Of a stretch of DNA of 47,076 nucleotides, positions 1-47,076 are shown piece by piece (position 1 is the first letter of the stretch; each line of letters begins with the position of its first letter). The stretch is from the NCBI GenBank assembly GCA_021768625.1, contig JAETUM010000019.1, positions 1 through 47,076 on the forward strand. Direction: 5' to 3'. The position numbers were made by a program, and so were the translations under genes. This DNA comes from Candidatus Stoquefichus sp. (GTDB taxonomy: Bacteria; Bacillota_I; Bacilli_A; Erysipelotrichales; Coprobacillaceae). The notes beneath the pieces were generated by a model. That model made no database searches. It saw only the letters and a list, made by a program, of their open reading frames with translations, and had not been told where the DNA came from.

Positions 1-107
1 ACATTTAATTTAATTGCAGCACGATGTTTGTTGCCATTAGTATCAACTAATTTTTTAATGACTTCATATTTTTCTAATTCATTCATTCTTAATTCAACCT
101 TTCTCAT
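1..107 (-). CDS. ISNCY/IS1202-type transposase, N-terminal fragment (runs off the window)
   Basis: The minus strand opens with ATG at 107 and reads without a stop to the window edge. The peptide begins MRKVELRMNELEKYEVIKKL and continues with LVDTNGNKHRAAIKLN. This resembles the first helix-turn-helix of the Firmicutes transposases usually labelled ISNCY or IS1202-like, which open with a DNA-binding domain and carry a DDE catalytic domain further in. A ribosome binding site (AGAGG on the minus strand, about 112-116) sits at a good distance. Only about 35 residues are visible, so whether the element is intact cannot be judged. The plus-strand reading frame over this stretch is an antisense shadow. 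Confidence 0.62.
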   Translation of the reverse strand, partial: MRKVELRMNELEKYEVIKKLVDTNGNKHRAAIKLN

Positions 108-131
108 AATGACCTCTCATACTAGGTCATT
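108..131. repeat. Inverted repeat over the transposase ribosome binding site
   Basis: AATGACCT (108-115) and AGGTCATT (124-131) are perfect complements separated by 8 bases. On the minus strand the hairpin would contain the transposase Shine-Dalgarno sequence, so it could limit translation. IS transposases are often damped by such structures. The function is inferred. Confidence 0.4.
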
Positions 132-223
132 ATATATTATATATTTGGGACAAAGTCAATTTGGTTACAATAAGACAATATCACTTTTGTTTCACATATA
201 TAAAAAAATAAATTCATCACTGA

Positions 224-252
224 TTGACAATATTTTCTGAGTCAATTATAAT
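224..252 (+). promoter_or_regulatory. Sigma-A promoter for the lipoprotein gene
   Basis: Consensus TTGACA (224-229), a 17-base spacer and consensus TATAAT (247-252), 38 bases before the start codon at 291. Confidence 0.8.
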
Positions 253-290
253 AAAGATATAGAACTTATAGATGGGAAAGGAAAAATAAT

Positions 291-719
291 ATGAAAGAAA
301 GTAAATCTAGAATTTTATCACTTGTTATGTCTTTAGTTTTAATGTTAACAACTGCATTTTGTTTAACTGCATGTGGTGGAGGAACAAAAACTTTAGAAAG
401 CTATGTTAATGACAATGATTCAATTAAAAAACAAATTGAAAGTGCAAGTCAATCTGATTCAACTATGGAAATGTCAATTGATATCAAAGACAATGATCTT
501 ATTTATGTTTATAAATATAAACAAACTTTTGAAGCAGATGCCGTTGCTCAAATGAAAACACAATTTGAATCATATGCATCTAGTTTTGAATCTACATTCA
601 CTAATATTGCAAAATCATTAGAGGATGAAACAAAAATTAGTGGTATTACAGTACAAATCGTATACCAAAATGGTGATGGTTCAGAAATCTTTAAACAAAG
701 TTATACTGCAAAGAAATAA
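291..719 (+). CDS. DUF4854-like secreted lipoprotein
   Basis: A 142-residue protein with a lipoprotein signal peptide: basic N-terminus (KESKSR), a hydrophobic stretch at about residues 9-24 and a lipobox ending LTAC near residue 28, followed by glycines. The mature part is small and acidic. Its opening, LESYVNDNDSIKKQIE, matches what I remember of DUF4854 proteins of gut Firmicutes, whose role is unknown. It is expected to be lipidated on cysteine and held on the outer face of the membrane. The start follows GGGAAAGG at about 273-280. It is a single-gene unit with a consensus promoter upstream and an intrinsic terminator at 767-800. The family call rests on memory of the pattern. Confidence 0.7.
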   Translation: MKESKSRILSLVMSLVLMLTTAFCLTACGGGTKTLESYVNDNDSIKKQIESASQSDSTMEMSIDIKDNDLIYVYKYKQTFEADAVAQMKTQFESYASSFESTFTNIAKSLEDETKISGITVQIVYQNGDGSEIFKQSYTAKK

Positions 720-766
720 CAAGAATATAAAAATTAAAATATCTTCTATATGTTGATATTTCACAT

Positions 767-800
767 AAAAATAACTATTGTTATGATAGTTATTTTTTTT
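767..800 (+). terminator. Intrinsic terminator of the lipoprotein gene
   Basis: ATAACTAT (771-778) pairs with ATAGTTAT (786-793), extended by A/T pairs, and is followed by a T run to 800. Confidence 0.75.
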
Positions 801-850
801 CTTTTATTGATATGTTATAATTTTTAAGACAGTGGGAGGTGGAATAGATT

Positions 851-1573
851 ATGGTTATGTATACTGAAATAAAGGATTATATCTTAGAATGTATAAAGAA
901 AAAGGAATATTATGCAGGATATAAACTTCCTCCAGAAAGAGAGTTTACAGAAAAATTTTCAGCATCACGTATGACAGTTCGTAGAGCAGTTGACGAACTT
1001 ATTCAAGAAGGGATTTTAATCAAAAAGAAAGGAAAAGGAATAACTGGTACATATGTTTCTGAGCCTAAAAAGACACGTAGTCTTCGCCGTATCTCTATAT
1101 CAACTGACAAGGAGCTTATCCATGAGTATGGACAAATAAGAGTTGAAATATTAGAGAAGAAAATTATTAAAAATCATTCAGTTACAAATAAGTTATTAGG
1201 ATTACTTCCTCATGAAGAAATCTACCAAGTGAAAAGAGTACAATATGGATGGGATATACCTATAGTTTATGAAAATATTTTCTTTCCTTTAAAATATTTT
1301 CCGCATATTCAAGAAGCAGACTTTAATCAATCACTAACAACAATTACACCTTTATATTTAATAGATGGATTACAACAAGGTAATAATGAAGTAGAAATAG
1401 AGTGTATCATAGCTACACCAAGATTAATGAAGTTATTATCTGTAACAAGAGATACACCAATTTTACAAATGAATATTATAGTAAGAGATATAAATGGAAT
1501 TCCTCTTTATTGTGGAAAAGATAGTTATGATGGAAATAGTTTTAAATACTCATCTCATGCAGAAATAGAATAA
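851..1573 (+). CDS. GntR-family (HutC/UTRA) transcriptional regulator
   Basis: A 240-residue repressor. Residues about 3-70 form the GntR winged helix, with the typical LPPEREFTEKFSASRMTVRRA pattern of this family split as LPPEREFTEKF then SASRMTVRRAVDEL. Residues about 85-235 look like the UTRA effector domain (EIYQVKRVQYGWDIPIVYEN, later ILQMNIIVRDINGIPLY), which binds a small effector. The ribosome binding site GGGAGGTGG (834-842) supports ATG 851; ATG 857 is an alternative. A -10 hexamer TATAAT lies at 816-821. Immediately downstream are a terminator and two GTCTAGAC operators in front of the corrinoid methyltransferase operon, so this regulator very probably represses that operon and releases it on binding the substrate or a product. 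The effector is unknown. Confidence 0.88.
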   Translation: MVMYTEIKDYILECIKKKEYYAGYKLPPEREFTEKFSASRMTVRRAVDELIQEGILIKKKGKGITGTYVSEPKKTRSLRRISISTDKELIHEYGQIRVEILEKKIIKNHSVTNKLLGLLPHEEIYQVKRVQYGWDIPIVYENIFFPLKYFPHIQEADFNQSLTTITPLYLIDGLQQGNNEVEIECIIATPRLMKLLSVTRDTPILQMNIIVRDINGIPLYCGKDSYDGNSFKYSSHAEIE

Positions 1574-1594
1574 GTCTTATGACTTATTTTTTTT
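1569..1594 (+). terminator. Terminator overlapping the GntR stop codon
   Basis: AATAAGTC (1569-1576), loop TTAT, GACTTATT (1581-1588), then a T run. The stop codon TAA (1571-1573) lies in the left arm. Confidence 0.75.
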
Positions 1595-1600
1595 ATGTTT

Positions 1601-1640
1601 ATTTGTCTAGACTTTTATTTATATTTGTCTAGACAAATAT
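1601..1640. promoter_or_regulatory. Tandem GntR-type operators (GTCTAGAC x2)
   Basis: Two copies of ATTTGTCTAGAC occur. The second is part of a perfect 20-base palindrome, ATATTTGTCTAGACAAATAT (1621-1640). The first (1601-1612) keeps the GTCTAGAC core (1605-1612) but has a degenerate right flank. The core centres (1608.5 and 1630.5) are 22 bases apart, about two helical turns, so two dimers could bind one face. The core matches the known NagR/DasR-type GntR operator (GGTCTAGACC). The -35 of the downstream promoter lies inside the second palindrome, which implies repression by steric block. Confidence 0.8.
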
Positions 1641-1658
1641 AAGATATAATAGTATAAT
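1630..1658 (+). promoter_or_regulatory. Promoter of the corrinoid methyltransferase operon
   Basis: TAGACA (1630-1635, one mismatch to consensus), a 17-base spacer and consensus TATAAT (1653-1658). The -35 is formed by the right half of the operator palindrome. A second TATAAT at 1645-1650 has no good -35. Confidence 0.65.
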
Positions 1659-1676
1659 AATTGTGAGGTGAGAATA

Positions 1677-2666
1677 ATGAACATGCAAGAGTGGTTAAAT
1701 GATTTAAGGCAACAGAAAAGAACCATACCGATTTTAAGTTTTCCAGCTGTACAATTGTTAGATTGTAGTTTAAGTGACTTCTTAAACGATAGCTCATTGC
1801 AAGCAGAAGGAATGAAAATTGTAACAGAAAGATGTCATACAGGAGTAGGAATAGGAATGATGGATCTATCAATTGAAGCAGAATGCTTTGGAGCTGACAT
1901 AAAGTTTGATGGTATTGATATTCCTACAGTAAAAGGAGCATTAATTGAAGATAGTGCAGAATTTTTAGAAGTTCCAAAAATACAAAAAAGAGCGAAAATT
2001 TATTTGGAAGGAATAAGAAAAGCAAAAGAATTGATGCCACAAACACCTATTTTGCCAGGAATGATAGGACCCTTTTCTTTGGCAGGAAGGTTATTAGATG
2101 TAAGTGAGGCTATGATATTGTGTTATGATGACCCTGATTTAGTACATGATGTTTTACAAAAGGCAACAGAATTTTTAATTCAGTATGGAAATGCTTTTAA
2201 AGAAGCAGGTGCTAGTGGAATTATTATGGCAGAGCCTTTAGCTGGAATTTTATCTCCAACATTGGTTCATGAGTTTTCTAGTGAATATGTTAAGAAGATC
2301 GTTCAAGAATTACAGAGTGATGATTTTATTGTTATTTATCATAATTGTGGAAATAATGTTTTAAAAATGGTGGATTCTATTTTATCAACAGGATGTTCTG
2401 CTTATCATTTTGGGAATGCTATTCACATGAAAGAAATGCTTGAAAAAATGCCTAATGATGCCATTGTCATGGGAAATATAGATCCTGTAGGTATTTTAAA
2501 AGATGGGAATATTGAAAGTGTTGAAAAAGAAACAAAACAGTTATTAGAAGAATGTGGAGAATATGACAATTTTATTTTGTCATCAGGATGTGATATTCCT
2601 TATACTTCACCATGGGAGAATTTAGATTGTTTTATAAAAACTGGAAATGATTATTATGAAGAATAA
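1677..2666 (+). CDS. UroD-fold zinc methyltransferase (MtaA/MtbA/CmuA type)
   Basis: A 329-residue TIM-barrel protein of the uroporphyrinogen decarboxylase family. It belongs with the methylcobamide:thiol methyltransferases rather than heme synthesis: it keeps their zinc ligands His222-x-Cys224 (in YHNCGNN) and Cys305 (in SSGCDIP). In MtaA/MtbA these hold Zn that activates the thiol of coenzyme M. The acceptor in this bacterium is unknown; homocysteine or another thiol would fit the zinc site. A GTG at 1668 is in frame, but GTGAGGTG (1663-1670) is the ribosome binding site, so ATG 1677 is chosen. It is the first gene of a five-gene operon and overlaps the next by 11 bases. No other tetrapyrrole gene is near. 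Confidence 0.82.
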   Translation: MNMQEWLNDLRQQKRTIPILSFPAVQLLDCSLSDFLNDSSLQAEGMKIVTERCHTGVGIGMMDLSIEAECFGADIKFDGIDIPTVKGALIEDSAEFLEVPKIQKRAKIYLEGIRKAKELMPQTPILPGMIGPFSLAGRLLDVSEAMILCYDDPDLVHDVLQKATEFLIQYGNAFKEAGASGIIMAEPLAGILSPTLVHEFSSEYVKKIVQELQSDDFIVIYHNCGNNVLKMVDSILSTGCSAYHFGNAIHMKEMLEKMPNDAIVMGNIDPVGILKDGNIESVEKETKQLLEECGEYDNFILSSGCDIPYTSPWENLDCFIKTGNDYYEE

Positions 2667-4068
2667 AACAATTCTACAGTATCTACAAGAGAATCATATC
2701 ATTATTGATGCATTATGTAATGGACAAAAAAAGTGTGGGAAATGTAAAGCTAAAGTTTTGAATAGAAATATTAATCTAACAGAACAAGAAAAGCAATTAT
2801 TAACAACAAAAGAAGTACAGGAAGGAATATGTTTAGCATGTTTTCATTCCTATCATAGTGATGATCAAATTGTTGTAATGAATCAAAAGATGAGGATTAC
2901 AGATGATATTCAAGAAACTTTAACAAGTCATCATCAAGGAATAGGTGTCATTATTGATATAGGTACAACAACAATTGTTATGAAATGGATAGAAAGATGT
3001 AGAGGAAAGTGCATAGAATCTGTATCTTTCATTAATCCACAAGTAAGTTACGGTGGAGATGTTATTAGTAGAATTGAGTATCAAAATCAAAACCAAACAA
3101 GTTATTTACATGATATTTTGGTAGAAAGTATAGAAAATCAACTTATTGAAAAAAATAAAGAAATTAATCAAATCATTGTATGTGGTAATACAACAATGAT
3201 ACACTTTCTTCTTAATGAAGATGTGTCTTCGCTAGGAGTAGCACCATTTCATGTTCCACAAAAAGATATGCAAAGAATAAATAGTTATGATATTTTTAAA
3301 AGATATTCATATCAATGTGAAATGATTACCTTTCCACATATTTCAGCATTTGTAGGAGGCGATATAGTTTCTGGAATCTATGCTAACGATATTGATCAAT
3401 TGGATTATCCAGTTTTAATGGTGGATTTAGGAACAAATGGAGAAATAGTTGTAGGAAATAAAGACTCTTTACTTGTTACTTCTACAGCAGCTGGTCCTGC
3501 ATTTGAAGGTGTTGGGATGAGCTGTGGGGGTGGAAGTGTTTCTGGTGCTATTGAAAAGGTTAAGCTATGTCCATTAGAAATAGAAACAATCAACCATCAA
3601 AAAGCAACTTGTATATGTGGAAGTGGATATATTTCATTATTAAAAGAATTGGTAGAAAAAAAACTTATATCTCCAATGGGAAAACTTATAGATAAAAAAG
3701 ATTTTTATTTAACAGATCATATATTCATTAATCAAAGTGATATTTCTCATTTTCAATTATCCAAGGCAGCCATACAAACAGGAGTTCATATTCTACTAGA
3801 AAATAGTAAAGTTGACACTATTTATATTGCTGGTGGCTTTGGAAGTCACTTAGATGTTAATGACTTAAAAGTTATTCAAGTTATACCTGAAGATATAAAA
3901 TATGCTCATAATATAGGGAATAGTGCTATTAAAGGATGTTATAAGTTATTAATGAGTCAAGATTTTGAAAGAGTCAATGCTATTGTTGATAAAGCTAAAA
4001 GTATAAATCTTGCAAATTATGAAGACTTTGAAGATATCTTAGTAGAGAGTTTATATTTTTATGATTAA
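2656..4068 (+). CDS. Reductive activator of corrinoid enzymes: [2Fe-2S] + ASKHA (DUF4445-type)
   Basis: A 470-residue protein. Residues 1-80 form a short ferredoxin-like domain with Cys21-x5-Cys27-x2-Cys30 and a later cysteine (Cys62, in ICLACF), the plant-type [2Fe-2S] arrangement. From about residue 95 follows an ASKHA actin/hexokinase-fold ATPase with the phosphate-binding GVIIDIGTTT, then VDLGTNGEI and AGPAFEG. This is the architecture of RACE proteins (RACo, AcsV-like, O-demethylase activators), which use ATP to reduce inactive cob(II)amide to cob(I)amide on the partner corrinoid protein. The partner is encoded two genes downstream. ATG 2647 is in frame, but ATG 2656 gives the usual start; both lie inside the preceding gene, indicating translational coupling. 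Confidence 0.85.
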   Translation: MKNKTILQYLQENHIIIDALCNGQKKCGKCKAKVLNRNINLTEQEKQLLTTKEVQEGICLACFHSYHSDDQIVVMNQKMRITDDIQETLTSHHQGIGVIIDIGTTTIVMKWIERCRGKCIESVSFINPQVSYGGDVISRIEYQNQNQTSYLHDILVESIENQLIEKNKEINQIIVCGNTTMIHFLLNEDVSSLGVAPFHVPQKDMQRINSYDIFKRYSYQCEMITFPHISAFVGGDIVSGIYANDIDQLDYPVLMVDLGTNGEIVVGNKDSLLVTSTAAGPAFEGVGMSCGGGSVSGAIEKVKLCPLEIETINHQKATCICGSGYISLLKELVEKKLISPMGKLIDKKDFYLTDHIFINQSDISHFQLSKAAIQTGVHILLENSKVDTIYIAGGFGSHLDVNDLKVIQVIPEDIKYAHNIGNSAIKGCYKLLMSQDFERVNAIVDKAKSINLANYEDFEDILVESLYFYD

Positions 4069-4666
4069 AATTATTTCTTGTGAAGTCTTTAAACCTTATA
4101 TTGAATTATTAAATATGAATTTAGATATTACTTATTTAGATATAGAAGGTCATAATTATCCTAATAGATTGGCAAAACAAATACAAAAGCAAATTGATGA
4201 ATGTCAACATTATGAAAAGATTATCCTATTATATGGATTATGTGGAAATGCTTTATTACATATTAAGGCACGTAATATTCCTGTATATGTCATAAGAGTT
4301 CATGATTGTTTAAGCGTATTACTTGGTAGTACAGAGAGGTTTTATGAATTGTTTCATGAAAGATTATCGTGTGGATGGAGCTGTTATTCTTTAGAAGGTA
4401 AAGATATTTTATTTGATGATTTTGATGAAGAAGAACAAATATATCTTCAAACGATATTAAATCCACCAAAAGAAGTTTATATTTCATTCTCAATGGAGAA
4501 AGAAAGACAATATGAAATAAAGTATAAAGAAATTATTAAGGGTGACTTATCTTTTTTAAAGGATATTATCCTTTTAAAATCAAAAGAGTTATTAGAAATT
4601 AATAGCAATGATCAAATAAGATTTGATGAAAGAACAATTTTAACAAAGGAGAAAAAGAATGGATAA
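4061..4666 (+). CDS. DUF1638 protein of the corrinoid operon
   Basis: A 201-residue soluble protein, recognised by the DUF1638 pattern: LLYGLCGNALLHIKARNIPVY followed by RVHDCLSVLLGSTERF, then a cysteine-bearing GWSCYSLEG segment. The segments LLYGLCGN and RVHDCLSVLLGS contain conserved Cys and His residues that could bind a metal or cofactor. From memory, DUF1638 genes recur beside methylamine-type and other corrinoid methyltransferase genes in methanogens and acetogens; no biochemical role is established that I know of. It overlaps both neighbours by 8 bases, so it is made in step with the activator and the corrinoid protein. A structural, cofactor-loading or substrate-handling role is guesswork. 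Confidence 0.75.
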   Translation: MIKIISCEVFKPYIELLNMNLDITYLDIEGHNYPNRLAKQIQKQIDECQHYEKIILLYGLCGNALLHIKARNIPVYVIRVHDCLSVLLGSTERFYELFHERLSCGWSCYSLEGKDILFDDFDEEEQIYLQTILNPPKEVYISFSMEKERQYEIKYKEIIKGDLSFLKDIILLKSKELLEINSNDQIRFDERTILTKEKKNG

Positions 4667-5297
4667 AGTAGTAGAAATTAATGAAATGCTTCAAAAAGGA
4701 CGTGCAAAAGCAGTTGTGAAACTTGTTCAAGAAGCATTAGATATGGGAGTAGAAGCAGATTTTATTTTAAAAGAAGCGTTATTAAAAGGAATGAATGAAG
4801 TTGGCGTCTTATTTAAACAAGAAGAAATCTTTGTACCTGAAGTATTAGTCGCTGCAAGAGCAATGAATAAAGGCGTTGAGGTCTTAAAACCATATTTAAG
4901 TCAAAATAATGATCAAGTTCAAGGAAGTGTTGTTTTAGGAACAGTTAAAGGTGACTTACATGATATAGGTAAAAATCTTGTGAAAATCATGATGGAAGGG
5001 AAAGGAATAGTTGTTTATGATTTAGGTACAGACGTTCCTGCTGAAAAGTTTATAGAAGAAGCTATTGATAAAAAAGTTGATGTTATTTGTTGTTCAGCAT
5101 TACTTACAACAACAATGCCAGAAATGAAAAAAGTTGTTGATTTGGTTAAAGAAAAGAATCTAGATATAAAGGTTATGATTGGTGGAGCTCCTGTAACTCA
5201 AGAATATTGTGATGAAATAGGTGCAGATTTTTATACTGATGATGCAACAAGTGCAAGTGAAGTTGCTGCTAAAATTATTATTGAGAAAGGAAATTAA
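4659..5297 (+). CDS. Corrinoid (B12-binding) methyl-carrier protein, MtbC/MttC type
   Basis: A 212-residue protein with the two-domain MtbC/MttC/MtaC layout: a helical cap (residues about 1-85) and a Rossmann B12-binding domain (about 88-205). The cobalt-ligand motif is D99-x-H101-x2-G104 (in GDLHDIGKN), with downstream SALLTTTMPEM and IGGAPVT that line the nucleotide tail. It carries the methyl group on cobalt between two methyltransferases in the cytoplasm. The length is normal for the family. The start overlaps the DUF1638 stop and has the Shine-Dalgarno sequence AAAGGAG. It is the centre of this operon: one UroD-like enzyme should methylate it and the other demethylate it, while the ASKHA activator repairs oxidised cobalt. 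Confidence 0.92.
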   Translation: MDKVVEINEMLQKGRAKAVVKLVQEALDMGVEADFILKEALLKGMNEVGVLFKQEEIFVPEVLVAARAMNKGVEVLKPYLSQNNDQVQGSVVLGTVKGDLHDIGKNLVKIMMEGKGIVVYDLGTDVPAEKFIEEAIDKKVDVICCSALLTTTMPEMKKVVDLVKEKNLDIKVMIGGAPVTQEYCDEIGADFYTDDATSASEVAAKIIIEKGN

Positions 5298-5300
5298 TAT

Positions 5301-6383
5301 ATGTTAAGTAAAAAGAATGAACAATTGGTTAATGATTATGAAAAATGGTGGAATCATGAGCTAGATAGACCTATTATTCAAGTAACATTATCTACTCATA
5401 AAGAATGTGAATATTCTAGAGGAGATTTATTAGAAATGGTATATGATCAAAATGTGAGCCCTTTAGATGTTGTTAAAGCATATGAGAAAACATATGCTAC
5501 ACAAATATATTTGGGTGATGCTTTTCCTCAATTTTATATGCGTTCGACAGGAATATTAGGAGCTTATTTGGGACAAGGATGGAAAATTGATAATAAACAT
5601 GGAACAATATGGTTTCAAGAAACTGGCCAAGAATTAGAGGATATTCATTTAAAGTTAGATAAGAATTTTTGGCTATATCAAAGATCGATTGATATTTTAA
5701 AAGAATTTTCTTCTTATTTTAAAGATAAAATAGCATTAGGTATTCCTAATCTAGGGGGAATGATGGATATTGTAGAGTCTATGAGAGGAGCAAATAATTC
5801 TTTAATTGATTTATATGATGATCCAGATGAAGTTACAAGAGTAAATGATGAGATTTTTGAAGCATATAAAGAGGCATATCATGATACAATAAATGTTATT
5901 ACTGAAGGGCATGTTATGGGGTATACAGGTTGGATTACTTTGTTAAGCCAAAAGCCATACTTTATTTCCCAATGTGATTTTTGTTGTATGATAGGTCAAG
6001 CTCAATTTGATGAATTCATTAAAGATACATTAAAGAAAGAAGCGGATATGATAGAAAGATCATTTTATCATTTAGATGGACCAGGAGCTGTTCGTCATTT
6101 AGATACAATTTTAGATTGCGGTTTTGACGGTATTCAATGGATTCAAGGTGCAGGGGCCGAAAGACTAGACTCTGGGAAATGGGATGAAATTTATAAAAAA
6201 GTAAGAGCCAAAAATAAACTATTACAAGTTTTTATTTATGGTAAAGAGGAGTTAAATTGTATAGATTATATTGTTGATGTTCTAGGTGGAGATGCATCAG
6301 GATTAGCATTTATTTGTACAGGTACAGAAGAAGATCAAGAAGCATTTATTGAATATCTTGATAAATATCATGTCCCACATTAA
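5301..6383 (+). CDS. Second UroD/MetE-superfamily enzyme, candidate substrate:corrinoid methyltransferase
   Basis: A 360-residue protein beginning LSKKNEQLVNDYEKWWNHEL. It looks like a divergent UroD-fold barrel: a conserved His257-x-Asp259-Gly260 element (YHLDGPGAVRHLD), a strand ending DGIQWIQGAGA, and FIYGKEEL near the C-terminus. It lacks the His-x-Cys...Cys zinc set of the first enzyme, so it is unlikely to bind a thiol the same way. By elimination it is the candidate methyltransferase I that strips a methyl group from the growth substrate. Only 3 bases separate it from the corrinoid gene, and a terminator follows. There is no MttB-type, MtaB-type or MeTr-type partner in the operon, so the substrate cannot be guessed from sequence. 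Confidence 0.68.
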   Translation: MLSKKNEQLVNDYEKWWNHELDRPIIQVTLSTHKECEYSRGDLLEMVYDQNVSPLDVVKAYEKTYATQIYLGDAFPQFYMRSTGILGAYLGQGWKIDNKHGTIWFQETGQELEDIHLKLDKNFWLYQRSIDILKEFSSYFKDKIALGIPNLGGMMDIVESMRGANNSLIDLYDDPDEVTRVNDEIFEAYKEAYHDTINVITEGHVMGYTGWITLLSQKPYFISQCDFCCMIGQAQFDEFIKDTLKKEADMIERSFYHLDGPGAVRHLDTILDCGFDGIQWIQGAGAERLDSGKWDEIYKKVRAKNKLLQVFIYGKEELNCIDYIVDVLGGDASGLAFICTGTEEDQEAFIEYLDKYHVPH

Positions 6384-6389
6384 TATATT

Positions 6390-6428
6390 AAAGTTGTTTA
6401 TTTTATAAGGATAAACAACTTTTTTCTT
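6390..6428 (+). terminator. Terminator of the corrinoid operon
   Basis: AAGTTGTTTA (6391-6400) pairs with TAAACAACTT (6412-6421), followed by a T-rich tail. Confidence 0.8.
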
Positions 6429-6479
6429 TGAAAAGTGATGATTTTGTGATTCAAAACATATAGTATGAATGGTGATATA

Positions 6480-7148
6480 ATGAAAAAGACAATACCATTT
6501 ATACTCTTGTTTGCTCTTTGCTCAATTCTATATAAACCAGTAATAAATGTTTCATCTCAACAAACACTGTCAAGAAAAGTTGTTGTTCTTGACCCAGGAC
6601 ATGGAGGTTTAGATAATGGGGCAAGTGTAGGAAAAGTTAATGAAGATGAATTAAACTTAAAAATATGTTTTGCCTTAAAGGAAGAATTAGAAAATAGAGG
6701 AGCAACTGTTTATTTAACAAGAACTGATGATCAAGATATGACAAGACGTAATTATAATTATTCAAAACAAGATGATATGTATTTAAGAGCATTGAAGATT
6801 GACGAATATAAACCAGATTTATTTTTGAGCATTCATCTCAATTCCTCACATTCAGGGGCATGGGGATCTCAGGTTTTTTATTATAAGAAAAGTGAAAATG
6901 GCAAAGCTTTGGCTAACTGCATTCATCAATCTATGAAAGAAATTACAGGGACAAAAAAGAACATTTCTTCTTGTGAATTTTATGTTTTAAGAGCAACACA
7001 ATCATTAGGTGTGTTGGTAGAATGTGGTTTTATTTCTAATGCTAATGAAAGAGGACAATTAAAAAATAGTAGGTACCATAAAAAACTTGCAAATGCTATT
7101 TGTGATGGAATTGAAAACTATGAGAAGAGTCTTTCTCCATCATCATAA
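6480..7148 (+). CDS. N-acetylmuramoyl-L-alanine amidase (Amidase_3, CwlD-like)
   Basis: A 222-residue exported zinc amidase that cleaves the bond between MurNAc and L-Ala in peptidoglycan. An N-terminal signal or anchor helix (KKTIPFILLFALCSILY) is followed by the Amidase_3 core: VVLDPGHGG (first Zn histidine), NEDELNLK (Zn glutamate), FLSIHLNSS (second Zn histidine) and VLVECGFISN (catalytic glutamate). No cell-wall binding repeats are present, so it is the minimal form seen in CwlD, the spore-cortex muramic-lactam enzyme; a sporulation role here is only possible. ATG 6465 is in frame, but GGTGAT (about 6471-6476) is the ribosome binding site, so ATG 6480 is used. Confidence 0.88.
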   Translation: MKKTIPFILLFALCSILYKPVINVSSQQTLSRKVVVLDPGHGGLDNGASVGKVNEDELNLKICFALKEELENRGATVYLTRTDDQDMTRRNYNYSKQDDMYLRALKIDEYKPDLFLSIHLNSSHSGAWGSQVFYYKKSENGKALANCIHQSMKEITGTKKNISSCEFYVLRATQSLGVLVECGFISNANERGQLKNSRYHKKLANAICDGIENYEKSLSPSS

Positions 7149-7194
7149 TAATGTAATTTTTATTGAAATTATTAAAGAAAAAAGTAAAAAAGTA

Positions 7195-7223
7195 TTGACG
7201 AAAAAAGGGGGCTATGCTAATAT
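7195..7223 (+). promoter_or_regulatory. Promoter of the tRNA cluster
   Basis: TTGACG (7195-7200), 17-base spacer, TAATAT (7218-7223) preceded by TGC (extended -10), 19 bases before the first tRNA. Confidence 0.75.
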
Positions 7224-7241
7224 ATTAAGGCAGTCATTAAT

Positions 7242-7318
<77 letters not shown>

Positions 7319-7333
7319 TTAATTTCTGTATAT

Positions 7334-7410
<77 letters not shown>

Positions 7411-7428
7411 TATATATTTTATTGATTT

Positions 7429-7504
7429 GGGGTTTTAGCTCAGCTGGGAGAGCGCCTGCCTTGCACGCAGGAGGTCAGCGGTTCGATCCCGCTAAGCTCC
7501 ACCA
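7429..7504 (+). tRNA. tRNA-Ala (TGC anticodon)
   Basis: A 76-base cloverleaf with acceptor GGGGTTT pairing to AAGCTCC, including the G3-U70 identity pair of tRNA-Ala. The anticodon stem is CCTGC/GCAGG and TGC lies at 7462-7464. The T-loop is TTCGATC and CCA is encoded. Ile-Ala pairs usually sit in rRNA operons; here no rRNA is adjacent. Confidence 0.97.
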
Positions 7505-7514
7505 ATAAAAAACT

Positions 7515-7540
7515 AAACGTTACTTTGTAACGTTTTTCTT
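7515..7540 (+). terminator. Terminator of the tRNA cluster
   Basis: AAACGTTAC (7515-7523), loop TTT, GTAACGTTT (7527-7535), then T-rich to 7540. Confidence 0.85.
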
Positions 7541-7567
7541 TTATATAAAAATGAGAGGGGTGAAGAT

Positions 7568-8923
7568 ATGAAGAAATTTTTTGGAAATAAAGTGTTTTAT
7601 ATAACAACATTATCAATTGCATTACCTATTATGGCTCAACAGTTTGTAACAAGCTTTGTTAATCTTATTGATAATATTATGATTGGAAGTGTTGGAAGTT
7701 TAGCTTTAACTTCAGTTACAGTTGCTAATCGTATTTATCTTATTTTCAACTCAACACTATTTGGGATTTGTGGGGCAGCGGGTATTTTTATTGCTCAATA
7801 TCATGGAGCTCATAATAGAGAAAAATGTCAAAAGATTCTTAATATTAATATTGTTTTATCATTGATAATAGCATGTTTATTTGTTGTTGCATTATTAACT
7901 ATTCCTCAGCAATTAGTCGAAATTTTTTCATCCCAATCAGATGTTATTCATGAAAGCTTAAAATATTTACAATTTGCAGTATTAACATACATACCATTTG
8001 CTTTTAGTTTTACTATTATGATGGCATTTAGAGCTGTTGGTACAAATAAGATACAATTAGTTGTAGGCTCTATTACAGTTGCTATTAATACAACATTAAA
8101 TTATCTCCTTATATTTGGTAACTTTGGTTTTCCACAGTTAGGAGTTCAAGGGGCTGCTATAGCAACAACAGTTGCACGTTTTGTGGAAATGTTTATTTAC
8201 TTATTTTTATTGTTAAAACACAAGTATCTTTTTACAATATCATTACAAGATTTGTTTCATATTGATTTATCTTTACTAAAATCATTAACAAGAAAAGCAA
8301 TACCATTGACAATGAATGAAATATTTTATTCACTAGGATTATCTATTATCTTTATATCCTATATGCGTTGTAGTGAAGAGCTTATATCAGCAATTAGTGT
8401 TGTAGATACAGTTATGCAAATTGCATATATCATTTTTGGTGGTTTATCTAGTGCCGTTTCTATTTTAATAGGTAATCGATTAGGAGCCAATCAAATCGAG
8501 GAAGCTAAATCTAATGCCTATAAGCTTATTACGTTTGGAGTTATGATTGGTATATCAATAGGTACTATCTTTACTATCATAGCACCATATATAGCTATTT
8601 TCTATAATGTAGAAGATGTCATTAAAGAAACAATTGTCCAACTATTATCTATAAAATCTTGTCTTTTACCTATTTATGTTTATAATGTTTGTGTTTTTTT
8701 CACATTACGTGCAGGCGGAGATGCATTTTCAACAATGTTATTAGATTCAGGATTCTTATGGTGTGCAGGAGTAATGATTTCTACAGTTTTATCTATGTTT
8801 ACAAACATATCATTAGTTTTATTATATGGAATTGTAGAATCACTTGATGTGATTAAATTATTTGTAGCAACTTATTTCTTAAAAAAGGGAAAATGGGCTA
8901 AAAATATGACTGTGAATTTGTAA
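7568..8923 (+). CDS. MATE-family multidrug/cation antiporter
   Basis: A 451-residue polytopic membrane protein with about 12 predicted transmembrane helices in two homologous halves. The N-terminal half shows the MATE patterns SLALTSVTVANRIYLIF and GAAGIFIAQYHGA; the second half repeats them (SAISVVDTVMQIAYIIFGGL, then SAVSILIGNRLGA). Members of this family export drugs or metabolites using Na+ or H+. The length is typical. The ribosome binding site GAGAGGGGTGA precedes ATG 7568. It lies just after the tRNA terminator and 55 bases before an unrelated PTS gene that has its own promoter. The substrate cannot be inferred. Confidence 0.9.
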   Translation: MKKFFGNKVFYITTLSIALPIMAQQFVTSFVNLIDNIMIGSVGSLALTSVTVANRIYLIFNSTLFGICGAAGIFIAQYHGAHNREKCQKILNINIVLSLIIACLFVVALLTIPQQLVEIFSSQSDVIHESLKYLQFAVLTYIPFAFSFTIMMAFRAVGTNKIQLVVGSITVAINTTLNYLLIFGNFGFPQLGVQGAAIATTVARFVEMFIYLFLLLKHKYLFTISLQDLFHIDLSLLKSLTRKAIPLTMNEIFYSLGLSIIFISYMRCSEELISAISVVDTVMQIAYIIFGGLSSAVSILIGNRLGANQIEEAKSNAYKLITFGVMIGISIGTIFTIIAPYIAIFYNVEDVIKETIVQLLSIKSCLLPIYVYNVCVFFTLRAGGDAFSTMLLDSGFLWCAGVMISTVLSMFTNISLVLLYGIVESLDVIKLFVATYFLKKGKWAKNMTVNL

Positions 8924-8928
8924 TCAAT

Positions 8929-8957
8929 TTGAAAAAAGAGATTAAATAGAGTATGAT
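8929..8957 (+). promoter_or_regulatory. Promoter of the PTS IIC gene
   Basis: TTGAAA (8929-8934), 17-base spacer, TATGAT (8952-8957), 21 bases before the start codon. Confidence 0.6.
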
Positions 8958-8978
8958 TGAGGCGAGGGAGGCAAGATT

Positions 8979-9998
8979 ATGGCAAAAGCTGTTCAAAAAG
9001 AAAATTATGTAGTCAAAACATTAAATGGTATGGCTTATGGATTTTTTTCTAGTTTAATTATAGGAACGATATTAAAGCAAATAGGAATGGCTATACATAT
9101 AAACGATTTGGTTGTATGGGGACAAATCGCATCTTATTTGATGGGACCTGCAATTGGTGTAGGTATTGCATATGTTCTAGAAGCTAAAGGGTTGAATTTA
9201 ATTAGTGCAGTTATTGCTGGAACAATAGGAGCTGGAACTTTTTCTTTGAGTAATGGTAATGTCAGTGTGGCTGTTGGAAATCCTATTTCTGCTTATTTAG
9301 CAGTTCTATTAGCTGTAGAAGCAACAAGATTAGTGCAAGATAAAACACCTTTAGATATTTTAATTGTTCCATTTGTTTCTGTTTTATGTGCAGGATTAAT
9401 AACAAAGTTTATTGGACCATATATTACACAGATTATTGTTTGGATTGGTAATTTAATTAATCAAGGAGTAAAAATGCAGCCAATTTTTATGGGAATCGTT
9501 GTTGCTGTTTTAATGGGTATGGCATTAACTGCGCCTATTTCATCTGCTGCTATTGGTATCATGTTAGGTCTTGATGGTTTAGCTGCTGGAGCTGCTCTTG
9601 CAGGTTGTTGCGCACAAATGGTAGGATTGGCTATTATGTCGATGGACGATAATGATATAGGTGATGTCATTGCTATCGGTATAGGAACAAGTATGTTACA
9701 ATTTAAGAATATTGTCAAAAGGCCTATTATTTGGATACCACCTATTGTAGCAAGCATAGTATCAGGAGTAATTTCTGCTGCTATTTTAGGAATGAAATGT
9801 ACTGCTGTTGGTTCTGGAATGGGGACAGCAGGGTTAGTTGGTTTATTAGAGTCTATTCAAGTGATGGGGCAAGCTTATTGGTTACCACTTATTTTGGTTG
9901 ATGTTTTACTACCAATGGCTATTTGTTGGAGTATGTACAAAGCATTTAGAAAATTAAATTATATAAAAAGTGGAGATATGAAATTAACACGTTTATAA
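8979..9998 (+). CDS. Orphan PTS-type IIC membrane protein (PTS_EIIC_2 family)
   Basis: A 339-residue membrane protein with about 9-10 hydrophobic segments, rich in Gly and Ala (for example SYLMGPAIGVGIAYVLEAKG and VLMGMALTAPISSAAIGIML). These features fit the PTS_EIIC_2 family, which is related to the sugar-translocating IIC domain but is usually found alone. No IIA or IIB domain is fused or encoded nearby, so it would need a partner elsewhere or act as a non-PTS transporter. The ribosome binding site GCGAGGGAGG precedes ATG 8979. It is transcribed alone between a promoter at 8929 and a terminator whose left arm overlaps the stop codon. Confidence 0.72.
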   Translation: MAKAVQKENYVVKTLNGMAYGFFSSLIIGTILKQIGMAIHINDLVVWGQIASYLMGPAIGVGIAYVLEAKGLNLISAVIAGTIGAGTFSLSNGNVSVAVGNPISAYLAVLLAVEATRLVQDKTPLDILIVPFVSVLCAGLITKFIGPYITQIIVWIGNLINQGVKMQPIFMGIVVAVLMGMALTAPISSAAIGIMLGLDGLAAGAALAGCCAQMVGLAIMSMDDNDIGDVIAIGIGTSMLQFKNIVKRPIIWIPPIVASIVSGVISAAILGMKCTAVGSGMGTAGLVGLLESIQVMGQAYWLPLILVDVLLPMAICWSMYKAFRKLNYIKSGDMKLTRL

Positions 9999-10025
9999 AA
10001 TCATCTTGAAGGATGATTTTTTCTT
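9997..10025 (+). terminator. Terminator of the PTS IIC gene
   Basis: AAAATCATC (9997-10005) pairs with GATGATTTT (10012-10020), followed by a T-rich tail; it overlaps the stop codon. Confidence 0.8.
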
Positions 10026-10069
10026 TTATTTGATAAAGAAAAAAGATATAATGATACATGGTGATAAAA

Positions 10070-11530
10070 ATGCAATTAAAACAATTATTGAATGAATTAG
10101 ATTATCAATTATTACAAGGAAATATGGATCAAGAAGTGAGTCAAATTGATTATGATTCACGTAAAGTTAAAAAAAACAGTCTTTTTATTTGTATTTCAGG
10201 TTCACAAGTAGATGGGCATCGTTTTATAGATGATGTTATTGAAAAAGGGGCAAAAGTTATTGTTGTAGAAAAAGTCGTTGAATATAAAGAGGGAATCACA
10301 TATATTCAAGTTACTGATTCAAGATATGCTTTAGCTTTATTATCATGTGCTTTCTTTGATCATCCAAGCCGTAAAATGACAGTGATAGGGTTAACTGGAA
10401 CAAAAGGGAAAACAACAACATCATATATGGTGCAATCTATTTTGGAAAAGGCTCATAAAAAGGTAGGTATTATTGGAACAATTGGGTCAATCATTAATGG
10501 AGAATTTAAAGAAACGAAAAATACAACACCAGAATCATTTGAACTTCAAAAATTAATGAGTGAAATGGTTGAAAGTGGTTGTGAATATTGTGTTATGGAA
10601 GTCTCTTCTCAAGGACTTATGTTGAATCGTGTTGCTGGAATTGATTTTGATTATGGAGTGTTTACTAATCTTTCACCAGATCATATTGGTCCACATGAAC
10701 ATACATCTTTCGAACATTATATGGAATGTAAGAAAAAGTTATTCCAAATGTGTAAGGTAGGTCTTTTTAATAAAGATGACACACATTATGATGATATGAT
10801 TGATGGAGCAACATGTCAAATACAAACATATTCAATAACAAAGAAAAGTGATTTACAAGCTTCACATATTCAATTATCAAAAGGTCAAGGAACATTAGGA
10901 GTTTCTTTTGAAACACAAGGATTGTTAAATGTTTTTTTTGAAACAGATATACCAGGACAATTTAGTGTATATAATTCATTAGTTGCAATTATGATTTGTA
11001 AATTATTAAATATTGAGACTCCTTATATTCAAAAGGCATTAAAACAAGTAAGGGTGAAAGGAAGAGTTGAGATTGTCCCATATAGTGATGATTTTACAGT
11101 ACTTATAGATTATGCCCACAATGCTTTTTCATTTGAAAGTATATTAGAAACGATTTCTCAATATCATCCTCAACGTATCATTTGTGTTTATGGTGCAGGA
11201 GGAAAAAGAGCAAAATCTAGAAGATATGAAGTTGGAAAAGTTGTTGCAAAAATGAATGCTATCTCTATTTTAACTGCCGATAATCCTAGAGGAGAAGGTG
11301 TTAAAGATATTTGTGATGATATTGTTGAGGGCGTTAAGGAATATAACGGTGAATATGTTATTATCGAAGATAGAAAAGAAGCCATTCAATATGCTTTAGA
11401 CTTTGCGAAAAAAGGTGATGTCATTCTATGTTTAGGTAAGGGACATGAAGATTATATGATTATTGATGATAAACATATTGTTCATTTTAGTGAAAGAGAA
11501 ATTATAGAAGCTTATAAGAAGAATAAATAG
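10070..11530 (+). CDS. murE: UDP-N-acetylmuramyl-tripeptide synthetase (MurE)
   Basis: A 486-residue Mur ligase that adds the third stem-peptide amino acid to UDP-MurNAc-L-Ala-D-Glu in the cytoplasm. The N-terminal UDP-binding domain has DSRKVKKNSLF. The ATP-binding domain has GLTGTKGKTTT and the lysine-carbamate region NTTPESFEL...MEVSSQGL. The C-terminal domain has GAGGKR and GKGHEDY. The specificity loop is Asp404-Asn-Pro-Arg407 (ADNPRGEG); DNPR is the meso-diaminopimelate signature, whereas Lys-adding enzymes usually lack the Arg. ATG 10058 is in frame, but GGTGAT (10060-10065) acts as the ribosome binding site, so ATG 10070 is preferred. A -10 TATAAT lies at 10047-10052. No murF or mraY is near, so it stands outside the usual dcw cluster. 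Confidence 0.88.
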   Translation: MQLKQLLNELDYQLLQGNMDQEVSQIDYDSRKVKKNSLFICISGSQVDGHRFIDDVIEKGAKVIVVEKVVEYKEGITYIQVTDSRYALALLSCAFFDHPSRKMTVIGLTGTKGKTTTSYMVQSILEKAHKKVGIIGTIGSIINGEFKETKNTTPESFELQKLMSEMVESGCEYCVMEVSSQGLMLNRVAGIDFDYGVFTNLSPDHIGPHEHTSFEHYMECKKKLFQMCKVGLFNKDDTHYDDMIDGATCQIQTYSITKKSDLQASHIQLSKGQGTLGVSFETQGLLNVFFETDIPGQFSVYNSLVAIMICKLLNIETPYIQKALKQVRVKGRVEIVPYSDDFTVLIDYAHNAFSFESILETISQYHPQRIICVYGAGGKRAKSRRYEVGKVVAKMNAISILTADNPRGEGVKDICDDIVEGVKEYNGEYVIIEDRKEAIQYALDFAKKGDVILCLGKGHEDYMIIDDKHIVHFSEREIIEAYKKNK

Positions 11531-11590
11531 GATTTTTCATGCATACAGTATTATGGTGATACATATGCGAAAAATCCTTTTTTCTTTTTT
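11530..11590 (+). terminator. Terminator-like hairpin enclosing the deacetylase start
   Basis: GGATTTTTC (11530-11538) pairs with GAAAAATCC (11569-11577). An inner stem GCATA (11541-11545) / TATGC (11564-11568) continues it across a 2-base bulge. The 18-base loop holds GGTGAT, and the start ATG 11565 lies in the stem. A T-rich run (11578-11590) follows, inside the coding sequence. It can end murE transcripts and also hide the downstream start. Confidence 0.65.
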
Positions 11591-12959
11591 AATTATTTTT
11601 GTGCTTTCATTAATTTATTATTTTTCTCAACAGCCATGGATTCATTTTATTCAAGATGAAATTCATTTATCATTATATGATGAAATTAAACCCTATGATT
11701 ATATTGAAGAAGTTTCTCACGTTAATATTAAAGAAATCAAAATTAATAATAAAGTTAATAATAAAAAGTTAGGGAAATATCAAATAGAATATCAATATAA
11801 AAATAAAAAGTTTATTTTAAATGTATATATAGATGATAAAATAGCTCCACAATTTGAAACAAGAAATATAAAAATTTTAAGAAATACAACTATAGACCCA
11901 GCTTCACTAGTTAAAGATATACGTGATGATTCAAAAACAGTTGTTTACTTTAAAGAAAATTATATATTCAACGAAATAAAAACTTATCGCGTGATTGTTG
12001 TAGTGGAAGATGCATATGCTAATAAAACGGAAAAAAGTGCGTATGTTTTGGTGGAAGAAAAGGATACAGAAGTTCCAACAATACAAGGGATAGAAAAACT
12101 AACTATTTTAGTAGGGGATCAAGTTGATTTAAAAAAAGGGGTTGTTGTCAAAGATGATCATGATAAAAATCCTATATTAAAAATTGACGATTCTAAACTT
12201 AATATTACTAAAGAAGGAGAATATGAAGTTTATTATCATGTAGAAGATCATAATGGAAATAAAGAAGTTTATGTGAGAAAAGTAGAAGTGTTAAGTCAGT
12301 ATGCAAATCGTGAAGCAGTAAAAGATGGTGTGAAAACATGCTATTTAACCTTTGATGATGGACCTTCGGAAAATACAAAAGAGATATTAGATATTCTAGA
12401 TCGTTACCATATTAAAGCAACATTTTTTGTGACAGGATCATCTCCTCAACATTTTAAGTATATTAAAGAAGCCCATCAAAAAGGACATGTTATAGGATTG
12501 CATACGTACAGTCATGATTATGAAAAAATTTACAGTTCTTTAAGAGCATATATTCAAGATTTAAATCAGATCAAAGAAGTCGTTTATCAGCAAACTGGTA
12601 TTTATACAAAATATATAAGATTTCCTGGTGGTTCAAGTAATCTTGTTTCCAAAAAATACAATATTGGAATTATGAAAAGATTAACACATAAGGTTATTGA
12701 TTTAGGATATCAATATTATGATTGGACAAGTATTAATGGTGATGGAGAAAATATAAAAACAGTACAAGGTCTTAAGAAAAAAGCTATAGAAGAGATAGAA
12801 GGGAAAGAAGATATTATGTTTTTAATGCATGATAGTGCATTATGTGATAATACAGTTAAAGCATTACCTAGTATATTAGATTATCTGATAAAAAAAGGAT
12901 ACCATTTTGAGACAATTCATCAATATTCTCCAACGTTTCATCATACCGTCCAAAATTAA
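11565..12959 (+). CDS. Membrane-anchored polysaccharide deacetylase (NodB fold) with Ig-like repeats
   Basis: A 464-residue protein. An N-terminal membrane anchor (residues about 3-20) is followed by two or three beta-rich DUF5011/Ig-like modules (residues about 30-245, for example VPTIQGIEKLTILVGDQVDLKK) and a C-terminal NodB deacetylase domain (about 260-455). All five catalytic motifs are visible: TFDDGPS (catalytic Asp and metal Asp), GLHTYSHDY (metal histidines), RFPGGSSN, DWTSINGDG and MFLMHD. It probably removes acetyl groups from peptidoglycan or another cell-surface glycan, giving lysozyme resistance. The start is ATG 11565 after GGTGAT; the in-frame ATG 11553 overlaps that site. It follows murE by 34 bases, with a terminator-like hairpin in between. 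Confidence 0.88.
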   Translation: MRKILFSFLIIFVLSLIYYFSQQPWIHFIQDEIHLSLYDEIKPYDYIEEVSHVNIKEIKINNKVNNKKLGKYQIEYQYKNKKFILNVYIDDKIAPQFETRNIKILRNTTIDPASLVKDIRDDSKTVVYFKENYIFNEIKTYRVIVVVEDAYANKTEKSAYVLVEEKDTEVPTIQGIEKLTILVGDQVDLKKGVVVKDDHDKNPILKIDDSKLNITKEGEYEVYYHVEDHNGNKEVYVRKVEVLSQYANREAVKDGVKTCYLTFDDGPSENTKEILDILDRYHIKATFFVTGSSPQHFKYIKEAHQKGHVIGLHTYSHDYEKIYSSLRAYIQDLNQIKEVVYQQTGIYTKYIRFPGGSSNLVSKKYNIGIMKRLTHKVIDLGYQYYDWTSINGDGENIKTVQGLKKKAIEEIEGKEDIMFLMHDSALCDNTVKALPSILDYLIKKGYHFETIHQYSPTFHHTVQN

Positions 12960-12979
12960 CAAATATTATAAGCATATGA

Positions 12980-13009
12980 TTGTAAATTTGTCATATTTTG
13001 TGATATGAT
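12980..13009 (+). promoter_or_regulatory. Candidate promoter of the PNPOx-like gene
   Basis: TTGTAA (12980-12985), 18-base spacer, TATGAT (13004-13009). It is a moderate match, 21 bases before the start. Confidence 0.4.
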
Positions 13010-13029
13010 ACTTTCGAGGTGAATAACAA

Positions 13030-13656
13030 ATGAATAATATAAAAGGAATAAATAAAGATGATTTACTTTATGTTTTTACAAAAGATCAATGTGTAGACTT
13101 AAAAGAAGAGGCATTAGTAATTGTTAAAGACTCATGTGAGAACGTAGAATTGGAGAATTGTTTAGTTAAACGTTATAGTGATGATTTTGAATCATTGCTA
13201 AAGATAAAAATACCAACAAAGATTAGAAAACCTAAAAAGCTTATATCTTATCAAGAATGTTATGATGTTATGAAGAGAATTGATTATGGAGTTCTTTCTA
13301 TATCTCATGATGATTTTCCTTATGCTGTTGGAATTAATCATATCTTAGTAGATGGTAGAATATTCTTTCATTGTGCTAAAACTGGTTTTAAATTAAATGG
13401 TGTCAATAAAAAAGCAAATTTTCTTGTGACTGAAGATTTAGGAATTAATTTAGATGTTGGAACACATAATCATCGTTCTGTATCTGTTTTTGGAACTTTA
13501 AAAGAAGTTACAGATATTGAAACAAAGAAAACAGCTTTATTAACAATTGTTCATGATTTGGCACCAAAACATCCTTATAATGATAAAATGGCAGATTATA
13601 CAAATATTTTGGAATTAGAAATTGATTATATAATAGGAAAGGCACATATTTATTAA
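13030..13656 (+). CDS. Pyridoxamine-5'-phosphate-oxidase-like flavin-binding protein
   Basis: A 208-residue protein. Residues about 70-205 are a split-barrel domain like NimA and other PNPOx-like FMN-binding proteins: YGVLSISHDDFPYAVGINHI, FFHCAKTGFKLNGVNKK and SVSVFGTLKEV. Residues 1-60 are an extra N-terminal region with no pattern I recognise. Such proteins bind flavin or heme and act in small-molecule reduction or detoxification; no specific substrate can be assigned. The ribosome binding site is GAGGTG (13016-13021) and ATG 13030 follows. It is a single gene ended by a terminator that overlaps its stop codon. Confidence 0.8.
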   Translation: MNNIKGINKDDLLYVFTKDQCVDLKEEALVIVKDSCENVELENCLVKRYSDDFESLLKIKIPTKIRKPKKLISYQECYDVMKRIDYGVLSISHDDFPYAVGINHILVDGRIFFHCAKTGFKLNGVNKKANFLVTEDLGINLDVGTHNHRSVSVFGTLKEVTDIETKKTALLTIVHDLAPKHPYNDKMADYTNILELEIDYIIGKAHIY

Positions 13657-13676
13657 TGAATATGTGTTTTTTCTTT
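13643..13676 (+). terminator. Terminator of the PNPOx-like gene
   Basis: CACATATT (13643-13650) pairs with AATATGTG (13659-13666), followed by a T run. Confidence 0.8.
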
Positions 13677-13731
13677 TCAAAAACAATATAATCATGTATA
13701 ATGAGAAAGATTTTGTAAAGGAGAAATGTTT

Positions 13732-15333
13732 ATGATATCAACACAAAATGTATCTTTAAGATATGGTGATCGTGCGTTATTTGAAAATGTATCTATTCAA
13801 TTTACAGATGGGAACTGTTATGGTGTGATTGGAGCCAATGGTGCAGGGAAATCAACGTTTTTAAAAATTTTATCTGGAGAAATAGAACCTAATAAGGGAG
13901 AAGTTATTATACCAGAAGGACAAAGATTATCCGTTTTAAAACAGGATCACTTTGCATATGATGATCAAGAAGTGTTAAAGACAGTTATGATGGGAAATAA
14001 GCGTCTTTTTGAAATTATGCAAAGAAAAGAAGAGTTATACAGTAAGCCAGATTTTAATGATGCTGATGGATTAGAGTTAGCTGATTTAGAAGGTGAATTC
14101 ATGGAAATGGATGGTTGGAATGCAGAAACTGATGCTGAGATTCTATTAAATGGATTAGGTGTAACAACTGAGTATCATTCTTTATTGATGAAAGATTTAG
14201 GCGATCAACAAAAAGTAAAAGTGTTATTAGCACAAGCTTTATTTGGAAATCCCGATGTTTTATTATTGGATGAACCGACAAACCATTTAGATTTAAAGAG
14301 TATTACATGGTTAGAAAATTTCTTATTAAATTTTCCTAATACTGTTATTGTCGTTTCTCATGATAGACATTTTTTAAATAAGGTATGTACACATATTGCT
14401 GATATTGATTACAGTAAGATTCAATTATATGTAGGAAATTATGATTTTTGGTATGAATATTCTCAAATGATGCTAAAACAAGCAAAAGAGATTAATAAAA
14501 AGGCTGAAGCTAAAAAGAAAGAATTAGAAGAGTTTATTGCAAGATTTAGCGCAAACGCATCTAAAGCAAAGCAAGCAACTTCTCGTAAAAAGTTATTAGA
14601 TAATTTAGAAATGGTTGATATTAAGCCGTCTATGAGAAGATATCCATTTATTGGATTTACTCCAGATAGAGAAGTAGGGAATATTATATTAAATGTTGAA
14701 GGATTGACATATGAAAATAATGGTGAAAAGATTTTAAATAATGTATCTTTTTCTATTTCCCCTAAAGATAAGGTTGCTTTTGTTTCTGATAGTGATTTAG
14801 CAGTCACAACTTTCTTTAAAATTATTATGGGAGAAATCACAGATTTTGAGGGTACTTTTCAATGGGGAATTACAACATCAAGATCTTATTTCCCAAAAGA
14901 TAATAATAAATATTTTGATGATTGTGAATTAACTCTTGTAGATTGGTTAAGACAATTTGCAAAAGGTGACGTCTATGAACAAGATTTAAGAGGATGGCTA
15001 GGAAGAGTTTTATTTTCTGGAGAAGAAGCATTGAAAAAAGCAAATGTTTTATCAGGTGGGGAAAAAGTAAGATGTATGCTTGCTAAAATGATGATGGCAA
15101 ATTGTAACGTTCTTATTTTAGATGAACCAACGAACCATTTAGACCTTGAATCTATACAAGCACTTAATGAAGGATTAATACGTTTTAAAGAAAATATTTT
15201 ATTTACTTCACATGATCATCAATTTGTACAAACAATAGCAAACAGAGTTATTGAATTCACAGATACAGGATGTATTGATCGCTTATCAACATATGATGAA
15301 TATTTAGAATATAAAGAAAAACTGGAAGGATAA
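13732..15333 (+). CDS. ABC-F family ATPase (YkpA/YbiT-like)
   Basis: A 533-residue soluble tandem ATPase without membrane segments. The first half has Walker A GANGAGKST, a degenerate signature (LGDQQK) and Walker B VLLLDEPTNHLD. A charged interdomain linker follows (about residues 245-295). The second half has a strongly altered Walker A (VSDSDLAVTTFFKI), a good LSGGEKVR signature and Walker B LILDEPTNHLD. As I remember the YkpA group, the altered second Walker A is typical there, so this need not be decay. ABC-F proteins bind ribosomes and rescue or tune translation. AAAGGAG (13717-13723) fits ATG 13732; ATG 13726 is too close. A -10 TATAAT lies at 13697-13702. Confidence 0.88.
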   Translation: MISTQNVSLRYGDRALFENVSIQFTDGNCYGVIGANGAGKSTFLKILSGEIEPNKGEVIIPEGQRLSVLKQDHFAYDDQEVLKTVMMGNKRLFEIMQRKEELYSKPDFNDADGLELADLEGEFMEMDGWNAETDAEILLNGLGVTTEYHSLLMKDLGDQQKVKVLLAQALFGNPDVLLLDEPTNHLDLKSITWLENFLLNFPNTVIVVSHDRHFLNKVCTHIADIDYSKIQLYVGNYDFWYEYSQMMLKQAKEINKKAEAKKKELEEFIARFSANASKAKQATSRKKLLDNLEMVDIKPSMRRYPFIGFTPDREVGNIILNVEGLTYENNGEKILNNVSFSISPKDKVAFVSDSDLAVTTFFKIIMGEITDFEGTFQWGITTSRSYFPKDNNKYFDDCELTLVDWLRQFAKGDVYEQDLRGWLGRVLFSGEEALKKANVLSGGEKVRCMLAKMMMANCNVLILDEPTNHLDLESIQALNEGLIRFKENILFTSHDHQFVQTIANRVIEFTDTGCIDRLSTYDEYLEYKEKLEG

Positions 15334-15347
15334 CCTTTCAGTTTTTT
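15319..15347. terminator. Bidirectional terminator between convergent genes
   Basis: AAACTGGAAGG (15319-15329), loop ATAA, CCTTTCAGTTT (15334-15344, one G-T pair), then a T run on the plus strand and, beyond the left arm, a T-rich stretch on the minus strand. It serves the ABC-F gene and the convergent DUF421 gene. Confidence 0.8.
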
Positions 15348-16015
15348 GCATAAGCAGTTATATTATCATCTTTGTCACATAAAACTAATATTAATTCCTG
15401 ATATTCATGAAAGCCTTGTGCTTTTAATATACTTTTTAACCACTTTTCATCTTTTTCAATATATTTTAATTGGTCCTTTAATAATTGACCATTAATAACT
15501 AATGAAACAAGAGGTGTTTCTCTTTGGGGTTTGATTGATAAATCATCAACAATAGTTGGTCTATATTGAGACTTAGGAAAGACAGATATATTTCCATTTG
15601 TTTCTAAAATAACTTCTTCAATTTGTGTTAAATCAAAATATCCTTGTATTCTTAATTGCATTAATAATTCATTAACATCTATTTTTGCTTTAGCTAAGTT
15701 TTGGCATTGAATTTGATCATTTTGATAAAGCATAATAGGATTGCCTTCTATAAAATGACGTAATGTTAAAAATGAACGAGATAGTAAAGAAAGAGTAATT
15801 GTAAAAAGAGTATAAACAATCATGCCTGTTAATGGTCTTGCTATATCATTAAAATCCTCAAGAACAACCATTTCACTAGCAATACTTCCAATTGTAATAC
15901 CAATAATATAATCATACATACTCAATTGTGTTATTTGTCTATAACCCATCATCTTTGTTAAAATAAATAAAACTACAAGAGAAATAACAGCTAAAGATAA
16001 TGTTTCTAAAATCAT
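15338..16015 (-). CDS. DUF421 membrane protein (YetF/YrbG-like)
   Basis: A 225-residue protein with three N-terminal transmembrane helices (about residues 5-85) and a cytoplasmic C-terminal domain. The DUF421 signature is visible as LTKMMGYRQITQLSMYDYIIGITIGSIA, presented here in parts: TKMMGYRQITQLS and DYIIGITIGSIASEM. The C-terminal half contains NPIMLYQNDQI and LMQLRIQGYFDLTQIEEVILETNG, as in YetF. In Bacillus these proteins are linked to spore or envelope functions, but the biochemical role is unknown. The start is preceded by GGTGAT on the minus strand. It stands convergent to the ABC-F gene and downstream of the flavin reductase gene, which has its own terminator. Confidence 0.85.
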   Translation of the reverse strand: MILETLSLAVISLVVLFILTKMMGYRQITQLSMYDYIIGITIGSIASEMVVLEDFNDIARPLTGMIVYTLFTITLSLLSRSFLTLRHFIEGNPIMLYQNDQIQCQNLAKAKIDVNELLMQLRIQGYFDLTQIEEVILETNGNISVFPKSQYRPTIVDDLSIKPQRETPLVSLVINGQLLKDQLKYIEKDEKWLKSILKAQGFHEYQELILVLCDKDDNITAYAKN

Positions 16016-16054
16016 TTTGCATCACCATATATAATATGGTTAATTTTACATAAA

Positions 16055-16089
16055 ATATACAAAAGGTTTATGCCTTTTTGACATAAACC
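16055..16089 (-). terminator. Terminator of the flavin reductase gene (minus strand)
   Basis: GGTTTATG (16065-16072) and CATAAACC (16082-16089) pair; on the minus strand a T-rich tail follows. It overlaps the stop codon. Confidence 0.7.
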
Positions 16090-16577
16090 GATTTAATTTT
16101 TGCTATATAAACTGTATGATAATCTTTTTGCGGATACCATTTTTCATCTAAAGTAGCTTCTTTAAAGTTTTCTGGCTGAATTGTATCTTCATAAATTTTT
16201 TCAACAATAAAGACAAGTTCTGCTTCTTCAAACGTAGGAACATTTTCTAAATATGTGACATGAAAATCAACATCATGAATTTTATCTTGATCTCTACCAG
16301 AGACACTTCCTAAAATTCCCAATTCTTTTTTATAATTTCCATTGAAAAAAGAAAGAGAAAAACAATCTTGTTGATCAACAAATTCTTTTGTATAACGTTG
16401 TGGACGTATATATGCACTTACAACATTTTGGCCCCATAAAACACCAACTCCACCCCATGAAGCTGTCATTGTATTGACTTTGGTTTGATTACCTGCACTA
16501 ATTAACATCCATTCTTGACCAATTTTTGTAAATGGATTCATTTGTAAATCTTGAATATCTATTTTTTGAAATGACAT
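16068..16577 (-). CDS. Flavin reductase-like FMN-binding protein
   Basis: A 169-residue protein of the flavin reductase (HpaC/DIM6-NTAB) split-barrel family. Visible hallmarks are WMLISAGNQTKVNTMTASWG near residues 25-44, GQNVVSAYIRPQRYT (about 50-65) and DCFSLSFFNGNYKKELGIL (about 70-88). It probably binds FMN and transfers electrons from NAD(P)H to flavin, oxygen or a partner enzyme. A longer frame starts at 16625, but TAAGGAGG (minus strand, near 16586-16593) points to ATG 16577. It is divergent from the alpha/beta hydrolase gene across an AT-rich gap of about 90 bases that must hold both promoters. Confidence 0.83.
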   Translation of the reverse strand: MSFQKIDIQDLQMNPFTKIGQEWMLISAGNQTKVNTMTASWGGVGVLWGQNVVSAYIRPQRYTKEFVDQQDCFSLSFFNGNYKKELGILGSVSGRDQDKIHDVDFHVTYLENVPTFEEAELVFIVEKIYEDTIQPENFKEATLDEKWYPQKDYHTVYIAKIKSVYVKKA

Positions 16578-16669
16578 GTTATAAATCCTCCTTATTTTGA
16601 TAATATTATAACATAATATATGCAATAATTATAAAAAACAGTATAATAATATAAGTGTAGGTGATGGTA

Positions 16670-17587
16670 TTGAAAAAGGTGGTAAAGATTTTAGTTGTAT
16701 TATTGATAATTATTTCATTATTTATCATTGGATTATCTTTATATGCAGGTAATTATTTATATGATTATACATTGAATTCACATTCAGATAAAAATCTTTT
16801 TGAACATGTTGTTGTTGATGAGGAAAAAAAGCAAAAATCATATGACTGGTTAGAAAAAAACAGTCAAAATGTATCTATTATTAATGATGGCTTAAAGCTA
16901 CATGGTTATTATATTGAACAAAAAAGTGATGTTTATATGATTATGGTTCATGGATATAGAAGTGATGCTTCTGGAATTATTTCGCCTATTAAACAAATGA
17001 AAAAGAAAGGATATAATTTGTTGATACCTGATTTAAGAGGTCATGGAAAAAGTGAGGGAGATTATATCGGAATGGGATGGGATGATCGTAGAGATATACT
17101 CAAATGGATTGATTTTATCTTAAAGAAGAATAAAAATGCTTCAATTGTCTTATATGGAGTTTCCATGGGAGGAGCAACTGTTATGAATGTTGCTGGAGAA
17201 AAATTACCATCACAAGTTAAGGTTATTATTGAAGATTGCGGATATACAAGTGCTTGGGATATGATTAAAACACATATAGATATGGAAGGGCTTCAAAGTG
17301 ATATAGCTTTACATATGGCAAGTCTTATCACATATTTTAGAGCAGGATATCTTATAGAAGATGTTGAACCTATTAAACAGGTTCAAAAATCAAAAACACC
17401 TATTTTGTTTATTCATGGAGATCAAGATGACTTTGTTCCTTTTCCAATGCTTGATCAACTGTATAATGAAGCAAAATGTGAGAAACAAAAACTTGTTATT
17501 CATGGTGCAGGACATGCTGATTCTTATTCAGTGAATGCTAAAGAATACTATCAGACAATATTTGATTTTATTCAACGATATATATAA
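16670..17587 (+). CDS. Membrane-anchored alpha/beta hydrolase
   Basis: A 305-residue protein with an N-terminal membrane helix (residues about 5-25) and an alpha/beta-hydrolase domain facing outside. The oxyanion region is MVHGYRSDASG, the nucleophile elbow is G-V-Ser165-M-G-G, the acid lies in FIHGDQDDFVP and the histidine in GAGHADS. It is related to the peptidase S9-like or esterase group often named after YqkD/BAAT-like proteins; the substrate is unknown. GTG 16661 and ATG 16664 are in frame, but AGGTGATGG is the ribosome binding site and the best-spaced start is TTG 16670 (LKKVVK). A -10 TATAAT lies at about 16642-16647. Confidence 0.82.
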   Translation: MKKVVKILVVLLIIISLFIIGLSLYAGNYLYDYTLNSHSDKNLFEHVVVDEEKKQKSYDWLEKNSQNVSIINDGLKLHGYYIEQKSDVYMIMVHGYRSDASGIISPIKQMKKKGYNLLIPDLRGHGKSEGDYIGMGWDDRRDILKWIDFILKKNKNASIVLYGVSMGGATVMNVAGEKLPSQVKVIIEDCGYTSAWDMIKTHIDMEGLQSDIALHMASLITYFRAGYLIEDVEPIKQVQKSKTPILFIHGDQDDFVPFPMLDQLYNEAKCEKQKLVIHGAGHADSYSVNAKEYYQTIFDFIQRYI

Positions 17588-17598
17588 TAGAACTTTGC

Positions 17599-17644
17599 AA
17601 GGGTCGATAAGACCCTTTAAAACTTTTAATAGCTATTAAGTTTT
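17599..17644 (+). terminator. Two adjacent hairpins after the hydrolase gene
   Basis: AAGGGTC (17599-17605) / GACCCTT (17611-17617) forms a GC-containing stem. Directly after it, AAAACTTTTAATAG / CTATTAAGTTTT (17619-17644) forms a second, almost perfect palindrome with one bulged base. The T run after the first stem is broken, so termination may be partial. Confidence 0.55.
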
Positions 17645-17671
17645 AATCCTTTGATGAAGAGGCATTATAAC

Positions 17672-17991
17672 ATGGAAGAACTATGAATGATTTATCATTA
17701 TGAAAATAAAAGCGTTAATATTGTTGACGAGTAATGTTATAAAAGATATTATGATGATAAGAATGCTTTTAATGACTACGAAAATAAAGCTCTTGATTTA
17801 GGGGAAAAAGGTACTATTATATTGATATTAATGTGAGAAACAATTAATTGAATAATTTAAATAAAGATAGAATTAGTGATACAATAAAAAGTGTATCTTT
17901 GGTAGCAGGAACGATTTATACTGTCTTAATTTCATATACTAGACCTAATGGGACAAAAGTAGTTAGTTATATAGAAGGGGGGATATTTTAA
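17672..17991 (+). pseudogene. Decayed gene of unknown function
   Basis: One frame reads from ATG 17672 through stops at 17684 and near 17732 and gives YYDDKNAFNDYENKALDLGEKGT. It then shifts by one base near 17813-17822, where the neighbouring frame continues as YIDINVRNN, passes a stop at 17845-17847, and runs open as DRISDTIKSVSLVAGTIY and RPNGTKVVSYIEGGIF to TAA 17989-17991. The continuous protein-like composition across two frames with three stops and one shift shows a dead gene of roughly 105 codons. I do not recognise the family. Its last stop overlaps the next gene's start codon (TAATG), so the two once formed an operon. Confidence 0.65.
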
Positions 17992-18200
17992 TGAAAAGAA
18001 TAGATTATTTTTTGGGGCTTTCATTTATTTCGTTTATTTTATGTATAGGTTTAACAGATGTGCAGATAACTTCATTGAATGGATATTTTTATTTTTTAGG
18101 TAATGAGGGAAATTTATTGTTATATTTATCAGTTCCATGTTTAATAACATTTATGATTTGTTTGGTTAAAGAGATACTATGTTTTATAAAGAAAAAATAA
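17991..18200 (+). CDS. Small two-helix membrane protein, unknown function
   Basis: A 69-residue protein with two hydrophobic helices (about residues 6-24 and 42-62) joined by a short loop (DVQITSLNGYFYFLGNEGN) and a basic tail IKKK. I do not recognise a family. The ribosome binding site GAAGGGGGG sits at 17974-17982 and the start overlaps the stop of the decayed upstream frame, so its original partner is lost. It may still be expressed. A hairpin follows at 18219-18248. Confidence 0.55.
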   Translation: MKRIDYFLGLSFISFILCIGLTDVQITSLNGYFYFLGNEGNLLLYLSVPCLITFMICLVKEILCFIKKK

Positions 18201-18218
18201 TCAATTGGTTTAAAATAA

Positions 18219-18248
18219 AAATAGGTAGGCTATCTAGTCTACCTATTT
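18219..18248. terminator. Hairpin between convergent small genes
   Basis: AAATAGGTAG (18219-18228) pairs perfectly with CTACCTATTT (18239-18248). The T-rich tail is better on the minus strand, so it most likely ends the 60-residue minus-strand gene, and may serve both. Confidence 0.65.
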
Positions 18249-18287
18249 GTTATACAGCTAAGTTTAAGTGGGAATAGAAACTAAGTT

Positions 18288-18470
18288 TTAATTCTCTAAA
18301 CCTCGGATTCTATTTTTTTCATGGAACAATAATCTTCTAGATTCTTCCAAATACTCAATAGATTTTGTTATTAATTCTTTTTGTTCATCAGTTATTTCCA
18401 TTTCATCTAACTGAATAAGTAATTCGATAGTCTTGTAAATGACATCTAAAGATCCAACAATGTTTTCCAT
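18288..18470 (-). CDS. Small helical protein, unknown function
   Basis: A 60-residue, charged, probably all-helical protein (ENIVGSLDVIYKTIELLIQL then EITDEQKELITKSIEYLEES). AAGGAGAT on the minus strand lies 8-9 bases before ATG 18470, a strong ribosome binding site that makes it a credible gene. It has no signal peptide and I do not recognise a family. It lies about 50 bases downstream of the ABC transporter operon on the same strand, and could be its last gene or have its own promoter (TATAAT-like sequence just after that operon). Regulators and immunity proteins are often this small, but nothing in the sequence shows such a role. Confidence 0.6.
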   Translation of the reverse strand: MENIVGSLDVIYKTIELLIQLDEMEITDEQKELITKSIEYLEESRRLLFHEKNRIRGLEN

Positions 18471-18519
18471 AAATTCATCTCCTTATGTAATTTTATTTTC
18501 CTTTCTTTGGACAGATATA

Positions 18520-18981
18520 TTATACAATATGAGATAGTAAAAGTATAAGAATTATCATATAAATAAAACTGTATTTATGCATAAAAAAACGATATAGAAC
18601 AAAAAGGGACGAAAAGTATATCCACATAATGTGTAGTATAATATCTATAATAGGAACAGTATGCATAGTGATAGCAAATAGTATAATATGAATAACCATA
18701 TAACTTATCGCAAGTAGGATAAATTTTTTACTCATCATCATTGTATATTGGTTGTGTGATATACGAATATGTATAAAAGTATATAATTGATGATATTGAT
18801 AAATTAAAATATAAAAGTAATATGCCCAAAAGAATTGTATACAAATGAAATAAAGGTAAAATGATGTAGATGGTTGAGCTCGCAAAACAATAGCAACCAT
18901 TTCATCATATGAAAAAATATGACAGAGTGTCAAAAATACAACGATATAAAGAAATATTAGTTTAGTATATTTCATCTTCAT
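18520..18981 (-). CDS. ABC transporter-associated membrane protein
   Basis: A membrane protein of about 153 residues with roughly four hydrophobic segments and many Tyr, Phe, Ile and His residues. It overlaps the end of the ATPase gene, and ATG 18981 or 18975 is the likely start. I see no family signature. Position and hydrophobicity suggest a permease or accessory subunit of the adjacent ABC transporter. Together with two other unlike membrane proteins and one ATPase it resembles bacteriocin-immunity or antimicrobial-peptide type exporters, in which permeases are poorly conserved. Confidence 0.6.
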   Translation of the reverse strand: MKMKYTKLIFLYIVVFLTLCHIFSYDEMVAIVLRAQPSTSFYLYFICIQFFWAYYFYILIYQYHQLYTFIHIRISHNQYTMMMSKKFILLAISYMVIHIILFAITMHTVPIIDIILHIMWIYFSSLFVLYRFFMHKYSFIYMIILILLLSHIV

Positions 18982-19570
18982 AAAGTGTACCATGTTCTAA
19001 ATGATAAATGTGATTAAATGGTAATTCTTTTAAGAAGTCATGTGATGCAATTATAATTGTTTTACCATCTTTATGTAATTGTATAATGATTTTACAAAAA
19101 GTTTCTATAGCCTCCTTATCTAGCCCTCTTGTTGGCTCATCTAATAATATTAAGTTTTGATCTTCCATGATAGCTTGAATAATTCCAGCTTTTTGACGCA
19201 TACCAAGTGAATAATTTTTCATAGCTGCACGACTATGCAAATCTAAGTGAAATTCTTGACAGAGAGTTTCTATTTTCTTTTGATCGTAATTTTTTTGTAG
19301 TGATGATAAAAATCGTAAATTATAATGAAGTGTTTCATGATCAAGAAAGCCAGGGTTTTCTATCAACGCACCAATATGAGCGTGTGATGATAATTCTATT
19401 TCTCCGCTATCTTTTTCTAATATACCACATATTATTTTAAATAAAGTTGATTTTCCTGAACCATTAATACCATGTATATAGATTAAATCTCCATCATTAA
19501 TTTGAACTGATAAGTGATGAAGTACATTTTGTTTATGAAATGATTTAGATAATTGATTAATATTTAACAT
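18962..19570 (-). CDS. ABC transporter ATPase subunit (BcrA/lantibiotic-immunity-like)
   Basis: A 202-residue ATPase: Walker A HGINGSGKST (about residues 34-43), a Q-loop-like region GALIENPGF, a signature with Tyr-Ser-Leu-Gly-Met-Arg-Gln and Walker B LILLDEPTRGLD, then the switch histidine in IIASHD. It is short (typical length 220-300), ending soon after the switch region, as in small peptide-export ATPases. AAAGGAG precedes ATG 19570. It energises export or sensing by the membrane proteins encoded on both sides. The set is divergent from a LytTR regulator, which suggests inducible defence against a peptide or antibiotic; this is inferred from context. Confidence 0.88.
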   Translation of the reverse strand: MLNINQLSKSFHKQNVLHHLSVQINDGDLIYIHGINGSGKSTLFKIICGILEKDSGEIELSSHAHIGALIENPGFLDHETLHYNLRFLSSLQKNYDQKKIETLCQEFHLDLHSRAAMKNYSLGMRQKAGIIQAIMEDQNLILLDEPTRGLDKEAIETFCKIIIQLHKDGKTIIIASHDFLKELPFNHIYHLEHGTLYEDEIY

Positions 19571-19582
19571 AACTTTTCTCCT

Positions 19583-20080
19583 TTATATATACTTTATCCA
19601 TGTAAAATGGAAGATGAAATTAATAAATATAGGAATAGACAAATACATAAAATTTTTCTTTTTTCCTAACTGTAAATAAACAATAGAACATTCAAAACAA
19701 CAAATCATAAGATTAGTTATCATAAAACATATAGTCATCCATAAATCTGATGCCAATATAGAACCAAAAAAGAAATAATATCCAATATAAATCATAAAAT
19801 TATAAAGCATAGCAATTCCTATCATACAGAGATATGTAAGGATATAAAACTTATCAAAACCAATACGAATAATTAGAGGATATGTTAACTGATTTAAACG
19901 ATAAACATATTGATAAGTAAAAAGTAAAAAAATGTTATTAAGATACACTGTAAGATAGTGAGAATAAATTAAACATGCTGTATAGGTGTCTTTGCCACAT
20001 AATAATGGTGAAGCAATAAAAGCAAGTAATAAGATAATAAGTAACTTATAATCAAGGATTTTAAAAAATATTTTAATCAT
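19583..20080 (-). CDS. ABC transporter permease-like membrane protein
   Basis: A 165-residue protein with about five hydrophobic helices and no recognisable catalytic motif. The frame extends upstream to 20125, but GGAGGT on the minus strand near 20088-20093 fits ATG 20080 (IKIFFKILDYK). It begins inside the end of the upstream permease gene (8-base overlap) and ends 12 bases before the ATPase start, so the three are co-translated. It is interpreted as a half-size permease subunit. Confidence 0.65.
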   Translation of the reverse strand: MIKIFFKILDYKLLIILLLAFIASPLLCGKDTYTACLIYSHYLTVYLNNIFLLFTYQYVYRLNQLTYPLIIRIGFDKFYILTYLCMIGIAMLYNFMIYIGYYFFFGSILASDLWMTICFMITNLMICCFECSIVYLQLGKKKNFMYLSIPIFINFIFHFTWIKYI

Positions 20081-20912
20081 TATGTAACCTCCATCGATAC
20101 ATATAACGAAAACCACCCCAGGCACATGACATATAAATCATAAATGTTATCAAATAAATAACCCAATAATGAAGTTGAAAAGGATTTTCATGAACACCCT
20201 CTATACCTAGACAAACAAGATTGTTGATTTGAAGTAAGAGAGCAGCATTATTTATAGGTAAACATGTTTGTAGTAAAGCAGGTAATAATACAAAGAGTAT
20301 TCCTATTAAAACACCACTACAACGATACACAAAAGGATTACGAATGAAAATCTGAAACGAAAATAAAAGTGCAGAGACAATACCATATCCAAAAGAGGTC
20401 ATGATAATAAATGATATAAGATTATATAGTTCGTTTTTAAATAGCAATTGTGTTGTTGCATAGTACATTTCTGGATATATCATGCTATTAAAATGAATTG
20501 GTAAATAGAAACAGTGAATAATTAAAAGAACTAAAATTTCAAAGATAAAAATAATAAGAGTTGTTAAAAGAATATTTAATATATAGATATAAAGGTAATA
20601 TTCTTTTTTAGGTAAACGAGTTTCTATAGGATAATGAGCATGGGATATATATGTTGTTAAAAAGTCACAAGAAACAATATTGGGTAATAGCAACATAAGA
20701 CATATAAAATGATATGGATTAAGACCAATAGAGTGAATATAATAAAAAAATTCTAAACCAGCATTAGGATAGGTTTGCTCATATCCAGTATGAGAGAATA
20801 TGGATTGTTGATAAACAATGAATAAACTTATATTGATTAGTATAAATATTCCAATGAGAATAATAGCTTTTTCTTTATGAAAAAAAGATAAACAAAGTTG
20901 TTTAAAGATCAT
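20073..20912 (-). CDS. ABC transporter permease
   Basis: A 279-residue protein with about six hydrophobic helices, starting IFKQLCLSFFHKEKAIILIG. The first helix is followed by a large external segment (VYQQSIFSHTGYEQTYPNAG), an arrangement seen in ABC-2 type permeases. An upstream extension to 21056 is open, but AGGAGG on the minus strand just upstream fits ATG 20912; the extension would run through the intergenic promoter region. It is the first gene of a four-gene minus-strand operon and diverges from the LytTR regulator gene. The substrate is unknown; a peptide or bacteriocin is plausible. Confidence 0.72.
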   Translation of the reverse strand: MIFKQLCLSFFHKEKAIILIGIFILINISLFIVYQQSIFSHTGYEQTYPNAGLEFFYYIHSIGLNPYHFICLMLLLPNIVSCDFLTTYISHAHYPIETRLPKKEYYLYIYILNILLTTLIIFIFEILVLLIIHCFYLPIHFNSMIYPEMYYATTQLLFKNELYNLISFIIMTSFGYGIVSALLFSFQIFIRNPFVYRCSGVLIGILFVLLPALLQTCLPINNAALLLQINNLVCLGIEGVHENPFQLHYWVIYLITFMIYMSCAWGGFRYMYRWRLHND

Positions 20913-20960
20913 GTTGTTTTCCTCCTTTTTTGCATAATTTCTAATAAAAAAAGACAAAAA

Positions 20961-21007
20961 TGGATAAAATGTAACAAATTTAACATAAAATTGGATAAAT
21001 TTTACCA
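20961..21007. promoter_or_regulatory. Direct repeats, candidate LytTR binding sites
   Basis: TGGATAAAATGTAACA (20961-20976) and TGGATAAATTTTACCA (20992-21007) match at 13 of 16 bases and are 31 bases apart, close to three helical turns. They lie between the divergent transporter operon and regulator gene. LytTR regulators bind paired direct repeats, though usually about two turns apart, so the assignment is inferred. Confidence 0.5.
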
Positions 21008-21057
21008 AACAAAATAAAAGAGATAGTCTAAAATATAAGTATGGAGGAGATAACAAA

Positions 21058-21762
21058 ATGAATATATTAATTTGTGATGAAAAAAAAGAATTTGTGGAAG
21101 AGTGGAAAGAAAGATTATTGAAGTTTATATCAGATAATCCCTATATCAAAATGAAGCTTTGTACAAGTATTGAAGAAGCTAAAGAGATGTTAAATGAAAT
21201 ATCTTTTGATATTGCATTTCTAGATACAGAGGTCAATGGAGAGAGTACATTAGAGTTAGTAGAAGACTTACGTATAAAAAACTATCATTGTGCGATTATT
21301 TTTGTAAGCAATCATTATGAGCATATTTCGCAAAGTTTTGCAATACGTGCATTTCAATTTTTATTTAAGGATATAGATGATGAAATATTAGAAAGTGAAT
21401 TAGAACGTGCTACACAATTGTATATTAGAAATAAGGCAAGATGTGTTTTACATACTATGGATGGAGTTGAAACTTTTTTTCCAAATGAAATTTTGTATAT
21501 TGAAACAAGAAATCGTAAAACAAAGATGATGACAAAAAAAGGGGAGTTTTATGGTGAAGTGGAAAATATAATGAAGTTGAAAAATAATTTATTAGAGTTT
21601 GGTTTTTTTCAAATACATCAAAGTTATTTTCTAAATCTTAATTCTATTTTATCGGTTAGAAAAGGTGAAGTACAATTAATGAATGGGGAAGTTATTCCTA
21701 CTTCTATCTTAAATAGAAAAGAAGTTAAAGATAAGTTAGAAGAATTTTTAAAACGTCCTTAA
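21058..21762 (+). CDS. LytTR-family response regulator
   Basis: A 234-residue protein with an N-terminal receiver domain (residues 1-120) and a C-terminal LytTR DNA-binding domain (about 130-230). The phosphate acceptor is Asp56 (AFLDTEVNG), the acidic pocket is Asp7-Glu8 and the conserved lysine is in FLFKDID. The LytTR part shows YIETRNRKTKMMTKKGEFYGEV in pieces: EILYIETRNRK and FFQIHQSYFLNLNSI. The ribosome binding site GGAGGAG precedes ATG 21058. No sensor kinase gene is adjacent, so its kinase is elsewhere or it works without one. It is divergent from the ABC transporter operon, which is its probable target. Confidence 0.88.
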   Translation: MNILICDEKKEFVEEWKERLLKFISDNPYIKMKLCTSIEEAKEMLNEISFDIAFLDTEVNGESTLELVEDLRIKNYHCAIIFVSNHYEHISQSFAIRAFQFLFKDIDDEILESELERATQLYIRNKARCVLHTMDGVETFFPNEILYIETRNRKTKMMTKKGEFYGEVENIMKLKNNLLEFGFFQIHQSYFLNLNSILSVRKGEVQLMNGEVIPTSILNRKEVKDKLEEFLKRP

Positions 21763-21799
21763 TATTTTAAAAATAGAGAATATTTTTTAGAATAAAAGA

Positions 21800-21828
21800 T
21801 TGAAAAAAATGTTGATAAATGATATTCT
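21800..21828 (+). promoter_or_regulatory. Promoter of the purine cluster
   Basis: TTGAAA (21800-21805), 17-base spacer, TATTCT (21823-21828), immediately before the ZTP aptamer. Confidence 0.55.
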
Positions 21829-21930
21829 TATGGTGGTTATACAACTGGCGGAAGTGGAATTAACCACATGGAGTATAATGTACAAGAGTCGACCGTCTGG
21901 GCAAATGTCTGGACGAGTAGGCTCTTTTTT
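21829..21930 (+). ncRNA. ZTP (pfl) riboswitch with terminator
   Basis: The leader contains the hallmarks of the pfl/ZTP aptamer: a first stem GTGGTTA...TAACCAC (about 21832-21867) with an internal ACTGGCGGAAGTGGAA, then the highly conserved CCGTCTGGGCA (21893-21903). AAGAGTC (21884-21890) pairs with GGCTCTT (20-base window 21920-21926) and is followed by TTTTTT, an intrinsic terminator that overlaps the aptamer's 3' domain. ZTP (5-aminoimidazole-4-carboxamide riboside triphosphate) builds up when 10-formyl-THF is scarce. Binding should block the terminator and turn on formate-THF ligase and the purine genes downstream, exactly the gene set expected. Confidence 0.93.
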
Positions 21931-22036
21931 GTGTTTTGTTAAAATACATAGATATATCATTGAGAAAAGTGAAGATTTATGATATAAAATAAGTGTTGAA
22001 GTCCTTATAAAAATATAAAAAAGAAAGGGTGGCATC

Positions 22037-23707
22037 ATGTTAACAGATGTAGAAATCGCACAAAGTGCAAAAATGAAACCAATTAAAGAAATCGCTGAGA
22101 AAGTAGGATTAGATGAAGATGATTTAGAACTTTATGGAAAATATAAAGCAAAGATTTCATTAGAAGCTATTCAAAAATTAAAAAATAATAAAGATGGGAA
22201 ATTGGTATTAGTAACTGCTATTAACCCTACACCTGCTGGTGAAGGAAAAACAACAACAATGATAGGTTTATCTCAAGCATTAAATAAGTTAGGGAAAAAA
22301 TCAATTGTTGCTATGCGTGAACCGAGTTTAGGTCCTTGCTTTGGAATTAAAGGTGGAGCAGCTGGTGGTGGATATGCTCAAGTTGTGCCAATGGAAGACA
22401 TTAATTTACATTTTACTGGAGATATTCATGCAATTACAACTGCTAATAACTTAATTGCAGCAATGTTAGATAACTCTATTCAACAAGGAAATCCTTTAGA
22501 TATTGATACAAGACAAATCGTATGGAAAAGAGTTGTAGACTTAAATGATAGAGCTTTAAGACATACTATCTGTGGTTTAGGTGGAAAAGTCAATGGAGTT
22601 CCTAGAGAAGATGGATTTGATATTACAGTAGCAAGTGAGGTTATGGCTATTCTTTGTTTAGCAACTTCTCTTGATGATTTAAAGAAAAGAGCAGGACGTA
22701 TGATCGTTGCTTATAATCATGCTGGAGAACCTGTTACTGTTGATGATATTCAAGCAACAGGAGCTGTGACATTATTATTAAAAGATGCTATTAAACCAAA
22801 CTTGGTACAAACATTAGATCATACACCTGTATTTGTTCATGGTGGACCATTTGCTAATATTGCTCATGGATGTAACTCTGTTATGGCAACACAACTTGCT
22901 ATGAAGTTAGGAGATTATGCTATTACTGAAGCAGGATTTGGTGCAGATTTAGGGGCCGAAAAGTTCCTAGATATTAAATGTCGTCAAGCTGGACTTTCTC
23001 CAGATGCTGTTGTTATTGTAGCAACTGTTCGTGCATTAAAGATGCATGGAGGTGTTGCTAAAAAAGATTTAGGTGTTGAAAACTTAGAAGCTTTAAGAAA
23101 AGGTATTGAAAATCTTGAAAAGCATATAGAAAATATTGCTAAATATCATTTACCAAGCGTTGTTGCTATTAATGCATTCCCAACTGATACAGAGGCTGAA
23201 TTACAATTATTAAATGAGATTTGTAAAAATAAAGGCGTAGATGTAGCAATCAGTAAAGTATGGGAAAAAGGTGCTGATGGTGGAATTGAATTAGCAGAAA
23301 AATTACTTGAAGTTTTAGAGACAAAAGAAGCTCATTTTGCTCCTATTTATGATTTAAAACTTCCAATTGCTGATAAAATCAGAACAATTGCTCAAGAAAT
23401 ATATGGTGCAGATGATGTCACTTTCACTAAGAAAGTGTTAAATAAGATGAAGAAGTATGAAGCACAAGGATTAGGAGAACTTCCTATCTGTGTAGCAAAA
23501 ACACAATATTCTTTATCTGATGATCAAACATTACTAGGAAGACCAACTGGTTTTAAAGTAACTATTAATGATTTGATTCCTAATACTGGAGCAGGATTCT
23601 TAGTTGCTATTAGTGGAGACATCATGCGTATGCCAGGGTTACCTAAGGTACCTGCTGCTGTCAATATGGATATTGATGAAAATGGAAAAATTGTAGGATT
23701 ATTCTAA
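22037..23707 (+). CDS. fhs: Formate--tetrahydrofolate ligase
   Basis: A 556-residue enzyme, the usual length, that makes 10-formyl-THF from formate, THF and ATP in the cytoplasm. Visible features are the P-loop-like [19 protein letters not shown] near residue 62, [31 protein letters not shown] and [16 protein letters not shown], all typical of Fhs. AAAGGGTGG precedes ATG 22037. It is the first gene after the ZTP riboswitch. Its product is the formyl donor for PurN and PurH, encoded downstream in the same cluster, and it could also feed formate from glycyl-radical metabolism into one-carbon units. Confidence 0.97.
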
Positions 23708-23727
23708 AAGAGACGTTTGTCTCTTTT
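23706..23727 (+). terminator. Hairpin between fhs and purE
   Basis: AAAAGAGAC (23706-23714), loop GTTT, GTCTCTTTT (23719-23727). It overlaps the fhs stop codon. The following run is only four T bases, so it is more likely an attenuating or RNA-stabilising hairpin than a full terminator. Confidence 0.5.
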
Positions 23728-23755
23728 GGTGTTTAAAAGAAAGGACGGGAAATAT

Positions 23756-24244
23756 ATGAAAGTTGCAATTATTATGGGGTCTACAAGTGATTTACCTAAA
23801 GTAGAACCAGCAATTGAAATTTTGAAAAGTTATGGTGTTGAAGTGAACGTAAGATGTCTTTCAGCCCATCGAGCACATTTAGGGTTAAGTGCTTTTATTA
23901 AAGAAACAGAAACTGATGGAACAGAAGTGATTATTACAGCTGCTGGGATGGCTGCTGCACTTCCTGGGGTTGTTGCTTCTCAAACTGTATTACCAGTTAT
24001 TGGAGTTCCTATTAGTGGGGCAACATTAGATGGTATGGACGCATTGTTATCAATTGTACAAATGCCTTCTGGTATACCAGTAGCAACTGTAGCTATTAAT
24101 GGAAGTAAAAATGCTGCTTACTTAGCATTACAAATCATGGCAATTAAACATGAAAGTATTAAAACTCAATTATTAGATTATCGAAAAGAAATGGAAGTTA
24201 GCGCAATGAAGGCTAATGACGAAGTTATAGAAAAATATAAATAA
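23756..24244 (+). CDS. purE: PurE, 5-(carboxyamino)imidazole ribonucleotide mutase / AIR carboxylase
   Basis: A 162-residue PurE-fold protein with the nucleotide-binding IIMGSTSDLPKVEPA, the active-site SAHRAH and AAGMAAALPGVVA, and GVPISGATLDGMDALLSIVQMPSGIPVAT. It makes CAIR for purine synthesis. There is no purK in the cluster, so it may act as a direct AIR carboxylase or purK may lie elsewhere. The SAHRAH loop differs from the SAHRTP that I remember for class I enzymes. The frame is open from 23717, but AAAGGACGGG supports ATG 23756. It lies between fhs and purC in the same orientation. Confidence 0.92.
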   Translation: MKVAIIMGSTSDLPKVEPAIEILKSYGVEVNVRCLSAHRAHLGLSAFIKETETDGTEVIITAAGMAAALPGVVASQTVLPVIGVPISGATLDGMDALLSIVQMPSGIPVATVAINGSKNAAYLALQIMAIKHESIKTQLLDYRKEMEVSAMKANDEVIEKYK

Positions 24245-24259
24245 GAGAGGAAAAGGAAA

Positions 24260-24964
24260 ATGGCAAAATTATTGTACGAAGGAAAAGCAAAACAAGTTTA
24301 TGAAACTGATAAGGCAGATGAATATTTAATTCATTATAAAGATGATGCAACTGCTGGTAATGGAGTAAAGCATGATCAATTTGAAGGAAAAGGTGTTTTA
24401 AATAATACCATTTCTTGTATTATCTTTGATATGTTAGAAGAAGCTGGTATTGAAACACATATGATTGAAAAAATTAATGATCGTGATATTAGAGTTAAAA
24501 AGGTAGAAATCTTCCCATTGGAAGTTATTATTAGAAATATTACAACTGGATCATTCTGTAAAAGATTAGGAGCAAAAGAAGGTATTGTTTTAGATGAACC
24601 TATCTTTGAAATGAGTTATAAAAATGATGATTATGGTGATCCATTAATTAATGATGATCATGCTGTTGCATTAAAATTAGCAACTCGTGAAGAATTAGCT
24701 TATATTAGAGAAACAACTTTAAAGATCAATGAATTATTAAAAGCATTTTTCTTAAAATTAAATTTAAAATTAGTAGATTTTAAGATTGAATTTGGAAAAA
24801 CAGAAGATGGAAAAATTTTATTGGCTGATGAAATTTCACCTGATTCATGCCGTTTATGGGATGTAGATACAAATCAAAAATATGATAAAGATGTCTTTAG
24901 ACAAGATATTGGAGATTTAATTGAAACATATAAAGCAGTACTTGCAAGAATGGAAAATAAATAA
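24260..24964 (+). CDS. purC: SAICAR synthetase
   Basis: A 234-residue PurC, normal length, which joins aspartate to CAIR using ATP. Motifs: [14 protein letters not shown] at the N-terminus, [18 protein letters not shown] around residues 88-105, and the C-terminal [21 protein letters not shown] with the [10 protein letters not shown] active-site stretch. GAGAGGAAAAGG precedes ATG 24260. It is separated from purE by 15 bases and from purM by 11, so it is part of the purine operon. Confidence 0.96.
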
Positions 24965-24975
24965 GGAGAATAAAG

Positions 24976-26001
24976 ATGGATTATAAAAAAGCTGGTGTAG
25001 ATATTGAAGCTGGATATAAATCAGTTGAATTAATGAAAAAGCATGTTAAAGAAACAATGAGACCAGAAGTATTAGGTGGTCTTGGAGGATTTGCTGGGGC
25101 ATTTGATTTAAGTGGAATTAAAAATATGGATGAACCAGTGCTTTTATCTGGAACTGATGGTTGTGGAACAAAAGTCAAACTTGCTTTTGTGATGGATAAA
25201 CATGATACAATTGGAATTGATGCAGTTGCAATGTGTGTCAATGATATTGCATGTTCTGGAGGAGAACCACTTTTCTTTTTAGATTATATTGCATGTGGAA
25301 AGAATTATCCTGAAAAAATTGCAACAATTGTGAGTGGGGTTGCTGAAGGATGTAAACAGTCAGAATGTGCTTTAGTTGGTGGAGAAACAGCTGAGCATCC
25401 AGGACTTATGCCTGAAGATGATTATGATCTTGCTGGATTTGCAGTAGGAGTTGTCGATAAAAAAGATATTATTAATGGTGAAGATATTAAACCTGGTGAT
25501 GTTTTGGTAGGAATTGCTTCAAGTGGAGTTCATAGTAATGGATTCTCTCTTGTTAGAAAAGTCTTTGAAATGACAAAAGAGTCATTAGATACATATTATG
25601 ATGAATTAGGGAAAACATTAGGTGAAGCTTTAATTGAGCCTACAAGAATTTATGTTAAAGCATTAAAAAATGTAAAAAATGCTGGTGTAAAAATAAAAGG
25701 ATGCAGTCATATTACTGGTGGTGGATTCTTTGAAAATGTACCAAGAATGTTACCTGATGGAGTAAAAGCTATTATTCAAAAAGATAGTTATAAAGTTCCT
25801 GCAATCTTTGATTTAATTGCGAAAAATGGAAATATTGCTGAAAATATGATGTATAATACATTTAATATGGGATTAGGTATGGTTATTGCTTTAGATTCTC
25901 AAGATGTTGATAAAGCTATGGCAGCAATTGAGGAAGCTGGAGATACTTGTTATGTTGTAGGAAATATCGAAGCAGGAGATAAGGGAGTCGAATTATGCTA
26001 A
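24976..26001 (+). CDS. purM: Phosphoribosylformylglycinamidine cyclo-ligase (AIR synthetase)
   Basis: A 341-residue PurM, normal length, that closes FGAM to AIR with ATP. The N-terminus [20 protein letters not shown] and the motif [15 protein letters not shown] are typical, followed by [25 protein letters not shown] split over the glycine-rich ATP-binding region, GETAEHPG and [20 protein letters not shown] precedes the start. Its end overlaps purN by 7 bases. Confidence 0.97.
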
Positions 26002-26585
26002 AAGTTGCTGTTTTTGTATCTGGAGGAGGAACTGATTTACAATCTATTATTGATGCATGCCAAAATCATGAAATTAATGCAGAGATTAAATTAGTTGTTT
26101 CTTCAAGAAAAAAAGCATATGGCTTAGAGCGTGCAAGACTTGCTGGCATTAAAGCTGAATATATAAGAGATGATGAATTATTAATTCAACGCTTACAAGA
26201 GGAAGAAATTGAATTAATTGTTTTAGCAGGATATCTAGCAATTGTGAGCGATCGATTGATTGAATTATATCAAAATAGAATTATCAATATTCATCCTTCT
26301 TTAATTCCATCTTTTTGTGGACCTGGTTTCTATGGATTACATGTTCATGAAGCAGCATTAAAAAGAGGTGTTAAAGTAAGTGGAGCAACTGTTCATTTTG
26401 TTTCTCCAGTTGTTGATGGCGGACCTATTATTTTACAAGAGGCTGTTGATATTTCTGATTTAAAGACTGCTGAAGATATACAAGCAAGAATTTTAGAGAT
26501 TGAACATCGTATTTTACCAAAAGCAGTTGGTTTGTTTGCTGATAAAAAAATAAAAATTGAAAATGAAAGGGTTGAAATAATATGA
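25995..26585 (+). CDS. purN: Phosphoribosylglycinamide formyltransferase
   Basis: A 196-residue folate-dependent GAR transformylase that uses 10-formyl-THF, the product of the nearby fhs. The catalytic triad context is present: INIHPSLIP (Asn and His) and [16 protein letters not shown] (Asp). The phosphate loop is [12 protein letters not shown], where most PurN proteins have SGxGSNLQ, and the loop after [22 protein letters not shown] carries an unusual insertion relative to the common F-x-G form; both appear to be variants, not damage. It starts inside the purM end and ends inside the purH start (ATGA overlap). Confidence 0.94.
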
Positions 26586-28105
26586 GAAGAGCATTAGTTT
26601 CTGTAACAAATAAAGATGGTGTTGTTGATTTTTGTAATGGTTTAGTGAAATTAGGTTTTGAAATTGTTTCTACTGGTGGAACATTAAATAAATTAAAAGA
26701 AGCTGGTATTCATGCTATTGCTATTGATGATGTGACTGGTTTTCCAGAAATTTTAGATGGAAGAGTGAAAACTTTACATCCAAAGGTTCATGGTGGTTTA
26801 TTGTATAGAAGAGATGTTGAAGAACATGTCAAAACTGTTGAAGAAATGGGTATTCAACCTATTGATTTGGTTTGTGTTAATCTTTATGAATTTGAAAAAG
26901 CATTAAAAGCGGGTAAACCAATGGCAGATATGATTGAGAATATTGATATTGGTGGGCCTTCAATGATTAGAAGTGCTGCTAAAAACTTTAAAGATGTCTT
27001 AATTGTGACTGATCCAAGTGATTACAATAGTGTATTAGAAGCTATTGAAAATAAAACAGATGATTATAATTTCAGATTAAATCTTGCATATAAAGCATTT
27101 AGTACAACAGGAGCATATGATGCTATGATTTCTCGTTATTTTGCTGATGTTGTAGGTGATGATTTCCCAGATACTTTAAATATTTCTTTAAAGAAAGTAG
27201 AACATTTGCGATATGGTGAAAACTCTCAACAAGCTGCTAATAAATATGAAGATGCATATGTTCAACAATCATTATTAGATTATGAACAATTACATGGAAA
27301 AGAAATTTCATTTAATAATGTTAATGATTTATATGGTGCTGTTGCAGTTGTTAGAGAATTTAAAGATCAAATTGTTACTGCTGCTATTAAACATTCTACA
27401 CCTTGTGGAGTGGCTATTGGAAGCACTGGTTATGAATCATATATGAAAGCTTATGAAGCTGATCCTCAATCTATTTTTGGGGGAATCGTTGCTGTAAACT
27501 ATAAAGTGGATAAAGCAACTGCTGAGGAAATGCATAAGATCTTCTTGGAAATTGTTGCTGCACCAGATTATGATGATGATGCTTTAGAAGTTTTAAAGAA
27601 AAAGAAAAACTTACGTATCTTAAAACTAAAGAATTTAGATGCTAGAGATGCAAAATATGATATTAAATATCTTGAAGGAAAAGTTTTGGTTCAAGAATTA
27701 AATACAAAAATGATTGATGAAATGAAAGTTGTTACAAATGCTCAACCTACTCAAGCTCAATTAGATGATATGGAATTTGGTATGAAAGTTGTCAAATATG
27801 TCAAATCAAATGCTATTTGTATTGTTAAAAATGGTGTTACTTTAGCTATTGGTGGTGGACAAACATCACGTGTATGGGCATTAGAAAATGCTATTCATAA
27901 TAACCCTGATAAAGATTTCAAAGATGCTGTTTTAGCTTCAGATGCATTCTTCCCATTTAATGATTGTGCACAAGTTGCTATTGATGCAGGAATTAGCGCA
28001 ATTGTACAACCAGGTGGAAGTATTAGAGATCAAGATTCAATAGATTTATGTAATGAACATGATGTACCTATGGTCTTTAGTGGGTATAGACATTTTAGAC
28101 ATTAG
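26582..28105 (+). CDS. purH: Bifunctional AICAR formyltransferase / IMP cyclohydrolase
   Basis: A 507-residue bifunctional enzyme for the last two steps to IMP. The N-terminal IMP cyclohydrolase (MGS-like) domain shows SVTNKDGVVDFCNGL, STGGTLNKLKEAG and GRVKTLHPKVHGGLLYRRD in parts. The C-terminal formyltransferase domain has VEHLRYGENSQQAA, IKHSTPCGVA (catalytic Lys-His; the common Asn is Thr here), AIGGGQTSRV and SDAFFPFNDC. It uses 10-formyl-THF. It starts by a 4-base overlap with purN and is followed 10 bases later by purD. Confidence 0.97.
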   Translation: MRRALVSVTNKDGVVDFCNGLVKLGFEIVSTGGTLNKLKEAGIHAIAIDDVTGFPEILDGRVKTLHPKVHGGLLYRRDVEEHVKTVEEMGIQPIDLVCVNLYEFEKALKAGKPMADMIENIDIGGPSMIRSAAKNFKDVLIVTDPSDYNSVLEAIENKTDDYNFRLNLAYKAFSTTGAYDAMISRYFADVVGDDFPDTLNISLKKVEHLRYGENSQQAANKYEDAYVQQSLLDYEQLHGKEISFNNVNDLYGAVAVVREFKDQIVTAAIKHSTPCGVAIGSTGYESYMKAYEADPQSIFGGIVAVNYKVDKATAEEMHKIFLEIVAAPDYDDDALEVLKKKKNLRILKLKNLDARDAKYDIKYLEGKVLVQELNTKMIDEMKVVTNAQPTQAQLDDMEFGMKVVKYVKSNAICIVKNGVTLAIGGGQTSRVWALENAIHNNPDKDFKDAVLASDAFFPFNDCAQVAIDAGISAIVQPGGSIRDQDSIDLCNEHDVPMVFSGYRHFRH

Positions 28106-28115
28106 GAGGATAAAA

Positions 28116-29369
28116 GTGAAAGTACTAGTTATTGGTAGTGGTGGTCGTGAACATGCGATTGCTTATGCATTAAATAAGAGTCCTAAAGTTGATGAAATTC
28201 ATGCTATTCCTGGAAACCCTGGAATAGCTGAATTTGGAACATGTCATTTAGGCAGTGTTGAAGATTTAGAAGGTATTTTAAAATTTGTAGAAGATAATCA
28301 TATTGATTTTACTGTTATTGGTCCAGAAGTTCCTTTATGTATGGGGTTAGCTGACTTATTGGAAGAACATGGACATAAGGTTTTTGGTCCTAGAAAATTT
28401 GCTGCAACTTTAGAAGGAAGTAAAGCTTTTTCTAAGGATTTTATGGCAAGACATCATATCCCTACAGCTGCTTATAAAGAAGTGAATTCATATCAAGAAG
28501 CTATTGATGCTTTAAAGAATTTTGATTATCCTGTTGTTGTGAAGGCTGATGGTTTAGCAGCAGGAAAAGGGGTTGTCATTTGTGAAGATCAACAAATGGC
28601 TAAAGATACTCTTAAAGAAATGATGATAGAAGGTAGCTTAGATGGAGCTGGAAGTAAGGTTGTTTTAGAAGAGTTCTTAACTGGTTTTGAATGTTCATTG
28701 CTTTGCTTTACTGATGGAAAAACAATTGTTCCAATGGTTAGTGCAAAGGATCACAAACAAGTATATGATGGAAATAAGGGACCTAATACTGGAGGTATGG
28801 GAACTGTTTCACCAAATCCATTTATGCCTAGCGGTATGGATGAGGTCATGAAAAAAGATATTCTTGATCCATTTATGGCTGGTTTAAAAGCTGATGGTAT
28901 GGATTATAGAGGTGTTGTTTTCATTGGTTTGATGATTGAAAATAATAAAGCAAAAGTTCTTGAATTTAATGTGCGTTTTGGAGACCCTGAAACACAATCT
29001 ATCTTACTTCGTTTAGATAGTGATTTATTTGATATTATGTATGCTGTATCTACAAGTACATTAGATCAAGTAGAAGTAAAATGGAAAGATGAACATGTTG
29101 CATGTTTGGTTCTTGCAAGTGGTGGATATCCTGGAAGTTATGAAAAGGGTAAAGTCATTACTGGATTAAAGGATGTTGATGATGATATTGTTATTTTCCA
29201 TGCTGGAACTGCATTTAAGGATGATCAAGTTGTTACAAGTGGTGGCCGTGTATTAAATATATGTGCATTAGGTTCTTCATTAGAAGAAACAAGAGAAAAA
29301 GTTTATAAGGCTGCTGAGAAGATTGATTTTGATGGTAAATATTATCGAAAAGACATTGGTTTAATGTAA
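28116..29369 (+). CDS. purD: Phosphoribosylamine--glycine ligase (GAR synthetase)
   Basis: A 417-residue ATP-grasp enzyme that joins glycine to phosphoribosylamine. It starts VKVLVIGSGGREHAIAYAL; the ATP-grasp core shows FDYPVVVKADGLAAGKGVVIC, NTGGMGTVSPNP and FNVRFGDPETQ. A frame is open from 28053 inside purH, but AGGAGG (28104-28109) fits the GTG start at 28116, which begins the conserved N-terminus exactly. It lies 10 bases after purH and 11 before purL. Confidence 0.97.
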   Translation: MKVLVIGSGGREHAIAYALNKSPKVDEIHAIPGNPGIAEFGTCHLGSVEDLEGILKFVEDNHIDFTVIGPEVPLCMGLADLLEEHGHKVFGPRKFAATLEGSKAFSKDFMARHHIPTAAYKEVNSYQEAIDALKNFDYPVVVKADGLAAGKGVVICEDQQMAKDTLKEMMIEGSLDGAGSKVVLEEFLTGFECSLLCFTDGKTIVPMVSAKDHKQVYDGNKGPNTGGMGTVSPNPFMPSGMDEVMKKDILDPFMAGLKADGMDYRGVVFIGLMIENNKAKVLEFNVRFGDPETQSILLRLDSDLFDIMYAVSTSTLDQVEVKWKDEHVACLVLASGGYPGSYEKGKVITGLKDVDDDIVIFHAGTAFKDDQVVTSGGRVLNICALGSSLEETREKVYKAAEKIDFDGKYYRKDIGLM

Positions 29370-29380
29370 GAGGTGAAAAG

Positions 29381-32300
29381 ATGAGTCGAGTTTATCGTAT
29401 ATATGTAGAAAAAAGAAAAGATTATGCTGTTGAGGCTGATGAAATCTTGAGTAATTTAAAAACACAATTAAAAATGGATGCATTAGAAGCTTTAAGTGTT
29501 GTGAATCGTTACGATGTTCAAGGTGTATCTGAAGACGTATTGAATCAAGGTATTCCAACAATTTTAAGTGAACCTATGGTGGATGATATTTATAGAGAAG
29601 ATTATCCTGTAAGTGATGAGAAAGTGTTTGCGATTGAGTTCTTACCTGGTCAATATGATCAAAGAGCAGATGCTTGTGAACAATGCTTTCAATTATTAAC
29701 TGGTGAAAAGAATGTTAAAGTCAAATGTGCAAAATTAATTGTTTTAAAAGGTCAATTAAGTGATGAAGATGTGAAACGAGTTCAAAATTATTTAATTAAC
29801 CCAGTAGATCAAAGATTGGCATCTTTAGAAAAAGTTGATGATTTAGCAGATGCTGATGTTCATATTAATCCTGTACCAGTTATTGAAGGATTTATTGATT
29901 TTAGTGATGATGAATTAAAGCAATATATCAATGATAATGGTATGGCAATGAATTATGATGATTTAAAAGTTACACAAGATTATTTCAAAGATGAAGAAAA
30001 AAGAAATCCTACTGAAACAGAATTAAAAGTTTTAGATACATACTGGTCTGATCATTGTCGTCATACAACATTTGCGACAATTATTACAGATTTAGATATT
30101 GAAAGTGGAGCTTTTAAAGAAATATTAGAAAAAGACGTAGAAGATTATAAAACATCAAGACATCTTGTTTATGGTATTGATACAAAACGACCATTAACAT
30201 TAATGGATTTAGCAACTATTTCCATGAAAGAATTAAGAAAGACTGGATATTTAGATGATTTAGAAGTTTCTGAAGAAATCAATGCATGTTCAGTTGAACT
30301 AAAAATACATACAACAGATGGTGATGAAGATTGGTTATTAATGTTTAAAAATGAAACACACAACCATCCAACTGAAATTGAGCCATTTGGTGGGGCTGCA
30401 ACATGTTTAGGAGGAGCTATTCGTGATCCATTGTCTGGTAGAGCTTATGTTTATCAATCAATGCGTATTACAGGAGCAGGAGATCCTAGAAAATCATTAG
30501 ATGAAACTTTAAAAGGAAAACTTCCTCAACGTAAGATTTGTCAAGAAGCTGCCCATGGTTTCTCAAGTTATGGAAATCAAATTGGTTTAACAACAGGTTA
30601 TGTCCATGAAGTTTATGATGATGGATATGTAGCTAAACGTATGGAGGTAGGAGCTGTTGTAGCTGCTGCACCAAAAGAACAGGTTAAACGTTTAGAACCA
30701 TTAAAAGACCATATTGTTTTATTAATTGGTGGAAGAACAGGTAGAGATGGAATTGGTGGAGCAACTGGTTCATCTAAGTCTCATGAATTAAAAACAACAA
30801 CAACTGCTGGTGCTGAAGTTCAAAAAGGTAACCCAGTAGAAGAAAGAAAGATTCAAAGATTATTTAGAAATAAAGCTGTTTCTGAAAAGATTGTACGTTG
30901 TAATGACTTTGGAGCAGGGGGAGTTTGTGTCGCTGTTGGTGAATTAGCTCCTGGATTAAATATTAATTTAGATGCTGTTTTAAAGAAATATGAAGGTTTA
31001 ACTGGAACAGAATTGGCTATTTCTGAATCACAAGAACGTATGGCTATTGTTATTGATGAAAAAGATGAAGCTTTCATTAAACAAGCATGTATTGATGAAA
31101 ACTTAGAAGTTGTAAGAGTTGCGACTGTAACTGATAATAATCGTTTAACTATGCATTATTTAGGTCAAACTGTTGTAGATATTGATAGAGCATTCTTAGA
31201 TAAGAATGGAGCTTCTCGTCATCAAGATATTGAAGTGAAGTTACCTGATTTTACATCTACACCATTTGATGAAGTTCAACAAAGTTCATTTGTTGAAACT
31301 TCAAAAGAAGTTTTAAGTCGTTTATCTGTTTGTGGACAAAAAGGATTGGTTGAAAGATTTGACTCTTCTATTGGAAACGGAACTGTTTTATCACCATTTG
31401 GTGGAAAGACATTAAGAACAGAAACAGAGGGTATGGCCGCTTTAATTCCTGTTTTAGGAAAAGAAACAACAACTTGTTCATTAATGAGTTATGGTTATAG
31501 TCCACTTATTTCTAAATGGTCTCCATATCATGGAGCAATGTATGCTATTGTTGAGTCAGTAGCTAAAATAGTTGCTATGGGTGGAAATTATCATACAATT
31601 CGTTTCTCATTCCAAGAATATTTTGAAAAATTATTAGATGTTCCTAGTAAATGGGGAAAACCATTTGCTGCATTACTTGGAGCTTATAGAGTACAATCTG
31701 AATTAAAACTCCCATCAATTGGTGGTAAGGATTCTATGTCTGGATCATTTGAAGATTTAGATGTCCCTCCAACATTAGTTTCATTTGCTATTACTGGTGC
31801 TGAAGTTGGTGATGTTGTAACACCTGAATTAAAGGCTAAAGGTCATACATTAGTTGAAGTGATGTTACCTAAAGATCAATTCCATGTTTATGATTTTGCT
31901 GCATTAAAGAAACAATATGATGCAGTTATGGAATTAATGAAAGATAATAAGGTTTATAGTGCTTATACGATTAAAGATGGTGGAGTTATTGAAGCTGTTT
32001 ATAAGATGGCATTTGGTAATGCTGTTGGTGTTGAATTGAATAGTGATTTAACTCTTGAATCAATGATTGAAAAGAATTATGGAAATATTATTTTAGAAGT
32101 TGAAAATGATGATATTGTGAAACTAGAAAATACAAGAATTGTTGGTCATACAAATGATACAAATTGTATTTCTTATCATAATGAATCATTGTCATTAGAT
32201 GAAGCTTATGATGTTTATGAGTCAGTTTTAGATGATGTTTATCCTACAAAAGAAAAAGCACCTACTACTGATATGATTGTTAAAGATTGTCATGAAAGAC

Positions 32301-33136
32301 CAACTTTACATGCATCAAAAGTTTATGATGAAGTCAAAGTTGTGATTCCTGTATTCCCAGGAACGAACTGTGAATATGACTCAAAGAGAGCTTTTGAAAA
32401 AGCTGGAGCAACAGTTGAACTTGTATTAATTAGGAATAAAACTGAAGAAGATATTAAGAAATCTGTTGATGAATTAGAAAAAGCAATTAGAAAAGCTCAA
32501 ATTGTCATGTTGCCTGGTGGATTTAGTGCAGGTGATGAACCAGAAGGTTCTGGTAAATTTATTGCAACAGTTTTAAGAAATCCTAAGTTAAAAGACGCTA
32601 TTAGTGATTTATTAGATAATCGTGAAGGATTAATGATTGGTATTTGTAATGGATTCCAAGCATTAGTGAAATTAGGATTGTTACCATATGGAAAGATCAA
32701 AGATATGGATAAAGATGATCCAACTTTAACTTTTAATACAATTGGACGCCATTTATCACAAATGGTAGAAACAAGAATTGCTTCTGTTAAATCTCCATGG
32801 TTGGCTAATGTTCAAGTTGGTGATATTCATACAATTCCAATTAGTCATGGTGAAGGGAGATTTGTAGCTCCAAAAGAAGTTATTGAAAAGTTATTTGAAA
32901 ATGGACAAGTCTTTACACAATATGTGGATGATCAAGGTCAACCAACTATGGAATCTCCATATAATCCAAATGGTTCTATGATGGCTATAGAAGGTATTGT
33001 TTCTTTAGATGGTAGAGTTATTGGAAAAATGGGACATAGTGAACGTCAAGGGGAAAATAGAAATAAGAATATCTATGGAGAAATGGATCAGTTATTATTT
33101 GAAGCTGGCGTAAAATATTTTAAAGGTGGAAAATAG
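29381..33136 (+). CDS. purL: Phosphoribosylformylglycinamidine synthase, large single-chain form
   Basis: A 1251-residue FGAM synthetase that combines in one chain what Bacillus splits into PurS, PurL and PurQ. The N-terminal PurS-like part is followed by a linker with DTYWSDHCRHTTF, two AIRS-type ATP-binding halves (NETHNHPTEIEPFGGAATC..., SIGGKDSMSGSFEDL) and a C-terminal glutamine amidotransferase domain from about residue 980: VFPGTNCEYDS, MLPGGFSAGDE, and the nucleophile cysteine in GICNGFQAL, with SHGEGR for the His. The length is usual for this form. GAGGTG precedes ATG 29381. It ends one base before the purB start. Confidence 0.97.
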   Translation: MSRVYRIYVEKRKDYAVEADEILSNLKTQLKMDALEALSVVNRYDVQGVSEDVLNQGIPTILSEPMVDDIYREDYPVSDEKVFAIEFLPGQYDQRADACEQCFQLLTGEKNVKVKCAKLIVLKGQLSDEDVKRVQNYLINPVDQRLASLEKVDDLADADVHINPVPVIEGFIDFSDDELKQYINDNGMAMNYDDLKVTQDYFKDEEKRNPTETELKVLDTYWSDHCRHTTFATIITDLDIESGAFKEILEKDVEDYKTSRHLVYGIDTKRPLTLMDLATISMKELRKTGYLDDLEVSEEINACSVELKIHTTDGDEDWLLMFKNETHNHPTEIEPFGGAATCLGGAIRDPLSGRAYVYQSMRITGAGDPRKSLDETLKGKLPQRKICQEAAHGFSSYGNQIGLTTGYVHEVYDDGYVAKRMEVGAVVAAAPKEQVKRLEPLKDHIVLLIGGRTGRDGIGGATGSSKSHELKTTTTAGAEVQKGNPVEERKIQRLFRNKAVSEKIVRCNDFGAGGVCVAVGELAPGLNINLDAVLKKYEGLTGTELAISESQERMAIVIDEKDEAFIKQACIDENLEVVRVATVTDNNRLTMHYLGQTVVDIDRAFLDKNGASRHQDIEVKLPDFTSTPFDEVQQSSFVETSKEVLSRLSVCGQKGLVERFDSSIGNGTVLSPFGGKTLRTETEGMAALIPVLGKETTTCSLMSYGYSPLISKWSPYHGAMYAIVESVAKIVAMGGNYHTIRFSFQEYFEKLLDVPSKWGKPFAALLGAYRVQSELKLPSIGGKDSMSGSFEDLDVPPTLVSFAITGAEVGDVVTPELKAKGHTLVEVMLPKDQFHVYDFAALKKQYDAVMELMKDNKVYSAYTIKDGGVIEAVYKMAFGNAVGVELNSDLTLESMIEKNYGNIILEVENDDIVKLENTRIVGHTNDTNCISYHNESLSLDEAYDVYESVLDDVYPTKEKAPTTDMIVKDCHERPTLHASKVYDEVKVVIPVFPGTNCEYDSKRAFEKAGATVELVLIRNKTEEDIKKSVDELEKAIRKAQIVMLPGGFSAGDEPEGSGKFIATVLRNPKLKDAISDLLDNREGLMIGICNGFQALVKLGLLPYGKIKDMDKDDPTLTFNTIGRHLSQMVETRIASVKSPWLANVQVGDIHTIPISHGEGRFVAPKEVIEKLFENGQVFTQYVDDQGQPTMESPYNPNGSMMAIEGIVSLDGRVIGKMGHSERQGENRNKNIYGEMDQLLFEAGVKYFKGGK

Positions 33137-33137
33137 A

Positions 33138-34520
33138 ATGGAAAATCAAGAGTTTGAAAGTTTAACACTTTGTCCATTAGATGGACGTTATTCTGGTATT
33201 AAAGATGCATTAGGAGAATATTTTTCTGAATATGCATTGGTTAAATATAGAGTTTTTGTTGAAATTCAATGGTTAAAATTTTTAATTGAAAATATTGATA
33301 GTGATATTTTAGCAAAGTTTAATAAAGATGATATGAATAAAATTGAATCTATTTCTAAAGAATTTAATTATGATTCATTTAAAGCTATTAAAGATATTGA
33401 AGCAATAACACGTCATGATGTTAAAGCAGTAGAATATTTTATTGGAAATGCTCTTAAAACAATGGGATATGACTACTTAATTAGCTTTGTTCATATTGGA
33501 TGTACTTCAGAAGATATTAACAATACATCATATGCATGTATGCTTAAATATGGACTTCAAGATGTATGGGTGCCTAAAGCTAAAGAATTTGCTGATATTA
33601 TCAACAAATGGGCACTAGAACATAAAGATGATGCAATGTTAGCTCATACTCATGGACAACCTGCTACTCCAACAACAATTGGTAAAGAATTTAAAGTTTA
33701 TGCATATCGTTTCATGTCAAGTATTGAAAATATTGAAAATATTCAAATTAAAGCTAAATTTAATGGAGCAACTGGAAACTATAGTGCTATTTTAACTGCT
33801 TTTCCTAATGTGGATTGGCAAGTTATGGCTAAAAAGTTTGTAGAAGAATATTTAGGATTAACATTTAATCCATTAACAACACAAATAGAAAGTCATGATT
33901 ATACTTGTCATATTTTAGATGGTATTCGTCATTTCAATAATGTATTGGTTGATTTTGATGTTGATATGTGGCTATATATTTCTATGGAATACTTTAAACA
34001 AATTCCTGTTAAAGGAGAAGTTGGAAGTAGTACAATGCCTCATAAAGTGAATCCAATTCGTTTTGAAAACAGTGAAGCAAATGTTGATATGTCTAATCAC
34101 ATTTGTGTGGCATTATCTAATAAACTTCCTAAATCACGTATGCAAAGAGATTTATCTGATTCTTCTTCACAAAGAAATTTAGGACTTGCATTTGGATATT
34201 CATTACAAGCTATTAATGAAACTATGAATGGTTTAGCAAAATGTGTTGTGAATAAAGATAAATTAGCAGCTGATTTAAATGAAAAATGGGAAGTTCTTGC
34301 AGAACCAATTCAAACAATGTTAAGAAAATATGGTGTACCAGATGCTTATGATACATTAAAAGCTCTAACAAGAGGAAAGAATATATCTAAAGAAGATATT
34401 CTTAAATTTGCAGAGAGTTTAGAAATGTTATCTGATGAAGATCGTGCAACATTAGTCAATATGACTCCAGCATCTTATATCGGTTTAGCTGATAAGCTTG
34501 CAGATTTAAAATTAAAATAA
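33138..34520 (+). CDS. purB: Adenylosuccinate lyase
   Basis: A 460-residue fumarase-superfamily lyase that releases fumarate from SAICAR and from adenylosuccinate. It is the long, E. coli-like type: SLTLCPLDGRYSG near the N-terminus, the catalytic His region AHTHGQPATPTTIGKE, and the signature GSSTMPHKVNPIRFENSEAN with its flexible serine loop. GTG 33126 is in frame, but AAAGGTGG (33122-33129) is the ribosome binding site for ATG 33138, one base after the purL stop. A strong terminator follows, so purB closes the cluster. purF and purK are missing from the window. Confidence 0.95.
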   Translation: MENQEFESLTLCPLDGRYSGIKDALGEYFSEYALVKYRVFVEIQWLKFLIENIDSDILAKFNKDDMNKIESISKEFNYDSFKAIKDIEAITRHDVKAVEYFIGNALKTMGYDYLISFVHIGCTSEDINNTSYACMLKYGLQDVWVPKAKEFADIINKWALEHKDDAMLAHTHGQPATPTTIGKEFKVYAYRFMSSIENIENIQIKAKFNGATGNYSAILTAFPNVDWQVMAKKFVEEYLGLTFNPLTTQIESHDYTCHILDGIRHFNNVLVDFDVDMWLYISMEYFKQIPVKGEVGSSTMPHKVNPIRFENSEANVDMSNHICVALSNKLPKSRMQRDLSDSSSQRNLGLAFGYSLQAINETMNGLAKCVVNKDKLAADLNEKWEVLAEPIQTMLRKYGVPDAYDTLKALTRGKNISKEDILKFAESLEMLSDEDRATLVNMTPASYIGLADKLADLKLK

Positions 34521-34527
34521 AAGGAAT

Positions 34528-34554
34528 GCACTCGCAATTGTGGGTGCTTTTTTT
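34528..34554 (+). terminator. Terminator of the purine cluster
   Basis: GCACTCGC (34528-34535), loop AATT, GTGGGTGC (34540-34547, with G-T pairs), then seven T bases. Confidence 0.85.
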
Positions 34555-34559
34555 GTTGT

Positions 34560-34623
34560 GAAATTCAATAAATTAATGCTTTTATTGATATTTATTATAT
34601 TTTCTTGTTTTTTATTGAATTTC
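34560..34623. promoter_or_regulatory. DeoR-type operator repeats upstream of the regulator
   Basis: GAAATTCAATAAA (34560-34572) and TTTATTGAATTTC (34611-34623) form a perfect inverted repeat 51 bases apart, with another TTTATTGA at 34581-34588 between them. The same motif recurs before the glycyl radical enzyme gene, so it is the probable DeoR operator; autoregulation is inferred. A weak promoter (TTGTTT 34605-34610, CATAAT 34628-34633) overlaps the right arm. Confidence 0.55.
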
Positions 34624-34657
34624 ATGCCATAATTATACAAAAGAAAGGATGATTCAA

Positions 34658-35419
34658 TTGTTACAACAAGAGAGACATAATCAAATATTAGCTAAACTGA
34701 ATTTAGAAGGACAAGTAAGAGTCAAGGAATTAAGTCAAGCTTTTCATGTAACTGAAGATTGCATTCGTAAAGATTTAACGATATTAGAAAAAGATGGTCA
34801 GCTAAAAAGAATACATGGAGGAGCAATGCAAGTAAGAAAAAATTTACATGCGATTAATGTTATTGAGCGTATTGATAAATATGTTGTTGAAAAGAAATTG
34901 ATTGCACAAAAAGCAGTTAAACTTATTGAACCAGGAACAATGATTTTTTTAGGAATTTCTACAGTTAATTTAGAAATTGCTAAACTTATCTATCAAATGG
35001 ATTTGCATATAACAGTTGTTACAAATATGATTGATATTATGGAAATTTTTAAAGGCGATTGTAAAACATTACTTATTTTTATTGGTGGTACATTCAATCG
35101 TGCAAGAGATGGTTTTATAGGTTCAATGACTATTGATTTATTGAAAAGTTATAAGTTTGATTTATCTTTTATAGGAGTTGTAGGTATAGATATATATGAT
35201 GGAAAGATTACAACATATGATGTTAATGATGGTTTGACAAAGAGTGAAGTGATGAATTCAAGTAAAAAATGTTATATTGTTGCTGAGAGTGCAAAGTTAA
35301 GTTTGGATGGTAATTATGCTTTTGCAGATATGTCTGACTTTACTGGTTATATTTGTGAAAAACAGCTAGAAGATAATATTGAAAAGAAAATATTAGGATA
35401 TGGACTAGAAATCATATAA
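34658..35419 (+). CDS. DeoR-family transcriptional regulator
   Basis: A 253-residue repressor. The N-terminal winged helix (residues about 1-58) begins LLQQERHNQILAKLNLEGQV and shows VKELSQAFHVTEDCIRKDL and the usual KRIHGGA. The C-terminal sugar-phosphate-sensing DeoR domain has IGGTFNRARDGFIGSM and FIGVVGIDIYDG. ATG 34649 is in frame, but GAAAGGAT (34643-34650) fits the TTG at 34658, which begins the conserved N-terminus. It precedes the glycyl radical enzyme operon, separated by a terminator. DeoR proteins of this kind respond to sugar phosphates, consistent with a phosphorylated substrate for that operon. Confidence 0.87.
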   Translation: MLQQERHNQILAKLNLEGQVRVKELSQAFHVTEDCIRKDLTILEKDGQLKRIHGGAMQVRKNLHAINVIERIDKYVVEKKLIAQKAVKLIEPGTMIFLGISTVNLEIAKLIYQMDLHITVVTNMIDIMEIFKGDCKTLLIFIGGTFNRARDGFIGSMTIDLLKSYKFDLSFIGVVGIDIYDGKITTYDVNDGLTKSEVMNSSKKCYIVAESAKLSLDGNYAFADMSDFTGYICEKQLEDNIEKKILGYGLEII

Positions 35420-35434
35420 TATGATTTCTTTTTT
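35407..35434 (+). terminator. Terminator of the deoR-type gene
   Basis: AGAAATCAT (35407-35415), loop ATAAT, ATGATTTCT (35421-35429), then a T run. The stop codon lies inside it. Confidence 0.8.
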
Positions 35435-35523
35435 ATTGAAAATTATTGTTTTTTATAGAAAAAGTATTGAAAACAATAAAAATATATGTATAATAGAGAA
35501 TGTAAATAATAAAAATCAATAAA
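35432..35523 (+). promoter_or_regulatory. Promoter and DeoR-type operators of the glycyl radical enzyme operon
   Basis: TTGAAA (35467-35472), 16-base spacer, TATAAT (35489-35494). The -35 is inside TATTGAAAACAATAAA (35465-35480), an inverted repeat. Further TTTATTGA (35432-35439) and TCAATAAA (35516-35523) copies flank the promoter, as before the DeoR gene. Confidence 0.6.
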
Positions 35524-35535
35524 TGGAGAAGAAAA

Positions 35536-37890
35536 ATGGATAATTTACAACAAACACAAAGAATTCATATCTTAAAAGAAAAAATGTTAAATAGTCCTAG
35601 ATATGCTTCTATTGAACAAGCAAGGATTATTACACATGTTTATCAACAAAATGAAAATTTATCTATTCCTAAAAAGAGAGCTTTATCATTAAAGACGGCA
35701 TTAGAAGAATTAGAGATTTCTGTTGAAAAAGAAGAATTGATTGTTGGAAATCGTACAAAAGGTGTTCGTTATGGAGTTGTATTTCCTGAAAGTGGATGTT
35801 CATGGGTTAATAAAGAATTTGAAACCTTACCAACAAGACCACAAGATCAATTTTTAGTTAAAGAAGAAGATATTGAAGAATTTAGAAAAGAGATTTATCC
35901 TTATTGGCAAGGAAAGTCTATGGAAGATATCATTAAGAAGAATTATGGGCAAGAAATAAATGCAATGGCTAAAGTTGTAAAGATCAATCAAAAGGATCAT
36001 GCTCAAGGACATATTTGTCCTGATTCTGCATTATGGTTAAAGTTAGGTCCATCTGGATTAATTGAAAAAGCAAAGAGAAAACTTGAGACTTGTCCAAAGG
36101 ATCAAAGAGAATTCTATGAGTGTGTTATTTTGGTGTTAGAGGGAACCCAAAATTTTATGAAAAGATATTCTTATCATATTATGAATATGATTGATAATGT
36201 TGAAAAAGAGTATCAAAGGGGTTTAAAAGAGGTTGCTGATAATTGTATGAATTTATCACAAAGACCACCACAGTCATTTTATGAGGCAGTGCAATCTCTA
36301 TGGTTCTTATTTGTGATATTGCATATGGAATCAAATGCATCATCATTTTCACCTGGAAGAATGGATCAATATTTATATCCATATTATCAAAAGGATATTG
36401 CAAGTGGAGTATTAACAAAACAAAAAGCATTAGAAATTTTGGAATGTTTATGGTTAAAGTTTAATCAAATTGTTTATCTTAGAAATCAAAATAGTGCTAA
36501 GTATTTTGCAGGATTTCCTATAGGGTTCAATATTGCTATTGGAGGTATCGATGAAAATGGAGAAGATATTTATAATGATTTATCACTTCTTTGTTTAAAG
36601 GCACAATATGATCTAGGATTACCACAACCTAATTTATCAGTAAGATTAAATAAAAATTCTTCTCATGAATTGATGCAAGAAGCGATTAAGGTTGTTGCAA
36701 AAGGAAGTGGAATGCCACAATTCTTTAATGATGAAGCAATTGTAAATACTATGATCGAAGATTTAGGAATTGAAGAAAAAGATGCTAGAAATTATGCTAT
36801 TGTAGGTTGTGTAGAACTTACAACACATGGTAATAATTTGGGATGGTCAGATGCTGCTATGTTTAATCTTAACAAAGCATTAGAATTAACTTTGAATAAT
36901 GGGAAATGTTTATTGACAAATCAACAAATTGGATTAGGTTTGGGAAGTCTTGAAACATATGAAACATTTAGCGATTTGGAAAATGCATTTCAAAAACAAG
37001 TTGATTATTTTATTGATGAAATGATGAAAGCAGAAGTTGTTGTAGAAAAGGCACATCAAGATTGCCTGCCAACTGCATTTTTATCTACAGTTATTGATGA
37101 TTGTATAGAAAAAGGATTGGATGTTACAAAAGGTGGAGCTAAATACAATCTATCTGGTATTCAGATGATACAAGTGGCTAATTTAGCAGATTCACTGGCT
37201 GCTATTAAACAACTTGTCTATGATGAAAACATGATTTCAAAACATGAATTATTAGAAGCATTAAAGAATGATTTTAAAGGATATGAGATTATCCAAACAA
37301 TGTTATTGAACAAGGTTCCTAAATATGGAAATGATGTAAAATGGGTAGATGATCTAGGAGCGAAATGGGCAGGATATTTCAGAGAGAAAATGAAGGATTA
37401 TACAAATTATCGAGGAGGTCCGTATCATACAGGAATGTATACAGTTTCTGCACATGTACCAATGGGAGAAAATGTTGGGGCATCACCTGATGGTAGAAAT
37501 GCTTTAACTCCACTTGCTGATGGTGGGATGTCACCTGTTTATGGAAGAGATATGGCAGGACCAACGGCAGTTTTAAAATCAGTTTCTCGTATGAAGGATT
37601 CTTTTACAACAAATGGTGGCTTACTAAATATGAAATTTTTACCTGAATTCTTTGAAACAAAAACAGGAATGATGAAATTTGAAAATTTCTTAAGAGCATT
37701 TGTAGATTTAGAAATTCCACATATTCAATTTAATGTTGTAAGACGTGAAGATTTATTAGATGCAAAGATCCATCCAGAAAATCATAAATCACTAACAATT
37801 CGTGTAGCAGGTTATACAGCTTATTTTGTTGAATTAGCTGGAAAATTACAAGACGAAATCATTGAGAGAACAGCTTATGAAGACATCTAA
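35536..37890 (+). CDS. Glycyl radical enzyme (PFL-like lyase/dehydratase, E. coli YbiW/PflD type)
   Basis: A 784-residue glycyl radical enzyme. The C-terminal radical loop is RVAGYTAYF with Gly759; the active-site cysteine is Cys425 in GCVELTT, with a single Cys and the following Glu427. True pyruvate formate-lyases have two adjacent Cys, so this belongs with the dehydratase/lyase branch (glycerol dehydratase, CutC, YbiW/PflD). The N-terminal PFL domain (about 1-630) is complete. It is followed by an overlapping activase gene and an FSA-type aldolase, the same trio as E. coli ybiWY-fsaA and pflDC-fsaB. From memory, such enzymes have been reported to act on 1,5-anhydroglucitol-6-phosphate; that assignment here is inference from context. 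It is oxygen-sensitive and cytoplasmic. Confidence 0.88.
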   Translation: MDNLQQTQRIHILKEKMLNSPRYASIEQARIITHVYQQNENLSIPKKRALSLKTALEELEISVEKEELIVGNRTKGVRYGVVFPESGCSWVNKEFETLPTRPQDQFLVKEEDIEEFRKEIYPYWQGKSMEDIIKKNYGQEINAMAKVVKINQKDHAQGHICPDSALWLKLGPSGLIEKAKRKLETCPKDQREFYECVILVLEGTQNFMKRYSYHIMNMIDNVEKEYQRGLKEVADNCMNLSQRPPQSFYEAVQSLWFLFVILHMESNASSFSPGRMDQYLYPYYQKDIASGVLTKQKALEILECLWLKFNQIVYLRNQNSAKYFAGFPIGFNIAIGGIDENGEDIYNDLSLLCLKAQYDLGLPQPNLSVRLNKNSSHELMQEAIKVVAKGSGMPQFFNDEAIVNTMIEDLGIEEKDARNYAIVGCVELTTHGNNLGWSDAAMFNLNKALELTLNNGKCLLTNQQIGLGLGSLETYETFSDLENAFQKQVDYFIDEMMKAEVVVEKAHQDCLPTAFLSTVIDDCIEKGLDVTKGGAKYNLSGIQMIQVANLADSLAAIKQLVYDENMISKHELLEALKNDFKGYEIIQTMLLNKVPKYGNDVKWVDDLGAKWAGYFREKMKDYTNYRGGPYHTGMYTVSAHVPMGENVGASPDGRNALTPLADGGMSPVYGRDMAGPTAVLKSVSRMKDSFTTNGGLLNMKFLPEFFETKTGMMKFENFLRAFVDLEIPHIQFNVVRREDLLDAKIHPENHKSLTIRVAGYTAYFVELAGKLQDEIIERTAYEDI

Positions 37891-38794
37891 GGCACTTGTA
37901 TTTGATATTAAGAGATTTGCAGTACATGATGGGCAAGGATTAAGGACAACAGTATTTTTCAAAGGATGTCCACTCAGATGTAAATGGTGTCAAAATCCAG
38001 AAGGATTATCAGCTAAGAGGAGACCAATTTATTTTGAAAAGAGTTGTATTCATTGCCGAAGATGTGAACAATCTTCGTATGAGAATCAAATGATATATGA
38101 AAATAATCGACCTTATTTTCATCTTGATTATCAAGGAGATTTTGACAATCTTGTGAAATGTTGTCCTAGTACAGCCATTCGTTATGATAGTGAAGAATAT
38201 GATATTGAAGAACTTATTGAAAAAATAAAAGAAGATAAAATCTTTTTTAGAGATAATGGTGGAGTGACTTTTTCTGGTGGAGAACCACTTATGCAAGGAG
38301 AGTTTCTTGTTGAAATATTAAAGAGATGTAAAGAGGAAGGAATTCATACTGCTATTGAGACAACAATGTTTGCTTCATTAGAATTGATTAAAAAGATTCT
38401 ACCATATTTAGATTTAATATATATTGATTTAAAAGTTTTTGATGAAAAGAAACATGAAGAATTCACAAATATATCTTCCAAAATGATAAAGGAACATATA
38501 AAATATATCTTAGAGAGTGTATATAAAGATAAGGTTATAATCAGAACGCCATTGATTCCTTCAATGACTGCAACTGATGATAATATAACAAGTATTGCTA
38601 AGTTTCTAGTGAGTATTGATTCTGAAGTTAAGTATGAGTTATTAAACTATAATCCTTTAGCTTCATCAAAATACGAATTAGTAGACTTGGAATATGGAGT
38701 GGATAAACAATATAAAATGTTTACACAAAAACAAATGCAACATTTTTATGATATTGTTTATTCAACAGGCTTAAAAAATTTAATCATAGAATAA
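37877..38794 (+). CDS. Glycyl radical enzyme activase (radical SAM)
   Basis: A 305-residue activating enzyme that uses SAM and a [4Fe-4S] cluster to abstract hydrogen from Gly759 of the upstream enzyme. The radical SAM motif is Cys31-x3-Cys35-x2-Cys38 (GCPLRCKWC), followed by a ferredoxin-like insert with Cys57, Cys60, Cys63, Cys95 and Cys96, then GGVTFSGGEPLMQ and IDLKVFD. Most activases with an insert have eight cysteines (two clusters); here the fourth ligand of the first set and the CxxCxxC of the second are missing, so at most one extra cluster fits. TTG 37862 is in frame, but ATG 37877, inside the end of the upstream gene (14-base overlap), is preferred. Confidence 0.88.
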   Translation: MKTSKALVFDIKRFAVHDGQGLRTTVFFKGCPLRCKWCQNPEGLSAKRRPIYFEKSCIHCRRCEQSSYENQMIYENNRPYFHLDYQGDFDNLVKCCPSTAIRYDSEEYDIEELIEKIKEDKIFFRDNGGVTFSGGEPLMQGEFLVEILKRCKEEGIHTAIETTMFASLELIKKILPYLDLIYIDLKVFDEKKHEEFTNISSKMIKEHIKYILESVYKDKVIIRTPLIPSMTATDDNITSIAKFLVSIDSEVKYELLNYNPLASSKYELVDLEYGVDKQYKMFTQKQMQHFYDIVYSTGLKNLIIE

Positions 38795-38809
38795 AAGGAG
38801 AAAAAGAAA

Positions 38810-39490
38810 ATGGAATTTATTATTGATACCGTAAATTTAGAAGACATTAAAGAAGCAGTGGAATATATGCCAATTGTAGGAGTGACAAGTAATCCTTCAA
38901 TTGTGAAAGCAACAAGTCCAAAGAACTTCTTTGATCATATGAGAGAGATAAGAAGTATTATTGGAAAAGAAAGAAGTTTACACATTCAAGTTATTTCAAA
39001 AGATTGTGATACAATGGTTAAAGAGGCACATAGAATTTTAGAAGAAATTGATGATCAAGTTTATGTTAAAGTGCCAGTATCATATGAAGGAATCAAAGCT
39101 ATTAAGATATTAAAAGCAGAAGGTGTTCATGTTACAGCTACAGCTGTTTATGATTTAATGCAAGCTTATATGGCCTTAGCAGCTGGTGCGGATTATATTG
39201 CTCCATATGTGAATAGAATTGGTAATTTAGGAAGTGATCCTATGGAATTAATTAATGAATTATCAAATAGAATTGTAATGGATGGATATGATAGTAAAGT
39301 TATAGCAGCTTCATTTAAAGGTGTACAACAAGTGAAGGATTCAATTAATTATGGAGCACAAGCAATTACTGCACCTGTAGGAATTTTAAAACAAATCTTT
39401 GCTAATCCAAATATAGAAAAGGCTGTTGATGATTTTAATTTAGATTGGTATTCTATGTATGGAGAAGGTAAAGGAATATGTGATTTATAG
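38810..39490 (+). CDS. Fructose-6-phosphate aldolase / transaldolase-like protein (FSA type)
   Basis: A 226-residue class I aldolase of the small transaldolase (FSA/TalC) group. The N-terminus EFIIDTVNLEDIKEAVEY and VGVTSNPSIVKA are typical; the Schiff-base lysine is Lys87 (VYVKVPVS), and TATAVYDLMQAYMALAAGADYIAPYVNRI surrounds the substrate pocket, seen in the parts TATAVYDLMQAYMAL and DYIAPYVNRIGN. It cleaves or forms C3-C4 bonds of ketose phosphates. Directly after the glycyl radical enzyme and activase genes, it probably splits the radical enzyme's product, such as 1-deoxyfructose-6-phosphate into hydroxyacetone and glyceraldehyde-3-phosphate. AAAAGGAG precedes the start; a strong terminator overlaps the stop. 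Confidence 0.85.
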   Translation: MEFIIDTVNLEDIKEAVEYMPIVGVTSNPSIVKATSPKNFFDHMREIRSIIGKERSLHIQVISKDCDTMVKEAHRILEEIDDQVYVKVPVSYEGIKAIKILKAEGVHVTATAVYDLMQAYMALAAGADYIAPYVNRIGNLGSDPMELINELSNRIVMDGYDSKVIAASFKGVQQVKDSINYGAQAITAPVGILKQIFANPNIEKAVDDFNLDWYSMYGEGKGICDL

Positions 39491-39521
39491 GATTAGGTGA
39501 AAGCCTAATCCTTTCTTTTTT
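39489..39521 (+). terminator. Terminator of the glycyl radical enzyme operon
   Basis: AGGATTAGG (39489-39497), loop TGAAAG, CCTAATCCT (39504-39512), then a T-rich run. Confidence 0.88.
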
Positions 39522-39609
39522 ATAAGATGATAATAATTGATAGACTTTTTTATAAAATCTTATGATTTGACAAAGTTATTCACAAATTTGTGAGAAATAC
39601 GAAGAGTTA

Positions 39610-39658
39610 TGTTAAGTTTCTGTTAAGTTTGTTTACATAAAATTTACGAAATGTTAAT
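39610..39658 (+). promoter_or_regulatory. Pho-box-like phased repeats before the Na/Pi gene
   Basis: TTAAG at 39612 and 39623 (11 apart; TGTTAA on this strand reads TTAACA on the other) and TTTAC at 39632 and 39643, then TTAAT at 39654 (again 11 apart). PhoP/PhoB regulators bind such 11-base direct repeats, and TTAACA is the Gram-positive PhoP half-site. Together with a phosphate transporter gene this suggests low-phosphate induction. Confidence 0.55.
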
Positions 39659-39671
39659 CTTTTTCTATAAA
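39643..39671 (+). promoter_or_regulatory. Candidate promoter of the Na/Pi transporter gene
   Basis: TTTACG (39643-39648), 17-base spacer, TATAAA (39666-39671). It overlaps the repeats, as expected for an activator-dependent promoter. The leader would be very short. Confidence 0.4.
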
Positions 39672-39688
39672 ATAATAGGAGGATTATC

Positions 39689-41353
39689 ATGGAACTGACA
39701 AATATATTTTCTATGTTAGGTGGATTAGCACTATTCTTATATGGAATGACAATGATGTCAAATAGTTTAGAATTAGCCGCTGGAAATAAAATGGAAGCTA
39801 TTTTAGAAAAGTTAACATCTAATCGTTTTTTAGGTGTTGGAGTTGGAGCATTGATAACTGCCTTAATGCAATCATCATCAGCTACAACTGTTATGACTGT
39901 AGGATTTGTTAATTCGGGGTTAATGAAATTAGAAAATGCTGTTTGGATTATTATGGGAGCTAATATTGGAACAACAATAACAGGACAATTAATAGCTATT
40001 AATATTACAGCATTAGCCCCTATTATGGCATTTATTGGTGTAGCTCTTATTGTCTTTTTTAAAAGTAAAAAATTAGATGCATTTGGTGGTATTATTGCTG
40101 GGCTTGGTATACTGTTTATGGGAATGGAGATTATGTCACAAGCAATGGTTCCTTTAAGAACAATGCCAGAGTTTGTTAATTTAATTACTAAGTTTGAGAA
40201 TCCATTTATAGGTATTCTCGTTGGTGCTTTATTTACTGCAATTATTCAAAGTTCCTCTGCATCTGTAGGAATCTTACAGGCTTTAGCAATGAGTAAGGTT
40301 ATCACTTTACCATCTGCCATCTTTGTATTATTTGGGCAAAATATTGGAACATGTATTACAGCATTACTTGCTTCCATTGGTACAGGAAGAAATGCAAAAC
40401 GTACAACAATTATTCATTTATCATTTAATATTATAGGAACCATAGTATTTGTTTTAATTAGTTTATTGACGCCATTTGCATCATTTATGCAATGGATGAG
40501 TCCTGATAATGTTGCTGCACAAATTGCTAACGTACATACTGTTTTTAATGTTGTAACAACACTTCTCCTATTGCCATTTGGACATCAATTGGTTAAATTA
40601 TCATATATTATTCTACCTGAATCAAGTGATGATGAAGATAGTATGACATTAAAATATTTAGATTTTCATATATTTACAAATGATTATCATATAGGAACTG
40701 CTGCTATTGTTAATACGCAATTGTTCAATGAGACACAAAATATGCTAACAGTTGCAACAGAAAATGTGAGGCGATCTTTTGATTTAATGATTGATTTTGA
40801 TGAAAAACGATATTCAAGATTGATGAAACACGAAGATTATATAAATTATTTAAACAAAAAAATTATTGAATATACAACAATTGCTATATCAAATGAATTT
40901 CCTATAGATGGATCACAGAATATAGGTTTGTTTTTAAAAATTGTAGCAGATATAGAAAGAATAGGTGATCATGCTATTAATATTGCTCAAAGAGCAAAGT
41001 TGTTAAATGAGGATAAAAAACAATTTTCACCACAAGCAATGAAAGAAATTAGTATTATGAGTACTTTAACAAATAATATTTTAGATGAATTAAAGATTCT
41101 CTCTTATGATGAATTAAAAGATATTGTAGATAAGGTTGATATTATTGAAGATAGTATTGATAAAACAACACAAGAATTAACAGTCAATCAATTAAAACGC
41201 TTAAAAGAAAAAGTATGTACTGCTGAAAACAGTGTTATCTTCACAAAAATGCTTACAGATTTTGAAAGAATTGGAGATCATGGATTAAATATTGCTAAAA
41301 ATTTTAGTAAGTTAGAGGGTACAGTTACAGCTATGAAGATGATAGAAGTATAA
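39689..41353 (+). CDS. Na+/phosphate cotransporter family protein with PhoU-like domain
   Basis: A 554-residue membrane protein. The N-terminal part (about 1-310) has two inverted Na/Pi-cotransporter repeats, each with the QSSSA signature (LMQSSSATTVMTVGFVNSG and IIQSSSASVGILQAL). The C-terminal cytoplasmic part (about 340-550) is PhoU-like and helical, with two DIERIGDHAINIA / DFERIGDHGLNIA sequences that bind metal or regulate transport. It brings in phosphate with sodium. AGGAGG precedes ATG 39689. It is a single-gene unit behind Pho-box-like repeats and before a strong terminator. Confidence 0.92.
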   Translation: MELTNIFSMLGGLALFLYGMTMMSNSLELAAGNKMEAILEKLTSNRFLGVGVGALITALMQSSSATTVMTVGFVNSGLMKLENAVWIIMGANIGTTITGQLIAINITALAPIMAFIGVALIVFFKSKKLDAFGGIIAGLGILFMGMEIMSQAMVPLRTMPEFVNLITKFENPFIGILVGALFTAIIQSSSASVGILQALAMSKVITLPSAIFVLFGQNIGTCITALLASIGTGRNAKRTTIIHLSFNIIGTIVFVLISLLTPFASFMQWMSPDNVAAQIANVHTVFNVVTTLLLLPFGHQLVKLSYIILPESSDDEDSMTLKYLDFHIFTNDYHIGTAAIVNTQLFNETQNMLTVATENVRRSFDLMIDFDEKRYSRLMKHEDYINYLNKKIIEYTTIAISNEFPIDGSQNIGLFLKIVADIERIGDHAINIAQRAKLLNEDKKQFSPQAMKEISIMSTLTNNILDELKILSYDELKDIVDKVDIIEDSIDKTTQELTVNQLKRLKEKVCTAENSVIFTKMLTDFERIGDHGLNIAKNFSKLEGTVTAMKMIEV

Positions 41354-41377
41354 ATCGAGAGTTTCTCGATTTTCTTT
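41352..41377 (+). terminator. Terminator of the Na/Pi transporter gene
   Basis: AAATCGAGA (41352-41360), loop GTT, TCTCGATTT (41364-41372), then CTTTTT. It overlaps the stop codon. Confidence 0.85.
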
Positions 41378-41448
41378 TTGAAAAAAATTTATATTTATTT
41401 ACTTTTTATTTTAACAAAGTTACAATAAAACTAGATGATGTATAGTAG

Positions 41449-42221
41449 GATTTGACGAATTATTTGATAAGTTAGAGATTGATTCAGAAGCTTTGATTGA
41501 AACAATTGTTAATACAGATACTCCATCTGTTATACTTTTAAAGATAAAGAGAGTAGAATTGTTTGTGTTATTGCAGAGGCTGAAGGAAAAGATGAGTTTA
41601 ATAGAACAAAAATAGCTTATACAAGAAAATATCTATTATATAATCATTGTTAAGAAGTTGTTGGAACATTGGTCATTACTGAAGATTTAACAACTGATGT
41701 TGCTTTTTTAAAGAGTCTCAAGAAAAACAAATTTACTAACAAAGCTTAATCAAGAATAGAATACAATAGAAGTACTTAGCCAATTGTATAATCGTAGATT
41801 TATTTGTGTTCAATTAGATTCTTTACTTACAAAATATAAAGATAGTCATATATTATTTTTCTATTATGATGATAGATATAGATGATTTTAAAGGTGTTAA
41901 TGACCAATATGATCATTCTACAGGTAATGATGGCCTATATTGGAATTATGTTTTTGAAGATAAAAAAGCAAAATATCCATTAATAGAACCATGTTGATTT
42001 GGTGGTGATGAATTTCTAATTGCCAGATTGAACAGCAATTACTATAGTAAAAGATATTAAAGCAACCTTTGATAAGTAAATGAGTGCATCGTGAAATTAT
42101 TCGATTATCTATAGGGTCAGTTTCTATAAAGAATAATTAAGATATTCATCATTTATTAAATATTTGTGATAAGCATTTGTATGAGACAAAAAGAAATGGA
42201 AAACATCAAATTAAATTTTAA
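41449..42221 (+). pseudogene. Diguanylate cyclase (GGDEF) pseudogene
   Basis: This 0.8-kb stretch has no long frame, yet pieces in shifting frames spell a GGDEF protein: FDELFDKLEIDSEALIE, then after a shift KDKESRIVCVIAEAEGKDEF and TRKYLLYNHC (stop), EVVGTLVITEDLTTDVAFL, LYNRRFICVQLDSLL, MMIDIDDFKGVNDQYDHSTG, a stop just before FGGDEFLIAR, and an ending DKHLYETKRNGKHQIKF with TAA at 42219-42221. At least three stops and several frameshifts are seen. The intact protein would have been a sensor-linked c-di-GMP synthase of about 260 residues. The stop is 11 bases before the ROK kinase start, so the two once formed an operon. Confidence 0.88.
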
Positions 42222-42232
42222 GGAGTGAGAAC

Positions 42233-43126
42233 ATGGATAAGTATTTAGTATTAGATGTTGGTGGAAGTGCAATAAAGTATGCCTTTATTCAACAAGATTT
42301 AAAAATTTTAGAGAAGTCAAGTGTACCTACACCTATGGATTCTTTAGACAGTTTTATTGAAACAATTGGAAAGATATATGATCAATATGCACAAAATATA
42401 AAAGGTATGGCGATTTCAATGCCTGGAATTATAGATCCAAAGAAAGGTTATTCATATACAGGAGGAGCATTAAGGTATATAGATAAACTAAATACAGTTG
42501 ATGTGTTAAAACAAAGGTGTCCTACAAATATTACAATTGGAAACGATGCAAAATGTGCAGCAAATGCAGAAATAGGATATGGAAATTTAAAGGATATTCA
42601 AGATGGAGCAGTTGTTATTTTAGGAACAGGTATTGGAGGTTGTTTGATTAAAGATCATAGAGTTCATACTGGACGTCATTTTAGCGCTGGAGAGTTTTCT
42701 TTTGTAAAAACAGATTGTCATGATTCTATAGGATGGGATTATGCTTGGTCAATTAGAAATGGAATACAAGGGCTCTTATCAAGAGTGCAAGAACAACTTC
42801 AAACTGATGAAGAATATACAGGTATAGAGATATTTGAAATGGCAAACCAAGGGAATGAAAGAGTTATTGCAGGGATTGATCAATTTTGTAAAGAAGTTGC
42901 AACACAGATATTCAATGTACATATTATTTTTGATTGTGAAAAGGTTGCTATTGGTGGAGGCATTAGTGCTCAACCATTGCTCATAGAACTCATACAAAAG
43001 AATCTTGATAATATTTTTAATCATTTAGGATTTGATGTATATAAACCTGAAATTGTTCCATGTTATTATAGGAATGATGCAAATCTTATAGGGGCTTTAT
43101 ATCAACATATTCAAACATTCCAATAA
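42233..43126 (+). CDS. ROK-family sugar kinase
   Basis: A 297-residue ROK protein without a helix-turn-helix, so a kinase rather than a repressor. The ATP-binding loop is LDVGGSAIKYA (Asp8), the catalytic base lies in IGNDAKCAANAE (Asp105), and VILGTGIGGCLI is the second phosphate loop. The zinc motif of most ROK kinases (CxCGxxGC) is replaced by DCHDSIG, as in beta-glucoside kinase-like members, so the substrate may be a glucoside or unusual hexose. AAGGAGTGAG precedes ATG 42233. It follows the dead GGDEF gene and has a strong terminator after it. It might supply the phosphorylated substrate of the glycyl radical operon 3 kb upstream, but nothing proves a link. Confidence 0.87.
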   Translation: MDKYLVLDVGGSAIKYAFIQQDLKILEKSSVPTPMDSLDSFIETIGKIYDQYAQNIKGMAISMPGIIDPKKGYSYTGGALRYIDKLNTVDVLKQRCPTNITIGNDAKCAANAEIGYGNLKDIQDGAVVILGTGIGGCLIKDHRVHTGRHFSAGEFSFVKTDCHDSIGWDYAWSIRNGIQGLLSRVQEQLQTDEEYTGIEIFEMANQGNERVIAGIDQFCKEVATQIFNVHIIFDCEKVAIGGGISAQPLLIELIQKNLDNIFNHLGFDVYKPEIVPCYYRNDANLIGALYQHIQTFQ

Positions 43127-43487
43127 TTTATTTGCGTTTACATTAAAAAATTTTATAAATATCAACTATGGTTATAGAAACCGTAGTTGATATTTTTATA
43201 TGCCACAGTTTGTTATCTATATTTATTTTCAAATTTTGAAAATAAATATAGAGCATTTTTGTTGCGAACTCATGATGACTTGTATATCATATAAAAGCAT
43301 GATAAACATAAAATTGCTTTATAGAATATTCAATATAATGGAAATGATTTGAATAATAAAATGTGATAAATAGATTATATTATTTTTTGAGGGATTTGAT
43401 AATAAAAAGTCTACCTATTGACAATAAATAATATATTATTCAATGAGTTTATTGTTAGAAATTTTTGTGCTATTAGGGGGTAAATTT
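43127..43487 (+). other. Non-coding region between ROK kinase and surface protein genes
   Basis: It begins with a terminator for the ROK gene (43157-43195). An AT-only 14-base stem follows, CTATATTTATTTTC (43217-43230) / GAAAATAAATATAG (43238-43251), of unknown role. After about 160 bases without structure I can see, a consensus TTGACA stands at 43418-43423, next to a perfect palindrome AATAATATATTATT (43427-43440) nested in a larger stem TGACAATAAA (43419-43428) / TTTATTGTTA (43447-43456). No open frame is convincing. The last part is probably the regulated leader of the surface protein gene. Confidence 0.55.
43157..43195 (+). terminator. Terminator of the ROK kinase gene
   Basis: A 17-base stem: AAATATCAACTATGGTT (43157-43173) with AACCGTAGTTGATATTT (43179-43195), one G-T pair and a 5-base loop, followed by T-rich sequence. 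Confidence 0.8.
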
Positions 43488-45527
43488 ATGAAAATAATAA
43501 AGCGTTATTTTTATAAAATAACACAAATAATGATTGTTGTCATGATACTATTTTCAACAATTTATTTTTCTGCATTAAATCAAATCAATGCTGATGATTC
43601 ATATAGTCAAATGGAAAATATGAAATTTTCTGATTACAATGGATATACAGTAGAATATTTATTAAAAAATTATAATGTTGTTTCTTTTCAAGATACAACA
43701 ATGAATACACATTGCATGGGTGGAATTCTTATACATGGTGATTTGAAGGGAAACGCTTCTGGATATGCTGATATAGGTACATTAGAAGCACCATCATATG
43801 TGAGTGGGAGCTTAAAAGAGTTTTCAGGATGGTATAATTCTAGAAATGGTAATGTAAAAACACCTTTATATATAGGTTCTGTAAATAAAATAAGAATGGA
43901 GTATGGAAATACATTTATTAATGATAAGTATAGTGGACAAAGTCCAGCATATCATTCTGATGATTTTGTTGATTGGGACAGATTAAGTAGAATTATCAAA
44001 GAGACAAGTGTAAATTTAAAGAAAAAGTCAACAAAAACTATTGATATTACAAAAAATTATGAGATGGGAACACCTTTAGAAATAGAAGCGGGTTCAAATG
44101 TTACACTTCGTATGAATGGACACTATGTCCATATACGATTGATTGGCGAAATCAGCAAAAATAAAACGATTATTAATTTAGAAGGTAATGAAGTGTCAAT
44201 TCCAAGAATTGTGAATGAGTTATCAAATGCTGAGAATGGAAAAGGAACTTCTATTGTTTGGAATTGCCCAAATGTAAAATCTGTAAATATTTTAAGTGCA
44301 TTATCACCAGAAGTTGGGCATGTTATTGCTCTTGATGCCAATTTAAAAGTAGAGTCTTGTAATTATAATGGGTGTCTTATTAGTCAAAAAGCAACAATAG
44401 ATGGAGAAGGCCATTTTCATCCATATGATGGTGATGCATTGTTAACAGAGAAAACTGTGTCTAAAACTATAACAAAAATTTGGGATGATAATAACAATCA
44501 AGATGGATTAAGACCATCTCATATTATTGTTCAATTAAAAGCTAATGGAGAAGATTATGATCTTCCTGTAAAAATAACTGCAGATGAAAAGGGAAATTGG
44601 ACTTATACATGGAAAAATCTTCCTGATAATGCTGTTTATACAGTTGAGGAACTAAATATAGATGAAAACTATGAAGTTTCTTATGAGGGAGATACAATTA
44701 TTAATACTTATAAGTTAAAGACAAGAACAATATCAGTCGAAAAAGTATGGAATGATAATGATGATCAAAGTAGAATCAGACCAGATCATGTTATCATAAG
44801 ATTATATGCTAATGGAAAACAGACGGGTCAATATGTGGAGTTAAATGAAGATAATCAATGGAAAGCAGAGTTTAGTAATCTACCAGTTAATCAAAATGGA
44901 AAAAAGATTGAATATACTGTTATGGAAGATCATGTAGATAGATATATAACTGAAATCACAGAATCAAAGGATGGCTTTGTTATAACAAATACTATGAGAT
45001 TGACACAGTTTGTTATTTATAAAGTTAATCAAGATGGTATTCCTTTATATGGAGCATCATTTGAATTAGATAAAGTTATTGATGGCGAAGAGATTTTTAT
45101 AGATGAACAACAAGGTGGACCAACATTTGTATTTGATCATTTAGATGATGGTATATATAGAATTTATGAAACAGTTGTCCCAGATGGTTATATTGGAATG
45201 GAAGATTATTTTGAAATAGAAATAAAAGATGGATTGATTTATTATGATAATCAATTAGAAACAGAAGGCACTTTTGTTGTTTATAATACACGAAATGATA
45301 TGGATACAGATGTTTTAGGTGATGAAATTATTAAACCACAAGAAAAAATAGACTCAACTGTATTAGGTCATGAAATTGATTCTTATAGACCTTCTGTTTT
45401 GGGAAATACAATTCAAACAAACAAGAAAGTGAAAACGTCAGATAGTCAAGAATTAAGTGGTTATATTATTCTTACTATGGGTTCAGCAATTTGTTTTTGT
45501 TTCTTGAAAAAGAAAGAGTTTAATTAA
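43488..45527 (+). CDS. Cell-surface adhesin: choice-of-anchor A + Cna_B + SpaA domains, sortase signal
   Basis: A 679-residue exported protein. Signal peptide (residues about 1-38), a choice-of-anchor A-type domain (about 45-310), Cna_B domain 1 (from about 325, KIWDDNNNQDGLRP, Glu in YTVEE), Cna_B domain 2 (from about 415, VEKVWNDNDDQSRIRP, Glu in YTVME), and a SpaA-like domain (from about 507, YKVNQDGIPLYGASFELDK, Glu in YETVVPDGY). The Lys and Glu placements suit internal isopeptide bonds. A linker has three VLG repeats, then VKTSD, a hydrophobic helix and KKKE, a sorting signal variant. GGGGGT (43476-43481) fixes ATG 43488; the frame from 43443 would spoil the signal peptide. It is probably anchored to peptidoglycan by a sortase not in the window. 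Confidence 0.88.
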   Translation: MKIIKRYFYKITQIMIVVMILFSTIYFSALNQINADDSYSQMENMKFSDYNGYTVEYLLKNYNVVSFQDTTMNTHCMGGILIHGDLKGNASGYADIGTLEAPSYVSGSLKEFSGWYNSRNGNVKTPLYIGSVNKIRMEYGNTFINDKYSGQSPAYHSDDFVDWDRLSRIIKETSVNLKKKSTKTIDITKNYEMGTPLEIEAGSNVTLRMNGHYVHIRLIGEISKNKTIINLEGNEVSIPRIVNELSNAENGKGTSIVWNCPNVKSVNILSALSPEVGHVIALDANLKVESCNYNGCLISQKATIDGEGHFHPYDGDALLTEKTVSKTITKIWDDNNNQDGLRPSHIIVQLKANGEDYDLPVKITADEKGNWTYTWKNLPDNAVYTVEELNIDENYEVSYEGDTIINTYKLKTRTISVEKVWNDNDDQSRIRPDHVIIRLYANGKQTGQYVELNEDNQWKAEFSNLPVNQNGKKIEYTVMEDHVDRYITEITESKDGFVITNTMRLTQFVIYKVNQDGIPLYGASFELDKVIDGEEIFIDEQQGGPTFVFDHLDDGIYRIYETVVPDGYIGMEDYFEIEIKDGLIYYDNQLETEGTFVVYNTRNDMDTDVLGDEIIKPQEKIDSTVLGHEIDSYRPSVLGNTIQTNKKVKTSDSQELSGYIILTMGSAICFCFLKKKEFN

Positions 45528-45533
45528 AAATGT

Positions 45534-45562
45534 TTCACATTTTTATGTAAATGTGTTATTCT
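45534..45562 (+). promoter_or_regulatory. Promoter of the queuosine-salvage operon
   Basis: TTCACA (45534-45539), 17-base spacer, TATTCT (45557-45562), about 20 bases before the preQ1 aptamer. Confidence 0.6.
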
Positions 45563-45581
45563 ATTGATGTCATAAATTGAC

Positions 45582-45622
45582 AACTGGTTCGAGAGCCAAA
45601 CCCAGTATAAAAAACTAAGGAT
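45582..45622 (+). ncRNA. preQ1-I riboswitch aptamer
   Basis: ACTGG (45583-45587) pairs with CCAGT (45602-45606), enclosing TTCGAGAGCCAAAC, and is followed by the hallmark A-rich tail TATAAAAAACTAAGGAT (45606-45622), whose CTAAGG end pairs with the loop to form the H-type pseudoknot. Length and sequence agree with preQ1-I. It binds 7-aminomethyl-7-deazaguanine and controls queuosine-precursor genes; the transporter subunit and radical SAM gene follow. Confidence 0.93.
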
Positions 45623-45631
45623 ATAAAAAGG

Positions 45632-45655
45632 AAAGATGGCTATGTCATCTTTTTT
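45632..45655 (+). terminator. Riboswitch expression-platform terminator
   Basis: AAAGATG (45632-45638) / CATCTTT (45646-45652), then T-rich. It lies directly after the aptamer and 50 bases before the first gene, so preQ1 binding is expected to favour termination (an OFF switch). Confidence 0.75.
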
Positions 45656-45703
45656 ATTTATATCTGGCTTCTAACTGTTTTTTAGAAGAAAGGAAAATTG
45701 AAT

Positions 45704-46249
45704 ATGAAAAAAACAACAAAAAGACAAATGTTAATTGCAATAGGAATTGCTCTCAATGTAATAGGAGCTTTCATAGCTATGACTTTTTCTATACCATTTT
45801 ATATGGATTCTATTGGAACTATTCTTATTGCAGGGTTATTAGGCCCAAAGTATGCAATGTTAACAGGGGTATTGGGAAGTTTATCGAGTGGAGTTTTATT
45901 TGATGTGTACTCGTTTTACTATGCTCCAGTTCAACTACTTACAGGATTCTTTGCAGGAATTCTTTATCACACATCTTGGTTAAAAGGATGGAAAACGCTT
46001 ATAGGAAGTATTCTTATAGGTGTTCCTACATCAATAGCTAGTGCTATTATTACAGCATGTTTATTTCAAGGGATAACCTCAGGTTCAAGTAGTGCAATTG
46101 TTGTTATATTGCATCATTTTGGAATGAACTTGGTTTTAAGTATTTTTATTGTTCAGGTATTTACAGATTATATGGACAAACTTCTTGCAGTTATTTTTAC
46201 GAAGATGGTTATTCAAAGAGGAAAATTAGAGGAAAGATGGAGAATTTAA
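45704..46249 (+). CDS. qrtT: ECF transporter S component for a queuosine precursor (QrtT-like)
   Basis: A 181-residue membrane protein with about six helices, of the ECF S-component fold: KKTTKRQMLIAIGIALNVIGA at the start, then FSIPFYMDSIGTILIAGLLGPKYAMLTGVLG in the parts IPFYMDSIGTILIAGLL and GPKYAMLTGVLGSLSSG. It binds a small substrate and pairs with a shared ECF energizing module encoded elsewhere. The preQ1-I riboswitch directly upstream and the radical SAM gene downstream identify the substrate group as preQ0, preQ1, queuine or queuosine. TTG 45698 is in frame, but AAAGGA fits ATG 45704. Confidence 0.8.
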   Translation: MKKTTKRQMLIAIGIALNVIGAFIAMTFSIPFYMDSIGTILIAGLLGPKYAMLTGVLGSLSSGVLFDVYSFYYAPVQLLTGFFAGILYHTSWLKGWKTLIGSILIGVPTSIASAIITACLFQGITSGSSSAIVVILHHFGMNLVLSIFIVQVFTDYMDKLLAVIFTKMVIQRGKLEERWRI

Positions 46250-46938
46250 TGGAAAGATATAGTCAAATAAAGAATAAAATAAAAAGAGAAATTGTTCTTT
46301 TAAAATCAGCACCATGTATTTGGTCAAAATGTACTTTTTGTGATTATATTGAGGACAATTCTACATGCAAAGAAGAAATTATTCATATTAATAATGAAGT
46401 TTTAGAAAAAGTGACAGGAGAGTATGGTATTTTAGAGGTTATTGATTCTGCAAGTATTTTTGAATTACCTCAAGAAACTTTAAAAAAAATAAAAACAATT
46501 ATTGAAGAAAAGAAGATTCATACATTATTTGTAGAAAGCCATTGGCTATATCATAGCCGTATTCATGAAATAAGAGACTATTTTGGTATTAAAGTTATTG
46601 TTAAAATTGGTGTAGAAACATTTGATGATGAATTTAGAAATGGTGTTCTCAATAAAAATGCTCATTTTTCTTCGGTAAAAGAATTAAAGAAATATTTTGA
46701 TTCACCTTGTTTAATGGTTGGAATACAAGGACAAACAAAAGAAATGATTGATAATGATATGAATATTTTACAAACATATTTTGAATATGGAACAATTAGT
46801 ATTTATCGTAATAATTCAACAATAATCAAAAGGGATAATCAATTGGTTTGTTGGTTTTTAGATAAATATAGTTATCTTATAGATGACCCAAGATATGATT
46901 TTTTATATGACCCTACTGATTTTGGGGTTGGAGATTAG
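46249..46938 (+). CDS. Radical SAM protein of queuosine salvage (QueL-like)
   Basis: A 229-residue radical SAM protein. The cluster motif is Cys23-x4-Cys28-x2-Cys31 (PCIWSKCTFC), a spacing of four rather than the usual three, followed by a barrel with IDSASIFELP, FVESHW and KIGVETFDDEFRNGVLNK in parts, and MVGIQGQTKEM. Operon context (preQ1 riboswitch, QrtT-like transporter) fits the queuosine lyase QueL described in gut clostridia, which releases the deazaguanine base from imported queuosine derivatives. I have not seen residues that distinguish it from other radical SAM proteins. ATG 46237 is in frame, but ATG 46249 overlaps the upstream stop (TAATG) with a well-spaced GGAG, so it is preferred. 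Confidence 0.65.
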   Translation: MERYSQIKNKIKREIVLLKSAPCIWSKCTFCDYIEDNSTCKEEIIHINNEVLEKVTGEYGILEVIDSASIFELPQETLKKIKTIIEEKKIHTLFVESHWLYHSRIHEIRDYFGIKVIVKIGVETFDDEFRNGVLNKNAHFSSVKELKKYFDSPCLMVGIQGQTKEMIDNDMNILQTYFEYGTISIYRNNSTIIKRDNQLVCWFLDKYSYLIDDPRYDFLYDPTDFGVGD

Positions 46939-46942
46939 AAGA

Positions 46943-46967
46943 GGTTGAAGGAATTCAACTTTTTTTA
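46943..46967 (+). terminator. Terminator of the queuosine-salvage operon
   Basis: GTTGAA (46944-46949), loop GGAA, TTCAAC (46954-46959), then a T run. It begins a few bases after the stop codon. Confidence 0.8.
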
Positions 46968-47028
46968 ATTTGTTGAAGAAAAATAGAAATAAAAAATGAA
47001 TATATAAGAAGAAGGTATTATTCATGAG

Positions 47029-47057
47029 TTGTATAGATATTTGCTTTGTGCTATACT
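47029..47057 (+). promoter_or_regulatory. Candidate promoter for a gene beyond the window
   Basis: TTGTAT (47029-47034), 17-base spacer, TATACT (47052-47057) preceded by TGC (extended -10). The window ends before any start codon. Confidence 0.5.
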
Positions 47058-47076
47058 ATGTGTGATGATAACCTCT

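Follow-up and report, generated by a model that had tools for sequence, protein, structure and literature searches.

Among the known systems closest to the locus described here are the type 1 mlp clusters of Kountz and Balskus (PMC10418091), which combine MtaA-like enzymes carrying a His-Cys-Cys site with a corrinoid protein and a RACE-type activase. Enzymes with such sites occur in about 100 genera, mostly bacterial, in mlp gene clusters, and the acceptor of those outside methanogens is so far a proposal only (PMC10418091). In the MtaABC/MtbA systems of methanogens, the MtaA-type zinc enzyme methylates a thiol, drawing on a methylated corrinoid protein. UroD-fold proteins also act at the donor end: the Mtv, Odm, Vdm and Mto three-component O-demethylases and the Cdm chloromethane system join a UroD-fold donor enzyme to a corrinoid protein and RACE, and use a folate- or methanopterin-dependent MT2. 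Finally, in split methionine synthase and betaine demethylase with a RamA-like protein, DUF1638 and RACE serve a methionine-tied corrinoid protein (PMC5764234, PMC12478193).

We analysed a 47,076-nucleotide stretch of a Candidatus Stoquefichus sp. contig (JAETUM010000019.1; hereafter the window). Gene content, the predicted fold of the second enzyme (UroD2), a zinc motif, a conserved operator, conserved linkage and the lack of other partners were all obtained directly. The locus shares with type 1 mlp clusters the His-Cys-Cys MtaA-like enzyme, the corrinoid protein and RACE, the lack of a methylfolate methyltransferase nearby, an anaerobic Firmicutes host and a varying gene order. It differs in holding one MtaA-like protein where those clusters have two or three (at least two, Mlp2 and Mlp3), in having as second enzyme the divergent UroD2, which its sequence does not identify as an Mlp, in including DUF1638, and in a genome that lacks SelD, present in most mlp carriers. 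Unlike the Mtv, Odm, Vdm, Mto and Cdm systems, it has an MtaA-like enzyme in the MT2 position and a UroD2 unrecognised by the URO-D model. Compared with the methanogen systems, it is bacterial, without MtaB, and scores under the NCBIfam MtaA and MtbA cut-offs; in place of the pterin-binding, PF02574 and MttB-type subunits of the methionine-tied systems, it has the MtaA-like enzyme and UroD2.

A five-gene operon with its own operator

Five genes, at the predicted positions and in the predicted order, make up one operon (1677-6383; Table 1). Successive genes overlap by 20, 8 and 8 bases, and the last junction is a 3-base gap. The five components that the original prediction had named were all recovered by Pfam models, or for UroD2 by structure modelling: a zinc UroD-type enzyme, an activator, DUF1638, a B12 carrier and a second UroD-fold protein. 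Its view that they are coupled and regulated as one unit is borne out by the overlapping genes, the flanking terminators and an operator overlapping a promoter-like site. No riboswitch was found in the window cluster.

Table 1. Features of the operon and its upstream region, in window coordinates.
Feature	Position	Strand	Evidence
GntR/HutC-type regulator with UTRA ligand-binding domain	851..1573	+	Pfam GntR 4.6e-15, UTRA 9.6e-16
Hairpin and T-run, gntR transcript end	1566..1600	+	fold -9.3 kcal/mol, z -4.5
Operator region	1603..1636	.	partial copy TTGTCTAGACTT at 1603-1614; perfect palindrome TTGTCTAGACAA at 1625-1636
Promoter-like site TAGACA-17-TATAAT	1630..1658	+	11/12 consensus; overlaps operator
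MtaA-like zinc methyltransferase, URO-D family	1677..2666	+	PF01208 E 6e-52; H222-x-C224, C305 (numbered from ATG 1677; from GTG 1668 the first His is 225 and the last Cys 308)
RACE-type corrinoid reductive activase	2647..4068	+	PF14574 1e-54, PF17651 1e-39, PF00111 8e-6
DUF1638 protein	4061..4666	+	PF07796 8e-22
Corrinoid carrier protein	4659..5297	+	PF02310 4e-28, PF02607 2e-19
UroD2, divergent UroD-fold protein	5301..6383	+	QCDFCCM 224-230, H257-x-D259
Hairpin and T-run, operon end	6387..6427	+	fold -12 kcal/mol, z -5.5

The GntR/UTRA protein is the putative operon repressor. A gntR homologue adjoins or sits inside the cluster at three related loci (L002, L003, L004), and at each of these the exact 12-mer palindrome is present once, just 5' of the cluster. 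At a fourth locus, L033, the regulator differs, being a double-GntR protein, and the operator copy has one mismatch. The operator precedes all clusters with a visible start (5/5). Promoter-like sites in the region are as numerous as expected by chance, so the argument for a promoter at 1630-1658 rests on its position and its overlap with the operator.

The MtaA-like enzyme, the carrier and its activase

The zinc residues of the MtaA-like enzyme align with the His/Cys/Cys set of the solved Methanosarcina mazei methylcobalamin:coenzyme M methyltransferase (4ay7; E 4e-19, 30.7% identity over 238 aligned positions). Its NCBIfam scores are below cut-off (MtaA 110.5 against 400 bits; MtbA 104.9 against 600 bits). 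It is the only PF01208 gene of the whole genome, and at 71.8 bits against a hemE cut-off of 303 it led us to reject a role of the UroD proteins in heme synthesis. A thiol-transferring zinc enzyme had been called unusual in a bacterium without coenzyme M, a claim that the distribution of His-Cys-Cys enzymes over some 100 genera contradicts (PMC10418091). The enzyme would methylate a thiol and not demethylate a thioether, a direction that sequence does not reveal.

The carrier has a DLHDIG motif of the DxHxxG type, with His101 as lower-ligand histidine, and its nearest solved chain is 1y80. It ranks first of five B12-binding matches in the genome, followed by MetH. The activase combines [2Fe-2S] Fer2, Raco_middle and RACo_C_ter (ASKHA) domains, is nearest to the solved chain 3zyy and is the genome's only PF14574 gene. 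The DUF1638 protein probably assists corrinoid reactivation, by analogy with the genetic tie of this family to corrinoid reactivation and methionine synthesis (PMC5764234); its model reached a pLDDT of only 72, and a fold search with it gave no convincing match.

UroD2 has a predicted UroD-type fold and an altered zinc site

No Pfam or NCBIfam model matches UroD2, and PF01208 gives no match at E up to 1. A profile match connects the protein to an MtaA-like set (E 8.8e-6). AlphaFold (AF2) predicts, with a pLDDT of 91, a UroD/MtaA barrel that superposes on 6w2o (Z 21.2, rmsd 3.6, 313 aligned) and 4ay7 (Z 21.1, rmsd 3.4, 304 aligned). Matches to MtaA/MtbA and UroD at Z 20-21 confirmed the UroD-type fold proposed for the second enzyme. 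Searching PDB sequences with a profile of UroD2 returned noise only; UroD2 was absent from plasmid records, and we found no paper testing its family.

In the profile alignment, H257 of UroD2 pairs with H222 of the MtaA-like enzyme and D259 with C224. A zinc Cys is replaced by Asp (H257-x-D259), and UroD2 is without the His-Cys-Cys set. In O-methyl enzymes of the UroD superfamily, the zinc Cys is likewise replaced by a carboxylate or a non-ligand residue (PMC10418091). We did not take the invariant cysteines of QCDFCCM to prove zinc binding, since the peptide itself had served as search pattern. A homologue found without that pattern (L014) has none of the three cysteines and keeps D226, H257 and D259. 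C339 is at most a possible equivalent of the third MtaA ligand, the alignment being uncertain there and the Cys confined to the close group.

The gene set recurs in related genomes

Four related genomes have all five genes, in an order that varies, and at a fifth locus, L005, the corrinoid gene and UroD2 are adjacent. Despite the changing order, UroD2 lies directly 3' of the corrinoid gene at 6/6 close loci. UroD2 was found in 5 of 43 genomes of the family and PF01208 in 6 of 43; all five UroD2 genomes carry an MtaA-like gene at the same locus (hypergeometric 6e-6, shared ancestry ignored). G306 holds a lone URO-D-family protein without a cluster, and a G084 match to UroD2 (L015) was discarded as spurious, with a low score and internal stops.

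L005 is a 3.2-kb contig, beyond whose ends an MtaA-like gene may lie. There the genes for UroD2 and for a PF02574 homocysteine methyltransferase, whose zinc Cys is intact, overlap, a pairing that suggests homocysteine as the acceptor. Armatimonadota clusters with distant UroD2 homologues hold PF02574, a corrinoid protein, MtaB, DUF1638 and RACE. No corrinoid gene was seen beside the homologues of L006, L008, L011 and L014, so the UroD2 family may not be solely corrinoid-linked. Across loci, the cluster has no conserved companion among transporters or substrate-linked enzymes. Next to the L002 cluster lie DUF4430 and ECF genes with a cobalamin riboswitch ahead of them, and a D-cysteine desulfhydrase-family gene follows the L033 cluster.

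The genome contains neither MttB (PF06253) nor MtaB (PF12176), and no MetE-type catalytic domain (PF01717) such as the core methionine synthases MesA-D have. The only pterin-binding PF00809 (MeTr-type) domain is inside a fused MetH on another contig. The absence of an MttB, MtaB or MeTr partner, noted by the original prediction, therefore extends to the whole genome, and a search for a true partner of these kinds elsewhere yielded nothing besides MetH. That MetH belongs to a normal operon of MetF, activation domain and MetH, the B12-activation-domain-like gene adjoining MetH being a weak PF02965 match. No SelD scored over cut-off (best match 26.7 against 125 bits, a purM), and we rejected a role in selenium recycling for a genome without SelD.

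Discussion

Taken together, the locus is a compact, self-regulated five-gene set assembled from parts of known kinds. Its very probable function is to transfer methyl from a donor to a sulfur compound, with a vitamin-B12 protein as intermediate. This supports the original prediction of a self-contained corrinoid methyl-transfer module, and of the second enzyme as likely substrate methyltransferase of a little-studied family. Besides the supposed rarity of such zinc enzymes in bacteria, one further premise was not supported. Known systems do not pair the carrier only with MttB, MtaB or MeTr, since the UroD-superfamily donors MtvB, OdmB, VdmB, MtoB, CdmB and CmuA are characterised, and a UroD-fold partner is for the same reason no new class by itself (PMC13222342).

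The model that we favour, at somewhat less than even confidence, runs from the donor through UroD2, the corrinoid protein and the MtaA-like enzyme to a thiol, most likely homocysteine, with reactivation by RACE and DUF1638 and repression by the GntR/UTRA protein. The donor would probably be an O- or N-methyl compound, whose methyl group UroD2 (MT1) would place on Co(I) of the carrier; from the resulting methyl-Co(III), the MtaA-like enzyme (MT2) would methylate a zinc-bound thiol. With homocysteine, the likeliest such thiol, the product would be methionine. RACE, aided by DUF1638, would use ATP to re-reduce inactive Co(II) to Co(I), and the GntR/UTRA protein would block the operon at the palindrome as long as no inducer, which may be the substrate, is bound. 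Family knowledge suggests the roles of carrier, RACE and MtaA-like enzyme. We infer the flow direction, the place of UroD2 on the donor side, where it is the best candidate enzyme, and homocysteine as acceptor. Methyl flow to folate by a dedicated MT2 is unlikely, as the genome has no methylfolate methyltransferase outside MetH. The L002 riboswitch and the PF02574-bearing L005 and Armatimonadota loci speak for the model. Against the model, the MetF/MetH operon leaves no need for a second methionine route, and the MtaA-like motif does not specify homocysteine, other thiols or sulfide being equally possible. The want of a conserved transporter or substrate-linked enzyme, the UroD2 homologues seen apart from corrinoid genes and the shortness of the L005 contig also count against it.

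Flow might instead be reversed. The MtaA-like enzyme would then demethylate methionine, S-methylcysteine, dimethyl sulfide or a methylthioadenosine product, all of them thioethers, and another acceptor would receive the carrier's methyl group through UroD2. S-methyl salvage has been proposed for bacterial MtaA-like enzymes (PMC10418091), and the D-cysteine desulfhydrase-family gene 3' of the L033 cluster would fit. We consider this unlikely: the genome can make methionine de novo, the L005 pairing with homocysteine methyltransferase suits UroD2 as a source rather than a sink, and UroD2 is without the His-Cys-Cys set.

The lack of that set, which is reported for Mlps, also speaks against reading the operon by the published mlp-cluster criteria. 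By the >25% identity rule the operon has one Mlp (30.7% to 4ay7), and its corrinoid protein, RACE and want of a nearby methylfolate enzyme fit; however, the genome has a single PF01208 protein where the rule asks for two Mlps, and no SelD exceeds cut-off, making this identification quite unlikely. Still less probable is a demethylase of the Cdm, Odm or Mto kind, acting on chloromethane or methoxy-aromatics, with its MT2 swapped for an MtaA-like enzyme. Those systems likewise combine an MT1 of UroD fold with a corrinoid protein and RACE (PMC13222342, PMC8630106), some with an MT1 lacking zinc (PMC13222342), whereas UroD2 escapes PF01208 even at E up to 1 and their folate-type MT2 is missing here (PF00809 only in MetH). 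That the operon mainly serves MetH, its RACE reactivating MetH and its other genes being secondary, seems highly improbable: the genome's only PF14574 gene does sit here and RACE with DUF1638 serves methionine synthesis in alphaproteobacteria (PMC5764234), but a B12-activation-domain-like gene already adjoins MetH (weak PF02965), and this reading gives no account of the dedicated carrier or of the two methyltransferases.

Returning to the donor-to-thiol model, we regard as rather doubtful its further extension, that UroD2 forms a new corrinoid donor class (H257-x-D259, with QCDFCCM in most members) which, with the MtaA-like enzyme, would support folate-independent methyl scavenging to homocysteine and methionine in gut Erysipelotrichales-type bacteria. 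If true, the finding adds a donor-enzyme family unseen by Pfam and NCBIfam. It would also offer a minimal system of five genes, under a regulator of its own and served by one activase, for direct tests of the substrate, the acceptor and what DUF1638 does; a cluster is easier to disentangle with one MtaA-like enzyme than with two or three. Gut bacteria would thereby gain a folate-free way to draw methyl groups from compounds of the diet or the host.

A five-gene operon conserved as one regulated unit

The five genes of the predicted corrinoid system are tightly packed, with overlaps of 20, 8 and 8 bases and a last gap of 3 bases, and lie downstream of a GntR/UTRA regulator gene. In gene order, the products are an MtaA-like URO-D protein, a RACE-type activase, a DUF1638 protein, a two-domain corrinoid protein and UroD2, a divergent UroD-fold protein of 360 residues. 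A hairpin followed by a T-run marks the 3′ end of the regulator transcript and a second one terminates the operon; between these two hairpins lie a perfect palindrome, TTGTCTAGACAA, and a promoter-like site. In each of the five loci whose start is visible, the operator stands ahead of the cluster (exact in four, one mismatch in L033), providing strong evidence that the genes form a single regulated unit, as had been claimed in the original prediction.

Features of the window and of comparison loci from other genomes
Sequence	Position	Strand	Feature
window	851-1573		GntR/UTRA regulator gene
window	1677-6383	+	five-gene operon
window	7242-7501		three tandem tRNA genes, the first two resembling copies of one another, located after the amidase gene downstream of the operon
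window	21831-34520		ZMP/ZTP riboswitch, then a formate-tetrahydrofolate ligase gene and a series of genes for purine biosynthesis
window	34649-39490		PFL-like glycyl-radical enzyme, its activase and a transaldolase-like protein; DeoR-type regulator in front
window	45578-46249		PreQ1 riboswitch 5′ of a small membrane protein gene, probably a queuosine-precursor transporter
L007	6625-17764		large Chthonomonas cluster: corrinoid protein, PF02574 homocysteine methyltransferase, DUF1638, RACE, several URO-D-fold proteins, MtaB (tested in this locus)
L009	6764-16734		large Chthonomonas cluster: corrinoid protein, PF02574 homocysteine methyltransferase, DUF1638, RACE, several URO-D-fold proteins
L027	13695-15826		UroD2 homologue (the L014 gene) lacking the QCDFCCM cysteines, and a divergent AraC-type regulator
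L033	9705-10682		D-cysteine desulfhydrase-family gene

All five genes and a GntR-type regulator were found together in four related genomes. In three of these (L002, L003 and L004) each protein is 40-72% identical to that of the window and gene order differs; L033 has the order of the window. A fifth locus, the 3.2-kb fragment L005, has activase, corrinoid and UroD2 genes; a gene for a PF02574 homocysteine methyltransferase with intact zinc cysteines overlaps that of UroD2. UroD2 lies immediately 3′ of the corrinoid gene in 6/6 loci (window, L002-L005 and L033). Next to the cluster, L002 has a cobalamin riboswitch, then DUF4430 and ECF-type genes, consistent with cobalamin uptake, and L003 has a DUF4430 gene at the same position. 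The L033 desulfhydrase-family gene lies 89 bases after UroD2 and also has matches, weaker than the respective cut-offs, to the models for D-cysteate sulfo-lyase and for XcbE of coenzyme M synthesis.

Close relatives of UroD2 occur in Thomasclavelia, Erysipelatoclostridium and uncultured Erysipelotrichaceae. UroD2 is present in 5 of 43 genomes of the family, and in each of them its locus also holds the MtaA-like gene; a sixth genome encodes a URO-D protein on its own. Distribution is sporadic: among 392 genomes sampled from the phylum three had a match, including the host genome itself and one spurious, and none was found in plasmid records.

Two UroD-fold enzymes with different predicted sites

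Neither UroD2 nor 11 homologues gave a convincing Pfam or NCBIfam match, and profile-profile comparison supported homology to the MtaA-like set (E 8.8e-6), pairing H257 with H222 and D259 with C224. The AlphaFold model (pLDDT 91.2, pTM 0.90) bore out the fold, aligning over >300 residues with UroD and MtaA structures (Z 20-21), with Z 12-13 against MetE. In O-methyl enzymes of the UroD superfamily a carboxylate is reported to replace a zinc Cys (PMC10418091); D259 appears to follow this pattern, with zinc binding putative. Invariance of the QCDFCCM motif is biased because the motif was one of the search patterns; the L014 homologue, found independently of it, keeps D226, H257 and D259 and none of the motif cysteines.

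In an alignment of 238 positions with 4ay7, the methylcobalamin:coenzyme M methyltransferase of M. mazei, the MtaA-like enzyme shows 30.7% identity and has the zinc His, Cys and Cys in register. It scores under the NCBIfam cut-offs for both MtaA and MtbA; given these scores, it appears to act as MtaA does and is a putative member of that family. By sequence it classifies as an Mlp, the published threshold being >25% identity to a coenzyme M methyltransferase that has been characterised (PMC10418091). The same study argued that a His-Cys-Cys site signifies S- or Se-methyl chemistry (PMC10418091).

A proposed route for the methyl group

No MttB, MtaB, MetE domain or SelD was found in the host genome (2.92 Mb, 100% complete; the window is its contig C128), which has one RACE copy and one each of PF02574 and PF00809, both within a 782-residue MetH. 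The prediction that an MttB-, MtaB- or MeTr-type partner is missing was supported genome-wide. Its premise, that no enzymes other than those of the MttB, MtaB and MeTr types serve as partners of carriers, was wrong, since UroD-superfamily donor enzymes include MtvB, OdmB, VdmB, MtoB and CdmB (PMC13222342). As MetH is grouped with MetF and a protein resembling a B12-activation domain, the host has ordinary folate-dependent methionine synthesis; as the sole PF00809 domain sits in MetH, the genome has no separate enzyme for corrinoid-to-folate methyl transfer.

In the best-supported reading, UroD2 would transfer a methyl group from a methylated donor to the corrinoid protein, from which the MtaA-like enzyme would pass it to a thiol, RACE and DUF1638 serving reactivation. 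Homocysteine is only moderately supported as the acceptor, through the PF02574 neighbours in L005 and in Armatimonadota, where clusters with distant UroD2 homologues (22-31% identity) also contain a corrinoid protein, MtaB, several URO-D proteins, DUF1638 and RACE. DUF1638 and RACE-like proteins have been tied genetically to methionine synthesis (PMC5764234). The opposite flow, S-methyl salvage, is possible. Beside other homologues of this distant set, in L006, L008, L011 and L014, no corrinoid gene was seen in the available flanking sequence, nor in the 14 kb 5′ of the L027 homologue, just 3′ of which the contig ends.

Bacterial MtaA-like clusters without folate enzymes have already been described (PMC10418091), and the present cluster shares these traits. 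We found no description in the open-licence literature of one MtaA-like enzyme together with the unrecognised UroD2 family and DUF1638, which does not prove its absence elsewhere. The novelty is this combination, conserved as a unit among a small number of gut-type Erysipelotrichales relatives.

Follow-up and report, generated by a model that had tools for sequence, protein, structure and literature searches.

A preQ1-I riboswitch-preceded qrtT–queL operon of Candidatus Stoquefichus and its probable role in indirect queuine salvage

Genes and leader of the locus

The window, that is, the whole stretch of 47,076 nucleotides of Candidatus Stoquefichus DNA that was analyzed, contains two overlapping genes, qrtT and queL, behind a preQ1-I riboswitch leader (Table 1). 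In the ORF list, qrtT appears as 45698–46249 from a TTG, and we adopted the in-frame ATG at 45704. The ORF listed for queL spans 46237–46938 and gives 233 aa if the ATG at 46237 is used; the final base of the qrtT stop codon also serves as the A of the ATG at 46249 (TAATG). The aligned QueL homologues have an ATG at the position that matches 46249, the row starts having been chosen to match. From either start, queL overlaps qrtT, so the overlap of a QrtT-like ECF subunit by a radical SAM gene, as described in the initial annotation, holds.

Table 1. Features of the qrtT–queL locus (positions are those of the window)
Feature	Description	Position	Strand	Evidence
preQ1-I riboswitch aptamer	RF00522	45578..45624	+	cmscan, 43.9 bits (gathering score 39)
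Intrinsic terminator hairpin	Part of the riboswitch	45629..45655	+	12 pairs, loop of 3, T-rich tail
qrtT	Predicted ECF transporter substrate-binding (S) component, 181 aa	45704..46249	+	PF12822-like, NF045596 match, locus relatives
queL	Radical SAM protein, predicted queuine lyase, 229 aa	46249..46938	+	6p78_A “Queuine lyase,” E 8.6e-91
Possible terminator after queL		46944..46966	+	6-pair stem, loop of 4, run of 7 T; by eye

The aptamer matched its model with E 9.5e-6 over the whole window and with a score exceeding the gathering cut-off; with the hairpin that follows it, this bears out the earlier reading of a preQ1-I aptamer and terminator ahead of a qrtT-like gene. The hairpin was the only terminator called within 45400–47076 (shuffle average, 0.2), and folding extended its stem to approximately 45619–45665, which overlaps the 3′ end of the aptamer. 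The fold of the leader (45570–45670) had a z value of −3.38, and 2 of 200 shuffled sequences were equally or more stable. The terminator is present, and a search of the leader for an antiterminator helix returned weak candidates, the best of which had 6 pairs. By analogy with the preQ1-I class, the leader probably switches in a ligand-dependent manner, with preQ1 presumably turning expression OFF. The operon was earlier taken to begin at 45534, which precedes the aptamer and coincides with a weak promoter-like match (9 of 12); the promoter scan behind this match found 9 promoters, as against 10.8 in shuffled sequences. The possible terminator after queL was not called by the terminator scan, which requires at least 3 G–C pairs.

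Several other features of the window were recorded. Directly upstream of the riboswitch, 43443–45527 encodes a protein in which Cna_B and SpaA domains are accompanied by a putative ice-binding-like adhesive domain, and its C-terminal hydrophobic stretch and lysine-rich tail, seen by eye, make it resemble a surface protein. A second riboswitch, of the ZMP-ZTP type, lies ahead of a formate-tetrahydrofolate-ligase-like ORF and purine biosynthesis ORFs (21831–34520; names by eye), an ordinary-looking arrangement. At 35536–38794, a glycyl radical enzyme (PFL-like and Gly_radical) adjoins a radical SAM ORF that by eye is activating-enzyme-like. A cluster that by eye resembles one for corrinoid-dependent methyl transfer (851–6383) stands behind a GntR-type regulator, and its members were named by eye as a B12-binding protein, MtaA- or UroD-like proteins, and a ferredoxin-like activator.

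Identity of the radical SAM protein

QueL removes the cyclopentenediol side chain from queuine, yielding preQ1. When the radical SAM protein of the window was compared with the PDB, one match was obtained at E ≤ 0.001, namely 6p78_A, which covered residues 4–233 of the 233 in the listed ORF; the alignment ran end to end and left no extra domain. Locus L014 of G042, a genome belonging to this family, encodes a protein equal to the 6P78 chain in 229 of 229 residues, and the QueL of the window is 62% identical to this protein.

The cysteines of the window protein are arranged as C-x4-C-x2-C (PCIWSKCTFCDY). For the QueL alignment, 13 of the 20 QueL genomes or loci (16 of the family and 4 others) were picked to span the range; the rows of L003 and L023 read alike, which leaves 12 distinct rows. 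C23, C28, and C31, with the x4 and x2 spacing, were invariant in all 13 rows, and row L017 has an extra cysteine beside the first of them. A motif scan with an added proline before the first cysteine matched 19 of the 20; the remaining one, L017, has the cysteines without the proline. Because the Cx4Cx2C arrangement is kept across the aligned QueLs, it is the family's own spacing. The spacing given in the initial annotation is thus real, but its description as “non-canonical” was misleading, and the notion that it signals new chemistry was rejected, the spacing being normal for the family and the same in 6P78.

RaSEA, a radical SAM protein of archaeosine formation, acts on a 7-deazaguanine substrate. 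The RaSEA model, TIGR01210, was the best NCBIfam match of the window QueL (55.1 bits), so a protein of another radical SAM subfamily, such as RaSEA or HemW, had to be weighed. However, the curated cut-off of TIGR01210 is 212, far above this score, and other QueLs fall in the same range against the model (63.3 and 49.8), among them the protein that equals the 6P78 chain. In the family search, the weak matches in G013, G037, G038, and G040 (E 6.9e-6 to 4.7e-4; 26–36% identical and mostly partial) were set apart as other radical SAM proteins; the one that was tested, L018 in G013, is HemW, and for G037, G038, and G040 the only grounds were that their matches are weak and partial. With the 6P78 match of the window protein added, membership in another subfamily is exceedingly improbable. 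Judged from its sequence, the radical SAM protein is QueL, a clear relative of an enzyme with a solved structure. The comparison with characterized QueL that had been proposed for it therefore ended with a close homologue of 6P78 and not with an unrelated subfamily.

Queuosine genes in the genome, the family, and beyond

The assembly to which the window belongs comprises 138 contigs and is listed as 100% complete, with a contamination of 0.83%. A profile search of this genome (G000) located tgt on contig C108, contiguous with queA and queH, so a lack of tgt, named earlier as a possible objection, does not count against the operon. No match at E 0.001 was obtained in this genome for QueC (PF06508), QueF (PF14489), QueD (PF01242), QPTR (PF02592), or the nucleoside hydrolase family PF01156, and the same searches were positive in 12, 8, 9, 9, and 5 of 14 control genomes, respectively. 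Qng1 (PF10343) also gave no match in this genome at E 0.001, in a search that matched 0 of the 14 control genomes and hence had no positive control. De novo synthesis of preQ1 was rejected, given that queC, queF, and queD were all without a match, and a QueK elsewhere in the genome was rejected, given that neither PF01156 nor PF10343 matched. The operon was correctly described at the outset as lacking a nucleoside hydrolase, and the PF01156 type was undetected in the whole genome too. In summary, queL is linked to a queuosine-precursor transporter in a genome that has tgt, queA, and queH and is without queC and queF matches; this gene content makes it look as though the organism is unable to make preQ1 and lives by salvage.

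We surveyed 43 genomes of the family, of which 20 had QueL matches and 16 were accepted as QueL genomes, at 45–100% identity. A tgt match (PF01702) was found in all 43 genomes and queH in 42. Full-length queC (> 180 bits) and queF occurred in the same 11 genomes; other matches to the queC model were not counted (≤ 30.5 bits, mostly short pieces of the model, several of them above the model cut-off). One of these 11 genomes, G035, has QueL, so the presence of QueL does not always go with an inability to make preQ1. A QrtT relative adjoins queL in 13 of the 16 QueL genomes, QueT (PF06177) accompanies it in two (G042, which encodes the 6P78 protein, and G035), and QPTR lies downstream of it in one (G026). 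The locus of this last genome (L017, 1465–2912) contains a divergent QueL of 45% identity and then QPTR (PF02592), with no ECF S component; no preQ1 aptamer was detected at this locus.

A preQ1 aptamer above the cut-off lies ≤ 1.5 kb from queL in 11 of the 16 QueL genomes. The aptamer of G006 is under the cut-off (34.1 bits), that of G032 lies approximately 1 kb upstream of qrtT, past a partly masked stretch, and no preQ1 aptamer match was found in three genomes (G018, G024, and G026). Second aptamers were found in G005, G028, G032, and G033, each upstream of a QueT gene. In G032 (L038, 1137–3452), queL is split over two frames and was treated as a disrupted copy, and the salvage operon is seemingly decaying. 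A QueK-like gene in the riboswitch–qrtT gap of this genome was considered and rejected; the visible part of the gap resembles, by eye, the end of a transposase, and part of the gap is masked.

PF01156 was distributed differently in QueL genomes of the family and in QueL loci outside it. It was found in 0 of the 16 QueL genomes, including the one that encodes the 6P78 protein, and in the only two genomes of the family with PF01156, G037 and G039, no QueL was accepted. PF10343 was likewise found in 0 of the 16, in the search for which 0 of the 14 control genomes served as a positive control. The scan for QueL loci outside the family, which reaches close relatives only, returned four loci, L023–L026. 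L023 comes from a MAG titled Erysipelotrichaceae, its QueL equals that of G009, and it probably belongs to the family of the window; by eye, no nucleoside hydrolase ORF lies upstream. In L024 (Terrisporobacter), L025 (a Lachnospiraceae MAG), and L026 (Faecalimicrobium), a PF01156 gene lies immediately upstream of qrtT–queL (3/3), and this order is the C. difficile arrangement named in the part of PMC11477304 used here. L025 has a preQ1 aptamer above the cut-off, and L024 and L026 have none above it. Because 3 of the 16 family genomes have no aptamer match at all and these two loci have none above the cut-off, not all QueL genes are under riboswitch control.

Transport, the proposed pathway, and known systems

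The role of QrtT as an ECF S component is assigned from the context of the locus and is thus a predicted one. QrtT scored 30.5 bits against PF12822, marginally below the cut-off of 30.7; among its relatives, the S components of L024 (40.3) and L026 (34.8) passed, that of L013 (25.6) was under, and that of L025 had no PF12822 match. Its best NCBIfam match, and the only S-component model of that collection that it matched, was the CD3073 model NF045596, at 77.9 bits with a cut-off of 180. No mention of CD3073 by name was found in the literature searched, and comparison of QrtT with the PDB gave chance-like matches only (best E 0.1). Because QrtT falls under the PF12822 cut-off and well under that of CD3073, its substrate is unsettled by sequence.

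Two kinds of QrtT are described for C. difficile in the portions of the papers used here: one that transports preQ1 only (PMC11130926) and one, belonging to the operon, whose substrates are preQ1, Q, and queuine (PMC11477304). Based on the first kind, the operon of the window might mainly salvage preQ1, with QrtT importing preQ1 and QueL being minor or auxiliary, and the match to CD3073 as the sole S-component model, as well as the QueT-type transporter that accompanies QueL instead in the 6P78-encoding genome and in G035, could be read in the same way. However, the S components of L024 and L026 match the CD3073 model too (91.3 and 89.8 bits), so the model fails to separate the two QrtT types. 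Moreover, among the loci retrieved from outside the family, QrtT finds its closest relatives in the S components of the hydrolase–qrtT–queL loci L024–L026 (34.5–58.9% identity), the second C. difficile transporter comes from such an operon, and QueL would be needless if preQ1 alone were imported. We therefore regard salvage of mainly preQ1 as very unlikely, and the QrtT of the window is presumably specific for queuine and possibly for preQ1. Its partners would be encoded elsewhere: an EcfT gene was found on contig C76 of the same genome by profile search (154 bits), where it is adjoined by two ABC ATPase ORFs and a truA-like ORF (locus L035; neighbors named by eye), and a second PF02361 match lies on contig C89. 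The genome thus has a shared ECF module (A, A′, and T) away from qrtT.

In the portions of the literature used here, preQ1 is regenerated from queuine by the queuine lyase QueL, and queuine is set free by the hydrolases QueK and Qng1 (PMC11130926); the same QueL/QueK scheme is given in PMC11570991, in which Q is salvaged by E. coli when queK and queL of C. difficile are expressed in it. According to the same portions of these two papers and of PMC11477304, QueK or Qng1 splits the nucleoside or nucleotide and QueL acts on the free base. The statement in the initial annotation that base release would rest on the radical SAM protein alone is therefore wrong, since QueL acts after that step, turning free queuine into preQ1, and an organism that imports queuine itself has no need of a base-release step. 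A test of queuine release from queuosine by QueL would be expected to be negative. Without QueK, no known enzyme could use an imported queuosine nucleoside, and free queuine is presumably the main substrate used.

An alternative, partly compatible with salvage of queuine, is that QueK is replaced by the QueL found in this lineage or by an unrelated nucleosidase of unknown type, either of which would also handle queuosine or its phosphates. The lack of PF01156 and PF10343 matches in the genome of the window and in all 16 family QueL genomes would fit this, as would the PF01156 gene upstream in 3/3 outside loci. On the other hand, the genome encoding the 6P78 protein, which is named a queuine lyase, is also without PF01156 and PF10343 matches, free queuine from the surroundings would suffice, and the window QueL aligns to 6P78 over its full length and has no further domain. 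We consider this replacement of QueK unlikely. The queK-less state of the window is not unusual, and the absence of queK is no mark of oddity because the 6P78-encoding genome is also without the known hydrolase types. That the QueL operons of the family operate entirely without QueK, the bacteria depending on free queuine from the diet, the host, or neighbors or else cleaving queuosine with a nucleosidase of a family not yet known, is advanced as a minor possibility. No report of QueL operons without queK was met in a limited literature search (titles and abstract openings).

Based on these results, the locus is very probably a preQ1-repressed operon for indirect queuine salvage, in which import by QrtT is followed by cleavage to preQ1 by QueL. 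QrtT, together with the genome's shared EcfA–EcfA–EcfT module, would import queuine and possibly preQ1; QueL would strip the side chain from queuine; the canonical bacterial Tgt would insert the resulting preQ1 into tRNA position 34; and QueA and QueH would rebuild queuosine on the tRNA. When abundant, preQ1 would bind the aptamer, and the terminator hairpin would halt transcription of qrtT–queL. The QueL reaction and QrtT transport are taken from portions of papers in which they were tested on C. difficile proteins. The initial description of a preQ1-switched operon for the salvage of a queuosine precursor was right, with tgt present and homology to 6P78, and the idea of a radical SAM enzyme freeing the base is corrected here. 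The pathway is already known, and the window adds a member to it, with no new mechanism indicated. It is a clear-cut case of indirect queuine salvage, and the survey (0 of 16 QueL genomes) suggests that the pathway commonly occurs without QueK in this family, in which queuine may be the shared nutrient.

Among known systems, RaSEA (TIGR01210), the archaeosine radical SAM protein, has a weak similarity to the window QueL, far under the RaSEA cut-off. The 6P78 QueL shows homology from end to end, 62% identity, and the same Cx4Cx2C; the genome that encodes it resembles that of the window in having a preQ1 aptamer upstream and no PF01156 match, but there the S component that goes with QueL is a QueT (PF06177), whereas in the window it is QrtT (PF12822-like). 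In the C. difficile operon, as given in the part of PMC11477304 used here, a preQ1-I riboswitch precedes queK, qrtT, and queL. The window is without queK, and its genome is without a PF01156 match, but the riboswitch followed by qrtT and then queL is the same in both. The operon of the window is thus the known queK–qrtT–queL operon without its first gene.
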